From contig MCFE01000187.1 of assembly GCA_002104905.1 (NCBI GenBank), positions 1 to 64,000 of the forward strand: 64,000 nucleotides of DNA. The letters are read 5' to 3'. The translations under genes and the position numbers were made by a program. Position 1 is the first letter of the stretch. Each line of letters opens with the position of its first letter. The DNA comes from Basidiobolus meristosporus CBS 931.73. Taxonomy: Eukaryota > Basidiobolomycota > Basidiobolomycetes > Basidiobolales > Basidiobolaceae. The notes beneath the pieces were generated by a model. The model searched no databases. It worked only from the letters and a program-made list of their open reading frames with translations, and was not told where the DNA came from. Below, piece after piece: positions 1 to 64,000 of the stretch.

Positions 1-1
1 A

Positions 2-3000
2 TCCCACCAAGTCAACTCCATGAAATCCCCAGACCCTGATAACCGTGAAAAGACGGTTGCCAACAGTTCAACAGCCCAAGATACCTTGCCAGCTGAAGGA
101 GCCCCCTCAGCAACTATACCAGCCAAGTACCAAGAGTTTGCCCATGTCTTTGACAAGAAGAAAGCAGAACTCCTCCCTGACCATCGGCCTTATGACTGCC
201 CTATTGACCTTGAAGATGGAAAAGTCCCTCCATTTGGCCCAATATATAACCTCTCCCAGCCGGAGTTGAAAGAACTCCATGGTTATATTCAAGAAAACCT
301 CCAGAAGGGTTTTATTCAGCACTCCAAATCACCTGCTGGAGCCCCAATCCTCTTTGTCAAGAAGAAGGATGGCACCCTCAGAATGTGTGTGGACTACCGT
401 GCTTTGAATAAGATCACAGTCAAGAACCGCTACCCCCTGCCCCTGATCAACACACTGTTGGATCAGCTATCTGCTGCCCAAGTCTTCACCAAGATAGACT
501 TGAGAGGAGCTTACAATCTTGTCAGAATCAAGCCTGGTGATGAATGGAAAACTGCCTTTTGCACAAGATATGGCCACTTTGAATACAAAGTAATGCCATT
601 TGGCCTCACCAATGCCCCTGCTGTGTTTCAACACCTCATGAATGACATATTCCGTGAATACCTTGACCATTTTGTGGTAATCTACCTTGATGATATTCTC
701 ATATACTCCAAGAGCCAAGATGAACATGATGAACATGTCAAGAAAGTATTGAGAAAACTAGACTCTGCCGGTCTCTATGCCAAGCTAGAGAAGTGTGAAT
801 TTGACCAGAGAGAAGTGGAATTTCTTGGTTATCTCATCAGCCCTGAGGGAACAAGAATGGACCCAAAGAAAGTTGACTCAGTCCAATCCTGGAAAACACC
901 AAGCTCAGTCAAGGAATTACAATCCTTCCTGGGATTTGCCAACTTCTATCGCAGGTTCATAGCCAACTACTCCAAGATAGTCACCCCTCTGACAAAGCTT
1001 ACCCAGAAGAACACACCTTTTGCCTGGAATGAGGAGCAATCCAGCTCATTCAACCAACTCAAGAAATCTTTCCTGAAGGCCCCCCTGCTTGCCCACCCTG
1101 ACCTTGAGAAGCAATTCATAGTGGAGACTGATGCTTCTGATTTTGCCCTTGGTGCCATACTCTCCCAGTATGATGAGGACAATGTGTTGCACCCCATTGC
1201 ATTCTACTCTCGGAAGTTTTCCCCTGCAGAGATCAACTACGATATCTATGATAAGGAGTTGCTTGCCATCATTGTAGCCTTTGAGCAATGGAGACACTAC
1301 CTGGACGGTGCAAAACACAAAATCAAAGTCTTCTGTGACCATAAGAACCTTGAGTACTTTACAACTTCCAAAGTACTAAACCGGAGACAAGCCAGATGGT
1401 CACTCTTCCTGTCCAGCTTTGACTTTACTATCACCTATAGACCTGGTGCAAAGCAAGGAAAGCCTGATGCCCTGTCCAGAAAAAAGGAATATGCCCTGGA
1501 AGAGGGAGATGATGCCTGTCGGCAAATGGAACACCCATTGCTGAGCAAGAAACATTTTGAGATTCTTGCCACCCAGTCCTCAAGTCTTGTCATCCCTTCA
1601 TTCCTAGTAAGGATATCAGAATCCCAAGCCTCTGATATGACTTCCAGCACCATCAAGAAATATCTGGAATCCCCAGTTGGGCCCCCTCCCAAGTTCCCAA
1701 ACATCCAGAACCTGCATTTGGTAAACAACCTCATCTACCACAAGCAGCAGCTTTATGTCCCAGACCTTGCCACCCAGCTAGACATCATTAAGTCTCGGCA
1801 TGATTCAATGGCTGCAGGCCACTTTGGTACTGCCAAAACCTTGAATGCTATCAAAAGAGATTTCTGGTGGCCTAGAATGATAACTCTTATCAAAGAGTAC
1901 ATTCTGACTTGTGATATTTGCAACCGTGCAAAACCAGCCAGACACCAGCCCTATGGACTTCTTCAACCCCTGCCTATCCCAGAACACCAATGGAGATCTA
2001 TATCTATGGACTTCATTACTGACCTCCCTGAGTCATGTGGCTTCAATGCTATACTTGTAGTGGCTGACCGGCTGACCAAGATGGCTCACTTCATCCCTTG
2101 CTGTAAGAACACTGATGCAAAAGAAACTGCTGCTTTAGTCCTGAAGAATATTTTCCGCCTTCATGGTATCCCCAGTGATATTGTGTCAGATAGAGGCCCA
2201 CAGTTTGTGTCCAAGTTTTGGAAACACTTCATGCAATACCTTGGTGTTCAAGTCAAGCTCTCTACTGCCTTCCATCCACAGTCTGATGGCCAGACTGAAA
2301 GAATCAACCAGATTCTGGAGCAATACCTCCGGTGCTATATCAATTACCAGCAAGACAATTGGGTTGATCTACTCCCTGTTGCTGAGTTTGCCTACAACAA
2401 CTCAAGTCATAGTGCAACCGGTTTTACACCATTCTATGCAAACTATGGATTCCACCCTCAGTTTGATATCCAGATTCCAACAAACCCAATGAGCCCACAT
2501 GCGGCTGAACATGCCCAAGCAATCCAGGACATCCAGAACACCCTCAAGGAAGAGCTATCCTTAGCTCAGGAAAGCTACAAGAAATTTGCCAATCTAAAAC
2601 GGCATCCCAGCCCTGATCTTAATGAAGGAGATTCTGTATGGTTGCTCAGAAGAAACATCAGCACCAACCGCCCTTGTGACAAGTTGGATTTCAAGAAACT
2701 TGGTCCCTTCAAGATCAAGAAGAAGCTTAGCCCTATAGTATATCAGCTACAGTTACCAGCAAGTATGAAAATCCATGATACTTTCCATGTGTCCCTCCTG
2801 GAGCCGTATTGTAGGAACACATTGCCAAACCGGCAAGAAGCAAAGCCCCAAGCTATCCAGGTTGACCAACATCAAGAATTTGAAGTTAAACAGATTCTAG
2901 ACTCCAAGTATATCCGGTCAAAGCTGTACTACTTAGTAGACTGGATTGGTTATGGCCCAAGTGACCAAACATGGGAACCAGCTACACATCTCACTAGTTG

Positions 3001-3088
3001 TCAAGAACTAGTTACCCAGTTCCACCAACAATATCCTGCAAAACCTGCCCCAAAGGGAAACAGAGCTCCGCCTGGAAGAGGAGAATAG
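2..3088 (+). CDS. Gypsy Pol polyprotein: RT, RNase H, integrase, chromodomain (5' partial)
   Basis: This polyprotein copies the element RNA into DNA and integrates it into the host genome. The frame is already open at base 2, so the ATG at 20 is probably not the true start and gag-protease would lie upstream. Numbering from that ATG: RT at about 60-270 with the catalytic YLDD (YLDDILIYS); RNase H at about 365-485 ([10 protein letters not shown], then GKPDALSR); the integrase zinc-binding region at about 595-645 with His residues and CDICN; the integrase core with [16 protein letters not shown] and a DDE glutamate in [12 protein letters not shown]; and a chromodomain at about 950-1005 ([17 protein letters not shown]), which in this family directs insertion to marked chromatin. 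The stop at 3086-3088 abuts the LTR. No inactivating lesion is visible in the part present. Confidence 0.95.
3074..3085 (+). other. Polypurine tract of the gypsy element
   Basis: GGAAGAGGAGAA is an unbroken purine run overlapping the last codons of pol and ending three bases before the LTR. Plus-strand priming tracts of LTR retrotransposons sit exactly here. This placement supports the LTR start at 3089. Confidence 0.8.
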
Positions 3089-3609
3089 TGTCATGTTCAC
3101 ATGACAACCATGAACACCCATGCCAAGTTTCAGCTTCCCAGCTCAATTTCTAAGAGATTCCTTCCGGAACCTTCTACCACCTTCCAGAAAGTTCCTGACC
3201 ATTCCAAACCATTGTTACACAATGGAACATTCCATGGAAGCTTTCCATCGTATTTTTTATAGTCCAGTACCATATATGGAAATACCAGGTCACATGACTT
3301 AGTCACATGATCAGGTGACCCAATCCATTTCCCCATCCTGTCTCAGTACCGTGTCATCTATGTCATTATCCCCAGCACCATTGCTGTGCCTCACCCCACA
3401 ACCCCATTAGTATTAGCTAACATCTCTCGGCATCAATATAGCCAAAAAGTATATATAGTCCTATCCCCCCTTAAGTATTCCTCAGTCTGATAAACACAGG
3501 TCTTGAATAAACAGCCTTGCCTTGAATCCTGCCTTGCCTTGATGGTCCACACCTAAGTCCTTTCCTGCCGTGCCTAGCTTTTCCTCCTGCCTTGTGTCTA
3601 TTCATAACA
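3089..3609 (+). repeat. 3' long terminal repeat (521 bp)
   Basis: The LTR begins TGTCATG directly after the pol stop and ends TTCATAACA, giving TGT...ACA termini. Inside are a TATA-like GTATATATAG at 3449-3458 and AATAAA at 3506-3511, the expected order for an LTR promoter and polyadenylation signal. The right end is inferred from the terminal dinucleotide, because the 5' LTR is outside the window and cannot be aligned. Confidence 0.75.
3449..3511 (+). promoter_or_regulatory. LTR TATA element and polyadenylation signal
   Basis: GTATATATAG (3449-3458) is followed about 50 bp later by AATAAA (3506-3511). In a 5' LTR the first would position the transcript start and in a 3' LTR the second would direct 3'-end cleavage. 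Called from motif and position only. Confidence 0.5.
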
Positions 3610-3617
3610 TAGTCCTG

Positions 3618-3854
3618 CTAAAGTGTGCCTCCTTTGACTGCACCGTATGTAGCTCCAAGTGACAACGCAGCATTTTGAGTATCACTATCTCTTAACCTAT
3701 CTTTTACACCCTTGATATATCCAGTTTGATCAGAATTTTGACTCATAATAATTCCTGCTACACTAGAAAGTAATATGGCAGATACAGATGTGAGAAGAGT
3801 GAAGTTGTTCTTTTGCTTTTGAATAGTGCACCTTATATACAAGCCCATCACCAT
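3618..3854 (-). CDS. Doubtful small hydrophobic ORF beside the LTR
   Basis: A 78-residue frame runs toward the gypsy LTR and ends eight bases from it. It has one possible membrane segment near residues 18-40 (rich in L, S, V, A, I) followed by a hydrophilic stretch. I recognise no family. It could be the end of a host gene disrupted by the retrotransposon, or chance. The nearby promoter-like sequence is not convincing. Low confidence. Confidence 0.15.
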   Translation of the reverse strand: MVMGLYIRCTIQKQKNNFTLLTSVSAILLSSVAGIIMSQNSDQTGYIKGVKDRLRDSDTQNAALSLGATYGAVKGGTL

Positions 3855-6800
3855 TATAGGTATATCATTATTGCTGATTCATAAACATGCCTTTAGACCG
3901 TTTCATACCTCACCGCAGTCCAAAAGAACATCACTGATGGAAGCAGTTTAACAAGGAGAAACCTCCAACAGTGGTGACTGAAACCTTGGCCAACAAGTAA
4001 ATCAATGGGAATAAGCAAAACAATGCTGTATGAGATTTGTGCTAGTTTGGTAATTTGATGTTCTGTCATGGATGAATTGAGCTATCTCATATGTCATAGT
4101 GTACAGTATGCTGGTACAAAAGGGACGTAACAAACCTGACATATTGGGAAGGATACACATTGAAGATGTCCTTTTGGAGTGACATGATGGTCTACAGAGT
4201 TGGAATATTATGTCATCCAACATGAGTGTGGTATCTGATGATACTAAGGAATGAATGGCAACACCCGCTGAAAAGCAAAGCCCCCTATTTTTCTATGCCT
4301 TAATGGGAAAGCATGTCTTTTGTTTTTGAGTCTGTTTGGTGGAAACCAATGGGAAATCCATGGCTGCAACTGGTCCTTGTAAGGGCATTGAATCATTAGT
4401 TGGGCTAATTTTGCCAGGATGCTCAAGGTCCCAGAAGGGTAGAAATTTCAGGTTTTTGTTGGCATTTGCCAAATTCATGCCTCAGTAGTTACAACCATGC
4501 GTACCTCAACTGACCCACTCTCCTCCATCTCTTCATATACATACTTAGAAACTAGCATGAGTTGAGAGCCATGTAGTATCAAGATTACTCAACCCAACTA
4601 ATGTTTCATAAATCATGTTCTCACATAACTAAAGGGAAAGATGTACTCATCCTGTGTCCAAAGCACCAAAAAAGACTTGGCAGCAAATAATGCAATCATC
4701 AATGACTATACTTGTGTCAGCTCATTGACTGTCTTTATTGTATCTTTCAGCATTATTGCATACATAAGTAAAGACAGATGATGTTACTATTCTTGGCAAC
4801 TTGGCAGATGAGATATTTGGTAATGTAGTGTATTGCCAACACTATACCAAATATGAGTACTTGATTCAACAATTAGCAACAGTTGTTTGAATTCATGACT
4901 GCCTGTTTTACATATAGCATACTTGGTGCCTAATGACTGTACTTTATACTGTTAACATGGGTGCCAATTGGCCTATTATATGATCACAAGAATTTGCAGT
5001 GCTGTGTACACGGTAAATAAGCTGTCCAGTGTTTAATGGTAGCATTGAGTTCAATTTGTCAGATGCCTGTATCCTCAAACCTCATTTAGGGCTATGCATT
5101 TCACCTCATTGAGACTTATGGTGGTTGATGGAATAGTAGTGTTGACCCCATTTTGTTACTGCCATACACATATTAAGTACTTGATACACCAAGGTCCACT
5201 CTCTACCTAATACCACAGCTACTCAAATGCATATATATGTCCTTGGGTGTGGTGTACACTGCATGCTTCAAAGCCTTGGTAACCTATTGGTATGCTCAAA
5301 CAAATAGCCTATAGGTCATGATATTTGAAACTGACTGAAGGAACAATTCTAATAAAACAAAGATCTAACTTGTAAGCCCTGGTTGATGTGTTTAATGTAT
5401 GAGTGTTACTTGGAAGCAACAGACTAACACATCCTTAGCCTAGAAACTAGAAATGACTATTCACCTTGCAAGTTTTATTGATGATGCTAAGATCATGTGA
5501 TACTGATCATGTACAGTTTCCAGGCATATATGGGCTTCTGCAATCCCTTTTACCAGGGTCATCCATGGTGTGTAAGCACCCAATTCCCAATTTATCATAT
5601 ATTTTAAGGTTGATAAGAAACACAAAACTATTCAATATGCTTTTTCTTCACTAATTTCATTGACCTTTGGACACTTCTTAATATCCTCCTCTCTGCAAAT
5701 AATTGCATCTCTCAACTAGCATTGACAGAGGTGAGCACTTGCTGTAAGAGGTGCATGTGGCTACCTCCCAAATTCAATATATTAGTGATTCTCTCTTCAG
5801 GTTACTCTTGCTCAAATTGGCTACTCATTTCTATAGAAGATTTCTAGAAAACTATATGCTAGAGATCACTGCCAGAATGTGCAAGCTTTGCCTGTGTCCA
5901 ATCTCCATTATTGCATTAAATCTCTACCACTGTGACCTCAATGCATTGTAGCCTGAGCATTATTAATCCCTGCAGCAATAAATGCATCAATGTCAAGTGT
6001 TCAGTAGGCCAATGCATTAAGATTTGCCAAGCAGATGAGAGTCAAGCATAAATACCTTATTAATATGGTGAGTGCAGCTAATATCCTTTGACTCAGTATT
6101 CTGCTGCAGGATGCCATAAACACTTGATGTTTGATTGAGGTATTAAGATAAACTGTGTCTATTTTGATGGTTAATATAGTATCTTTATACTTGCAGCTAT
6201 TGGAAGTAATTTGGAGTTTATGGCTAATTTCTGGACTTAAATAAGCATTGATTCTTTTGTGTGAGCTCTGTACATATAACAATAATCACATACTGGAAAA
6301 GGTTACATGAGTACTGCACAAACTTGATGTCATTTCAATGAGTTTCACGATTGTGATAAATTTTAGCATTTTGACGATTTCTAGCAGTTAGCAAATAATA
6401 AATACTGTGAGAAATTAACTCTAGGTAAATAAACTTTCACTTGATAATTGAATAAATACTTCAAGATATATGCATAAATAAGCGCTAAACCTGTTGCTTC
6501 CAACCTGATCAAGGTTTACTAGTGTCAATGAGTGTCTATAACCACGCTTAGAGTTAGCCAGTAAAGCCCGAGCCTTAACATGAACCAAATCTGAGGTCAT
6601 TTAGTACTTAAAATGTATATATGAAACGTGGAATATAGATGACGACTTGATTGCAATCGAAAAAATATAGGTCAGAAGGTTCCAGTGTTTGTTCGTAACA
6701 AGGTAGGAGCCAAACACATATTGTCACCGTCTTTCCTCACGAAGAGGAATGAGTAATCAAATGGAAACATTCATCATGAGTGTTGAACTTCTAAATAGAA

Positions 6801-9800
6801 GGACATTAACATCGATTCCATGTCAGGACCCTGGGCTTATATTCCGGATCATCAAATGTGGGATGATTTCGAACGGGTGGAGATTTTTTTTTGCATTCAC
6901 AATCCAATGGTAGCATGTCATGTCAAATACATTAATGGAACCCGAAATTCGGGATTCCACGGGAACACGTGGTTTCAAGCCTCGGTTTATAGGATGGTGG
7001 GGACTGATGGCTTTAAGACCCTTCTCGTACCATCGTCCGGAAAGCCTCAGAATCCACAAAGAATATGTTCGATGCACTGAAACCCTTAGCGTTACTAATA
7101 GCTCACTACATTACTCAGAGTTGGTAACACTTAGGGTTAGGGTTAAAGGTTGGGAATGCAACTTTATTATTAATATATATATGCTAGCGTTGCTTTCAAA
7201 TTCAAACATGTCATCCGAGGTATCACGATAATATTATGGCTTTGGATTGGACATTTTGGTGCCAGGTAAAGATCATAGAAAGATGTGTATGGAGTCTGGT
7301 GTCTCTCACCTCCCGAGGATTTCCACAATCCTAGGGTACTAGCTGTATTTGATAATGAGCTTTAAGATGGCAGCTGTGTACAAAGTTGCTAATCTATTTT
7401 TTCTCTTTGCTGCTTACCACGGCTAATTTTCCAAAATGTACGGACGCTTTGAGAATATACTCAGATCAGGAGTCACGTGATGTGAAAAATACCCAATTGG
7501 TCAGTTTTTGATTCAAGTACGTGGAATGATGCATTTGACAATCATTGTCAGAGATGGAACATATCCAATGAAACTTAACTCCTGTTCATATGTGGAGCTG
7601 CCACTGTGGGCTTTAAAATAACACCTGTGAAGAGGGGGAAACTTGGTTGAGCCAAAGCCCATTGTAAAAAAGAGATAAAGTAATGGCGTATTACATCGCA
7701 GCAATGTATTATTACTTTTAGACAAATGTTGCGAAAAAAATCCTAGACAATAATGCGGAAGACTATATAAAGGTGTACAACATTTAAAATCACCAGAGCA
7801 TTTTTCTAATCTATTTAATAAATACAATCCTTAGTATTTAATAAAGCATTCCGCCAATTGAAAGCGCGCTTATGGATTTAATGACTTACGTTGGAATGTT
7901 TCGATGATATGCTGTACGCCTTTACATTTCTCTCTATCACGCAATCTTGTGCCAAAACCTTCATATGCTTTCACTTCATGTGTGGCTTACGGCTTTAAAG
8001 CTGGAAACCATTTTTGTGCTTTATTTGTAAATTGCAGACTCGAAAGTTCGAAGTCTCAGTTTCATTTGAAGGGCTCTGAATTTGGTCCATTCCTTTTCAG
8101 AGCTTGCATCATTAATCACACATATAACCGCCAGTACACACCTCGCTCCTCCCTGCCTAATGGGCTAGAGGCTAATATACACCTTGAGGACAATCCCACT
8201 AGCCTGTACGTATACCAATTTACGTAAATAATAAGCGGTGCATTCTGTACCCCTGATTAGCATCAAGATATCAAAATGTGGTCAGTATTTTGTATGGACC
8301 TGGAATAGATTCGCTGTGGTTGTAGATGATGATTTTTCTGCATGGGAAATCTATTGCTTTTCTGCGTCACGAACGGTCATTGAAAACAGCGGAGCTAGGA
8401 AGAAAGAATGGATTGGCTTCTGCTGCTTGAATGGTCAATACAAAATATGCAATTTAAGCTTTGATGGAAATCCGAACTACCATTTATGGGTTGGTGTTAT
8501 GGAATGGACTGGATCGTTCGACCTCTATGAAAGCCTCCAACTTTTGGACATTTCCACAATTATGAAGGATTCCCAATAAATATCATGGGTCGTGGCTTTC
8601 ATAAATATCCATCTCTCTGACCTAGGACGTCAGTATGATTTATGAATCAACCATGAAAATGCCCAATACACTGCAACGGCTTTCACCTATTGAGTTACGG
8701 AGCAGACAAAGGTATATATACTTTTGGCAATACTTCCCAAAAATAAGGATGTGATCAGCTCGTGAGCCTTCTGCAACAAGGCTTGCAAGGAGGACTTTTC
8801 ATCACTCCGATCACAGCGGAGAATTATCAAGATAACATTATCTAGTTAGCTCCAAACTTGCTGCGTATGACAGGAAGATGAATGATTTATCGAGGGCTAT
8901 AGTACTTGTAGCATGTTGTCTGATGCCTTCTGGTAGATAGCTACTGAATGGATCTACTCCCACCATATGCCTAGCAAAACACACGGAGATGATGAAAGAT
9001 CTCTAATGGCAAATGAGGGTCATCTCCGAACAAGGGGAACCAGCTACCGAACACTCCTACCCAGGTTTGCTTCAACTAAATTCGGATCTCATATCCATGT
9101 TCAACAAAAAGCCCAATACAATCAACTCTTGATTCCTCATTATCGCTGTGCAAGACTCGCTCCCAGTGTGGCCTCGAACAATATATAAATGCCGGAGAGA
9201 AAAGGCTACACAACTCCAGCTCAAATAACGGCATGGTCTCCTCTAAAGAAACGCTGCTCTCTGGTACCTGTATGTTACATGGCAAAATATCAGTCAATTA
9301 CATTTCTAGCTGCCTGCTACCTAAATTGCGAAATAAACCTGATCATGGTGACTATAACCTGACAACCATAAAGCTCCCCTCAAATCATAAATGTCCAGGT
9401 GTTTGGGGTAAATTGCAAACGTTAGCATCAACACCTGTAGCGCTAGCCCAGTGCGTGATCTCCTCACTTCACCATACTAGGAACTCTTTATACAAATATA
9501 TATCGAGCTCGCTGACTGACTTTCCCCACGTTCATTAATATGCAGAATACTGCTTGATAATCTTACTAAGTGATGGAACCAAGCATGCTCTTGCTACGAA
9601 TCAATTCGCCATACAATCACATACGTTTCCTTGACAAATGGGAGAGTTGCAAGCTCTACTACCGTGTACCTTTAATATCATCATTCAAAGCAATTGCACC
9701 ATCTCCCAGATAGTGGTAGTACCCGCCAGGATAGTTTCATGTCTTGTGAGCGACATAGTCGAAGCCTGTTCTCGGCGTTGCTCTTTCACAACCTGGTTCT

Positions 9801-10950
9801 CACTGGATATACAGTGTAAACGATGTCGCACATATGTAATACTACAATATTCAGCGTAAGGCCCACATTCCACTCTTCAGAAGATCATACCTTGCTTTAG
9901 AAGTATCCAGACTTCAATAAGCTGCAAGAACGCATCGTCATCCCCTGCAGGTGATGTATTCCTTTCAAGTGAATTACATCCTGGACACCGTCCAACAATG
10001 CAGGGAGTGGGTGATGCACCATCTCATTGAGATCTCATTCAAAATATCACATTACAAAAGATTCCTTCACGAGTAGCCCGTGTAGTTGGCAGCTATGTTG
10101 TAGAACTGGATCTATGGTTTCATCACATACCGGATTGACCCCACCCTTGGAGGTCTCCTGGTAGCACATGGGTAGTATATTATATGAGAATATCCGATGT
10201 CGTTCCCACTAACCAAATACGCTTTTCGAGGACTATTTCGAAGGAAAACGTACATAGGCGAATGTTCGTTTGGAAGCTAATCACTACCACTTTGTATCTT
10301 CGGTTGATATCATACGAGCAACCACGTTTTTGCACCACATTACCTTCATTGTGTCGAGCGGTTGGAGCGATTTCTAATATTCCATCAAAAGATCTTAAAA
10401 ATGCCAGTGACCTGAACAGGCTCCCTAGATGAAAACCAGCTTAGCCTGCAGGACAATGAGTGCTGGTCGATCGTTGCCCGATACGTTTGTCTGTGGCCGG
10501 CCATTTATGTAGTGCTATGCCTGGAGAACGAATACCTGATTGGGTAAAATATCCATAGCGCTATAGATATTTTCATCCGTGTCAATAGGAACCTCTGGTG
10601 TAACGGTACTGGTGTTATGGCAGTTGCTACAAACAATACAAAAGTCGCACTTGCTCGCTTTAGCCTCCTTCAATCGGTGATAGAATACTACTGATTTTGA
10701 CACTGATCTACGCCACATCTTATTAAACAAGGTTGGGGTTTGATCATGATACTGCCAGTTAATAAATCTTATCACCATGGCTAGCAATGAGATGTGGGTG
10801 TACAAATAGGTATCATACTTGAATGTGTGGTGTGGTGTGATGAATAAATCCCAGGCCCCTTCACGACCAAACAGTTCGCATATCACCAAGTTGCCTATTT
10901 GGCATGTAAAAAGAATGGTATTTTGAATTAGCCCATCAGTCAACCGAGTT
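3855..10950. other. Gene-poor AT-rich spacer between the gypsy element and NRPS1
   Basis: About 7.1 kb with no frame longer than about 113 codons that resembles a protein family, no tRNA-like or rRNA sequence and no long repeat that I can see. Short frames occur on both strands and overlap each other, as expected by chance. Base composition is more mixed from about 6500 onward. A two-unit TTAGGG motif lies at 7131-7142. I see no tailoring, transport or regulatory gene for the peptide pathway here. Confidence 0.6.
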
Positions 10951-11008
10951 TTTGTGTTGTGCATTAATTTGCCGGTATTATCACTCTTTGGTCCTCGTCG
11001 TACTCCCA

Positions 11009-11016
11009 TATATAAG
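11009..11016 (+). promoter_or_regulatory. TATA box of NRPS1
   Basis: TATATAAG lies 54 nt upstream of the chosen ATG at 11063. The paralogous gene has TATAAAAG at 47880, 55 nt before its ATG, and both are followed by GCCAT. Conserved motif, spacing and start context (CAACAATGAACTC in both) support the promoter and the start. With a usual 30-nt TATA-to-start distance the 5' leader would be only about 25 nt. Confidence 0.7.
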
Positions 11017-11062
11017 CCATGGAAATAAAATTCCCGACCCCCAACTACAAGAAGTCTCAACA

Positions 11063-14000
11063 ATGAACTCACCTAAGGCTGGCGTCTGTCAATTCCCACA
11101 TTTGCTAAATGGTGATTCCAAGCACAACACTGCTGTGGTTGGATTTCTTGTTAGTGACTTCAAGGAACTTAATGTGAGCACTATACACAAGCATATCCAT
11201 CTAAGTGGGATTAGCGGCATTGAAAAAGCCCTACTCTACGCTACTTGGACGGTCATGCTGAGCCTGTACACTGGGAACTCAGAGATTACTTTTGGTACAG
11301 GCTTTTTTCATCATCAAACATCGAAGTCACTGTTGGAGGACTTGCACCTCTTCCAGTCAACTTATGATCAAGAAATCGCCAAGCTAAATGTTAGCTGCTG
11401 GTTGAGGCAACTGGCACTTACCCAAACTACGGCTTCTCACGACATTGACGACTTGAATATCCAAGATACCAGTAATTTTAACACGTGTGTCATCTTCTCA
11501 GATCAACAAGGTTCCATAGATACCCACAATCTTAAGGTAATTCATTGCAAATGCGTAGACTCAATTGCCGATGCTAAAGTTCTCCACTTTGATAAGCGAT
11601 ATGCCATATACCTAGAAGTATACCAAAAAGAAGGGAACATTGCTTTCCGCATGTCCTTTGCAAATAACTACCTTGATCAAGACCAGGGAATATTACTTTT
11701 CAACCAGTTTATCTATATTGCTAAAACACTGCTTAACAATCTTGATGCACCCTTGAATACTCTCAATTGGACTCCTGAAAACGAAAAACACTTATTCTTG
11801 ACTGAATGGCAGCAAGGCAAGCCGAATTATGTTCAAGTACTTGATGATAGCTGCATCCATCATCTGATTGAGGAGCAAGTCAAGAGGACACCAAATAGTA
11901 TCGCCCTTCAATTCGAGGACAAAGATTTGGTCACATACTCAGAGTTGAACAAACGGGCCAATAAGCTTGCTCATACGCTGATCCAGATTGGTGTACAACC
12001 CGACAACGTGGTACCAGTATGCATCGAGAAATCCATCCATATGGTGGTTGCTATCCTGGCGGTCCTTAAGGCCGGGGCTGCCTATGTGCCCCTCGATCCT
12101 GAATACCCAAAAGATCGGATTCATTTCATCATACGAGATACAAATGCTAGTGTTTGTATCACCACAAGCAATTTGCAGAGGATGTTTGCTGAGGGACAAA
12201 CCCTTCGATCGCTGACGGTGGATGAGTTCGATTTCTGTGGTGACGAGCGGTCCGAGTTGAACCCCGTCATCCCTGGGTTGAAGTCCTCAAATCTTTGCTA
12301 CCTAATCTTCACCTCAGGCTCCACCGGAAAGCCCAAAGGTGTTATGCTAGAACACCGTTGCGTCGTCAATTACGTAGCTGCTCACCAGAAGATTCTGGAT
12401 TTGTCCCAGGATGACCGGTTCCTCCAGTTCGCCAACTACACCTTTGATGCGTCCATACTTGATCTGTTCGTGAATCTGACCACTGGATCCCGTCTATGCT
12501 TGGCATCGAAGAACAATTTGCTCACAGATCTCCCCGGAATGATGAACCTGATGAAGGTTACTGCAGCACAGCTGACCACAACCGTGGCTTCCCTGGTGGA
12601 TCCGAGCTCCGTGCCTACGCTCAAGCTACTTCAGCAAGGAGGTGAGATGCTCACCAAATCCGTAAGGGATGCTTGGGCCAGCAAAGTCAAGTTGCATAAT
12701 GGCTACGGCCCGACCGAAACCGCAGTCTACACCATCATCAAGCAGTCATTGAAGCCATCGACCTCCTGTGCCAATATCGGGTGGCCCATTGGCCGCAGCA
12801 AAGTTCTCATCCTGAATGATAGGTTGGAGCTGATCCCATTGGGGGCAGTGGGTGAGCTTTGCATTGGTGGACCACAGCTTGCTCGAGGATATCTCAATCG
12901 ACCTGATCTGACGGAAAAGAGCTTCGTCAGCTCCCCATTCAATCATGGCGAACGACTGTACAGAACAGGGGATCTGGGAAGATTCAACCCCGATGGCTCG
13001 ATCACCATCCTTGGGCGGAAGGATAATCAAGTCAAGTTGAACGGGCTGAGAATAGAAATAGAGGAAATAGAGCATGTATTGAACCAATTCCCAGAGGTTA
13101 GCCGCGTATCGGTCAGACTGTTGAATCGGAAGTCGAAGACATCCAAGGTGAGTAAAGTGCTGGTGGCTTTTGTAACTTTCGTCAACAAAATGTCGGATGA
13201 AGAGTCAGTATCTGTTCTTGAGTTGACAAGCTGCCCAGAAGTGGGTCAAGTACAAGAGTCTGTTCGAAAACAGCTTCCACCATATATGGTGCCCACAGTG
13301 TGGGTGCCGTTGACAAAAATGCCCATCAATACTAGCGGAAAGACCGACTTGAAGACTTTGGAACTCTTGTACACAAGCCTCGAAACTGCTCAAGACGTCA
13401 AAGAGGCCAAAGACATGCCCACCTCCGCGATGGAAGTGCTACTGCAAGAGGCTTGGGGTGAGGTGTTGAATGTTGAAAAGTCTTCAATCGGCACTGGTGA
13501 CTCCTTCTATCATTTGGGGGGCGACTCGATCTCCGCCATCCAAATATCCGCCCAATGCCGTCAAAATGGGGTGGAGGTGTCTGTGCAGAGCATATTGCAA
13601 CACCCCACCATCCGTCAGCTGGCAAACTATGCTCGGTTCACGACATTGGCGCTAGAGAAGCAGAGCATAGAGGAGGATGAGGAGGAGGATTGGAGTGACA
13701 TTCCGTTCACCCCAATCCAGCACCAGTTCTTTGGTGTCACCCAGCCTGAAGTCAATCACTTCCATTTGTCGTGGTTGGTGAGTGTCAGGCATCCAATCGA
13801 GCTACCTGCACTGAGAGGTGCGCTATTTGAGCTGATTGGCCATCACGATATGCTCAGGACTCGTTTCACCCAAGAACTAGGTCGCTGGAGACAATGGCTG
13901 GCTTCCAATGAACAGACTAATTTCGAGGTGCAGCGGCATCGAGTCTCTGGTGTTGAAGAGCTGAAGTCGAGTGTACTGAAAACACAACGAAGCCTCAACG

Positions 14001-14955
14001 TTGAGACCGGGCCAGTATCATCGTTTGTGATCTACGATCTACCATCCGGTGAGCAGCTGCTATTCATGACCATCCATCATTACATCATTGATCTTGTTTC
14101 GTGGCGTATCTTTTGGGAGGATCTGGAAAAGCTGCTGAGCGGACAGTCCTTGTCATACAAAACACTGTCATTCAGAAAGTGGAGCAGGCTGCTACAAAAG
14201 CACGCAGAGTCCTTGACGAGTGAGGACTGGCCGCAACAAGCGCCAATCGAGCCGTTGGATATTGATATGTCCAAGCTTTCTCTGAATACCATGGAAACGG
14301 TAGAAACATCATCGTTCACGCTGGATAGTGAGCACACTGCCCTCATGTTCGGTAGAAGCAATGATGCTTACGGGACGGAGGCCGTTGACTTCATGCTTGC
14401 CACTCTCGCCACCTCATACTGTGATGTGTTCCAGACCGATTCGATTACCTTTGCAACGGAAGGTCACGGACGTGAGCCATGGGATGACTCCATCGATGTG
14501 TCCCGGACAATTGGATGGTTTACCTCCATTTATCCAGTCACCATCCAGCGCAAGCGTGGGGATTCTCTGATTGACGTATTGAAGCAGACTAAAGATACCC
14601 GTCGAGCAATTCCTAACCACGGATTGGACTATGGACTTCTTCGCTATCTAAACTCGGAGCTATCCTCTAAATATAGTAGCGATCGCTTCCAGGTTGGCTT
14701 CAATTATTTTGGACGCTTCCAGCATCTGGAGAAGGGTCGCTCTCTGTTCCAGCAAGCTGCGGAGCAGTACACGTTCGATTTGAATATGATTGGTCCCAAG
14801 TGGAGAAGAATGAATGCTATCGAGGTTGAGGTCACCGTACAACGTGACAATCTGAGTGCCTCGATATCTTACAGCAACCAACTACATAATGAGAAGCAGA
14901 TCAACCAATGGCTGCAGGCATGGAAGAGGGACTTGATGGAGGCAGTCCAGATTAG
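11063..14955 (+). other. NRPS1 module 1: partial C-A-T-E (initiation, D-residue)
   Basis: Residues 1-250 look like the C-terminal half of a condensation domain without HHxxxDG, so it cannot condense and may serve as an N-terminal scaffold. A1 is at about 264-780 (FTSGSTGKPKG; pocket residues read by alignment to PheA: DALQQGGVYK). T1 is at about 787-860 (LGGDSIS). E1 is at about 880-1298 with HHYIIDLVSW, EGHGRE, RTIGWFTSIYP and FNYFGRF, all intact. This module loads the first residue and epimerizes it. Its DNA is almost identical to module 1 of NRPS2. Confidence 0.9.
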
Positions 14956-17900
14956 TGGCAACAAGAAGAAGAGAGAACTGACCGTCTCAGACATCCCGTT
15001 GCTCTGCCTCAATGCTCATCAATTGCACGGACTGTTGGAAGAGGTTGCTGCAAAATATGGCGAAGAGTTTGTGCAAAACATAGAGGACATGTATCCCTGT
15101 TGCGCAATGCAGGAGGGCCTGATCGTCGGGAATGCCCGCTCAGCCTCATCGTATCATGTTCAAGATGTGTACACTCTGCCGGATGGAGTGGACGAGGAAC
15201 AACTACTCTCAGCCTGGAGATCCACAGTCAATGATCTACCCATACTGCGCACCGTGTTTATCGAGAATTCTTACTCCTCACCCACGTTAGGAGCATATCT
15301 CCAAGTCGTTCTGCGACATGTTGATGTCGATTTCCAGCGCATATATCCAGAGAGTCAGGATATCGAAGATGCTGCACTGAACAAATATCTGGAAGCTGAT
15401 GTAGCCAAAGGATTTCCGCTTGGCCGGCCCAACATACGATTATGCTTGATACAGGGTGAGAAGAATCGGATGATTATCAGTCGTCATCATGCTATCAATG
15501 ATGGTTGGTCGGACAAAATCACCATGGCCTACTTGGAAGCCGTCTTTAACAGTACTTCAAGGCCAGCAGTGATCCCATACAAGGAGTATATCTCCTATTG
15601 CGTTAAGCAGAATGGCTCATTGAGCAACGAAGAGGGTGCTGAGTACTGGTCAACCTATCTAGCCGGTATTGATGCCAGCATCTTTCCTAAGCTTGGTGAG
15701 ACAAATGCCCGTGCTGGTCATCACCAAGTTGTGTTCAGATCACAAATTCCCATGCAGGTGCTGAAGGACTTTTCGAAGAAGGCCGGTGTAACCACGCTTA
15801 CCTTATTACAGGCAGCTTGGGGAATGATATTGCAGCCCTACTATGGAAAGGAGGACTTTGTGTATGGCGTGCTCACGAATGGCCGCAATATTTCCATGAA
15901 GCAGATCAATCACGTAGTTGGTCCGTGCATCAACACCACCCCATTAAGGATTCAGTGTCATCCAAGCACCAAGATCATGGATTGGCTAAGATCACTGCAT
16001 CAAAGCATGGTGGCCCGGATTCCATACGAGCATTGTGGTCTAAGACTGATCAAGCAATGGTGCAAACAGAGGAATTCCCAGGTCGGTTTTGATGCTATTC
16101 TCAACTTTCAGTTGTCCGAGAAAGATGATGCAAGGCAAAAGGTGACCTTCGAAATGGAGAGAATAATCGAGCCCACTGAGTATAGGCTTTGTCTTAACGC
16201 ATGGAAAGAAGGGGATAAGCTCGCCTTCAGGTTGGACTTTGACAATGCTACACTGACCAGCCACCTGGCCAATCATTTACTAGATCGCTTGGATGCTGTG
16301 ATTGGTGGCATTGTTGTTGCTGATGGTGAATCCACCGTTGCTGACATTCCATATATGTCAAATGTGGAAAGCAGCTTGATCCAGTCATTCGCTACTGGTT
16401 GCAATCAAGTCGATCCCACGTTGGAATGTTTGCACCACTTATTTGAAAAGCAGGTGGCAAAGACACCCAACAACATTGCCATCCGCTATGGAAATGATTT
16501 GCTTCTTACCTACAATGACCTTAACAAGCAATCGAATCGGTTGGCCCACTACCTGGTTAGTCAAGGAGTTGGGCCAGAGTCAATTGTGATGTTGTGTCTG
16601 GACAAATCGGTAGAAATGATAGTGGCTATGCTGGGAGTGCTCAAAGCTGGAGGCGCGTACGTACCAATAGACCCAGCAAGTCCTGTTGAGAGATCGAGAT
16701 TCGTGCAGAAGGAGACAGAGGCATCAATTGCTATTACAACAAACTCGCACAAAGAGAGATTCGAATACATCACTCTGGTGTTAATTGACAGCGAGATGAG
16801 TGCATTCCGTAACTACTCCTCTGAAAATCTGGATAGGAGCGAGATCACCGAAAAGAATCTGTGCTACGTGTTGTACACCTCAGGTTCTACCGGGACACCG
16901 AAAGGCGTGATGTTGGAACATTTAGCCGTTGTGAATTTCATTCATGCCATTAATGAAGTGTGCCAGCTCACTTACAGCGATACTTTTCTCCAATTCGCCA
17001 ACTACACATTCGATGCTTCAGTATTCGAGATATATGCCCCACTTGCAGTGGGTGCATCAGTAGGGATGATTCGGATGGATCACCTGCTGGCGAATCTAGA
17101 AGAATGGATCGACAAGCTCAAGGTCACCTTTCTGATGCTGACACCAACGATTGCCACAATGATTGATCCGCTCAAAGTACCTTCAATTAGGCGGATCCTT
17201 TTGGGTGGAGAAATGATGACCACTACAGTTCGAAACATATGGCTACCCCATGTGGAGATCAACAACGCCTATGGCCCAACGGAATCGGCTGTTATGATGA
17301 CCATCAATCCTAAAGTACACTCAGACACATCGTGCGCAAACATCGGAAGGGCTGTTGGCAACAATAGAATCTATGTTCTTGGAGCTGATCACCGCCCGGT
17401 TCCGCTTGGAGTTGTTGGGGAACTCTGCGTTGCTGGACCACAATTAGCTCGAGGCTATCTCAACAGATCCGATCTAACCGAGAAGGTATTTGTGACTGGT
17501 CCTTTTGTGTCTGAGCAACGCCTTTACAGAAGCGGAGATCTTGCTCGATTCAATGTCGATGGGACAGTGGAACTTATTGGAAGAATAGACAATCAGGTCA
17601 AGATACACGGGTTGCGAATTGAGTTGGACGAGATAGAGCATGTGCTCCACGAACACTCCAGAGTGGCCAGAGCTTGTGTGATCCCCTTGGTCACTGACCA
17701 GAGTACTAGTCATAAATCTTTGGCTGCTTTCATTACCTTTCATGGACTAGTTGACAATAGCCTGCCTATATGCACGCCTGGCGGACCAAAGAGTGAATTG
17801 TTCTCTTCGTATGTCAAGGAGGCCAGATTAATCGCTCGAAAGAAGCTACCTTCGTACATGGTACCAACTATTTGGATTCCACTTAATAGAATGCCATTTA

Positions 17901-20900
17901 CGACGAGCGAAAAGATCGATCGGAAACACTTGAAATCGTTGTATGCCAGCCTAAGTGCTCATAATCTGAGGCTACTCAATCTTGCTGATGATACTGGCCA
18001 TGCCGGAGCTAGGTCCGATTTGGAGGAAACCTGGGTCAAGCTCTGGTCATCAGTCCTCAATGTTCCATCTGTTGCTATAGGGATTCATGATTCATTCTTT
18101 AATATCGGTGGTGATTCGATCTTGGCTGTACGGCTGGTGGGCGCTGCTCGAAAGGCCCGATTTGCACTAACAGTGCAGGATCTATACACTCATCCAACCA
18201 TTGCTGAGATTGCCGAGAATATTTTTCCGATCGGTTCCGATGGTGTTGAGCCCAAATCAATCGAAAAGTATTCCCTGTTGAGCCTGGAACAATATCAGTT
18301 TGACGAGTTAGTTGAGTGTGATCTCTCTCAGCACGGGATTGATATTGAGGAGGTGGAGGATATATATCCTTGCTCGCCAATGCAAGAGGCTCTAGTAGCG
18401 CTAAGTTTCAAAGATGACTCCAGCTATCTAACCCAGCAGGTGTACAAATGCGGGCCTAATGCTGACATCAAGAAACTTCAGTCCGCTTGGAGGTCAGTGA
18501 TTGAGATAAATCCTATACTTCGGACAGTTATTCTGTTCACGAATAGTGGCTTCAATCATTTGAACGGTTTACAAGTCGTAGTTAGTAACAGCAATGTTGA
18601 CTGGCATGTTCAGGATTTCGAAGATGAAAGGTCGCTTGAAGAGCATCTACCCAAGGTTTTATTAGAGGATAAAGCGCGAGGAATATCTGCCGGAAAGCCA
18701 TTGATTCGGTTCAAGATTCTGACCACTGTGGGCAAAGCAGCATACTTCATATGGACAATCCATCACGCCCTGTACGACGGCTGGTCTATGGGTCAAATAG
18801 TCGCCGACGTGAATGCCGCCTACCAAGGCCTTGGTATGGCTATACGCCCTAATTATAGTCTGTATATCGATTATTTGCTGAGTCAAGATAAGCAACAGGC
18901 TCTACACTATTGGTCGGAAACACTTCGATCAGCGCAAGTTACTCACTTGGCTAGATCAACTGCCCATCATCAGTCCATTCATTCACGAGCCAGATACATC
19001 GAAAATCTTCATATTGATTTTACCACAGTTACTGGTGTCTATAACATAACAGCAGCTACCATCGCATACCTGGCATGGGCGCTTGTGCTGAAATCACATA
19101 CTGGTAATCCAGATGTGATATTTGGCGTAGTGAATTCCGGAAGAGATGCTCCCCTACGAGATATACAAGATATTTGCGGGCCTTGTATCAATACACTCCC
19201 GATGCGGATCACTCTCTCTGACAATCTGTCGCTTTTAGACACGTTGCTATCCATTCAGAATACTCAAAATCAACAGTATCAGTATCAGTCCATCGGCCTT
19301 CAAGATATTCTTAAACACTGCTGTGACAGTGGAGAAAGCGCATTGTTCGATTCCCTATTTGTCGTTCAAAATTTCCGCGATGAAGATGCCACTGTAGACC
19401 TCTCGACTATTGGACTACATCAGTCGGAAGCAACTATGCATATTGCCTACCCTGTAGTGATGGAGATTAGCACTAAGGGAGCTTCTTGCGAGGTTAGCCT
19501 CACGTACGATGCGCAGGCAGTGACTATGTTTGAAGCATCATGGATAGTTAAGCACTTTATTGCAGCGATTGACGTTGTAATCAATAAGTTCCACAGCATT
19601 GTTAGAGATGTGAATATTATCACTTCAGAGGAACTTCGCCTGTTGGAAAGCTGGAATGGCTCTAAGGATACTGTACAACAATCATGTTGTATTCATGAGC
19701 TGTTTGAGCGAAGAACAATAATTCATCCCGATCAGCTAGCAGTTCAATACGAAAACTCCGAAAGTATCACTTACAGTGAGTTAAATATGAAGGCCAACCA
19801 GTTAGCCCACCATCTGATTAAGCTTGGAGTTCGCCCTGACTCGATCGTTCCATTATGTCTCGACAAGTCGATCTCAATGATCGTGGCAATGCTTGCCGTT
19901 CTCAAAGCAGGCGGTGCCTATGTTCCTCTTGATCCGAACAATCCTGTGGAGCGGAACAGATTCATTATTCAGGAGACAAAGGCGGAGGTGGTGTTGACAC
20001 TGGGTCAATATACACAGTACTTCGATGAACGATCCCTGGCTTTGCTCGACATTGAAAACCTGTCGCTGAAACAGTATGACACCACTAACCCGGAAGTGAG
20101 TGGGCTAAATGAGTCGAACCTGTGCTATGTGATCTACACCTCAGGTTCTACAGGGAAACCAAAGGGAGTAATGATGGAGCATCGTGGTGTCTCAAGCTTC
20201 GTTCAGGCATTTAGCCGTGCGTGGGGAATCAACAACGAGGATTCAGTTTTACAATTCGCCAATTATACATTTGATGCGTCAGTTATCGAGATTTTCTGCG
20301 CATTGACCTCGGGAGCAAGTATATCGCTCGCCTCGAAAGATAAACTGCTATTCGATATAGAAATGTGCATAAACACAATGGGTGTGACAACTCTAATGCT
20401 CACGCCAACTATAGCAACATTAATTGACCCTATCAGGGTGCCATCAGTTAAGCGACTCGTGCTGGGGGGTGAAATGATGACTACAGCAGTTCGCGACTTA
20501 TGGTCACCCCATGCCGAGCTTTGTAACGCATATGGTCCAACTGAAGCTGCTGTGGCTATTCTTGCCAATTGGGATATAGCTGCAGATACCATGTGCACGA
20601 ATATTGGTAAGCCAATCGGAAGTAACAAGATTCTAATTATGGGGCCTGACTTACATCCTGTTCCATTGGGTGTGTTGGGAGAGTTGTGTGTTTCAGGCCC
20701 TCAGCTTGCTCGCGGATACCTCAACAGATGCGACTTGACCGAGAAAGTCTTCGTTTCAAGTCCTTTCGTGTCCAACGAGCGCATATACCGAACTGGAGAC
20801 CTGGCTCGGTTCAATGCTGATGGCTCGGTAGAACTGATGGGAAGAATCGACAACCAGATCAAGATCAATGGTTTGCGAATCGAGCTAGATGAGATCGAGC

Positions 20901-23900
20901 ATGCTCTCCATGACCACTCAAGAGTGGCCAGAGCGTGTGTGATGGCTCTGATCACTGACCAGAAGACCAGTCGTAAGTCGCTGGTGGCCTTCATGACATT
21001 CCAGGGGCTGGAGATGGCTCATGCTGATCCCAAGTTCTTGAGTGAGCTTGAGGCCGAGCCCGCCTATGAATACATCGAGGAGCTGAAGGTTATTTGCCAG
21101 AAGAAATTACCTACATACATGGTCCCCAATCTATGGCTACCGCTCAGCACTATGCCAGTCAATACTAGTGGGAAGATTGACCGCCGCAAGTTGTCAGATC
21201 TCTTCGTATCCTCGAACCTCGATGAGATCACAAGACTGTCCAAGTGTGGAAACGGACAGCGGAGACAACTCACAACACCCTTGGAGGTGAAGATCCAGGC
21301 GATATGGTCGGAGACGCTGAACATTCCGGCCGCCAGCATCACTGCCGATGACACATTCTATCAGCTAGGCGGTGACTCCATTTCAGCCATTCGAGTTTCG
21401 TCACTCTGTCGTCAGAGTGGGATCTCACTCTCGGTGAAGCAGATCATGCAAAACCCCACCATCCGTTCGCTTGCCTCAGTTGCCACCATCCAGGAAGCTG
21501 TTGCCGACGAGTCTCCTCAGTGCTCCGATGGCGATGTTATCCTCACGCCAATCCAGAGACGCTTTCTGGGAGCCCCTCAGGATAACATGCATCACTTCAA
21601 TCAATCGTGGCTTCTGAAATTACGGGAACCTACGACGAAGGAGGTACTCACCCGAGCAATCTTTGCCTTGGCAAAGCATCACGACGTGCTTCGTGGTCGA
21701 TTCCCAGAGACCCAAGGGGAACGGAGGATGACAGTCGTGCCGATGAACGAGGTCTCCTTGCAAGTCCACCACCGCCAGGTGAGATCAGTTGCAGAGCTGA
21801 AGGAGCACACCCATCAGCTGCAACGAAGTCTCAACTTGGCCACTGGACCCATGTTCCATTTCTCACTGTATGAGCTGGAAGATGGATCCCAGCTACTGTT
21901 CATGACCATCCACCATCTAATCGTTGATCTGGTGTCATGGCGCATCATATGGGAAGACTTGGAGCAGCTGCTTCAGGGCAAGGGATGTGGGTACAAGTCG
22001 ATGAGCTTCATGCAATGGAGTGCCATGCTCAACGAGTACGCCCAAGAGCTAGAGATTGACATGTGGCCGTCTCAGAAGGTTTCTGAGCCGATAGTGAGTG
22101 ATGCATCTCTCCTGGCACAGAACACATTTGAATCCACCAGATCCGTCTCCTTCACCTTGTTGGCCACCCAGACCGAAAAGCTCTTTGGCAAGTGTAACCT
22201 TCCATTCCAGACCGAAGCGACTGACCTGATGATCTCCTCGCTAGCCATTGCTTACTGCAAGGTATTCAATGTAGATAGCATGACCATCGGCATGGAGGGG
22301 CACGGAAGAGAGACCTGGCGTGATGGGATTGATGTGTCGAGAACTGTCGGCTGGTTCACCACACTCTACCCATTCGTCGTGGAGATAGCTCATCGCTCGG
22401 ATCACTTGAGTATTCTGAAGAGAGTCAAGGATCAGCGCAAACTGATGCCAGGGAATGGTATTGTCTATGGACTACTCCGGTACTTGAGCAACAAGCCTGA
22501 CAATCCATTCAGGGATGATGTGATCCAGATTGGGTTCAACTACCTTGGCCGTTTCCAGCAACTGGAGAGTAAGAACTCATTCTTTGAGCCGGTCGGAGCT
22601 CCTTATAACTTTGATATCGCCAGTATAAGTAACAAATGGATCAGAGATCATGTCTTTGACATTGTTGCTAATGTTGTTCATGACAGTTTCACAGCTGGAA
22701 TCACTTACAATCCCAACTTGCACTCGGATGAAATCGTATCGGAATGGCTTTCTGCATGGAAGGACTCGCTCAACACTTTGATCGACAGTTGTGCCTCAAT
22801 GGATGATGTGGAGCACACCCGAAGTGATTTCCCGCTAGTGAAATTCAGTGAAGCAGAGTTCGACCTGTTCTACAATCAAAACCTGCCAAATATCGGAGTC
22901 GAGCGTAATCTCATTGAAGATATTCTACCATGCACCCCGTTGCAGGAAGGACTGATAGCTGGTATGTTCAAGGATGCCAATTACTACCATGTTCAGCAAC
23001 AGTTTGAGATTACTGGTGACTTCGACCGGACAAGATTCCTAAACACATGGGGTATTATCATTCGAGATCACCCTATTCTCAGAACCATTTTTGTCGAATC
23101 CATGGTCAGTATTTCAAAGTACAATTTCCTTCAAGTCGTGATGAAGGGATTTACTCCATCCTGGTCATATTTGAGCTGCGCAAATAACTCTGTCGAGGAA
23201 GAAATTTCGTTATACTTTGCTGAAGATAAGAAGAATTCGTTCCAACTTGGACTGCCCAATATCCGTCTTGGCCTGCTAGAAGCAGACGGGGGGCAGAGGT
23301 TCTTACTTGTTAGTTGGCATCATGCCATATTGGATGCTACATCGTGGGACCTGGTTCTTCAAGACTATTACGATATTTATCATCAACAATTACGTGCCGA
23401 GACATATCCGTTTGCAAGATATGTGTCGGAGATATATGGCAAATCCTCGGATGAAGTAGACGCTGAGAAGGCGTACTGGCAGCGGAAATTTTCACAGCTC
23501 AGTAGAGCACAGTTCCCTAATCTTGGTGCTTGTAAAGGTTCTGACCCATCGACGAATCGTGCTTCTGGTTCAATCTCAATTCCAGTAGATAGAATTTCAA
23601 GGTTTGCTCAGCAGCAGAAAGTTACCATCTTTACTCTTATCAAAGCTACGTGGGCTATTCTGCTTCGAGAATATACGCAAAGCGAGGATGTAGTGTTTGG
23701 ATATGTCGTCAATGGGAGAAGTGGAGAGCTTGATGGTGTTTCAACTATTATTGGGCCTTGTATCAACACACTTCCGAATCGCACACAGTGTAATGGTGAA
23801 ACCACCATTGCTGAATGGCTCCTGCAAATACAAGAAGACTCCTCGTCAGTACTAACTTATCAGCACAGTAGTTTGCGTCAAATTCAAGAGTGGGCCGGTG

Positions 23901-26900
23901 TATCACCTTTATTTGACACTATCCTCAATTACAAATATGATTCAATGAAGCCTAACCATGCATTGGAAAATGATAAGCTAAGACTTGTTCCACTACACGG
24001 AAAAGAGGCAACTGAGGTAAACATAGATAGAACTATGCATATAGGGAGATGGCTACTAATATTCTACTATCCGATACTGTAGTATCCACTATCGTTAAAC
24101 GTATACGTGAGCAACAATGAAATTTTGTTCAGCTTAGATGCGGTCGGCGATTTAGTTTCCTACTACTTTGTTGAGCAAATCGCCAACAGCTTTACATCCG
24201 TGTTTGAGTCATTTATTGCTTTACCTTCAAACACACAGCTTCAACATATTCCCATACCACTAGAGAGCACTGCTTCTGCTGCTTATCCTACGGCATCAAA
24301 CGTACCCTCAGAGAATATAGTGTTATGTATACATCACCTCTTCGAGCGACAAGCTAAGCAATCACCTCAAAATTTAGCAGTTCAGTTCGAAAGCTCAGAA
24401 TACGTCAGTTATGATGAACTTAACAGCAGAGCCAACCAGCTAGCCCACCATCTGATTAAGCTTGGAGTTCGCCCTGACTCGATCGTTCCATTATGTCTCG
24501 ACAAGTCGATCTCAATGATCGTGGCAATGCTTGCCGTTCTCAAAGCAGGCGGTGCCTATGTTCCTCTTGATCCGAACAATCCTGTGGAGCGGAACAGATT
24601 CATTATTCAGGAGACAAAGGCGGAGGTGGTGTTGACACTGGGTCAATATACACAGTACTTCGATGAACGATCCCTGGCTTTGCTCGACATTGAAAACCTG
24701 TCGCTGGAACAGTATGACGCCACTAACCCGGAAGTGAGTGGGCTAAATGAGTCGAACCTGTGCTATGTGATCTACACCTCAGGTTCTACAGGGAAACCAA
24801 AGGGAGTAATGATGGAGCATCGCGGAGCATCAAGTTTCATTCAAACATTCAGTCGAGAATGGGGCATTGACTCCACTGATACCGCACTGCATTTCACTAA
24901 TTATACATTCGATCCCTCAGTGATTGAACTATTCTGCTCATTGGCAGTTGGTGCGTCAATCGCAATTGCCTCCAAAGACAGTCTTCTTTCTAATCTAGAG
25001 CTATGTATAAATACCATGAATGTCACGGCAATGGCTCTCACACCGACGGTTATCAATCTGATCGATCCTGTCAAGGTGCCATCAGTTAAGCGACTCGTGT
25101 TAGGTGGCGAAATGATGACCATAGGAATCCGTGACTTATGGTCACCTCATGTTGAACTTTGTAACGCATATGGTCCTACTGAAGCTGCTGTGGCTATTCT
25201 TGCCAACTGGAAGATGACTACCGAAACAGTGTGCACGAACATTGGCAAACCGATTGGAGTCAACACTGTTCTGATGATGGGGGCTAATATGAAGCCGGTA
25301 CCATTTGGTGTGATAGGCGAACTATGCCTCACGGGTCCTCAGCTTGCCCGTGGATACCTCAACAGATGCGACTTGACCGAGAAAGTCTTCGTTTCAAGTC
25401 CTTTCGTGTCCAACGAGCGCATATACCGAACTGGAGACCTGGCTCGGTTCAATGCTGATGGCTCGGTAGAACTGATGGGAAGAATCGACAACCAGATCAA
25501 GATCAATGGTTTGCGAATCGAGCTAGATGAGATCGAGCATGCTCTCCATGACCACTCAAGAGTGGCCAGAGCGTGTGTGATGGCTCTGATCACTGACCAG
25601 AAGACCAGTCGTAAGTCGCTGGTGGCCTTCATGACATTCCAGGGGCTGGAGATGGCTCATGCTGATCCCAAGTTCTTGAGTGAGCTTGAGGCCGAGCCCG
25701 CCTATGAATACATCGAGGAGCTGAAGGTTATTTGCCAGAAGAAATTACCTACATACATGGTCCCCAATCTATGGCTACCGCTCAGCACTATGCCAGTCAA
25801 TACTAGTGGGAAGATTGACCGCCGCAAGTTGTCAGATCTCTTCGTATCCTCGAACCTCGATGAGATCACGAGACTGTCCAAGTGTGGAAACGGACAGTGG
25901 AGACAACTCACAACACCCTTGGAGGTGAAGATCCAGGCGATATGGTCGGAGACGCTGAACATTCCGGCCGCCAGCATCACTGCCGATGACACATTCTATC
26001 AGCTAGGCGGTGACTCCATTTCAGCCATTCGAGTTTCGTCACTCTGTCGTCAGAGTGGGATCTCACTCTCGGTGAAGCAGATCATGCAAAACCCCACCAT
26101 CCGTTCGCTTGCCTCAGTTGCCACCATCCAGGAAGCTGTTGCCGACGAGTCTCCTCAGTGCTCCGATGGCGATGTTATCCTCACGCCAATCCAGAGACGC
26201 TTTCTGGGAGCCCCTCAGGATAACATGCATCACTTCAATCAATCGTGGCTTCTGAAATTACGGGAACCTACGACGAAGGAGGTACTCACCCGAGCAATCT
26301 TTGCCTTGGCAAAGCATCACGACGTGCTTCGTGGTCGATTCCCAGAGACTCAAGGGGAACGGAGGATGACAGTCGTGCCAATGAACGAGGTCTCCTTGCA
26401 AGTCCACCACCGCCAGGTGAGATCAGTTGCAGAGCTGAAGGAGCACACCCATCAGCTGCAACGAAGTCTCAACTTGGCCACTGGACCCATGTTCCATTTC
26501 TCACTGTATGAGCTGGAAGATGAATCCCAGCTACTGTTCATGACCATCCACCATCTAATCGTTGATCTGGTGTCATGGCGCATCATATGGGAGGACTTGG
26601 AGCAGCTGCTTCAGGGCAAGGGATGTGGGTACAAGTCGATGAGCTTCATGCAATGGAGTGCCATGCTCAACGAGTACGCCCAAGAGCTAGAGATTGACAT
26701 GTGGCCGTCTCAGAAGGTTTCTGAGCCGATAGTGAGTGATGCATCTCTCCTGGCACAGAACACATTTGAATCCACCAGATCCGTCTCCTTCACCTTGTTG
26801 GCCACCCAGACCGAAAAGCTCTTTGGCAAGTGTAACCTTCCATTCCAGACCGAAGCGACTGACCTGATGATCTCCTCGCTAGCCATTGCTTACTGCAAGG

Positions 26901-29900
26901 TATTCAATGTAGATAGCATGACCATCGGCATGGAGGGGCACGGAAGAGAGACCTGGCGTGATGGGATTGATGTGTCGAGAACTGTCGGCTGGTTCACCAC
27001 ACTCTACCCATTCGTCGTGGAGATAGCTCATCGCTCGGATCACTTGAGTATTCTGAAGAGAGTCAAGGATCAGCGCAAGCTGATGCCAGGGAATGGTATT
27101 GTCTATGGACTACTCCGGTACTTGAGCAACAAGCCTGACAATCCATTCAGGGATGATGTGATCCAGATTGGGTTCAACTACCTTGGCCGTTTCCAGCAAC
27201 TGGAGAGTAAGAACTCATTCTTTGAGCCGGTCGGAGCTCCTTACAACTTTGATCCGGCGGAAGTTTGTTTCGAGCGTTGCAGGGACCATGTCTTTGACAT
27301 CGTTGCTAATGTTGTTCATGACAGTTTCACAGCTGGAATCACTTACAATCCCAACTTGCACTCGGATGAAATCGTATCGGAATGGCTTTCTGCATGGAAG
27401 GACTCGCTCAACACTTTGATCGACAGTTGTGCCTCAATGGATGATGTGGAGCACACCCGAAGTGATTTCCCGCTAGTGAAATTCAGTGAAGCAGAGTTCG
27501 ACCTGTTCTACAATCAAAACCTGCCAAATATCGGAGTCGAGCGTAATCTCATTGAAGATATTCTACCATGCACCCCGTTGCAGGAAGGACTGATAGCTGG
27601 TATGTTCAAGGATGCCAATTACTACCATGTTCAGCAACAGTTTGAGATTACTGGTGACTTCAACCTGGCCAAGTTCCAAAATACGTGGGAAACCCTTGTT
27701 CGGGATCACGCCATTCTACGCACTGTTTTTGCAGAGTTTTCCACAATTGCATCACGCTTTAACTTCTTGCAGGTTGTGATGAAGCCCTCTAGACTTGACT
27801 GGTCTTTTGTTCACTGCACGCATAATTCTCTGGCGGAAACCATCACTGAAAATCTAGTTGCCGACAAAGCCAAATCCTTTCAGCTAGGTCAACCTAATTT
27901 AAGATTTATCTTGGTGGAAACGGATTTACAACACCGCGTACTCCTCATCAACTGGCACCATGCTATTCTTGATGCCACAGCGTGGGATATTGTACTGAAT
28001 GACTTCTACCATGTATATCATCAAAAAGCTCGTGTGGAAACCTATCCATTCGCGAAGTTTGTGGAGGAACTGTGTAGTAAACCCTCACAAGAACTAGATG
28101 CCGGGAAATCCTACTGGCAGGGTAAACTCTCACAGCTCAGCATTCCCCAATTCCCAAATCTGGGGGTCTCTAAGGACCTTTCTTCCACATTTTGTCGTGT
28201 AGAAGGCTCTATTGAAATCCCAATCAATAGGATTTCACAATTCGCTCAACGTCTTAACGTAACTCCATTTATATTGATCAAAGCAGCTTGGGCAATTCTA
28301 TTGCGGGAGTATACCCGCAGTGAGGATGTGGTCTTCGGGTATGTGATCAACGGAAGAAATGGTGAACTTGAAGGCGTTTCGACTATTGTTGGCCCGTGCA
28401 TCAACACCATTCCTTGTCGCGTGCATTGCGAGAGCGAGGGGAATGTTGTAACATGGCTGCAGGAAATCCATCAGAGCTACATATCCGACCTTTCCTATCA
28501 ACAGAACAGTTTGAGAGATATTCAAGAATGGGTGGGAACATCCCCACTGTTCGACACTATTATTAATTATAGGGTTGGCGACTCGTCTGGGACCGACACT
28601 ACTAATATTCGCAATGAAACGGAAGCAGAAAATGGGATTAAGCTTGTCCCGAAAGTCAGTAATGAAAGAACAGAGGTTGGAAAGGGGATTTATAGTAACT
28701 TGATGCAATCGTGTTACTAATGCAACGTATGGCTAATTCACTCTATCTTATAGTATGCATTAGTATTGAACATCGGCTCAAGCGGCAGTGAATATGTGTT
28801 CATTATCGATGCCAACGGTACACTGATACCACGACAATTTGTGAATCAAATTGCAAATGACTTCAAAACACTTTTTGGAGCCATGGTGCATGCAGTTCCT
28901 GACACCCAGATCAGTGATTTCTGTGTTTCGTTAAGCAAGACCCAAGCTCCCGTGACCAACCCGGCAACTACTTCATCTTGCCTAACGACGACAGATAGGT
29001 GTATTCACCAACTGTTCGAGGAGCAGGCAAAAGTGAATCCTCAGCGCATAGCGATCCAGTTTGAACTCTGTGAGTCTGTCTCTTATGAGGAGCTCAACTG
29101 CAGAGCTAACCAGCTGGCTCATCATTTGATTAAGCTTGGTGTCCGCCCAGAGTCAATGGTGCCCTTGTGCCTTGACAAATCTGTTGAAATGGTAGTGGCA
29201 ATGCTTGCTGTTCTCAAGGCTGGTGGTGCTTATGTTCCCCTTGATCCGAACAATCCAGTCGAGCGCAACAGATTCATCCTTGCTGAGACAAATGCACAGG
29301 TTGTAGTGACACTGGATGTGTACAGATCTACTTTCGATACAGTGACTGTGGTGCTCCTTGACTCCGACCTGGATCGTATTCGCACAAATCCCGAGGATAA
29401 TCCCGAGGTCACTGGCTTGAGTAGCTCGAACCTTTGCTACGTTCTGTTCACCTCTGGCTCAACCGGAACACCGAAGGGAGTGATGCTAGAGCACGCCGCG
29501 GTGGTTAGCTTCATTCACGCAATCCAACAAGAGTACGACTTCAGCCCCAAAGACTCGATACTGCAGTTCGCCAACTACACCTTCGATGCTTCGGTGTTCG
29601 AGATATACGTTCCCCTTGCCATCGGAGCTTCCGTAGCTATGGCACGAAAGGACTACCTACTCACGGATCTTGAGGAATGTATCAGGGAGCTGAGAGCAAC
29701 ATTTTTGATGCTGACCCCTACAATTGCTACTCTGATTGACCCACTTGAGGTCCCATCGGTACGGAACCTGATGTTCATAGGGGAGATGCTGACAACCACT
29801 GCACTGAACAAGTGGTCGCCGTATGTCGACCTGAGCAACGGTTACGGGCCGACTGAGTCGGCAGTCCTGACGACTGTCAACACGCAAATGAGCTCGACTA

Positions 29901-32900
29901 CCTCATGCTCGAATGTCGGCAAGCCAATCGGAAACAATAGGCTCTATGTTCTCGGTGACGACAACTACCCTGTTCCGTTCGGAGTGGTTGGTGAGCTTTG
30001 TGTTGCTGGATCCCAGCTCGCTCGGGGCTATCTGAACAGACCTGATCTGACGGACAGCGCGTTCATCACAAGCCCGTTCGTGTCGGCAGAACGTCTGTAT
30101 AAGACTGGGGACCTTGCTCGATTCAATAGTGACGGATCGGTGGAGCTGGTTGGGAGAAAAGATAACCAGATCAAGATCCATGGGCTGAGAATCGAGTTGG
30201 ATGAAATCGAGCATGCTCTCCATCAGCACTCCAAAGTCGCCAGAGCGTGTATTGTTCCTTTGGTCACTGACAAAGCCACTGATCACAAATCACTGGTTGC
30301 CTTTGTGACTTTCAACGACCTCGCTGACAGCAACTCACCGGTTGGTCTGATCGAGGAAAGTAACGACCAGAAGGTTGTAGAGTACTTCAAGGAGATCAAG
30401 GCACTTCTTCGGAAGAAACTATCTACTTACATGCTGCCTAACATATGGGTTCCTTTGAATAGAATGCCTACCACAACGAGTCAGAAGACAGATCGAAAGA
30501 GCCTAGCTGCACTGTATGCATCCGTGGATAAGGAGGATTTGATGAAGTGGAATCATTCCGACGCCTCTGGCCACGTTGGAGCAAGAACAGCAATGGAGCA
30601 GAGCTGGGTGGAACTCTGGTCGGCGGTTCTCAAGATCTCTCCAGATACGATTGGATCGCACGACTCTTTCTTCAGTCTCGGAGGTGACTCTATCCTAGCC
30701 ATCAGGCTGGTGGGTGTTGCTCATAAGGCTGGGTTCACGCTGACAGTCCATGATCTATATTTACATCCTACTATTGCTGAGCTTGCAATCACTTGTTTCC
30801 CCTTAAGCTCAGCAATTCCGGAAACCATGCCGGTTGAGAAATACTCCCTGCTCAAATTGGATGTTGAACAACTAGACCAAATGATTGAATACGAACTACC
30901 TCAGCATAACATTATGCCTGACGATGTCGTTGACATCTACCCCTGCTCTCCGATGCAAGAGGCACTTGTGGCTCTGAGCCTACAAGACAGCTCGAGCTAT
31001 GTCAGTCAGCTTGTGTACAAGTGCGAAGGCAACGTGGACCTGGAGCGACTTCGCGCCGCCTGGCACTCGGTGATTGAAGCAAACCCCATTCTTCGAACAG
31101 CGATCTTGTTCACCACTAGTGGCTTTGCTCATCTGAATGGCCTACAGGTTGTTCTTCGTAGCAAGAGCATAGAGTGGGATGTTCAGGAGTATGAGGATGC
31201 CACCTCGCTCGAAAACAGCTTGGCTCGAGCTTTGGAAGCTGACAGGTCTAAAGGAGTATCTGTGGGGCAACCACTGACTCGGTTCGCTTTGCTGAAGACC
31301 GCAGGCCCGAATGCATACCTCGTATGGACCATTCATCATGCCTTGTACGATGGCTGGTCTATGAATCACATCGTGTCGGATGTAGTGGCTGCCTATCAAG
31401 GTCATGATTTGCCGGCCAGACCACCGTACAGCATGTACATCAACTACCTGTTAGACACGGACAAGAGTCAAGCCATCAAGTACTGGAAGGAGAACTTGAG
31501 CTCAGCAACTTCAACACATTTAGGTGGCAATTCTCGAACTACTGAAGAGACGCAAATATCATCTGCAATCATTGAGAACATCCAGGCGGACTTCAGTTTA
31601 CTTGCTAGTGAACATAGCCTTACAATAGCTACCGTTGCATATTTAGCCTGGGCCATGGTGCTGAAGTATCATACTGGTAATCCGGACGTAGTGTTTGGAG
31701 TGGTGGACTCAGGTAGGAGCATTCCTCTCCACAACGTTCAAGATATTTGCGGTCCCTGTATCACGACATTGCCCACCCGCATCAATCTCTCAGATACTCA
31801 ATCCCTTTTGGATGCTCTGCGATTGATCCAAAACGCCCAGATTCAGCAACGTCAGTATCAGTCTATCGGGTTGCAGGATATTCTCAGGTATTGCTGTGAC
31901 ACGAGTGAAAGCTCACTCTTCGACACCCTCCTGGTTGTTCAAAATATCAACCAGGAGGGCGATAATGGAGGACTCTCTTCCATCGGCTTGGTGCAGTCTG
32001 TCACGTCTATGCCTATAGACTATCCAATTGTTATGGAGATAAGCTCTGAAGGCACGGATCACACAGTTGCTCTGACGTATAATGCGAAGATCTTGACCGA
32101 GTTTGAAGCATCCTGGATTATGAAGCATTTTGTGGAGGCGATCAAGGCGATTCTCTCCAATGTTCACGCTGCTGTCAAAGATGTCAGGGTTACAACTGCG
32201 GCAGAATTAGAGCTCATCGAGAGTTGGAGTACCGTAAGAAACACTGCATTACAATCTGAGTGCATTCATAGGTTTATTGAGCAACAGGCATTGCTCCACC
32301 CAGAGCATGTTGCAATCCAGTTCGAGGATACTGAATATGTTACTTATGGCGAACTCAACCGCAGAGCTAACCAGCTGGCTCATCATTTGATCAAGCTTGG
32401 TGTCCGTCCTGACTCCATAGTACCTCTCTGTCTTGATAAATCAGTTTCAATGGTAGTGGCAATGCTTGCAGTGCTTAAAGCCGGTGGTGCCTATGTTCCG
32501 CTTGACCCCAACAACCCTGCGGAGCGAAATGAATTCATTCTAAGGGAGACAAATGCTGAAGTCGTTATTACTTTAGATACATACAAGCAGAATTTCGACG
32601 GCCGAACCTGTGTTCTACTTGATTCTGAGGATCTGTCGCTGGTACAGAACTGCATTGATAACCCTCAGGTGATCGGTCTGGAGAATTCTAGCTTATGCTA
32701 TGTAATATATACCTCTGGCTCCACTGGATTGCCCAAGGGAGTGATGATGGAGCACCGAGGTGTTTCAAGCTTCATCCAAGGATTCCAGTACGTATGGAAC
32801 ATCGACGTATCGGACTCAGTCCTACAATTTGCCAATTATACCTTTGATGCATCCGTGATTGAGATATTCTGCGCATTGGCTGCAGGTGCCTGTGTTGCAC

Positions 32901-35900
32901 TTGCTTCCAAGGAGAATCTTCTCTCTAATATTGAGTGGTGCATCAACACCATGAATGTGACTTCACTGATGCTTACACCAACCGTGGCCACCTTAATTGA
33001 TCCTACCAAGGTGCGTTCCGTGAAGCGACTAGTGCTGGGTGGTGAGATGATGACAACGGCAGTCCGTGATTTATGGTCACCTTATGCCAAGCTGTACAAT
33101 GCCTACGGGCCTACTGAGGCTGCGGTGGCTATTTTAGCCAACTGCAACATTACCGAGGATACACTGTGTAGCAATATCGGCAAACCAATTGGAAGCTGCA
33201 AGATCGTGATCCTGGGAACTGATCTACAACCTGTGCCACTGGGCGTGACTGGTGAACTGTGTGTATCAGGTCCCCAGCTCGCTCGTGGCTATCTCAACCG
33301 ACCTGACCTTACGGAAAAGGCATTCGTGACCAGTTGCTCGGAACCTGATATCCGGATCTATCGCACCGGCGATCTGGCACTATTCAATGAGGATGGAACG
33401 GTCAAGATTGTTGGTAGAATCGACAACCAGATCAAGATCAACGGTTTGCGAATCGAGTTGGATGAGATCGAGCACGCTCTTCACGATCACTCAAGAGTGG
33501 CCAGAGCGTGTGTGATGGCACTGACCACTGACACGAAGACTAACCGCAAGTCGTTGGTGGCCTTCTTGGCATTCTACGGTACGGAGAGTATAACTACCAC
33601 TACAGAATTGCTTAAGGGCTCGCAAGCCAAGTCGGCCTCTGTGTACGTAGAGGAATTAAAATTGGCTGTGGGTCAGCGGCTACCATCATATATGATTCCA
33701 AATGTATGGCTACCGCTGAACATCATTCCGATCAACACCAGCGGAAAGGTGGATCGTCGTAAACTAGCCGATATCTTCGCATCTTTCAGTAATGATGACA
33801 TCTCAAAGATAATCATGGATGGAAAGGAGCGTGGCAATGAAGCAGTCACTTCATCAATTGACAGCGCTGGAGAGTCGTGGAACGATTTCGACGAGGTATC
33901 AAAGCCTCAAAATTCCATGCAACGCTTTATTCAAGAAGTCTGGTCCAAGGTGTTGAAAATTCCTCAGAGTAACATCGGCATCAACCACACTTTCCGCTCT
34001 CTGGGCGGGGATTCTATTTTGGCCATTCATGTTTCTTCCGAATGCCGTAAGCACAACATTCAGATCTCAGTACACAGCATGTTGAAAAATCACACCATCA
34101 TCCAACTGGCTGAGAACGCCAAAGTGAAAGCATCAGGAAATCAGATGGAGAACTCGTTGAGCCATGGCGAGGTTCATCTCTCTGCCAATCAACGGATGTT
34201 CTTGGAATTCGAGCAGGAGAACTACAACCACTTCAATCAGAGCTGGCTGTTCAGAATGCAGAACCCAACGAACAAGGCCAGTCTCCAATCGGCAGTTGGA
34301 TACCTCATCCTGAATCATGATATCCTTCGAAGCCGGTTCTCGCGTACACAGAACGAATGGAAGCTACGAGTTCTATCGCCAAAGGAGATGACGTTTGAAG
34401 TCCACCGTATGCAGGTCCAATCGAGAGACGAATTGAAGGCTTCTGTCCATCATCTTCAGCGTAGCCTGGATTTGATATCTGGACCTTTGTTCCAATTCGC
34501 TCTGTACGACTTACAGGATGGCCAACAGCTGATCTTCATGGCCGTCCATCACTTTATCATTGACCTTATGTCCTGGGGCCCTATCTGGGAGGAACTTGAA
34601 CTCCTACTTCGAGGGGAAACCCCCGTTGGCCAGTCCACATCGTATATGCAATGGAACAAAGCACTCTACGATTATGCCCAGACCTTGGAAATGGGGGCAT
34701 GGCCTACACAACCCCAGACGCCACCCATTATCTCGGACACGGAACTGCTGGCTAGAAACACCTTTGAATCCACAAATTCGATCTCTTTCAGACTCGACCC
34801 TTACTTTACGAGATTAGCCGAAACCTCCTGCGGGGCGACTACGAATGTAGAAGTGATCGATCTGTTGATTGCTTCGCTGGCATATTCTTATTGTTGTACA
34901 TTTGAGAGAGACTCTCTTTCAATTACCCTAGAAACCCATGGGCGCCAGCACAGGGATGAGGATGTGGACATTTCGAGGACTGTAGGCTGGTTCACCAATT
35001 TGTATCCGATTGTCGTACAATTGGGTACAAACCAACGTATGGAAGACGCCATTCGTCAAACCATCCTGCAGCATCGTGACATCCGTGGAAACGAGGTAAA
35101 CTACGGTCTTTTGAGGTACATGAACCAAAGAACCGCCTCATTGTTCGAAAAGGAGCCACCGCAAGTTACCCTAGGATACATGCCAAACACGGCAGCCCAT
35201 GGCCACTCTAGCTCCTGCTTACTTCCCATTTCACCTGACTCAGAGTACAAATTCGACCTGGGTGGCATTCCTTCCACATGGAAACGTCATCAAGTCTTCA
35301 ATTGTGCCGCACAGTATGTGGGAGACCAGCTTGAGGCCAGTATCACCTACAGCGAAGCACTCCATTCCAAATTTGAGGTACAGCCCTGGCTCGACCTATG
35401 GGAAACTGAATTGATAGATGCTATCAAGGCCATTTCGCAAGAAGCAACATCACCATGCGAATACTCCCAGCGTTACGTTCTACCATCTGAAAATGGGATT
35501 CTTTCGCCTCCACCGGAAGGGGATTCTTTTGTGAATGACAGCAAGGCGAATGCGGACGACTGCCTGACGTTGATCTCGAAGAACAGTGGCCCGACAATGT
35601 TTATCGTACATTGCGCTACTGGGGTGGGCAGCTACTTCCAGCTTTTGGGTCAATATATGAACTGCACCCTGTATTCCATCAGTGACCCCACTCTTGGAAC
35701 CAATGAATCATTTGACTCGGTGGAGACGATCGCCTCGAGATATCTGAAGGCAATTCTTCAGGTGCAGCCAGATGGGCCCTATTATCTGCACGGGTACTCG
35801 TTTGGTGGTCTGGTCGCCTTCGAGATTGCGCGTCAGCTCGAGCGGCAGGAGCGAGTGGTCGCGAGATTGACCATTATTGACACGCTGGCACCGCATACCG

Positions 35901-36247
35901 GGCGACAGATTTGGACTTCTGCCAATCAAAGCTCTGCCCGCGAGTATCTGACCATGATCTCTTCCTCAGGTGAATGGTCGTTGGACGAAGCCGCCTCCCA
36001 AATGATTTTAGAGAAGATCGAGGAGAACACTCAACTGATGAGGAAATACGAGCCTGTAGCCAAGCGGTTGGCCACCGATATCGTGTTGGTGAAAGGACTA
36101 GGCGCCAAGGGTACATTTGGCGAGCAGAAAACCTGCTACGGCTGGTCGGAACACTCGACCAACGTGGTTGTTCACAGCGTGGAGGCCGAACATCACGAGC
36201 TGATGTTTGAGCCGCATGTAGCCAGGATTGCCCAGTATCTCCAATAG
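11063..36247 (+). CDS. NRPS1: six-module non-ribosomal peptide synthetase with TE, two introns
   Basis: This megasynthetase assembles a peptide by activating amino acids (A), holding them on phosphopantetheine carriers (T), inverting some (E), condensing them (C) and releasing the product (TE). Exons are 11063-24016, 24083-28675 and 28754-36247, giving about 8346 residues in one frame. The order is partial C-A-T-E, C-A-T, C-A-T-E, C-A-T-E, C-A-T, C-A-T-E-TE. Every A domain has its SGSTG loop and A10 lysine, and every T domain has GGDS. The ATG at 11063 is preferred over the in-frame ATG at 10952 because NRPS2 aligns from there (CQFPHLL in both) and the TATA box lies between the two. Predicted stereochemistry is D-L-D-D-L-(D). 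The two internal 'starts' at 24107 and 28766 are GTG and TTG inside C domains, so three separate genes are unlikely. The product is unknown. Confidence 0.95.
11715..16700 (+). repeat. Long repeat A, copy 1 (shared with NRPS2 at 48596-53581)
   Basis: About 5 kb matching 48596-53581 at a constant offset of 36881 bp. By eye I count roughly two dozen substitutions and no indel. It starts near the end of the N-terminal partial C domain and stops inside A2, upstream of the SGSTG loop. Both limits are inside coding sequence, so this is not a whole-gene duplication. Confidence 0.9.
15060..18230 (+). other. NRPS1 module 2: C-A-T
   Basis: C2 (about 1333-1780) follows an E domain, so it should be a DCL type; its active motif is HHAINDG. 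A2 (about 1788-2300) has YTSGSTGTPKG and pocket residues read as DAFMLGAVMK, suggesting a hydrophobic residue (weak inference). Its A10 motif is TSEK rather than TSGK, keeping the lysine. T2 has GGDSILA. There is no E domain, so the residue stays L. Where the later C domains carry an intron, C2 has uninterrupted ACTGAGTATAGG. Confidence 0.9.
18340..22800 (+). other. NRPS1 module 3: C-A-T-E
   Basis: C3 (about 2427-2867) has IHHALYDGWS, as in C domains accepting an L donor, and follows a module without E. A3 (about 2877-3390) has pocket residues read as DAIMVGAVAK. T3 is LGGDSISAI. E3 (about 3490-3913) has HHLIVDLVSW, EGHGRE, RTVGWFTTLYP and FNYLGRF. The A-T-E part is copied almost exactly in module 4 except for the A core. 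Confidence 0.9.
19796..23023 (+). repeat. Tandem unit B, copy 1 (A3-T3-E3-start of C4)
   Basis: This matches 24434-27661 at a constant offset of 4638 bp. The flanks are almost identical, while about 500 bp in the middle (20190-20700) is clearly diverged without a length change. The right edge is sharp, at GGTGACTTC in the C domain. Confidence 0.9.
22915..27440 (+). other. NRPS1 module 4: C (split by intron 1)-A-T-E
   Basis: C4 has WHHAILDATSW, with alanine in place of the usual glycine of HHxxxDG, and its last part lies beyond intron 1. A4 (about 4399-4914 of the spliced protein) has the unusual FDPSVIE, with pocket residues read as DPIAVGAVAK. T4 and E4 are nearly identical to T3 and E3, except for a 36-bp patch in E4 (27254-27289) that loses a tryptophan present in the other E domains compared. 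Confidence 0.9.
24017..24082 (+). other. Intron 1 of NRPS1 (66 nt)
   Basis: Donor GTAAAC at 24017, branch-like TACTAAT at 24054-24060 and acceptor TAG at 24080-24082. That TAG is the stop codon that ends the first open frame. Splicing gives ACTGAG|TAT (Thr-Glu-Tyr) and stays in frame. The intronless C2 domain of the same gene has ACTGAGTAT at the same place, which fixes the junction. Removing it rejoins the two halves of C4. Confidence 0.9.
24434..27661 (+). repeat. Tandem unit B, copy 2 (A4-T4-E4-start of C5)
   Basis: Second copy of the A-T-E-C unit. The diverged island 24828-25338 lies between MMEHRG and GPQLARGYLNR and covers the pocket residues before the A10 lysine. The recognised amino acid can therefore differ (codes DAIMVGAVAK and DPIAVGAVAK) while the surrounding module is identical. 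Confidence 0.9.
27553..30800 (+). other. NRPS1 module 5: C (split by intron 2)-A-T
   Basis: C5 has WHHAILDATAW, again with DA instead of DG, and is completed after intron 2. A5 (about 5931-6441) has FTSGSTGTPKG and pocket residues read as DAFMMIGVLK, the same code as modules 2, 3 and 4 of NRPS2. T5 is LGGDSILAI. No E follows. Most of A5-T5-C6 is shared at DNA level with NRPS2 A3-T3-C4. Confidence 0.9.
28676..28753 (+). other. Intron 2 of NRPS1 (78 nt)
   Basis: Homology with C2 and C4 predicts ACAGAG|TAT, giving donor GTTGGA at 28676 and acceptor TAG at 28751-28753, with TACTAAT at 28715-28721. It sits at the same position in C5 as intron 1 in C4. The donor is weak. An alternative frame-preserving pair is GTAACT at 28695 with AG at 28762-28763 (69 nt), which would add three residues but fits the conserved TE-Y junction less well. 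Confidence 0.82.
29103..31479 (+). repeat. Long repeat C, copy 1 (A5-T5-C6 of NRPS1)
   Basis: This matches 56672-59048 at a constant offset of 27569 bp. Near identity is broken by two short diverged islands, around 30390-30470 (linker before A10) and 30785-30900 (T-C linker). The right edge is in the C domain at GCCATCAA. Confidence 0.88.
30910..35450 (+). other. NRPS1 module 6: C-A-T-E with atypical terminal E
   Basis: C6 (about 6568-7004) has IHHALYDGWS. A6 (about 7018-7528) has pocket residues read as DAIMVGAVAK, identical to A3, so positions 3 and 6 may be the same residue. T6 has LGGDSILAI. The last E domain is divergent: HHFIIDLMSW and RTVGWFT are kept, but EGHGRE reads ETHGRQ and FNYLGR reads LGYMPN. 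The presumed catalytic His, Glu and Tyr positions are retained, so activity is uncertain rather than excluded. Confidence 0.88.
35560..36244 (+). other. NRPS1 thioesterase domain
   Basis: The last 230 residues form an alpha/beta-hydrolase TE. The nucleophile serine is in HGYSFGG (Ser codon 35798-35800), the acid is the Asp in IIDT (35879-35881), and the His is in AEHHELM. It would release the peptide by hydrolysis or cyclization. A TE ending is typical of bacterial NRPSs. Many ascomycete cyclic-peptide NRPSs use a terminal C domain instead. Confidence 0.92.
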
Positions 36248-36302
36248 GAGCCCTCTACTAGTATATGTTTCCCGCAACTCCCATGTTAACTTGATTGACA
36301 CC

Positions 36303-36308
36303 AATAAA
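36303..36308 (+). terminator. Polyadenylation signal of NRPS1
   Basis: AATAAA lies 56 nt after the NRPS1 stop codon, the only such motif close behind the gene. Called on motif and position. Confidence 0.5.
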
Positions 36309-36599
36309 CGGAACTCTTAACCATATCATAGTACCTGAGTAACCAGCGTCCGTGACCTTTGGAACCAATTAATCCCACCTGTCCGACATGGCCACTACCA
36401 CATTCCGCACGAATCGCTTTTCAAGTGATCTGGTCGGTCATACATTTTGTCCACCTGATAGTGGTAGAGTTGTTGAGCAATTGGGGGCACGCATATAATG
36501 GGTGAGAAGCTGGCCAATACACACATCAAGTAGCTCTATTTCACCATCCACTAAGTGTCTCTGCCATTACTCCCTTTGCCTGTGACTTGACTTTGTTGT

Positions 36600-36985
36600 T
36601 AGTTTACTGGCTCCCATATGTCCTTGTCTTCAGCCAGCACTGCAAGGTCTAGCACCTCATCTGCTAGCCTTTGCAATATTCAAGTGCTTTTCTCTAGCAC
36701 TGCTCTTGAAGAAGTGCTGCAACCTTTTAGTATGCCTATTAGTATTTGAATATTCCAATGTAGGCATTGTGAAAGTCCTCTGATTTCTTGATGTTGTTGC
36801 TTTGCATGTTAGTGGGATCTCCACTCTGTCTATCTTGGAGGATGTTGAGGCTATGGTAGACAAATTGTCTTTCTCTGCCAACATATCTACATCACTGGAG
36901 TGTAGCTCAACTGGCTGTGCCTCAAACCTTTGTAACACTGCTGCTGTCTTGTTAGTGATTCTTCTTGGCTATTATGGGGTTTGGA
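36600..36985 (-). pseudogene. Decayed repeat-family ORF, copy A
   Basis: Read on the minus strand this encodes a fragment with NRHTKRLQHF and AQPVELHSS. Both recur in copy B (38831-39667), along with about 300 bp of matching DNA. The family is unknown. A gag-like or accessory ORF of a mobile element is plausible because it is repeated, decayed and next to other element remains. It is truncated at both ends relative to copy B. Confidence 0.55.
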
Positions 36986-38830
36986 CTGTTCCAAGACTTA
37001 TCCTCCTTGCATGCAACTACTTCTAGATCTTCAATGTCTTTTCATATATAAGCATAGGTATGTATCAATGACTCTCCTCCGCATTCTGTGTAAGGGTTTT
37101 TTGGTGGGCATTATCTTTGAGTACTGGTATTGTGCTTTAAGGCCCAGCCAATATTGCACTGCTGTTCATTAGGCAAAGGTTCAATCCTGCTCCATTTCAC
37201 AGAGTTGCTAAAGTTTCTACTCTGCTGCCCTGATACTGCCCTCTATACCTGAAATAATGAATGCCCCTAATACATCATGAGATCAACCTATCTCTGCATT
37301 ACTTGATTTTTCTGAGCCATTTCATCTATCATGCTGGCCACAGCCCCAATTGCATTTTCAATGAGCTTATTTGTGTACTTGCAATTAGTGGTGATAGGTT
37401 TATGATAGTCATTGATTGGTCATATATCCAATGTAGGGCATTTGCCACATTCTTGTATGCCTGAGCATTATGGTCACTGCAGCTCTCCAGATATATGCTT
37501 GACTGAGAGCCTGAAGAGAGCACAATAGTATCTTCAGTGAGCACACTGTGAATAAGGCCTACTTAAGTACCACTTACTACTCTGGATGCCAATGTAGTCA
37601 GTAGTCCCTCATATCATTTGCTGCCATTGGCCACAGTGCTTGGTTGGGTACCATTGGTGCCTACAATATCTTTTGGCAGCCCATATGGAGTAGGGAGTCA
37701 GACCTGGAGGAATACAGTGCTTGATATTGATGTGTATGAGGTCCCTCAACTTTACTAACAATGTTTACCATTGTGGGATATAATTCAATTGTACAAACAA
37801 ATATATTTAATATCAATGTGAATGACTTTTTCAAACTCACATGAAAACCAATAAAGAATCAATATGATACTGACATGCCAAGGTACATCAAATTACTAGC
37901 CCCATGGACGTGAATACTCTGCTTACATACAAGAAGAGAAGAGCAGAATGACTATGTGATTATTTTAGATAGCCACTCAACTGTGAGACATGCAGGCTGC
38001 ATAGGAAATATGACAATGATTATAGCAAATGACTTGCTAAAGAAGTCACACTTGAACCTTCATTGGACACCACAGCTTCTAACTGTCACTTCTGGAAAAG
38101 TTGGATTCAGCTTATATTGGGATTTTGTTCTGCTGGCTTTTTCTTAGTTTTATTTCTCTGGGAGGGGCCTTAAGCAGTTACTACTACTTCTGGCCAAAAT
38201 TACTCCAGTATGCTACTTACCATGTAAATGGTATAAACAACCCACTGTAATATGGCTGGCAACATATAACCTAAATTGTCAGAGACCTGCCACAAAAGGA
38301 GGAAAACATTCATATAGCTTGGATATTCCCCAGAGGTACATTTTCTAATAAAGCTTATGCAATCAAATCAATATAGGACTCCTTATGAAATATAATGGTG
38401 ATGATCCTGTCAAAAGGCTTTCACAGAATTATAATCTCATGACTAGGAGGTATTAATCCTATGAGGACACTATGCAAAGACCATGAAAAAAAATTGCACC
38501 CCAGATTTTGCCAACAACTTGGTCAAAATTTTTCATCTCAGTGATATTTTGGTAGCTTTTGATTGGTTCCCTGCCAATTTGCTCACTTTCTGATCCCAGA
38601 CACTTGACCACCTCCTATGTTTGTGTGCATTGATTGGCTATTGCCTCTTTTTCACACTCCTTACTTCTTGACTCAACCTTTTCTCTTACTTTTTATGCAT
38701 ACAAACTGACTTATATTTGTTGAAACTTCAGTTGTACCTCAATTGCCAATTGTATTGACCTATACAAGTTCCTATACCCTACACTAACATTAAGCCCAAC
38801 CCCACACTCAACCAGTAACTCCATTGAGAT
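36986..38830. other. AT-rich spacer without recognisable gene
   Basis: About 1.8 kb with only short overlapping frames of 60-70 codons on both strands. None resembles a known protein. I see no tRNA, inverted-repeat terminus or tandem array. Confidence 0.5.
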
Positions 38831-39667
38831 TCACCACTCAATACACATTTCTGCTGTAATGCTCTGTTTCCATGACTCCAGTGGGAGCCCAACAGCTTTA
38901 TGCCACTGTTCATTCACTGGTTCCCACACATCCTGGTCTTTAGCCAGCACTGCAAGGTCTAGCACCTCATCTGCCAGTCTCTGCAATAAATCCTTGCAAT
39001 ATTCAAGTGTGCTTTCTTGAGCACTGCTCTTGAGGAAGTGCTGCAACCTCTTGGTGTGCCTATTAATGTTCCATAATTCCACCAAAGGCATTGAGATCGC
39101 CTTTTAAGTTCTTAATGGTGCTACTTTGTCTGACAGTGGGATCTCCACTCTGTCAACAATGGAAGATGTGGAGGCTGTGGTAGATTAATTACCTTTCTCT
39201 GCAAACTCATCTACCTTGCTGGAGTGCAGCTCAACTGCCTGTGCTTCCAACTCTTGTGAAAACAGCTGCTTTCTAGTTGGTAATTCTTCTTGGCTATAAT
39301 AGGACTCAGTCTGTTCTGGGCTTACAGCATTAATTGACAAGAACTGCAGTTTTTTTTGTATGCTTCCCAGTCTCAGGCTTGGGTAGACACTTTTCCCTTT
39401 ACCTTTTCCTTTATCACTGCCAGGCCTTTCACTGCTACTTTGTCTGAGTGCTTCTTGTATCATACTTTGTTTTCTCCTTAATAAATTCTGATCTGACAAA
39501 TCAATTTTGGCCTGCTTGTCCCTTGCTGGCACTCTCCTGGCAACTTGACATTTATTTACTGCTTGTTTTGAGCTCTCAGCCATAGTTGTGACCGGTGTGG
39601 TGGTGTATAGGTCCAAGGGAGAGATACGTCCAACACTTCTCAAGTGTTTTGTGTGTGGGGTGTTCAC
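38831..39667 (-). pseudogene. Decayed repeat-family ORF, copy B (two in-frame stops)
   Basis: The longest copy. The minus-strand frame starts at 39667 (MNTPHTKHLRS), runs 160 codons through a basic KGKGKGK stretch, then continues in the same frame after stops near 39185 and 39115 to another 86 codons with NRHTKRLQHFL and LADEVLDLAVLAKD. Copy A reads through both stop positions as sense, so they are lesions. The charged, low-complexity composition and the LTR-like sequence upstream suggest a gag-like protein, but I do not recognise the family. Confidence 0.55.
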
Positions 39668-39874
39668 TGGGTGCGATAACCTCTGGCAAAAGCTTGCTAG
39701 GAATACTTGGGTTCTGTCTCTAATCTAATGTGAAGGGGAATAAAGCCACAAGCTTGTCAAGGGAAAACTATTGAGCTACAATCCCCAGCTTAGTTGGCGT
39801 CTTAACAAAAGTATATGCTGGGTTCAGCGTCCTTTGAGATGACAATGTACTAAAGCTTCCAAAGTCAAAACAAC

Positions 39875-40668
39875 TGTAAACTCCACCAGCAGGGACTTGA
39901 TAAGAATGCAGCTGTGGTCAATAGTTACAAAGACAGAAAAGTATCTTTGCCTGTACAAGAACAAACTTGGGAAAGAATCAAATATAATAAAAGATACCTA
40001 CTCTGAGTATTCCTCACAAGTAGTGCCTCCAAGGTCAGTTGGCTGTCAGCGCGGTTTCCTGAGAGTGTCCTGTGGTCTGGGGTTGGAAGTTCAGGTAGCA
40101 GCAGGTAGCAGTGATCACACTAATCAACAAGTCGGTAAATTGATAAAAGGGATGATGAATTATTGTTGAGGGATAGCCTCCCTTATATACTTTTTTTTCA
40201 CTGGCTAAGTGATTACTAATCATGGTGTTCCAGAAGGTTCCGGAGATCAATAGAAATCTTAATGACATCAGAATGACCTAAGAATATTCTAAGTAGGTGC
40301 CGGAAGGTTCTAAGAGGCACAGCACATCCAACCAATCAGGAATCAGTATTCTGAAACCTGTGTAACATGGGGATACCATATATGGTATGGAAATGGTAGG
40401 GATGGTGACACGGGCTGATCATGTGTCACGGGTACTGGCGCAGGTACTTGCCTAATATAGAAGTACTTATAGCTAGTAATCTTACATAAAGTGAGGGGTA
40501 ACTTATGCAATAAGGTAAGCAGGTGTGATAGTCAACCGGCTTATGGGATAGTACTGATTGGGTAAGACAAATGGGATAAAACTAAAATAAGTGTAGTAGA
40601 GATATAGGGAAGTAGAAAATAAGGGAATGAGCACATCTGTCAGTGAGTGTCACTGTCACCCCACTACA
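39875..40668 (-). repeat. Possible LTR on the minus strand
   Basis: Read on the minus strand the segment starts TGTAGTGG and can end GAGTTTACA, giving TGTA...TACA termini over 794 bp, with a TATATAAGG promoter-like motif at about 40180. It lies upstream of copy B in the same orientation, as a 5' LTR would before a gag-like gene. No second LTR copy is visible in the window, so the ends are tentative. Confidence 0.35.
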
Positions 40669-40688
40669 CCGGCTTCTTTAAAAGCCTC

Positions 40689-40780
40689 TGGTTTTTATCA
40701 CTGCCAGGTCCTTCACAGCTACTTTGACTGAGTTCATCTTGAGTGGTACCATGCTTTTTATTTTGCTATAGCTTTATTAA
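40689..40780 (-). pseudogene. Repeat-family fragment, copy C
   Basis: About 75 bp (40694-40765) match copy B around 39408-39480, including TTTATCACTGCCAGG and GCTACTTTG. It lies immediately beyond the possible LTR. It may be a third remnant, split by insertion of the LTR-bearing element. Confidence 0.45.
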
Positions 40781-40950
40781 TAATGCTTACTATGGTGGGC
40801 CATCATTGAGTCTTACATTCATGTAGGTGCAATGTCTCAAGTACACACTGTCTTAAAATAATAAATAACTCTGCCAGTAAATTCTGCTGGCTACTGATTC
40901 TCATCAGCCTGAATCTGCTGCCAATTGTACAGTCTCAGAGTAGAAATCTG

Positions 40951-42039
40951 ATGGTGGTCCCACTGATATATGGGCCGGAGTCACTGGCCATCCTGGATAG
41001 CTACCTGTCTTCATTGCTGGATGAATTGTGTATGCTATCTAATGGGATACCAGTAAACAATGGTCATGCCAAAGGGCATGCTATTATCTATATTGGAGAT
41101 ACCCTAGCCAGGAGCAAGATAGCTGGCTTTCCTGGACACAATGGATAGTAATGCTGTTAAATGTGTGAGATCCAGGTTACAAACTCCATTACTCACACAC
41201 ATTATTATTTTTTAAACACCAACACTGAGAACATCATTTTCCCACAGAGAGAACATACCAAAGTCAGCAGGCAATTGCAGCAAAGCTGGCAAGCTATAAG
41301 CCATTGACCAGAATGTGGAATTAATCAAAAACCAGGGATATTAAAGATAGAGGGAATATGCTGGAGCAAAAATCTTCCACTGGGAGTAAGGCATTTGCTC
41401 ATCAACAATATCCCTACACTAATGACCAAGTTGTACATGTGGCATTTCAAGCTAAATGAGCCCATTGATATACCAGAGAAATTTCAAAAACTGGCAAGGT
41501 ATTACAGAGTATCCATTACCCAAAGTATTTCTCATAGGCTCCAGTCAATATTAAATACACATATGTAACAATACAAATGCAAGGACTGGATGAACTGGAT
41601 ATGTACTTATTCAAGTGGTCTTCTGAAGGCATGTCTACCAAGAGTACATTGGAAGCCTTTGGAGTCATATGTTGACATTATAGGAATATTTATCCAGAAG
41701 CAGATTACTAAGGCCAACTTGATGCATCTACAGCCTTTATTCAAGAAGTTTGTGTTGGGACTTGCGCAGTCACACTACAAGCATAAAGCTAATATGCATA
41801 GATCTCTGCTGCTACTGTTTCCATTATCTACTCCATCTTGCATGGTGTGTGAAGAATATTGGACCTTGCTTCACCTATTGGTAGTTTCTTATAGAGCAGA
41901 TGTATGGGGAGATAGGAGAATGGTCAAGTTGCAAGTACCACCACATCCAAATCTCATCAAGATTATTACCTTCAAGTCTGTCATAACTGTGATGAATTTG
42001 CATGTGTACAACAGCCAGGAAAAGTTAGCAAATACTTAG
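40951..42039 (+). pseudogene. Decayed Tnp2/CACTA-like transposase
   Basis: A short frame at 40951-41148 reads ILDSYLSSLLDEL, then GIPV and KIAGFPGHN. This resembles the conserved block of fungal Tnp2-type (CACTA) transposases that usually ends in GFLGH. About 700 bp later, in another frame (41834-41920), KNIGPCFTYW, a stop and EQMYGEIGE resemble the downstream block (GPvysFW...ERyNGilG). Order and spacing fit one gene broken by stops and frameshifts. The 149-codon frame at 41590-42039 is in the wrong frame for this and is probably incidental. Confidence 0.45.
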
Positions 42040-42905
42040 GACAAATGTGCATATGGAGACATCTATGCATTTGGCAGTAAGAAGCTAAGCAGCCCCAATG
42101 TATAGGTAATTGGTTAAGTAATACAAAGTTGGGTTGGACGCCACAAGATACTAATTGTTAGTAGGACAACTTTAGAAAAGTATGCCAGGTTTTTCTGGTT
42201 ACAAGCCAATTTCTGCACCATTCCATACAAAATTCATATAAACAAGAACCTGAGCATACCAATACAGGGGACTAGAGCCCAGCAGGGAGAAGGAATCTAT
42301 TAACTAAGAATCAATAAGTATCTTGCAGATATTCAAGGGGTATTTATGGCAAATGTGGTGGTAACAAAGCATATGCTTGCAAGACTTATATGTTACCAGC
42401 AACACAAGGTATATGGCAACTCTGCAAGCATCACAGTAAAAAGCCATAAACTTGAGGTGATAGAAGTGTGTCAATTGCAGCAGGTGGGCATATATGTAGA
42501 GCTTAGTAAGCAAGATGCCATAGTTTCTCTATTCAACCTATATGTGGAGTACCTACAGTAGTAGTGGGTTAACAAATAAATTGAGGTGATTCTGTTGTGT
42601 TGTATTATCATTAGTTTGGGGCTTGTTCTACAATGTAGAGGCTAATCAACAATATACAACAACTTCCAGTATATTAATACTGAAATAGTTTATTGGGAGT
42701 TTGATATACCGATAGAAGATATAACTTTCACTAATTTCCTCAATCTTGGGCTCAAAATATACTGTAGGCAGTGTTTATCACTTCTACAGCAGTGTTCTGA
42801 CCTTCTGTCGACTAATGGGCTTATTTACTTTTATAGTAACTTTTCCTTATTTGGAAGTCACTTTCCTTTCTGAGAAAATATTTCCTAATATGGAAATTCT
42901 GAACT
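42040..42905. other. Spacer after the transposase remnant
   Basis: Short frames only. One at 42346-42561 contains a Tyr/Gly/Asn/Ser stretch that could be the decayed C-terminal end of the same transposase, but I cannot establish that. No RNA gene seen. Confidence 0.35.
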
Positions 42906-43147
42906 CCCCTTTAACCTAAAGGGGTGTGTTGTAGAAGTCTCTAAAGGGGTTTTTAGACCTAAAGGGGTGTCTAAAGGGGTGTCTTTAGAGTAAAGGGGCT
43001 TCTTGTAGTGGTCTCTAAAGTGGACTTTACACTAAAGGGGTGCCTAAAGGGGCTTCTTTAGAGTAAAGGGGTTTCCTAAAGGGGTCTCTAAAGGGGTCTT
43101 TAGACTAAAGGGGTGTCTTTAGAGTAAAGGGGTTTCTTAGAGGGGAC
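42906..43147 (+). repeat. Degenerate TAAAGGGG minisatellite
   Basis: About 240 bp in which TAAAGGGG recurs roughly a dozen times at irregular 12-25 bp spacing, joined by variants of TCTTTAGAG and TCTCTAAAG. The left end opens with CCCCTTTAACCTAAAGGGG, an inverted pair that could form a hairpin. Strand composition is strongly skewed to G over C. It may be a terminal or subterminal repeat of the neighbouring DNA transposon. Confidence 0.85.
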
Positions 43148-46100
43148 TTTTCCGACAGAAAAGTGGTAGTTTCTTGTAGAACTTAGATTGGATTCTTGTG
43201 AGCTTTGCAGTCTCTTTACTGATGTAGTACCGATCAAAGTCAGAATACTCAACAGTGCAAGTGATGCAGGGGAAGTCTTATAACCTTTAAACTTGTAATC
43301 GTAGTGTGGAGATTCTGGAAAGAGAGGCTCTCCCTTTATTTTTCAGCTGGGGAAGTCATATATATGAAAATTTTGAAGGATCAAAGTTTTTGGGCAATTG
43401 CGCAAGCAATACACGTGATACAAAGCTAAAATTTTGCAGTGGCGCAGATCGGACATAGGCGCAGCACCTGTGAAAATTTCACGTGATTTGATTGGCTGGT
43501 TCGAAAGTTACATGCAATCAAAGTCACCATAGTAATCCTAGCAATAAGGCATAGTATATATAATAGTTGGACTCTTTTGGTCATAACTCCTTAAGTACTG
43601 CTTCAAATGAGCTGTAATTTGAAACATGTGTTGGCTACTACGTGTTCTGTATGACATAATATTCTTGGGTGGATTGCTTGTCAGGGTCTGGAGTATTTGC
43701 TCTTCAAAGTTGGAAATTCTTGATCTTTCTCTTGTGTGTTACGATAGCAAAAAGCAAAATAAAGAAATGAGTGCAATATTGGTTTAGAGATATTGTAGTA
43801 ATGGAATACTTTCCATTACCACAATTCTACAACGGAATGTATGAATGACCCAAGGGAAGGTAGCAAAAGGAAATACCATTGGGTAAATTGGTATGGTAGC
43901 ATTATACAGTACTATCTGTAGGCAACTGTACTACCACCAGATATCTGCATCAGGGCCATCAAAATACCATCAAGTTTTTTTCCATATATGGCATTTGCAT
44001 GTACTGGCCTGTTGGGTCTCCTCAGATAAGTGTAGGCTATGATAAGACCATCAGAATGCCTTTGAAATACCATTAGGGAACTGCCTAAACACTGTCAAGT
44101 TTATTTGCCTATGTTGCAGTAGCATCAGCAAAACACCATCCTGATCCCATCATAAGATTGTGAAGAAGGTCAATAATTCTAAGCTGCTGATATTATGACT
44201 CCCTTATTGCAGGATCTTATTGGCTGATCTGGATTGGATCCACCTGCAGGACCAAATTATTTTTCTTAGGGAGAAGCCATGTGTTACTTCCAAGCAAAAA
44301 TCTTTGAGTTGGAGTTCTTTGCATTTTTGACTGGTTTTCTGGTGTATTTGGCTGGTTTTCTGATAGTATTTTGCCAGCATTCAGCTTGTGGTTCAGCTTC
44401 AAATTTTCAGTTGAAGTTTTTGATGAAAGCAATGAGTAGCTGCTTGCCTAATTTGGTATGAAGGCTAGTTGACCAAGATCTCACTTGGTGAAGATGCCTG
44501 CTTGTCATCTGTGAAGCTGGTATCTTTGATATTAAGAGTTGTCACTTATGGGAAAGTTGAAAAACAGTTGATATTATTTTAGTAATCTGCAGGCCTTTTT
44601 GTAGAACATGCTCAAGAATGCTCCAAGAGCATGTGTGCAAGGTTGCAGACATTTGGATGAGCTGCAAACTTTGATGTTCTAGGTGCTATCCATTGTGGTA
44701 AGTATATTTCAGGTAGATCTAAACAAAGAATCCAGGTAGAAATTAGCCAAGCTCATATGCCATGATGTGATGTAATTTAAATATTTAGGTATGGGTGCAA
44801 AATGAGGAACCCCAAAAGCCCCCAAACATCAATGTGACTTCGGCTACATGGCAGGCGGCAGCGATGCTAGATTGGGTCGGGATACTTGATCAAAGTGGAT
44901 ATTCACTGAGTAGCGACCAATGTACTGAGCTACCGGGTTTGAGTAGGATGGAAATCCAAATGAACAAAAGGATTTGCTGAACTACCAGCCAAAGCATGCT
45001 GTGGCACGCACTATCACTAGAGGTGGAATGAAGGAGTGCGAGGCGACCCAGTAGGATCCGTTTCAGAGTGCACAATGCTTCTACATTAGAGATAATCATA
45101 TACAAACTTGGTGTTTGGGAATCAAGTGTACGTCGTTGGCTGCATCGATACATACTGCCATGGAATTCCCAGCATCTAGGCTAGATCGACTTGGATCCCG
45201 ATCCACATACATACTGGGATCCATCTGGCAGTGGGTGGATCGTGCAAACAGTCGAGTTTGGAATGGTTCTGGGAACACAGTGTAAGCAGTTCGGAATGAC
45301 TGGGGCTATTTACTGGTGAGAACAAAACAAGCAGCATTGATGGTAGATATCTTCGATCTGATGTAGTAAATGAGTGAATAGTCTCACATCCACGCTTAAG
45401 ATGTCTAGGTGCCAAAGGCCCGTGAGATCAATCCATTCTGATCCCGATGCTGGTGCGCTGTAGGCCATCTGGAAACACTGATTCGATGATAAACCAATCA
45501 CATGAAGCAGTGACGCTTGGTCCACAACTGGATCGGGGTTGGATTGCCCGAATCTTCAGAACCATCTGCAATAGGGAGCCCTACATGATCTCAGTCGTAG
45601 GGTGTAACTGGGGATCTATACCACATTGGATCCGCTAAGCTAATTTGGAGACATCGCGTTTTGATATGATAACACGACAATCAGATCATTTTGGTACCAC
45701 CCTTTAAACAGAGTTGTTTGTTCTGGGTACCCCTACAGAGAACATGCTCACTACCTCATCGTAGTCACAATATGATTGCGACACTGGTGTGCTGCCAGAA
45801 GACATCATTGTTGATAAATCCTGTCCTGTCGATGTTTAGATCATGAACCAAATGAAAGTCAGTCATTGCTTGATACCTAGAATGCTACACTACTTCATTT
45901 CTCAATGGAGTTGACCGGGAGTCCCAATCTCCCCCACTAACCCAGTCTCGAACTTTGACTCACCCTTCCGGCGTTCAGTTTCGCACACCACATATGTAAA
46001 TCCATCCATCCATATACACGTACAAACATGATGTCCAATTCTATAGTTACTTCAGGATTGATGGTTGCATCGCAATGAAAATATAGGAAAACTCATCAAT

Positions 46101-47205
46101 ATCGTGGGTGATTTCGGATGTCGGTTTGCATGCTTTCGGAATCCCGCTTGGCCTTTTGCATAGATCACAAAAATCCACCGTAACACAATATCACTTGTTA
46201 GCGTTCGGATGTTGGTTCTTCTTCACCTCCCATGGTAAAAAAGGCACTAAGCCTCTCTATCACATGGGGCCTCACTCGGAGACGCACAAGAATCTTTCCC
46301 CAACAGACAATCAAGTCGGCCTGTGGCAGCTTGGTGAAGCCAGTCTCATAAATATCATCATACCATTAGATCTCCCTGTTGGTCGATATGCAGTTGGGGT
46401 TACGTAGCATACACAGTTAATATAGGTGGCCGGGTGATATTCCATTCACCTGCCAAATCCACCCCCAGAGATTAGAAATGCATGGCTGAGTTGGGTATGC
46501 ACAGGCGTATTTTCCTTAAGCTCGGTGGGTGGTGATCCAGCCACCAATGAGCATTGCCAAAGACCATGACCATCATTGCACCATTTCGCATGACTGGCAA
46601 CAGGTGGCTGATATGTTGGCTGCCATACTTGAGCTCCAATCAGAACTACTCAATAAGTACTAGTGTCCAGTACAAGAAATCTGGATGCATTGTTTGTTGG
46701 ACAACGACAGCCCGGCATTATTTACCTGACATATTGGGATGGATTGGGTTGTGCAAGTGATAGCCCAGTGGAAAGCTAAATTCAGTGAATGTCGGATGTG
46801 GTAGAATCCTAGATTGATGGCGGATAATCGATATGAAGATCGGCTGGGAGGGATTTGCAAATCAATCTCCATATGGGGAGCATTGGTATGGCAGCACCAT
46901 AGTCACGCCCACCAACCTGAGTAGTAGAGCACCGGCAGTTCTACTGCCAAATTTCATGAGTGTTTGTTGCGTTTAGGGTCGACTTGGCAGGATCAGAGGA
47001 GCAGTAGATGCATATACCCGTGAGTGTCTAATTTGACAGGACGGAAATGTACAGTCAATGATGATTCTATGTTATAGTAACTAGAAAGCTAATATCAACT
47101 GAAGGAGGGACGGGATCGTTCGTATCCACTATACAGTTATATCACTTACCGCATCTTATTCAATTAGGATTGGTGTAATGCTCCTGGTTACCATTTGCAA
47201 TCATT
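43148..47205. other. Gene-poor spacer upstream of NRPS2
   Basis: About 4 kb with only short, mutually overlapping frames. Between 43880 and 44150 a loose motif AATACCAT or ATACCATTRGG recurs several times, without regular period. I see no intact regulator, transporter or tailoring enzyme, and no remnant of an NRPS. Confidence 0.5.
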
Positions 47206-47244
47206 CTGTATACTTTATACATTCATTCTGTAAAAAGTATACAG
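47206..47244. repeat. Perfect 11-bp inverted repeat upstream of NRPS2
   Basis: CTGTATACTTT (47206-47216) and AAAGTATACAG (47234-47244) are exact reverse complements with a 17-nt spacer, about 690 bp before the NRPS2 start. It could be a binding site for a dimeric regulator or a chance hairpin. I did not see it upstream of NRPS1. Confidence 0.5.
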
Positions 47245-47879
47245 ATGGTGCGTTTTCTTTGGTTTTTAGGAAACAGATATGAACCCTTCAAGTGACTTCG
47301 CGGGTCGAGCTGATGGTTTCCAATCAATTAGGCTCTTTGAAATCCAAATACAAGAGTCACTACTAAACTCGCGCAAGCCATAATCAATTCGTACAGTTTT
47401 GTGCTAGACAGTGCTGTAGGCGTACTAGATTATAATATCATATTTGCTAACGCTGATGTGCAGATCATCTCCACATCTTATGGGAATAGAATTGGGATTT
47501 GAGCCTGTGTAATGTTCCAGGTTATTAAGGCCCCTGACCAGTTGTAGTATTCTACCAACGCTGACAGAATGAATGGGTTTTGTTTGGATTTGAGGTAATA
47601 GGAATGGCCCCATCACGATTCATCGATTGACAGATCATGCCAAATACAGAAGTGGTTTGGAAGGTCAGATTATAGATTTTGAGCTATTCTAATGCTTAGG
47701 AAACCAAATTCAAGAATCGCCACCAAGTCTGCATATGGCTCCTAATCATATTTCGCCTAACACGAATGGTACATGTCGTATGGGGCAACAAGTGGCGAAT
47801 ATCCAATGTAGAATAAGCTAGGAGCCAACCCTGGTATCCCAATGGATTGAGAAACATCGGCCGGGGAACCATTCTCAGC

Positions 47880-47887
47880 TATAAAAG
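47880..47887 (+). promoter_or_regulatory. TATA box of NRPS2
   Basis: TATAAAAG, followed by GCCAT as at NRPS1, lies 55 nt before the ATG at 47935. Most of the leader sequence between differs from NRPS1, so conservation of the box, spacing and the CAACAATGAACTC start context is meaningful. Confidence 0.7.
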
Positions 47888-47934
47888 CCATACTCCCAAG
47901 TGTTTTTGTGCACCATCTACTGGAAGTCCCAACA

Positions 47935-50900
47935 ATGAACTCATTGAATACTAGCGTTTGCCAATTCCCACATTTGCTGGCTCGTGAGTCAGAGCAAATT
48001 GCTGCGATGGTTGAGTTTCATGCTAGTGAAATCATAGTCCTAGACTTGAGTTCGATCCACCAGTTTACTGCTTTCCAAGGGGCTGCTGACATTGAAGAGG
48101 CCTTGATAATCGCTACCTGGGTAATTATGCTGAACTCGTATACTGGAAGCTCAGACATTACCTTCGGGACAGGCTTTCCTCATCGAGAATCATCAGGGTT
48201 GTTTTTGAAGGATTTGCGAGTCTTCCAGTCAACTTATGATCAAGAAATCGAAAAACTGTATGTTTGGAGCTGGCTAAAGCATATAGCAAATACCCATATT
48301 CAGGGTGTCAGTTCCAAAGATACTGCCGCCTTCAGTATCCGAGATGCCCTCAATTTCAACACTTACATTATCTTCAATGAAAAAATAGGCTCAATAGATA
48401 TGAGCAATCTTAAGGTATTGTACTATTTACATGAAAGATGCGTTATTATAAATGCTGAAGTTCTCCACTTTGATAAGCAATTTGCCATCTGCATAGAAGG
48501 GTACTTGTGTAAGAGTAGCATGACTATTCGTATGATTTTCGCAAACAGCTATCTCCAACAAGACCACGGGGTGTTACTTGTCGATCAATTTACTCATATT
48601 GCTAAAACACTGCTTAACAATCTTGATGCACCCTTGAATACTCTCAATTGGACTCCTGAAAACGAAAAACACTTATTCTTGACTGAATGGCAGCAAGGCA
48701 AGCCGAATTATGTTCAAGTACTTGATGATAGTTGCATCCATCATCTGATTGAGGAGCAAGTCAAGAGGACACCAAATAGTATCGCCCTTCAATTTGAGGA
48801 CAAAGAATTGGTCACATACTCAGAGTTGAACAAACGGGCCAATAAGCTTGCTCATACGCTGATCCAGATTGGTGTACAACCCGACAACGTGGTACCAGTA
48901 TGCATCGAGAAATCCATCCATATGGTGGTTGCTATCCTGGCGGTCCTTAAGGCCGGGGCTGCCTATGTGCCCCTCGATCCTGAATACCCAAAAGATCGGA
49001 TTCATTTCATCATACGAGATACAAATGCTAGTGTTTGTATCACCACAAGCAATTTGCAGAGGATGTTTGCTGAGGGACAAACCCTTCGATCGCTGACGGT
49101 GGATGAGTTCGATTTCTGTGGTGACGAGCGGTCCGAGTTGAACCCCGTCATCCCTGGGTTGAAGTCCTCAAATCTTTGCTACCTAATCTTCACCTCAGGC
49201 TCCACCGGAAAGCCCAAAGGTGTTATGCTAGAACACCGTTGCGTCGTCAATTACGTAGCTGCTCACCAGAAGATTCTGGATTTGTCCCAGGATGACCGGT
49301 TCCTCCAGTTCGCCAACTACACCTTTGATGCGTCCATACTTGATCTGTTCGTGAATCTGACCACTGGATCCCGTCTATGCTTGGCATCGAAGAACAATTT
49401 GCTCACAGATCTCCCCGGAATGATGAACCTGATGAAGGTTACTGCAGCACAGCTGACCACAACCGTGGCTTCCCTGGTGGATCCGAGCTCCGTGCCTACG
49501 CTCAAGCTACTTCAGCAAGGAGGTGAGATGCTCACCAAATCCGTAAGGGATGCTTGGGCCAGCAAAGTCAAGTTGCATAATGGCTACGGCCCGACCGAAA
49601 CCGCAGTCTACACCATCATCAAGCAGTCATTGAAGCCATCGACCTCCTGTGCCAATATCGGGTGGCCCATTGGCCGCAGCAAAGTTCTCATCCTGAATGA
49701 TAGGTTGGAGCTGATCCCATTGGGGGCAGTGGGTGAGCTTTGCATTGGTGGACCACAGCTTGCTCGAGGATATCTCAATCGACCTGATCTGACGGAAAAG
49801 AGCTTCGTCAGCTCCCCATTCAATCATGGCGAACGACTGTACAGAACAGGGGATCTGGGAAGATTCAACCCCGATGGCTCGATCACCATCCTTGGGCGGA
49901 AGGATAATCAAGTCAAGTTGAACGGGCTGAGAATAGAAATAGAGGAAATAGAGCATGTATTGAACCAATCCCCAGAGGTTAGCCGCGTATCGGTCAGACT
50001 GTTGAATCGGAAGTCGAAGACATCCAAGGTGAGTAAAGTGCTGGTGGCTTTTGTAACTTTCGTCAACAAAATGTCCGATGAAGAGTCAGTATCTGTTCTT
50101 GAGTTGACAAGCTGCCCAGAAGTGGGTCAAGTACAAGAGTCTGTTCGAAAACAGCTTCCACCATATATGGTGCCTACAGTGTGGGTGCCGTTGACAAAAA
50201 TGCCCATCAATACTAGCGGAAAGACCGACTTGAAGACTTTGGAACTCTTGTACACAAGCCTCGAAACTGCTCAAGACGTCAAAGAGGCCAAAGACATGCC
50301 CACCTCCGCGATGGAAGTGCTACTGCAAGAGGCTTGGGGTGAGGTGTTGAATGTTGAAAAGTCTTCCATCGGCACTGGTGACTCCTTCTATCATTTGGGG
50401 GGCGACTCGATCTCCGCCATCCAAATATCCGCCCAATGCCGTCAAAATGGGGTGGAGGTGTCTGTCCAGAGCATATTGCAACACCCCACCATCCGTCAGC
50501 TGGCAAACTATGCTCGGTTCACGACATTGGCGCTAGAGAAGCAGAGCATAGAGGAGGATGAGGAGGAGGATTGGAGTGACATTCCGTTCACCCCAATCCA
50601 GCACCAGTTCTTTGGTGTCACCCAGCCTGAAGTCAATCACTTCCATTTGTCGTGGTTGGTGAGTGTCAGGCATCCAATCGAGCTACCTGCACTGAGAGGT
50701 GCGCTATTTGAGCTGATTGGCCATCACGATATGCTCAGGACTCGTTTCACCCAAGAACTAGGTCGCTGGAGACAATGGCTGGCTTCCAATGAACAGACTA
50801 ATTTCGAGGTGCAGCGGCATCGAGTCTCTGGTGTTGAAGAGCTGAAGTCGAGTGTACTGAAAACACAACGAAGCCTCAACGTTGAGACCGGGCCAGTATC

Positions 50901-51836
50901 ATCGTTTGTGATCTACGATCTACCATCCGGTGAGCAGCTGCTATTCATGACCATCCATCATTACATCATTGATCTTGTTTCGTGGCGTATCTTTTGGGAG
51001 GATCTGGAAAAGCTGCTGAGCGGACAGTCCTTGTCATACAAAACACTGTCATTCAGAAAGTGGAGCAAGCTGCTACAAAAGCACGCAGAGTCCTTGACGA
51101 GTGAGGACTGGCCGCAACAAGCGCTAATCGAGCCGTTGGATATTGATATGTCCAAGCTTTCTCTGAATACCATGGAAACGGTAGAAACATTATCGTTCAC
51201 GCTGGATAGTGAGTACACTGCCCTCATGTTCGGTAGAAGCAATGATGCTTACGGGACGGAGGCCGTTGACTTCATGCTTGCCACTCTCGCCACCTCATAC
51301 TGTGATGTGTTCCAGACCGATTCGATTACCTTTGCAACGGAAGGTCACGGACGTGAGCCATGGGATGACTCCATCGATGTGTCCCGGACAATTGGATGGT
51401 TTACCTCCATTTATCCAGTCACCATCCAGCGCAAGCGTGGGGATTCTCTGATTGACGTACTGAAGCAGACTAAAGATACCCGTCGAGCAATTCCTAACCA
51501 CGGATTGGACTATGGACTTCTTCGCTATCTAAACTCGGAGCTATCCTCTAGATATAGTAGCGATCGCTTCCAGGTTGGCTTCAATTATTTTGGACGCTTC
51601 CAGCATCTGGAGAAGGGTCGCTCTCTGTTCCAGCAAGCTGCGGAGCAGTACACGTTCGATTTGAATATGATTGGTCCCAAGTGGAGAAGAATGAATGCTA
51701 TCGAGGTTGAGGTCACCGTACAACGTGACAATCTGAGTGCCTCGATATCTTACAGCAACCAGCTACATCATGAGAAGCAGATCAGCCAATGGCTGCAGGC
51801 ATGGAAGAGGGACTTGATGGAGGCAGTCCAGATTAG
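47935..51836 (+). other. NRPS2 module 1: partial C-A-T-E
   Basis: Residues 1-222 are a partial C domain related to, but clearly diverged from, that of NRPS1. From about 48596 the DNA becomes nearly identical. A1 has the same pocket residues (DALQQGGVYK), followed by T1 (LGGDSIS) and E1 (HHYIIDLVSW, EGHGRE). First residue and its D configuration should match NRPS1. Confidence 0.9.
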
Positions 51837-54800
51837 TGGCAACAAGAAGAAGAGAGAACTGACCGTCTCAGACATCCCGTTGCTCTGCCTCAATGCTCAT
51901 CAATTGCACGGACTGTTGGAAGAGGTTGCTGCAAAATGTGGCGAAGAGTTTGTGCAAAACATAGAGGACATGTATCCCTGTTGCGCAATGCAGGAGGGCC
52001 TGATCGTCGGGAATGCCCGCTCAGCCTCATCGTATCATGTTCAAGATGTGTACACTCTGCCGGATGGAGTGGACGAGGAACAACTTCTCTCAGCCTGGAG
52101 ATCCACAGTCAATGATCTACCCATACTGCGCACCGTGTTTATCGAGAATTCTTACTCCTCACCCACGTTAGGAGCATATCTCCAAGTCGTTCTGCGACAT
52201 GTTGATGTCGATTTCCAGCGCATATATCCAGAGAGTCAGGATATCGAAGATGCTGCACTGAACAAATATCTGGAAGCTGATGTAGCCAAAGGATTTCCGC
52301 TTGGCCGGCCCAACATACGATTATGCTTGATACAGGGTGAGAAGAATCGGATGATTATCAGTCGTCATCATGCTATCAATGATGGTTGGTCGGACAAAAT
52401 CACCATGGCCTACTTGGAAGCCGTCTTTAACAGTACTTCAAGGCCAGCAGTGATCCCATACAAGGAGTATATCTCCTATTGCGTTAAGCAGAATGGCTCA
52501 TTGAGCAACGAAGAGGGTGCTGAGTACTGGTCAACCTATCTAGCCGGTATTGATGCCAGCATCTTTCCTAAGCTTGGTGAGACAAATGCCCGTGCTGGTC
52601 ATCACCAAGTTGTGTTCAGATCACAAATTCCCATGCAGGTGCTGAAGGACTTTTCGAAGAAGGCCGGTGTAACCACGCTTACCTTATTACAGGCAGCTTG
52701 GGGAATGATATTGCAGCCCTACTATGGAAAGGAGGACTTCGTGTATGGCGTGCTCACGAATGGCCGCAATATTTCCATGAAGCAGATCAATCACGTAGTT
52801 GGTCCGTGCATCAACACCACCCCATTAAGGATTCAGTGTCATCCAAGCACCAAGATCATGGATTGGCTAAGATCACTGCATCAAAGCATGGTGGCCCGGA
52901 TTCCATACGAGCATTGTGGTCTAAGACTGATCAAGCAATGGTGCAAACAGAGGAATTCCCAGGTCGGTTTTGATGCTATTCTCAACTTTCAGTTGTCCGA
53001 GAAAGATGATGCAAGGCAAAAGGTGACCTTCGAAATGGAGAGAATAATCGAGCCCACTGAGTATAGGCTTTGTCTTAACGCATGGAAAGAAGGGGATAAG
53101 CTCGCCTTCAGGTTGGACTTTGACAATGCTACACTGACCAGCCACCTGGCCAATCATTTACTAGATCGCTTGGACGCTGTGATTGGTGCCATTGCTGTTG
53201 CTGATGGTGAATCTACCGTTGCTGACATTCCATATATGTCAAATGTGGAAAGCAGCTTGATCCAGTCATTCGCTACTGGTTGCAATCAAGTCGATCCCAC
53301 GTTGGAATGTTTGCACCACTTATTTGAAAAGCAGGTGGCAAAGACACCCAACAACATTGCCATCCGTTATGAGAGTGATCAGCTTCTTACCTACAATGAC
53401 CTTAACAAGCAATCGAATCGGTTGGCCCACTACCTGGTTAGTCAAGGAGTTGGACCAGAGTCAATTGTGATGTTGTGTCTGGACAAATCGGTAGAAATGA
53501 TAGTGGCTATGCTGGGAGTGCTCAAAGCTGGAGGCGCGTACGTACCAATAGACCCAGCAAGTCCTGTTGAGAGATCGAGATTTGTACAGAGGGAAACAAA
53601 GGCATCGATTGTAATAACTAAAAGCTTGCTCAAGGAGAAATTCGAAGACATCGCTCTGGTGTTAATTGACAGCGAAATAAGTGTATTCAGTACCTATCCA
53701 TTTGATAATCTACGCAGCAGGGAAGTCACCGAAAAAAATCTATGCTATATATTGTACACCTCAGGGTCGACGGGAACACCGAAGGGTGTGATGCTGGAGC
53801 ATTCTTCCGTGGTCAGTTTCATTCATTCAATCCACCAAAGGTATCAACTTACCGCTGAAGACTCGATTCTGCAGTTTGCCAACTACACCTTCGACGCATC
53901 TGTATTTGAAATCTATGCACCGCTGGCTATTGGCGCGTCTGTGGTCATGGCACGCAAGGATTATCTGCTTACGAATCTAGAGGATTGGGTCAACAGACTG
54001 AGGGCAACATTTTTGATGCTGACCCCCACCATTGCAACCATGGTCGACCCACTCAAGGTGCCTTCGGTGAAGCACCTGATGTTCATTGGTGAGATGCTGA
54101 CAACCACCGCGCGCAACATCTGGTCACCTCATGTTGAGATCAGTAATGGCTATGGCCCGACTGAATCCACTGTTCTCATGACAGTCAACACTCGGATGGA
54201 TTCAGCCACATCGTGCTCGAATGTCGGACTACCCGTTGGTAACAACAGAATATACATTCTTGGTGCTGACCGCCAACCGGTGCCACTTGGAGTGGTTGGT
54301 GAACTCTGTGTAGCTGGTCCTCAATTAGCTCGGGGCTATCTTAATAGACCTGATCTCACTGGGAAGGCATTTGTCCCTGGTCCATTTGTGTCTGAGGAGC
54401 GCCTGTACTGTAGTGGAGATCTTGCTCGATTCAATGCGGATGGATCAGTGGAGCTGATTGGGAGAATAGACAATCAGGTCAAGATTCACGGATTGCGGAT
54501 TGAATTAGATGAGATAGAGCATGCCCTTCACGAATACCCCAGAGTGGCCAGAGCATGTGTAATTCCACTGGTCACTGATGCGGAGACGAATCATAAATCA
54601 TTGACTGTCTTTATTACATTCCATGATCTAATTGACTCTAGTCTCGCATTATGTACACCTGGGGGAAATAACAGTGTATTACTTGCTTCCTATGCCAAGG
54701 AGGCCAGATCGCTTATCAGGAAGAAACTACCCTCCTATATGATTCCTAACATCTGGGTGCCACTCAATAATATGCCCTTCACGGCTAGTGAGAAGATTGA

Positions 54801-57800
54801 TCGAAAAATGCTGGTATCTCTTTTTGCCACTTTTTCCAAAGACGATTTGATGCTTTTGAGTATTTCTGATGACGTTAGTCACGTTGGGCCTAGAACAGTA
54901 GTGGAGCAGAATTGGACGAAACTCTGGTCATCGGTGCTCAATATTCCTGCCAATGCTATAGGTGTTCATGATTCGTTCGTTAATCTTGGAGGTGACTCTA
55001 TTTTGGCCATCAGATTGGTGGGGGCTGCTCATAAGGCTGGATATGCCTTAACCGTACAGGATCTATATACTTATCCAACCATAGCTGAGATTGCCGAGAC
55101 TAGTGTGCTTGTTGATTCGGATATATTGGCAGCCAAGACCATTGCGCGGTATTCACTTCTCAACCTTGATCCAGCTCAACTTGAATACCTGCTTGAGTGT
55201 GACTTACGCCCAAATGGCATAAACTATGATGACGTGGAAGACATGTATCCATGTTCACCTATGCAAGAAGCGCTGATGGCCCTGAGTATAAAAGACCAAT
55301 CCAGCTATCTCACTCGGCAAGTTTACAGATGTGGACCTAATGTGGACATCGAACGACTTCGTGCTTCCTGGCAAACCGTTATCGAGGCCAATCCTATTCT
55401 ACGAACAGTCATTATTTTCAGTACCTCTGGTATTACGCATCTCAATGGTATACAAGTTGTACTTCGTGGTGAAGGTATGGAGTGGAATGTCCATGAGTAT
55501 GAAGATAATGCCTCTCTGGAAAGCAGTCTACCTCAAGCTTTAGCTGAAGACAAATCAAGAGGAATTCGCCTTGGTCAGCCCCTGATCCGGTTCAGTCTAC
55601 TGAAGTCCAAGGAAACTACTACATACCTCATATGGACTATTCACCATGCACTGTATGATGGTTGGTCCATGAATCATATAATAACTGATGTTATTACAGC
55701 ATACCAGGGCCACGACCTGTCGGTCAGACCATCTTACAGTGAATATATCAAATACCTCATGAATCAAGACAAGAACGAATCTCTTTGGTTCTGGAAAAAT
55801 ACACTTGATTCCACCACTGAGACTTACTTAGTGAGAGGTATACCTACTCCTGGAGCGACATCACTGCCCTCCAGGGTTAGTGAAAAGCTTCAGGTTGATT
55901 TCTCATCCATAACCAGCGTTCATAATATTACAGCAGCCAGCATTGCTTACTTGGCCTGGGCACTTGTGCTAAAGGTCCATACTGGTAGTTCTGATGTGGT
56001 ATTTGGAGTGGTGAACTCCGGAAGAAGTATTCCCCTTCATAACATTCAAGATATTTGTGGACCGTGCATCACGACGTTACCAATCCGTGTTACTTTCTCG
56101 GATAACGTGTCGCTTTTGGAAATACTACAGTCGATCCATGGTACGCAGATACAGCAATACCGCTACCAATCCATCAGCCTGCAGGAAATTCTCGAGCATT
56201 GCCACCACGTGGGAGAAAAAGCCCTTTTTGATTCCCTTTTGGTAGTTCAAAACATCCCTCAGAAAAGTGAGGATGAAGGATTGGCTACAATCGGACTCCA
56301 TAAATCAATAGCCTCAATGCCAATTGACTATCCAATTGTTATGGAAATCAATATTACTGGAACCATCCACAGTGTTGATCTCACTTATGACGAGCAAGCG
56401 GTGACTACGTTTGAAGCAACTTGGATAATGAAGCACTTCGTGGAAGCTATCAAAGTGATTCTACATAATCTTAACAGCACAGTGAAAAGTGTTCGCCTAT
56501 TGACATGGGAGGAAACTTCAATAATGCAGAATTGGAATCTGATTGAACAAATACAAAACAAGTTGTGTTGTATCCATGAGTTATTCGAGCAGCAAGCACT
56601 CCTCCATCCAGATAATTGGGCTCTTCAATTTGAAGATGAGGTTTCCGTAAGCTATTCAGATTTGAATCGAAGAGCTAACCAGCTGGCTCATCATTTGATC
56701 AAGCTTGGTGTCCGTCCAGAGTCAATGGTGCCCTTGTGCCTTGACAAATCTGTCGAAATGGTAGTGGCAATGCTTGCTGTTCTCAAGGCTGGTGGTGCTT
56801 ATGTTCCCCTTGACCCGAACAATCCAGTCGAGCGCAACAGATTCATCCTTGCCGAGACAAATGCACAGGTTGTAGTGACACTGGATGTGTACAGATCCAC
56901 TTTCGACACAGCGACTGTGGTGCTCCTTGACTCCGACCTGGATCGTATTCGCACAAATCCCGAGGATAATCCCGAGGTCACTGGCTTGAGTAGCTCGAAC
57001 CTTTGCTACGTTCTGTTCACCTCTGGCTCAACCGGAACACCGAAGGGAGTGATGCTAGAGCACGCCGCGGTGGTTAGCTTCATTCACGCAATCCAACAAG
57101 AGTACGACTTCAGCCCCAAAGACTCGATACTGCAGTTCGCCAACTACACCTTCGATGCTTCGGTGTTCGAGATATACGTTCCCCTTGCCATTGGAGCTTC
57201 CGTAGCTATGGCACGAAAGGACTACCTACTCACGGATCTTGAGGAATGCATCAGGGAGCTGAGAGCAACATTTTTGATGCTGACCCCTACAATTGCTACC
57301 CTGATTGACCCACTTGAGGTCCCATCGGTACGGAACCTGATGTTCATAGGGGAGATGCTGACAACCACTGCACTGAACAAGTGGTCGCCGTATGTCGACC
57401 TGAGCAACGGTTACGGGCCGACTGAGTCGGCAGTCCTGACGACTGTCAACACGCATATGAGCTCGACTACCTCATGCTCGAATGTAGGCAAGCCAATCGG
57501 AAACAATAGGCTCTATGTTCTCGGTGACGACAACTACCCTGTTCCGTTCGGAGTGGTGGGTGAGCTTTGTGTTGCTGGATCCCAGCTCGCTCGGGGCTAT
57601 CTGAACAGACCTGATCTGACGGATAGCGCGTTCATCACAAGCCCGTTCGTGTCGGCAGAACGTCTGTATAAGACTGGGGACCTTGCTCGATTCAATAGTG
57701 ACGGATCGGTGGAGCTGGTTGGGAGAAAAGATAACCAGATCAAGATTCATGGGCTGAGAATCGAGTTGGATGAAATCGAGCATGCTCTCCATCAGCACTC

Positions 57801-60800
57801 CAAAGTCGCCAGAGCGTGTATTGTTCCTTTGGTCACTGACAAAGCCACTGATCACAAATCACTGGTTGCCTTTGTGACTTTCAACGACCTCACTGACAGC
57901 AACTCACCGGTTGGTCTGATCGAGGAAAGTAACGACCAGAAGGTTGTAGAGTACTTCAAGGAGATCAAGTCGCTTGTCCGAAATAAGCTGCCTACTTACA
58001 TGATGCCCAGTACATGGGTTCCTGTGAGTAGAATGCCTACCACAACGAGTCAGAAGACGGATCGAAAGAGTCTAGCTGCACTGTATGCATCCGTGGATAA
58101 GGAGGATTTGATGAAGTGGAATCATTCTGACGCCTCTGGCCACGTTGGAGCAAGAACAACAATGGAGGAGAGCTGGGCGGAGCTCTGGTCGGCGGTTCTC
58201 AAGATCTCTCCAGATACGATTGGATCGCACGACTCTTTCTTCAGTCTCGGAGGTGACTCTATCCTAGCCATCAGGCTGGTGGGTGCTGCTCATAAGGCTG
58301 GGTTCACGCTGACAGTCCAGGATCTATATTTACATCCTACTATTGCCGAACTGGCATCCACCTGTCTCCCTCTGGGGCCAGAGATCATGGACACTAGACC
58401 TGTGGAGAAGTATTCCTTGCTCAACCTTGATCTTGAGCAGCTTGGCTATTTGATGGAGCACGAACTGCCCCAGCATGACATTATGCCTGACGATGTCGTT
58501 GACATCTACCCCTGCTCTCCGATGCAAGAAGCGCTTGTGGCTCTGAGCCTACAAGACAGCTCGAGCTATGTCAGCCAGCTTGTGTACAAGTGTGAAGGCA
58601 ACGTGGACCTGGAGCGACTTCGCGCCGCCTGGCACTCGGTGATTGAAGCAAACCCCATTCTTCGAACAGCGATCTTGTTCACCACTAGTGGCTTTGCTCA
58701 TCTGAATGGCCTACAGGTTGTTCTTCGTAGCAAGAGCATAGAGTGGGACGTTCAGGAGTATGAGGATGCCACCTCGCTTGAAAACAGCTTGGCTCGAGCT
58801 TTGGAAGCTGACAGGTCTAAAGGAGTATCTGTGGGGCAACCACTGACTCGGTTCGCTTTGCTGAAGACCGCAGGCCCGAATGCATACCTCGTATGGACCA
58901 TTCATCATGCCTTGTACGATGGCTGGTCCATGAATCACATCGTGTCGGATGTAGTGGCTGCCTATCAAGGTCATGATTTGCCGGCCAGACCACCGTACAG
59001 CATGTACATCAACTACCTGTTAGACACGGACAAGAGTCAAGCCATCAAATACTGGCAAGAAACCCTTGGCTCGGCAACCCCTACTCATTTGGCCCGTAGT
59101 TCTCCCACTGCAGCGGAGACTCAGTTGCCGTCGACAATTGTGGAGAATATCCAGGCGGATTTCAGGTCACTTGCAAGCGAGCATAACCTGACGGTAGCCA
59201 CCATTGCGTATTTAGCGTGGGCCCTAGTGCTGAAGTGTCACACTGGTAACCCAGATGTAGTGTTTGGTGTGGTGGATTCCGGAAGAAGCGTTCCTCTCCA
59301 GCATGTCCAAGATATATGTGGGCCCTGTATCACGACATTGCCCATGCGCATCAATCTATCGGATACTCAATCCCTTTTGGATGCTCTAAAATTGATTCAG
59401 AGTTCCCTGACACATCAAAAACTATACCAGTCAATTGGTTTGCAAGATATCCTCAAGCAGATTGGTATGGCGGCTGAAAGCTCGCTGTTTGATACACTCT
59501 TGGTAGTTCAAAACATCAACTTAGATAATGATGCCACAGACTTGACTTCCATTGGGCTGCAACAGTCAGCAACTTCGATGCCAATTGATTACCCTGCCCT
59601 AATTGAAATCAGTTTGAAAGGGTCCAATCTGCAGGCGAGTCTCACTTACCAAACCCAAATATTTACGGAATTTGAAGCAACATGGATTGCCAAGCACTTT
59701 GTTGAGGCGATGAGGTTGATACTACGTGATAGCAGCGCATTGGTTAAAGATGTAAGCATTAGGACTGAGGAGGAGATAATATCAATCAAAAGATGGAGTA
59801 CGGCTGGCTCTGTCAAGAATAGTTCCGAATTTATTCACGAGTTGATTGAGCAGCAAGCCTTACTTCGCCCGGAACAGGTTGCAATTCAATTTGAAGAGAC
59901 TGAATATGTTACTTATGGCGAACTCAACTGCAGAGCTAACCAGCTGGCTCATCATTTGATCAAGCTTGGTGTCCGTCCAGAGTCAATGGTGCCCTTATGC
60001 CTTGACAAATCTGTCGAAATGGTAGTGGCAATGCTTGCTGTTCTCAAGGCTGGTGGTGCTTATGTTCCCCTTGATCCGAACAATCCGGTCGAGCGCAACA
60101 AGTATATACTCAACGAGATTAGTGCTCAGATTGTGCTGACTAGTGACCAGCATAAGTCGGCTTTTGAAAAGCAAGTCCTGGTACTGGTTGACAGAGATGA
60201 GCAAATGATTGGACATTACCTTACGAGTAACCCTGAAATTAATGGACTGAGTAGCTCGAGCCTTTGCTATGTACTCTTCACTTCAGGGTCTACCGGTATG
60301 CCGAAGGGAGTCGTGCTAGAGCATTCTTCCGTGGTCAGTTTCATTCATTCAATCCACCAAAGGTATCAACTTACCGCTGAAGACTCGATTCTGCAGTTTG
60401 CCAACTACACCTTCGACGCATCTGTATTTGAAATCTATGCACCGCTGGCTATTGGCGCGTCTGTGGTCATGGCACGCAAGGATTATCTGCTTACGAATCT
60501 AGAGGATTGGGTCAACAGACTGAGGGCAACATTTTTGATGCTGACCCCCACCATTGCAACCATGGTCGACCCACTCAAGGTGCCTTCGGTGAAGCACCTG
60601 ATGTTCATTGGTGAGATGCTGACAACCACCGCGCGCAACATCTGGTCACCTCATGTTGAGATCAGTAATGGCTATGGCCCGACTGAATCCACTGTTCTCA
60701 TGACAGTCAACACTCGGATGGATTCAGCCACATCGTGCTCGAATGTCGGACTACCCGTTGGTAACAACAGAATATACATTCTTGGTGCTGACCGCCAACC

Positions 60801-63800
60801 GGTGCCACTTGGAGTGGTTGGTGAACTCTGTGTAGCTGGTCCTCAATTAGCTCGGGGCTATCTTAATAGACCTGATCTCACTGGGAAGGCATTTGTCCCT
60901 GGTCCATTTGTGTCTGAGGAGCGCCTGTACTGTAGTGGAGATCTTGCTCGATTCAATGCGGATGGATCAGTGGAGCTGATTGGGAGAATAGACAATCAGG
61001 TCAAGATTCATGGATTGCGGGTTGAACTCGATGAGATAGAACACGTACTCAACCAACATGCACAAGTGGCTAGAGCATGTGTCATACCGTTGGTGACAGA
61101 TCCCAACACAAATCGTAAATCGATTGTAGCATTCTTAACATTCTGTGGAATGGAGGGTTCCCTTGCCGATCTTTCATTACTCACTAATCCTGAACTATCA
61201 TTCGTTCGGCCATTTTTGGAAGAAGTGAAAGAAATAGCCAGACGACAGCTACCATCCTATATGGTGCCAAATCTTTGGTTGCCTCTTAATGCTATTCCAA
61301 TCAACACCAGTGACAAAACAGATCGTCGTAAACTAGAAGGCCTCTTCAAGTCTTTCAATCTGGAGGAAATCGTAAATGGATCAAACAATGAAAGCCATCA
61401 TGAGAGTCAACAGATAACGCCCTTGGAGAAACAAATCCAAAAAATATGGTCTGATACTTTAAATATACCTGTTTCCAGCATCAGTATTGAAGATACATTC
61501 TATCAATTGGGAGGAGATTCCATTTCAGCCATTCGGGTGTCGTCATTGAGTCGTCAAAATGGTCTGTCCCTCTCAGTGAAGCAAATAATGCAGAATCCAA
61601 CCATTCGCTCACTTGCCTCAGTGGCTGCTGCGTTGGATCCATCCAAGATCATCAGCCTGCCTAGCACTAGTGGTGATCTGATTCTTACCCCAATTCAGAG
61701 ACGCTTCCTGTATACTCCTCAGGAAAATATGAATCACTTCAACCAGTCATGGCTACTGAAGCTGCGTGATACCACAACGAAGGACAGGCTATCGCAAGCC
61801 GTTAATGCTCTGATGAGCCATCATGATCTGCTTCGCAGCCGCCTTTCCTGCACAGACGGGGCTTGGAAGATGAGGATTGTATCCGCAGAGGAAGCGCCCT
61901 TCCAGGTTCATCAGATGCAAGTGAGGTCGATTGACGACATGAAGGGTCACATTCATCAGCTGCAACGTAGCCTCGACCTGATGTCAGGGCCTATGTTTCA
62001 GTTTGCACTCTACGAGCTGGAGGATAGATCACAGCTGCTATTCATGACCGTTCACCATTTGATAGTGGATCTGGTTTCGTGGCGTATCATATGGGAAGAT
62101 TTGGAACAGCTGCTTCAAGGGAAGCAGTGCGGCTACAAGTCGATGAGCTTTATGCAGTGGAGCGCTATGCTCAACGAGTATGCCCAAGAGCTTGGCATGG
62201 ACATGTGGCCGTCTCAGGAGATTTCCGAGCCGATAGTGAGAGATGCAGCTCTCCTGGATGCGAACAGAATGAGCTCAAGCAAGTCTCTTGCTTTCACCCT
62301 TTCGGTCGGCCAAACAGAGCTGCTCTTTGGAAAGTGCAACCTTCCATTTCAGACTGAGGCGACGGATCTCATGATCTCCTCACTGGCTATTGCTTACTGC
62401 AAGGTGTTCAATGCTGGTAGCATGACCATCGGCATGGAAGGGCACGGAAGGGAGACCTGGCGTGATGGAATCGATGTGTCGAGGACTGTTGGCTGGTTCA
62501 CCACACTCTATCCACTGGTGGTGGAGATTTCTGAAGATTTGGATCAACTGAGTGTTCTGAAGCGAGTCAAGGACCAGCGTAAGCTTATGCCGGGCAACGG
62601 GCTTGTGTATGGATTACTACGGTACATGAGCAACAATCCGGAGAATCGATTCAAGGATGATGTGATCCAGATAGGGTTCAACTATTTAGGTCGTTTTCAG
62701 CAGCTAGAGAGCAAGAACGCATTTTTTCAGCCTGTTGACGCCACTTACGATTTTGATCAGCTTCATATCGGCAATGAGTGGAGAAGAGATCATGTCTTCG
62801 ATGTCACTATAACTGTTGAGCATGATTGTCTTAAGGCTGAGATTGTGTTCAATACCAGTTTGCACACTGAAGAAATAGTATCAGAATGGCTCTTCAAATG
62901 GGATGAGGCATTAGGCAACATGATTGAATCTTGTGCTCAGATCGATACTATCGAGCATACCCGAAGCGACTTTTCATTAGTTAAATTTAACGAAGCAGAG
63001 TTCAATCTTTTCTATACTCAAACTCTCCCAGGCGTGGGTGTTGATCCTAAATTCGTTGAAGATATTCTTCCATGCACCCCACTGCAAGAAGGCCTCATTG
63101 CTGGTATGTTCAAGAATGCCAACTACTACCATATCCAGCAGCAGCTTGATCTTGTTGGTGAATTCGACCCGATCAAATTCCAAAGCACTTGGGAAACCAT
63201 GATTCGGGATCACCCAATTCTGCGCACTATCTTTGTCGAATCGACGATTAGTGGCACGCATAATAATTTCTTACAGCTCGTGATGAAATACCGCAAGCCT
63301 TGCTGGTCATACAAGAAATGTGCTCACAACTCCCTGGAAAAGACTGTAGCCACGCTATTAGCAGAAGACAAGTCCTTTACCTTCGATTTGGGCCTGCCAA
63401 CGATGAGGTTTACACTGCTGGAGACTGATCAGAACTATCGGATGCTATTCCTTAGCTGGCATCATGCTATACTCGATGCAACAGCATGGGATCTTATCTT
63501 ACAAGACTACTACAATGTTTATAATAGCCAATCTCGTGTGGCAACATATCCATTTGCCAAATTTGTTGAAGATCTTTATAGTAAATCAGAAGTGGATATT
63601 GCCAAAGAGAAATCCTATTGGCAAGGAAAATTCTCTCAGGCCAGTCGGTCTCCATTCCCTACTCTTGGAGCACCCGAGGACCCAGCTCCCGAAATGAGAC
63701 GTGTTGAAGGCAGAATTCATATACCTATGGAGAAGATAGCTCATTACGCTCAACAACTAAGAATCACTACATTAACGCTGGTCAAAGCTGCTTGGGCCAG

Positions 63801-64000
63801 TATTTTGCGAGAATACACTCAAAATGACGATGTGATATTCGGATATGTCGTCCATGGAAGAAGTGGAGACTTGGAGGGGATTTCAACCATTGTTGGTCCG
63901 TGTATTAACACCCTACCGTGCCGCATCATCTGTAACCACCGATCAACTATTGCAGAGTGGCTAATGCAAATTCATGTGGATTACACATCAGCCCTGTCAT
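47935..64000 (+). CDS. NRPS2: multimodular non-ribosomal peptide synthetase, 3' partial
   Basis: Paralogue of NRPS1 in the same orientation, with at least 5355 codons and no stop before the window edge. Reading frame 1 is kept from the ATG to the last codons, which read CINTLPCRI...AEWLMQIH. The order is partial C-A-T-E, C-A-T, C-A-T, C-A-T-E, C (cut). All complete A domains have SGSTG and an A10 lysine, all T domains have GGDS, and both E domains have HHxxxDLVSW, EGHGRE and RTxGWFT. Predicted product start is D-L-L-D. A2, A3 and A4 share one pocket code (DAFMMIGVLK), so three neighbouring residues may be the same. The edge falls before the place where NRPS1 C4 and C5 carry introns, so splicing further on is likely. 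Release domain and total length are unknown. Confidence 0.95.
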   Translation, partial: MNSLNTSVCQFPHLLARESEQIAAMVEFHASEIIVLDLSSIHQFTAFQGAADIEEALIIATWVIMLNSYTGSSDITFGTGFPHRESSGLFLKDLRVFQSTYDQEIEKLYVWSWLKHIANTHIQGVSSKDTAAFSIRDALNFNTYIIFNEKIGSIDMSNLKVLYYLHERCVIINAEVLHFDKQFAICIEGYLCKSSMTIRMIFANSYLQQDHGVLLVDQFTHIAKTLLNNLDAPLNTLNWTPENEKHLFLTEWQQGKPNYVQVLDDSCIHHLIEEQVKRTPNSIALQFEDKELVTYSELNKRANKLAHTLIQIGVQPDNVVPVCIEKSIHMVVAILAVLKAGAAYVPLDPEYPKDRIHFIIRDTNASVCITTSNLQRMFAEGQTLRSLTVDEFDFCGDERSELNPVIPGLKSSNLCYLIFTSGSTGKPKGVMLEHRCVVNYVAAHQKILDLSQDDRFLQFANYTFDASILDLFVNLTTGSRLCLASKNNLLTDLPGMMNLMKVTAAQLTTTVASLVDPSSVPTLKLLQQGGEMLTKSVRDAWASKVKLHNGYGPTETAVYTIIKQSLKPSTSCANIGWPIGRSKVLILNDRLELIPLGAVGELCIGGPQLARGYLNRPDLTEKSFVSSPFNHGERLYRTGDLGRFNPDGSITILGRKDNQVKLNGLRIEIEEIEHVLNQSPEVSRVSVRLLNRKSKTSKVSKVLVAFVTFVNKMSDEESVSVLELTSCPEVGQVQESVRKQLPPYMVPTVWVPLTKMPINTSGKTDLKTLELLYTSLETAQDVKEAKDMPTSAMEVLLQEAWGEVLNVEKSSIGTGDSFYHLGGDSISAIQISAQCRQNGVEVSVQSILQHPTIRQLANYARFTTLALEKQSIEEDEEEDWSDIPFTPIQHQFFGVTQPEVNHFHLSWLVSVRHPIELPALRGALFELIGHHDMLRTRFTQELGRWRQWLASNEQTNFEVQRHRVSGVEELKSSVLKTQRSLNVETGPVSSFVIYDLPSGEQLLFMTIHHYIIDLVSWRIFWEDLEKLLSGQSLSYKTLSFRKWSKLLQKHAESLTSEDWPQQALIEPLDIDMSKLSLNTMETVETLSFTLDSEYTALMFGRSNDAYGTEAVDFMLATLATSYCDVFQTDSITFATEGHGREPWDDSIDVSRTIGWFTSIYPVTIQRKRGDSLIDVLKQTKDTRRAIPNHGLDYGLLRYLNSELSSRYSSDRFQVGFNYFGRFQHLEKGRSLFQQAAEQYTFDLNMIGPKWRRMNAIEVEVTVQRDNLSASISYSNQLHHEKQISQWLQAWKRDLMEAVQISGNKKKRELTVSDIPLLCLNAHQLHGLLEEVAAKCGEEFVQNIEDMYPCCAMQEGLIVGNARSASSYHVQDVYTLPDGVDEEQLLSAWRSTVNDLPILRTVFIENSYSSPTLGAYLQVVLRHVDVDFQRIYPESQDIEDAALNKYLEADVAKGFPLGRPNIRLCLIQGEKNRMIISRHHAINDGWSDKITMAYLEAVFNSTSRPAVIPYKEYISYCVKQNGSLSNEEGAEYWSTYLAGIDASIFPKLGETNARAGHHQVVFRSQIPMQVLKDFSKKAGVTTLTLLQAAWGMILQPYYGKEDFVYGVLTNGRNISMKQINHVVGPCINTTPLRIQCHPSTKIMDWLRSLHQSMVARIPYEHCGLRLIKQWCKQRNSQVGFDAILNFQLSEKDDARQKVTFEMERIIEPTEYRLCLNAWKEGDKLAFRLDFDNATLTSHLANHLLDRLDAVIGAIAVADGESTVADIPYMSNVESSLIQSFATGCNQVDPTLECLHHLFEKQVAKTPNNIAIRYESDQLLTYNDLNKQSNRLAHYLVSQGVGPESIVMLCLDKSVEMIVAMLGVLKAGGAYVPIDPASPVERSRFVQRETKASIVITKSLLKEKFEDIALVLIDSEISVFSTYPFDNLRSREVTEKNLCYILYTSGSTGTPKGVMLEHSSVVSFIHSIHQRYQLTAEDSILQFANYTFDASVFEIYAPLAIGASVVMARKDYLLTNLEDWVNRLRATFLMLTPTIATMVDPLKVPSVKHLMFIGEMLTTTARNIWSPHVEISNGYGPTESTVLMTVNTRMDSATSCSNVGLPVGNNRIYILGADRQPVPLGVVGELCVAGPQLARGYLNRPDLTGKAFVPGPFVSEERLYCSGDLARFNADGSVELIGRIDNQVKIHGLRIELDEIEHALHEYPRVARACVIPLVTDAETNHKSLTVFITFHDLIDSSLALCTPGGNNSVLLASYAKEARSLIRKKLPSYMIPNIWVPLNNMPFTASEKIDRKMLVSLFATFSKDDLMLLSISDDVSHVGPRTVVEQNWTKLWSSVLNIPANAIGVHDSFVNLGGDSILAIRLVGAAHKAGYALTVQDLYTYPTIAEIAETSVLVDSDILAAKTIARYSLLNLDPAQLEYLLECDLRPNGINYDDVEDMYPCSPMQEALMALSIKDQSSYLTRQVYRCGPNVDIERLRASWQTVIEANPILRTVIIFSTSGITHLNGIQVVLRGEGMEWNVHEYEDNASLESSLPQALAEDKSRGIRLGQPLIRFSLLKSKETTTYLIWTIHHALYDGWSMNHIITDVITAYQGHDLSVRPSYSEYIKYLMNQDKNESLWFWKNTLDSTTETYLVRGIPTPGATSLPSRVSEKLQVDFSSITSVHNITAASIAYLAWALVLKVHTGSSDVVFGVVNSGRSIPLHNIQDICGPCITTLPIRVTFSDNVSLLEILQSIHGTQIQQYRYQSISLQEILEHCHHVGEKALFDSLLVVQNIPQKSEDEGLATIGLHKSIASMPIDYPIVMEINITGTIHSVDLTYDEQAVTTFEATWIMKHFVEAIKVILHNLNSTVKSVRLLTWEETSIMQNWNLIEQIQNKLCCIHELFEQQALLHPDNWALQFEDEVSVSYSDLNRRANQLAHHLIKLGVRPESMVPLCLDKSVEMVVAMLAVLKAGGAYVPLDPNNPVERNRFILAETNAQVVVTLDVYRSTFDTATVVLLDSDLDRIRTNPEDNPEVTGLSSSNLCYVLFTSGSTGTPKGVMLEHAAVVSFIHAIQQEYDFSPKDSILQFANYTFDASVFEIYVPLAIGASVAMARKDYLLTDLEECIRELRATFLMLTPTIATLIDPLEVPSVRNLMFIGEMLTTTALNKWSPYVDLSNGYGPTESAVLTTVNTHMSSTTSCSNVGKPIGNNRLYVLGDDNYPVPFGVVGELCVAGSQLARGYLNRPDLTDSAFITSPFVSAERLYKTGDLARFNSDGSVELVGRKDNQIKIHGLRIELDEIEHALHQHSKVARACIVPLVTDKATDHKSLVAFVTFNDLTDSNSPVGLIEESNDQKVVEYFKEIKSLVRNKLPTYMMPSTWVPVSRMPTTTSQKTDRKSLAALYASVDKEDLMKWNHSDASGHVGARTTMEESWAELWSAVLKISPDTIGSHDSFFSLGGDSILAIRLVGAAHKAGFTLTVQDLYLHPTIAELASTCLPLGPEIMDTRPVEKYSLLNLDLEQLGYLMEHELPQHDIMPDDVVDIYPCSPMQEALVALSLQDSSSYVSQLVYKCEGNVDLERLRAAWHSVIEANPILRTAILFTTSGFAHLNGLQVVLRSKSIEWDVQEYEDATSLENSLARALEADRSKGVSVGQPLTRFALLKTAGPNAYLVWTIHHALYDGWSMNHIVSDVVAAYQGHDLPARPPYSMYINYLLDTDKSQAIKYWQETLGSATPTHLARSSPTAAETQLPSTIVENIQADFRSLASEHNLTVATIAYLAWALVLKCHTGNPDVVFGVVDSGRSVPLQHVQDICGPCITTLPMRINLSDTQSLLDALKLIQSSLTHQKLYQSIGLQDILKQIGMAAESSLFDTLLVVQNINLDNDATDLTSIGLQQSATSMPIDYPALIEISLKGSNLQASLTYQTQIFTEFEATWIAKHFVEAMRLILRDSSALVKDVSIRTEEEIISIKRWSTAGSVKNSSEFIHELIEQQALLRPEQVAIQFEETEYVTYGELNCRANQLAHHLIKLGVRPESMVPLCLDKSVEMVVAMLAVLKAGGAYVPLDPNNPVERNKYILNEISAQIVLTSDQHKSAFEKQVLVLVDRDEQMIGHYLTSNPEINGLSSSSLCYVLFTSGSTGMPKGVVLEHSSVVSFIHSIHQRYQLTAEDSILQFANYTFDASVFEIYAPLAIGASVVMARKDYLLTNLEDWVNRLRATFLMLTPTIATMVDPLKVPSVKHLMFIGEMLTTTARNIWSPHVEISNGYGPTESTVLMTVNTRMDSATSCSNVGLPVGNNRIYILGADRQPVPLGVVGELCVAGPQLARGYLNRPDLTGKAFVPGPFVSEERLYCSGDLARFNADGSVELIGRIDNQVKIHGLRVELDEIEHVLNQHAQVARACVIPLVTDPNTNRKSIVAFLTFCGMEGSLADLSLLTNPELSFVRPFLEEVKEIARRQLPSYMVPNLWLPLNAIPINTSDKTDRRKLEGLFKSFNLEEIVNGSNNESHHESQQITPLEKQIQKIWSDTLNIPVSSISIEDTFYQLGGDSISAIRVSSLSRQNGLSLSVKQIMQNPTIRSLASVAAALDPSKIISLPSTSGDLILTPIQRRFLYTPQENMNHFNQSWLLKLRDTTTKDRLSQAVNALMSHHDLLRSRLSCTDGAWKMRIVSAEEAPFQVHQMQVRSIDDMKGHIHQLQRSLDLMSGPMFQFALYELEDRSQLLFMTVHHLIVDLVSWRIIWEDLEQLLQGKQCGYKSMSFMQWSAMLNEYAQELGMDMWPSQEISEPIVRDAALLDANRMSSSKSLAFTLSVGQTELLFGKCNLPFQTEATDLMISSLAIAYCKVFNAGSMTIGMEGHGRETWRDGIDVSRTVGWFTTLYPLVVEISEDLDQLSVLKRVKDQRKLMPGNGLVYGLLRYMSNNPENRFKDDVIQIGFNYLGRFQQLESKNAFFQPVDATYDFDQLHIGNEWRRDHVFDVTITVEHDCLKAEIVFNTSLHTEEIVSEWLFKWDEALGNMIESCAQIDTIEHTRSDFSLVKFNEAEFNLFYTQTLPGVGVDPKFVEDILPCTPLQEGLIAGMFKNANYYHIQQQLDLVGEFDPIKFQSTWETMIRDHPILRTIFVESTISGTHNNFLQLVMKYRKPCWSYKKCAHNSLEKTVATLLAEDKSFTFDLGLPTMRFTLLETDQNYRMLFLSWHHAILDATAWDLILQDYYNVYNSQSRVATYPFAKFVEDLYSKSEVDIAKEKSYWQGKFSQASRSPFPTLGAPEDPAPEMRRVEGRIHIPMEKIAHYAQQLRITTLTLVKAAWASILREYTQNDDVIFGYVVHGRSGDLEGISTIVGPCINTLPCRIICNHRSTIAEWLMQIHVDYTSALS
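48596..53581 (+). repeat. Long repeat A, copy 2 (in NRPS2)
   Basis: Counterpart of 11715-16700. Upstream of it the two genes are clearly diverged within the same domain, and downstream they diverge again within A2. The near identity is therefore confined to module 1, C2 and the start of A2, consistent with recent gene conversion or unequal exchange. Confidence 0.9.
51941..55110 (+). other. NRPS2 module 2: C-A-T with chimeric A domain
   Basis: C2 has HHAINDG. The start of A2 is nearly identical to NRPS1 A2 up to 53581, and then the sequence leaves it. The core from 53797 to 54488 is instead identical to NRPS2 A4. Pocket residues read DAFMMIGVLK. T2 is LGGDSILAI. No E follows. Confidence 0.9.
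53797..54488 (+). repeat. Identical A-core block D, copy 1 (NRPS2 A2)
   Basis: 692 bp read line by line as identical to 60319-61010 (offset 6522), with diverged sequence on both sides. It starts just after the SGSTG loop (GAGCATTC) and ends after the LGRIDNQVKIH-type motif, so it spans the pocket residues apart from the A10 lysine. Confidence 0.93.
55230..58370 (+). other. NRPS2 module 3: C-A-T
   Basis: C3 has IHHALYDGWS (L-donor type), consistent with the lack of E upstream. A3 has FTSGSTGTPKG, pocket DAFMMIGVLK, and DNA nearly identical to NRPS1 A5. T3 has LGGDSILAI. No E follows. Confidence 0.9.
56672..59048 (+). repeat. Long repeat C, copy 2 (A3-T3-C4 of NRPS2)
   Basis: Counterpart of 29103-31479. 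The same A domain is used at module 5 in NRPS1 and at module 3 in NRPS2, so block exchange is not tied to position in the assembly line. Confidence 0.88.
58480..62940 (+). other. NRPS2 module 4: C-A-T-E
   Basis: C4 has IHHALYDGWS. A4 is a mosaic: its first part resembles A3 of the same gene, its core is identical to A2, and its end (A10 motif NTSDKTD) resembles NRPS1 A3/A4. T4 is LGGDSISAI. E4 has HHLIVDLVSW, EGHGRE, RTVGWFTTLYP and FNYLGRF. Confidence 0.9.
60319..61010 (+). repeat. Identical A-core block D, copy 2 (NRPS2 A4)
   Basis: Second copy of the 692-bp block. Silent positions are also identical, so the copy is recent. It gives modules 2 and 4 the same predicted substrate. Confidence 0.93.
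63055..64000 (+). other. NRPS2 module 5: start of C domain
   Basis: Follows E4, so it should be a DCL domain. Its active motif is WHHAILDATAW, the DA variant seen in NRPS1 C4 and C5. The window ends about 200 bp before the position homologous to NRPS1 intron 1. Confidence 0.88.

Follow-up and report, generated by a model that had tools for sequence, protein, structure and literature searches.

An identical 692-base adenylation core in two modules of a Basidiobolus synthetase, probably exchanged within one gene

Two adenylation (A) domains of the fungal synthetase NRPS2 share a block of 692 bases without a single difference, and sequence comparison makes it highly probable that modules 2 and 4 came to share it through a recent event within the gene, either gene conversion or a double crossover. 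We analysed a window of 64,000 nucleotides, positions 1 to 64,000 of the forward strand of contig MCFE01000187.1 of Basidiobolus meristosporus CBS 931.73. The first copy lies at 53797..54488 in the A domain of module 2 (2b; query stretch 53338..54900) and the second, at an offset of 6522, at 60319..61010 in the A domain of module 4 (2d; 59869..61377 by its match to 2b), both on the plus strand. All 692 of 692 bases match, and the exact match ends at both borders. An earlier note had proposed an adenylation core copied between these modules and had named identity well beyond the core as evidence against it; the full identity, the sharp borders, the location in one gene and the lack of any exact extension on either side bear the proposal out.

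The shared core and its flanks

A single open frame, contig 47851-64203, contains both copies, and the public gene model K493DRAFT_351909 has both within exons. The first large ORF of NRPS2 occupies 47908..63999 on the plus strand and continues to contig 64203, with more exons to about 76386 beyond the window. Motifs A3, A5, A7 and A8 are present in 2b and 2d with the frame open, which marks them as NRPS adenylation domains, and Pfam finds AMP-binding (PF00501) in two stretches within 47908-55500 (E 1.4e-161). The nearest solved structures to the A domain are gramicidin synthetases. We placed the block borders by motifs: on the left, identity begins with the first base of the Glu codon next after PKGVxL (A3), and on the right it ends with the second base of the His codon next after GRIDNQVKI (A8; GRIDNQVK of 2b at 54460..54483, +720..+743, plus strand). 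The block spans +57..+748, counted from the A3 motif of 2b, and corresponds approximately to GrsA residues 203 to 433-436, judging by where the match to 1amu begins and ends. It ranks third longest among 147 exact matches of at least 40 bases within and between C410:1-77000 and C435:1-32000.

Identity falls abruptly on either side of the block. Aligned identity between 2b and 2d is 41% in the C domain and linker, 55% in the N-terminal flank of the A domain, 100% in the block, 55% just after it and 40% further downstream, in agreement with the earlier description of both flanks as diverged. At four-fold degenerate third positions there are no differences in the block (0/69 in the pocket and 0/25 from A5 to A8), and many in the flanks (20/28 from A1 to A3 and 17/22 in the C-terminal subdomain, A-sub). 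Protein conservation therefore does not explain the identity, and these silent sites rule out selection alone. Convergence on, or independent conservation of, one pocket without exchange is excluded for practical purposes by the same sites; modules 2c, 2f, 1e and 3e do have the same specificity code, but their DNA is just 73-74% identical to the block. Tandem duplication of the entire modules 2 and 4 is ruled out by flanks that are unlike on both sides.

A recombination test of the kind proposed beforehand gave the same picture. A GENECONV-like column permutation over 171 pairs from 19 modules (-450..+1100) scored the block at 203.1, whereas the highest permuted score was 17.2 (0/2000). A clade of 2b and 2d was rejected by AU tests both for the N part (p 1.2e-55), which itself contains converted patches, and for A-sub (p 5.7e-4); these tests used 'quick' trees with three C421 domains omitted, two of which had stops in the stretch taken. 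Identities, permutation and AU tests together give the core and its flanks discordant ancestry, as in a natural exchange of the A core (A3-A8/A9) in which the recipient retains its C-A linker and A-sub, the flanks of 2b and 2d differing on both sides. An internal identity tract between paralogues with diverged flanks is likewise the pattern of gene conversion.

Extent of the exchange and predicted specificity

The block has been read as a natural A-subdomain transplant within one gene, and identity, diverged flanks and AU tests uphold that reading. Its description as a transfer of the substrate pocket only does not stand, since the tract reaches A8. Similarly, borders close to those of subdomain-swap studies are found on the left only. 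Engineered subdomains are cut on the right at the G-motif (PMC10212144), which in 2b is NVGLPV at 54220..54237 (+480..+497, plus strand), whereas the block ends at +748, about 250 bases beyond that cut, at A8. It is thus not a pocket-only (flavodoxin-like) swap, whose right edge would fall at the G-motif. Such an edge (+480..+504), matching the engineered border, does occur in other tracts of this family. The left border lies near that of the engineered A-subdomain swaps of Kries, Crusemann and Thong, as other papers describe these swaps (PMC8616955, PMC10212144, PMC8097286, PMC11355689).

The block is in turn mosaic: roughly its initial 430 bases are nearer to e-type A domains, and the remainder is nearer to b-type domains. 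In 2b the e-leaning part runs from the pocket to the G-motif at 53797..54232 on the plus strand, with an approximate end at about +492/+495. These observations suggest two steps: 2b may first have taken up an e-like pocket, from A3 to the G-motif. The later exchange would have started in the conserved stretch at A3, stopped in that at A8 and swapped the large A-core subdomain, leaving the recipient with its native C-A junction, C-terminal A subdomain and carrier side. The block exchange is one case of repeated A-domain shuffling among these paralogues.

Nine of the ten specificity code positions sit within the block and would have moved with it. The resulting nine-residue code, which in 2b is unlike that of 1b and 3b, is found also in 2c, 2f, 1e and 3e. 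Modules 3 and 6 of NRPS2 thus have the same code as modules 2 and 4, so that peptide positions 2, 3, 4 and 6 are predicted to be alike; a match of residues 2 and 4 holds as a code prediction, but not as one confined to these two. Judged by code, the residue that module 4 now selects would be that of module 2, and of 3 and 6 as well. We know with confidence of no code resembling DAFMMIGVL.

Direction of transfer and alternative histories

Transfer from 2b to 2d appears likelier than the reverse. At the right edge the flank of 2d is much too far from 1b and 3b for its core (z -4.5 and -5.0), whereas the flank of 2b is normal for its core (z -0.9), and 1b and 3b are the nearest kin of 2b for the N part and A-sub alike. 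Two e-type sites of 2b, at +35 and +54, stand to the left of the block, so the block looks excised from a longer e-like piece in 2b. The left edge does not point the same way. The make-up of b-type and e-type sites steps from 40:7 to 23:46 in 2b and shows no step in 2d (11:30 to 23:46, Fisher p 0.53). Taken alone, this would favour transfer from 2d to 2b; neither left flank fits the core (2b, z +2.6 and -3.2 to -3.7; 2d, z -2.0 to -3.5). It is accordingly possible, at a lower probability, that the transfer ran from 2d to 2b, or that both received the block from a third module since lost; the core has 73-74% DNA identity to the closest other modules, which places its origin outside the 19 compared. 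Against such histories stand the discordance of 2d and concordance of 2b at the right edge and the affinity of 2b to 1b and 3b on both sides. Among the proteins found (the best 120 listed from each search), A domains of Basidiobolus ranarum reach at most 63% in the core and were of no use for polarising the transfer. The A-domain listing skipped domains less than 160 residues from the protein start, so one of the seven of P0001 is absent, and the comparison with other Basidiobolus A domains dropped P0081_3, P0124_1 and P0128_1.

Could the block instead be the remnant of a bigger module duplication, overwritten on both sides by later conversions? Patches of this kind do occur. 2b is near-identical to 1b as far as -158, and 2d is likewise near-identical, all on the plus strand, to 2g on its C-domain side (58462..59392, 4 mismatches in 931, examined from 58462), 1e at 59923..60100 (5 mismatches in 178, with overlapping stretches like 2c and 2f) and 2e in its carrier region and the next stretch (61492..62714, from +1230; exact at 61510-61923 and 61925-62714). 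In 2d, however, block and patches are separated by diverged sequence unlike the compared modules (best matches of 60-nt windows mostly 54-78%), and with 0/692 differences every later event would have to be younger still, which makes a remnant improbable.

Intragenic exchange is also to be preferred to an assembly or consensus error that overwrote one copy with the other, which we regard as very unlikely. There is no N across contig 1-91000, the reading frame is intact, and mismatches in other family tracts argue that homogenisation is not an all-or-none artefact. The genome was sequenced with PacBio, and gene 351909 passed a read-depth check (z -0.120, a value for the whole gene; PMC7466969). 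That study also places transfer candidates among fungal genes, one of several points that rule out a bacterial contaminant contig. The others are an ORF with reverse transcriptase, RNase H, integrase and chromodomain (2-3088), a reverse-transcriptase ORF at contig 89316-90347 and the GT..AG gaps that separate several exons of the public model. We take the retroelement-like ORFs to be Ty3-type.

Related tracts and natural exchanges in other systems

Within-A-domain exchange between modules of one pathway is described for microcystin mcyB1/mcyC in cyanobacteria, where the breakpoints of one strain fall between A3 and A8, as in NRPS2 (PMC2174460, PMC8097286). Unlike that bacterial case, which is tied to product variants, NRPS2 is fungal, has both modules in one protein and is read from sequence. 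The McyA2 conversion of [D-Leu1] microcystin has tracts of similar size (1029 and 707 bases, with the binding pocket) and altered a known product, whereas the change in NRPS2 is predicted (PMC3640908). In the wollamide/desotamide synthetases of Streptomyces, an A-domain piece shifted within one genome with the C-A interface retained; that piece includes the P-loop, whereas identity in NRPS2 begins just past it (PMC9205934). Fungal NRPS recombination and module duplication yield comparable mosaic ancestry, and the cited passages treat modules or whole A domains without mapping breakpoints within an A domain (PMC2644324, PMC2823734, PMC4517408, PMC6367777). The present case thus extends sub-A-domain exchange, mainly bacterial in the literature cited, to an early-diverging fungus.

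Where to cut and join A domains is a practical question; one study reports that no cut point splits all coevolving sectors (PMC10212144). One fungal genome here offers many natural joins at base level, from non-independent pairs. We found 42 near-identical tracts in 29 of 465 module pairs (31 modules on five contigs; a descriptive count), in a survey that reaches few of the genome's other synthetases; a genome search with the 2b A domain lists 81 matches with E no higher than 1e-40, some being pieces of one domain. Under a two-state model with parameters of our choosing, and motif zones picked after the edges were seen, 1 of 68 tract edges falls inside the pocket and many fall at A1, A3, the G-motif and A8. 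Apparent edges gather at conserved motifs because such motifs resemble one another anyway, and the G-motif pattern was not found in 5 of 27 domains.

We tentatively suggest that the Basidiobolus synthetases, which others attribute mostly to bacterial transfer, might work as a pocket-cassette system within the nuclear genome of a fungus. Scaffolds would then be kept near-identical by conversion, and pockets (A3 to G-motif) would be either left alone or exchanged whole, A8 offering another exit further out. The newest event of this continuing process would be the 692-base tract, and the map of breakpoints would show from nature where A domains can be cut. Relatives allow direction, rate and function to be tested. 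On contig C474, four modules have a near-identical scaffold in common, and their pockets are 54-58% alike in five of six pairs. NRPS1, a tandem paralogue whose six A domains are spread over three ORFs (10952..36247, plus strand), holds in its module 3 (1c) a diverged pocket island at 20185..20713, surrounded by stretches near-identical to module 4 (1d), whose counterpart island lies at 24823..25351, both on the plus strand.

An identical core in modules 2 and 4 of NRPS2

The contig that holds the window (C410, 137,613 bases) carries two paralogous synthetases in tandem, NRPS1 (10952–36247; six A domains, 1a–1f) and NRPS2 (47908 to contig position 76386; seven A domains, 2a–2g); contig C435 holds a third synthetase, NRPS3, with six A domains (3a–3f). 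As claimed in the earlier note, modules 2 and 4 of NRPS2 (2b and 2d) share an exact 692-bp copy within diverged flanks. We found 692 of 692 bases equal between 53797–54488 and 60319–61010, with a mismatch at the adjoining base on each side, whereas identity was 41% in the C/linker region, 55% in the N-terminal flank of the A domain, 55% in the stretch that adjoins the block on its right and 40% beyond that. Counted from the first base of each A3 motif (53740 in 2b; 60262 in 2d), as are all distances below, the block spans +57 to +748: it opens with the Glu codon that follows PKGVxL of motif A3 and closes in A8, at base 2 of the His codon that follows GRIDNQVKI. No four-fold degenerate site differed within it (0/69 and 0/25), compared with 20/28 and 17/22 in the flanks. 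In a column-permutation test of 171 module pairs, 2b–2d ranked first (score 203.1 versus a permuted maximum of 17.2; 0/2000). Although the cores are identical, quick protein trees of 44 domains rejected a 2b+2d clade for the C-terminal A subdomain (p-AU 5.7e-4) and for the N part (p-AU 1.2e-55), the input for which contains 2b and 2d stretches themselves converted from other modules. The block is a real, recent and well-bounded natural transplant of an A3–A8 core within one fungal NRPS gene.

The nine-residue code DAFMMIGVL occurs in modules 2, 3, 4 and 6 of NRPS2, DALQQGGVY in module 1 and DAMVMGGVA in modules 5 and 7, and the same residue is predicted at peptide positions 2, 3, 4 and 6. The tenth code position, Lys517 as placed in literature excerpts, lies outside the block. 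Motif order indicates that an epimerisation domain probably follows module 4 and none follows module 2; the same core would therefore serve both settings. Module 4 also carries other patches, separated by diverged sequence: a C-domain stretch reaching −870 that differs from 2g at 4 of 931 bases, a patch common to 1e (178 bases, 5 mismatches), 2c (169, 3) and 2f (146, 2), and a match to 2e from +1230 onward (2 mismatches in the 670 bases examined).

History and direction of the transfer

Diagnostic sites, at which b-types (1b and 3b) differ from e-types (1e, 3e and 2f), revealed a mosaic in 2b. The b:e counts were 40:7 in −161 to +56, 23:46 in +57 to +480, 19:6 in +481 to +748 and 41:16 in +749 to +1100 (Fisher P values for the successive shifts, 2e-8, 3e-4 and 0.79). 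The second shift falls near +492/+495, within the G-motif (+480 to +497), with a few e-type sites beyond. The code of 2b is that of 1e, 2c, 2f and 3e, unlike DAFMLGAVM in its counterparts 1b and 3b, which would be explained if an e-like pocket (A3 to G-motif) had entered 2b at an earlier stage, as it probably did; the entire A3–A8 core would have been copied between 2b and 2d at a later one.

Flank and core distances were calibrated on 127 of the 171 pairs, those without tracts (near-identical stretches between two modules) and without 2b or 2d. Relative to the core, the right flank of 2d was far too distant from the b-types (z = −4.5 and −5.0) and that of 2b was normal (−0.9), so transfer from 2b to 2d is favoured. 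The left edge is less clear and partly points the opposite way: across this border the b/e make-up shifts in 2b, whereas that of 2d does not change (11:30, then 23:46; P = 0.53), and in both modules the left flank is discordant with the core. To the left of the block, 2b has e-type sites at +35 and +54, which would fit a tract excised from a more extended e-like segment of that module, a reading from two sites only. On balance, 2b seems the likelier donor by a modest degree.

Tracts and pocket islands across the family

Among 31 modules on five contigs (C410, C435, C421, C474 and C525), 29 of 465 pairs contained 42 tracts. The 68 tract edges included 13 in −410 to −310 (around A1), 8 in +10 to +75 (A3), 10 in +478 to +510 (G-motif), 4 in +511 to +600 and 9 in +740 to +770 (A8), with a single edge in the pocket-holding 407 bases (+73 to +479); these counts are a description and not a test, because the zones were named post hoc and pairs share modules. 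Modules 1 to 2 of NRPS1 and NRPS2 contain a long near-identical stretch (11927–16701 and 48808–53582) with an exact 1162-base match at an offset of 36881. On C421, two near-identical modules (A3 anchors 3230 and 6494) show stop codons when the region surrounding the A domain is translated, which may reflect introns or decay.

The block pattern appears in mirror image in 1c and 1d, where the scaffold is alike and the pocket diverged. These modules are near-identical in −317 to +64 (2 mismatches in 382) and from +594 on (6 in 1306), with only 70% identity in the pocket; four-fold sites differed at 21/44 in the pocket versus 0/52, 0/21 and 0/49 around it. The code of 1c is that of 1f; that of 1d is not. 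In four C474 modules, A1–A3 is 96–99% and A5–A8 97–99% identical, and pockets are 54–58% identical in five of six pairs (88% in the sixth, 77212/81869), the islands in those five being limited between +19 to +43 and +483 to +493. Either pockets were swapped in, or scaffolds were homogenised by conversion that went no further than the edge of the diverged pocket; each route is a form of recombination. On the C474 minus strand, modules with A3 anchors 77212, 81869, 85142, 88418 and 93063 combine a near-identical scaffold with differing pockets and codes (DAMFLGIVS, DAMFHGIVA, DAIIMGGVA, DVIMMGNTV and DVSSMAAVI). C525 shows one-sided patterns, with anchors 10252/13513 near-identical up to +72 and 13513/16774 from +501 on.

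Transplants of the block's kind are already known from bacteria. Passages of PMC2174460 describe A3–A8 breakpoints in one cyanobacterial strain, and PMC8097286 finds A-core swaps to be widespread in bacteria, with the C–A linker and C-terminal A subdomain retained; according to that paper, natural exchange units mostly exceed in length the pocket-only units used in engineering. The block belongs with these longer units. The resemblance to subdomain-swap studies drawn in the earlier note holds at the left border of the block and fails at the right, and is a better fit for the C474 islands. For fungi, excerpts report modules or entire A domains that recombined or were duplicated (PMC2644324, PMC2823734, PMC4517408, PMC6367777); searches of titles, abstract openings and passages, with most subscription journals outside coverage, found no breakpoint maps inside fungal A domains, which only weakly suggests that none exist. 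Of these results, the wider fungal pattern of pockets as units set in homogenised scaffolds most deserves follow-up.

Gene model and host contig

The top protein match, K493DRAFT_351909 (B. meristosporus CBS 931.73), maps to NRPS2 at contig positions 48799–76374 and has both block copies inside exons; this public model looks incomplete (noted for contig 63894–76374). Gene 351909 is listed, in passages of PMC7466969, as a candidate for transfer from bacteria (read-depth z = −0.120), and the same passages give this genome as PacBio sequenced. The assembly comprises 89.0 Mb in 1311 contigs. Besides the protein match, two features show C410 to be a fungal contig, namely GT..AG gaps between several exons of the model and retrotransposon open reading frames: one with reverse transcriptase, integrase and chromodomain (2–3088) and one with reverse transcriptase (contig 89316–90347). 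These flank the synthetase pair on either side. The model omits NRPS2 coding stretches, for example 52797–53635 and 54558–56185, which lie in one open frame.
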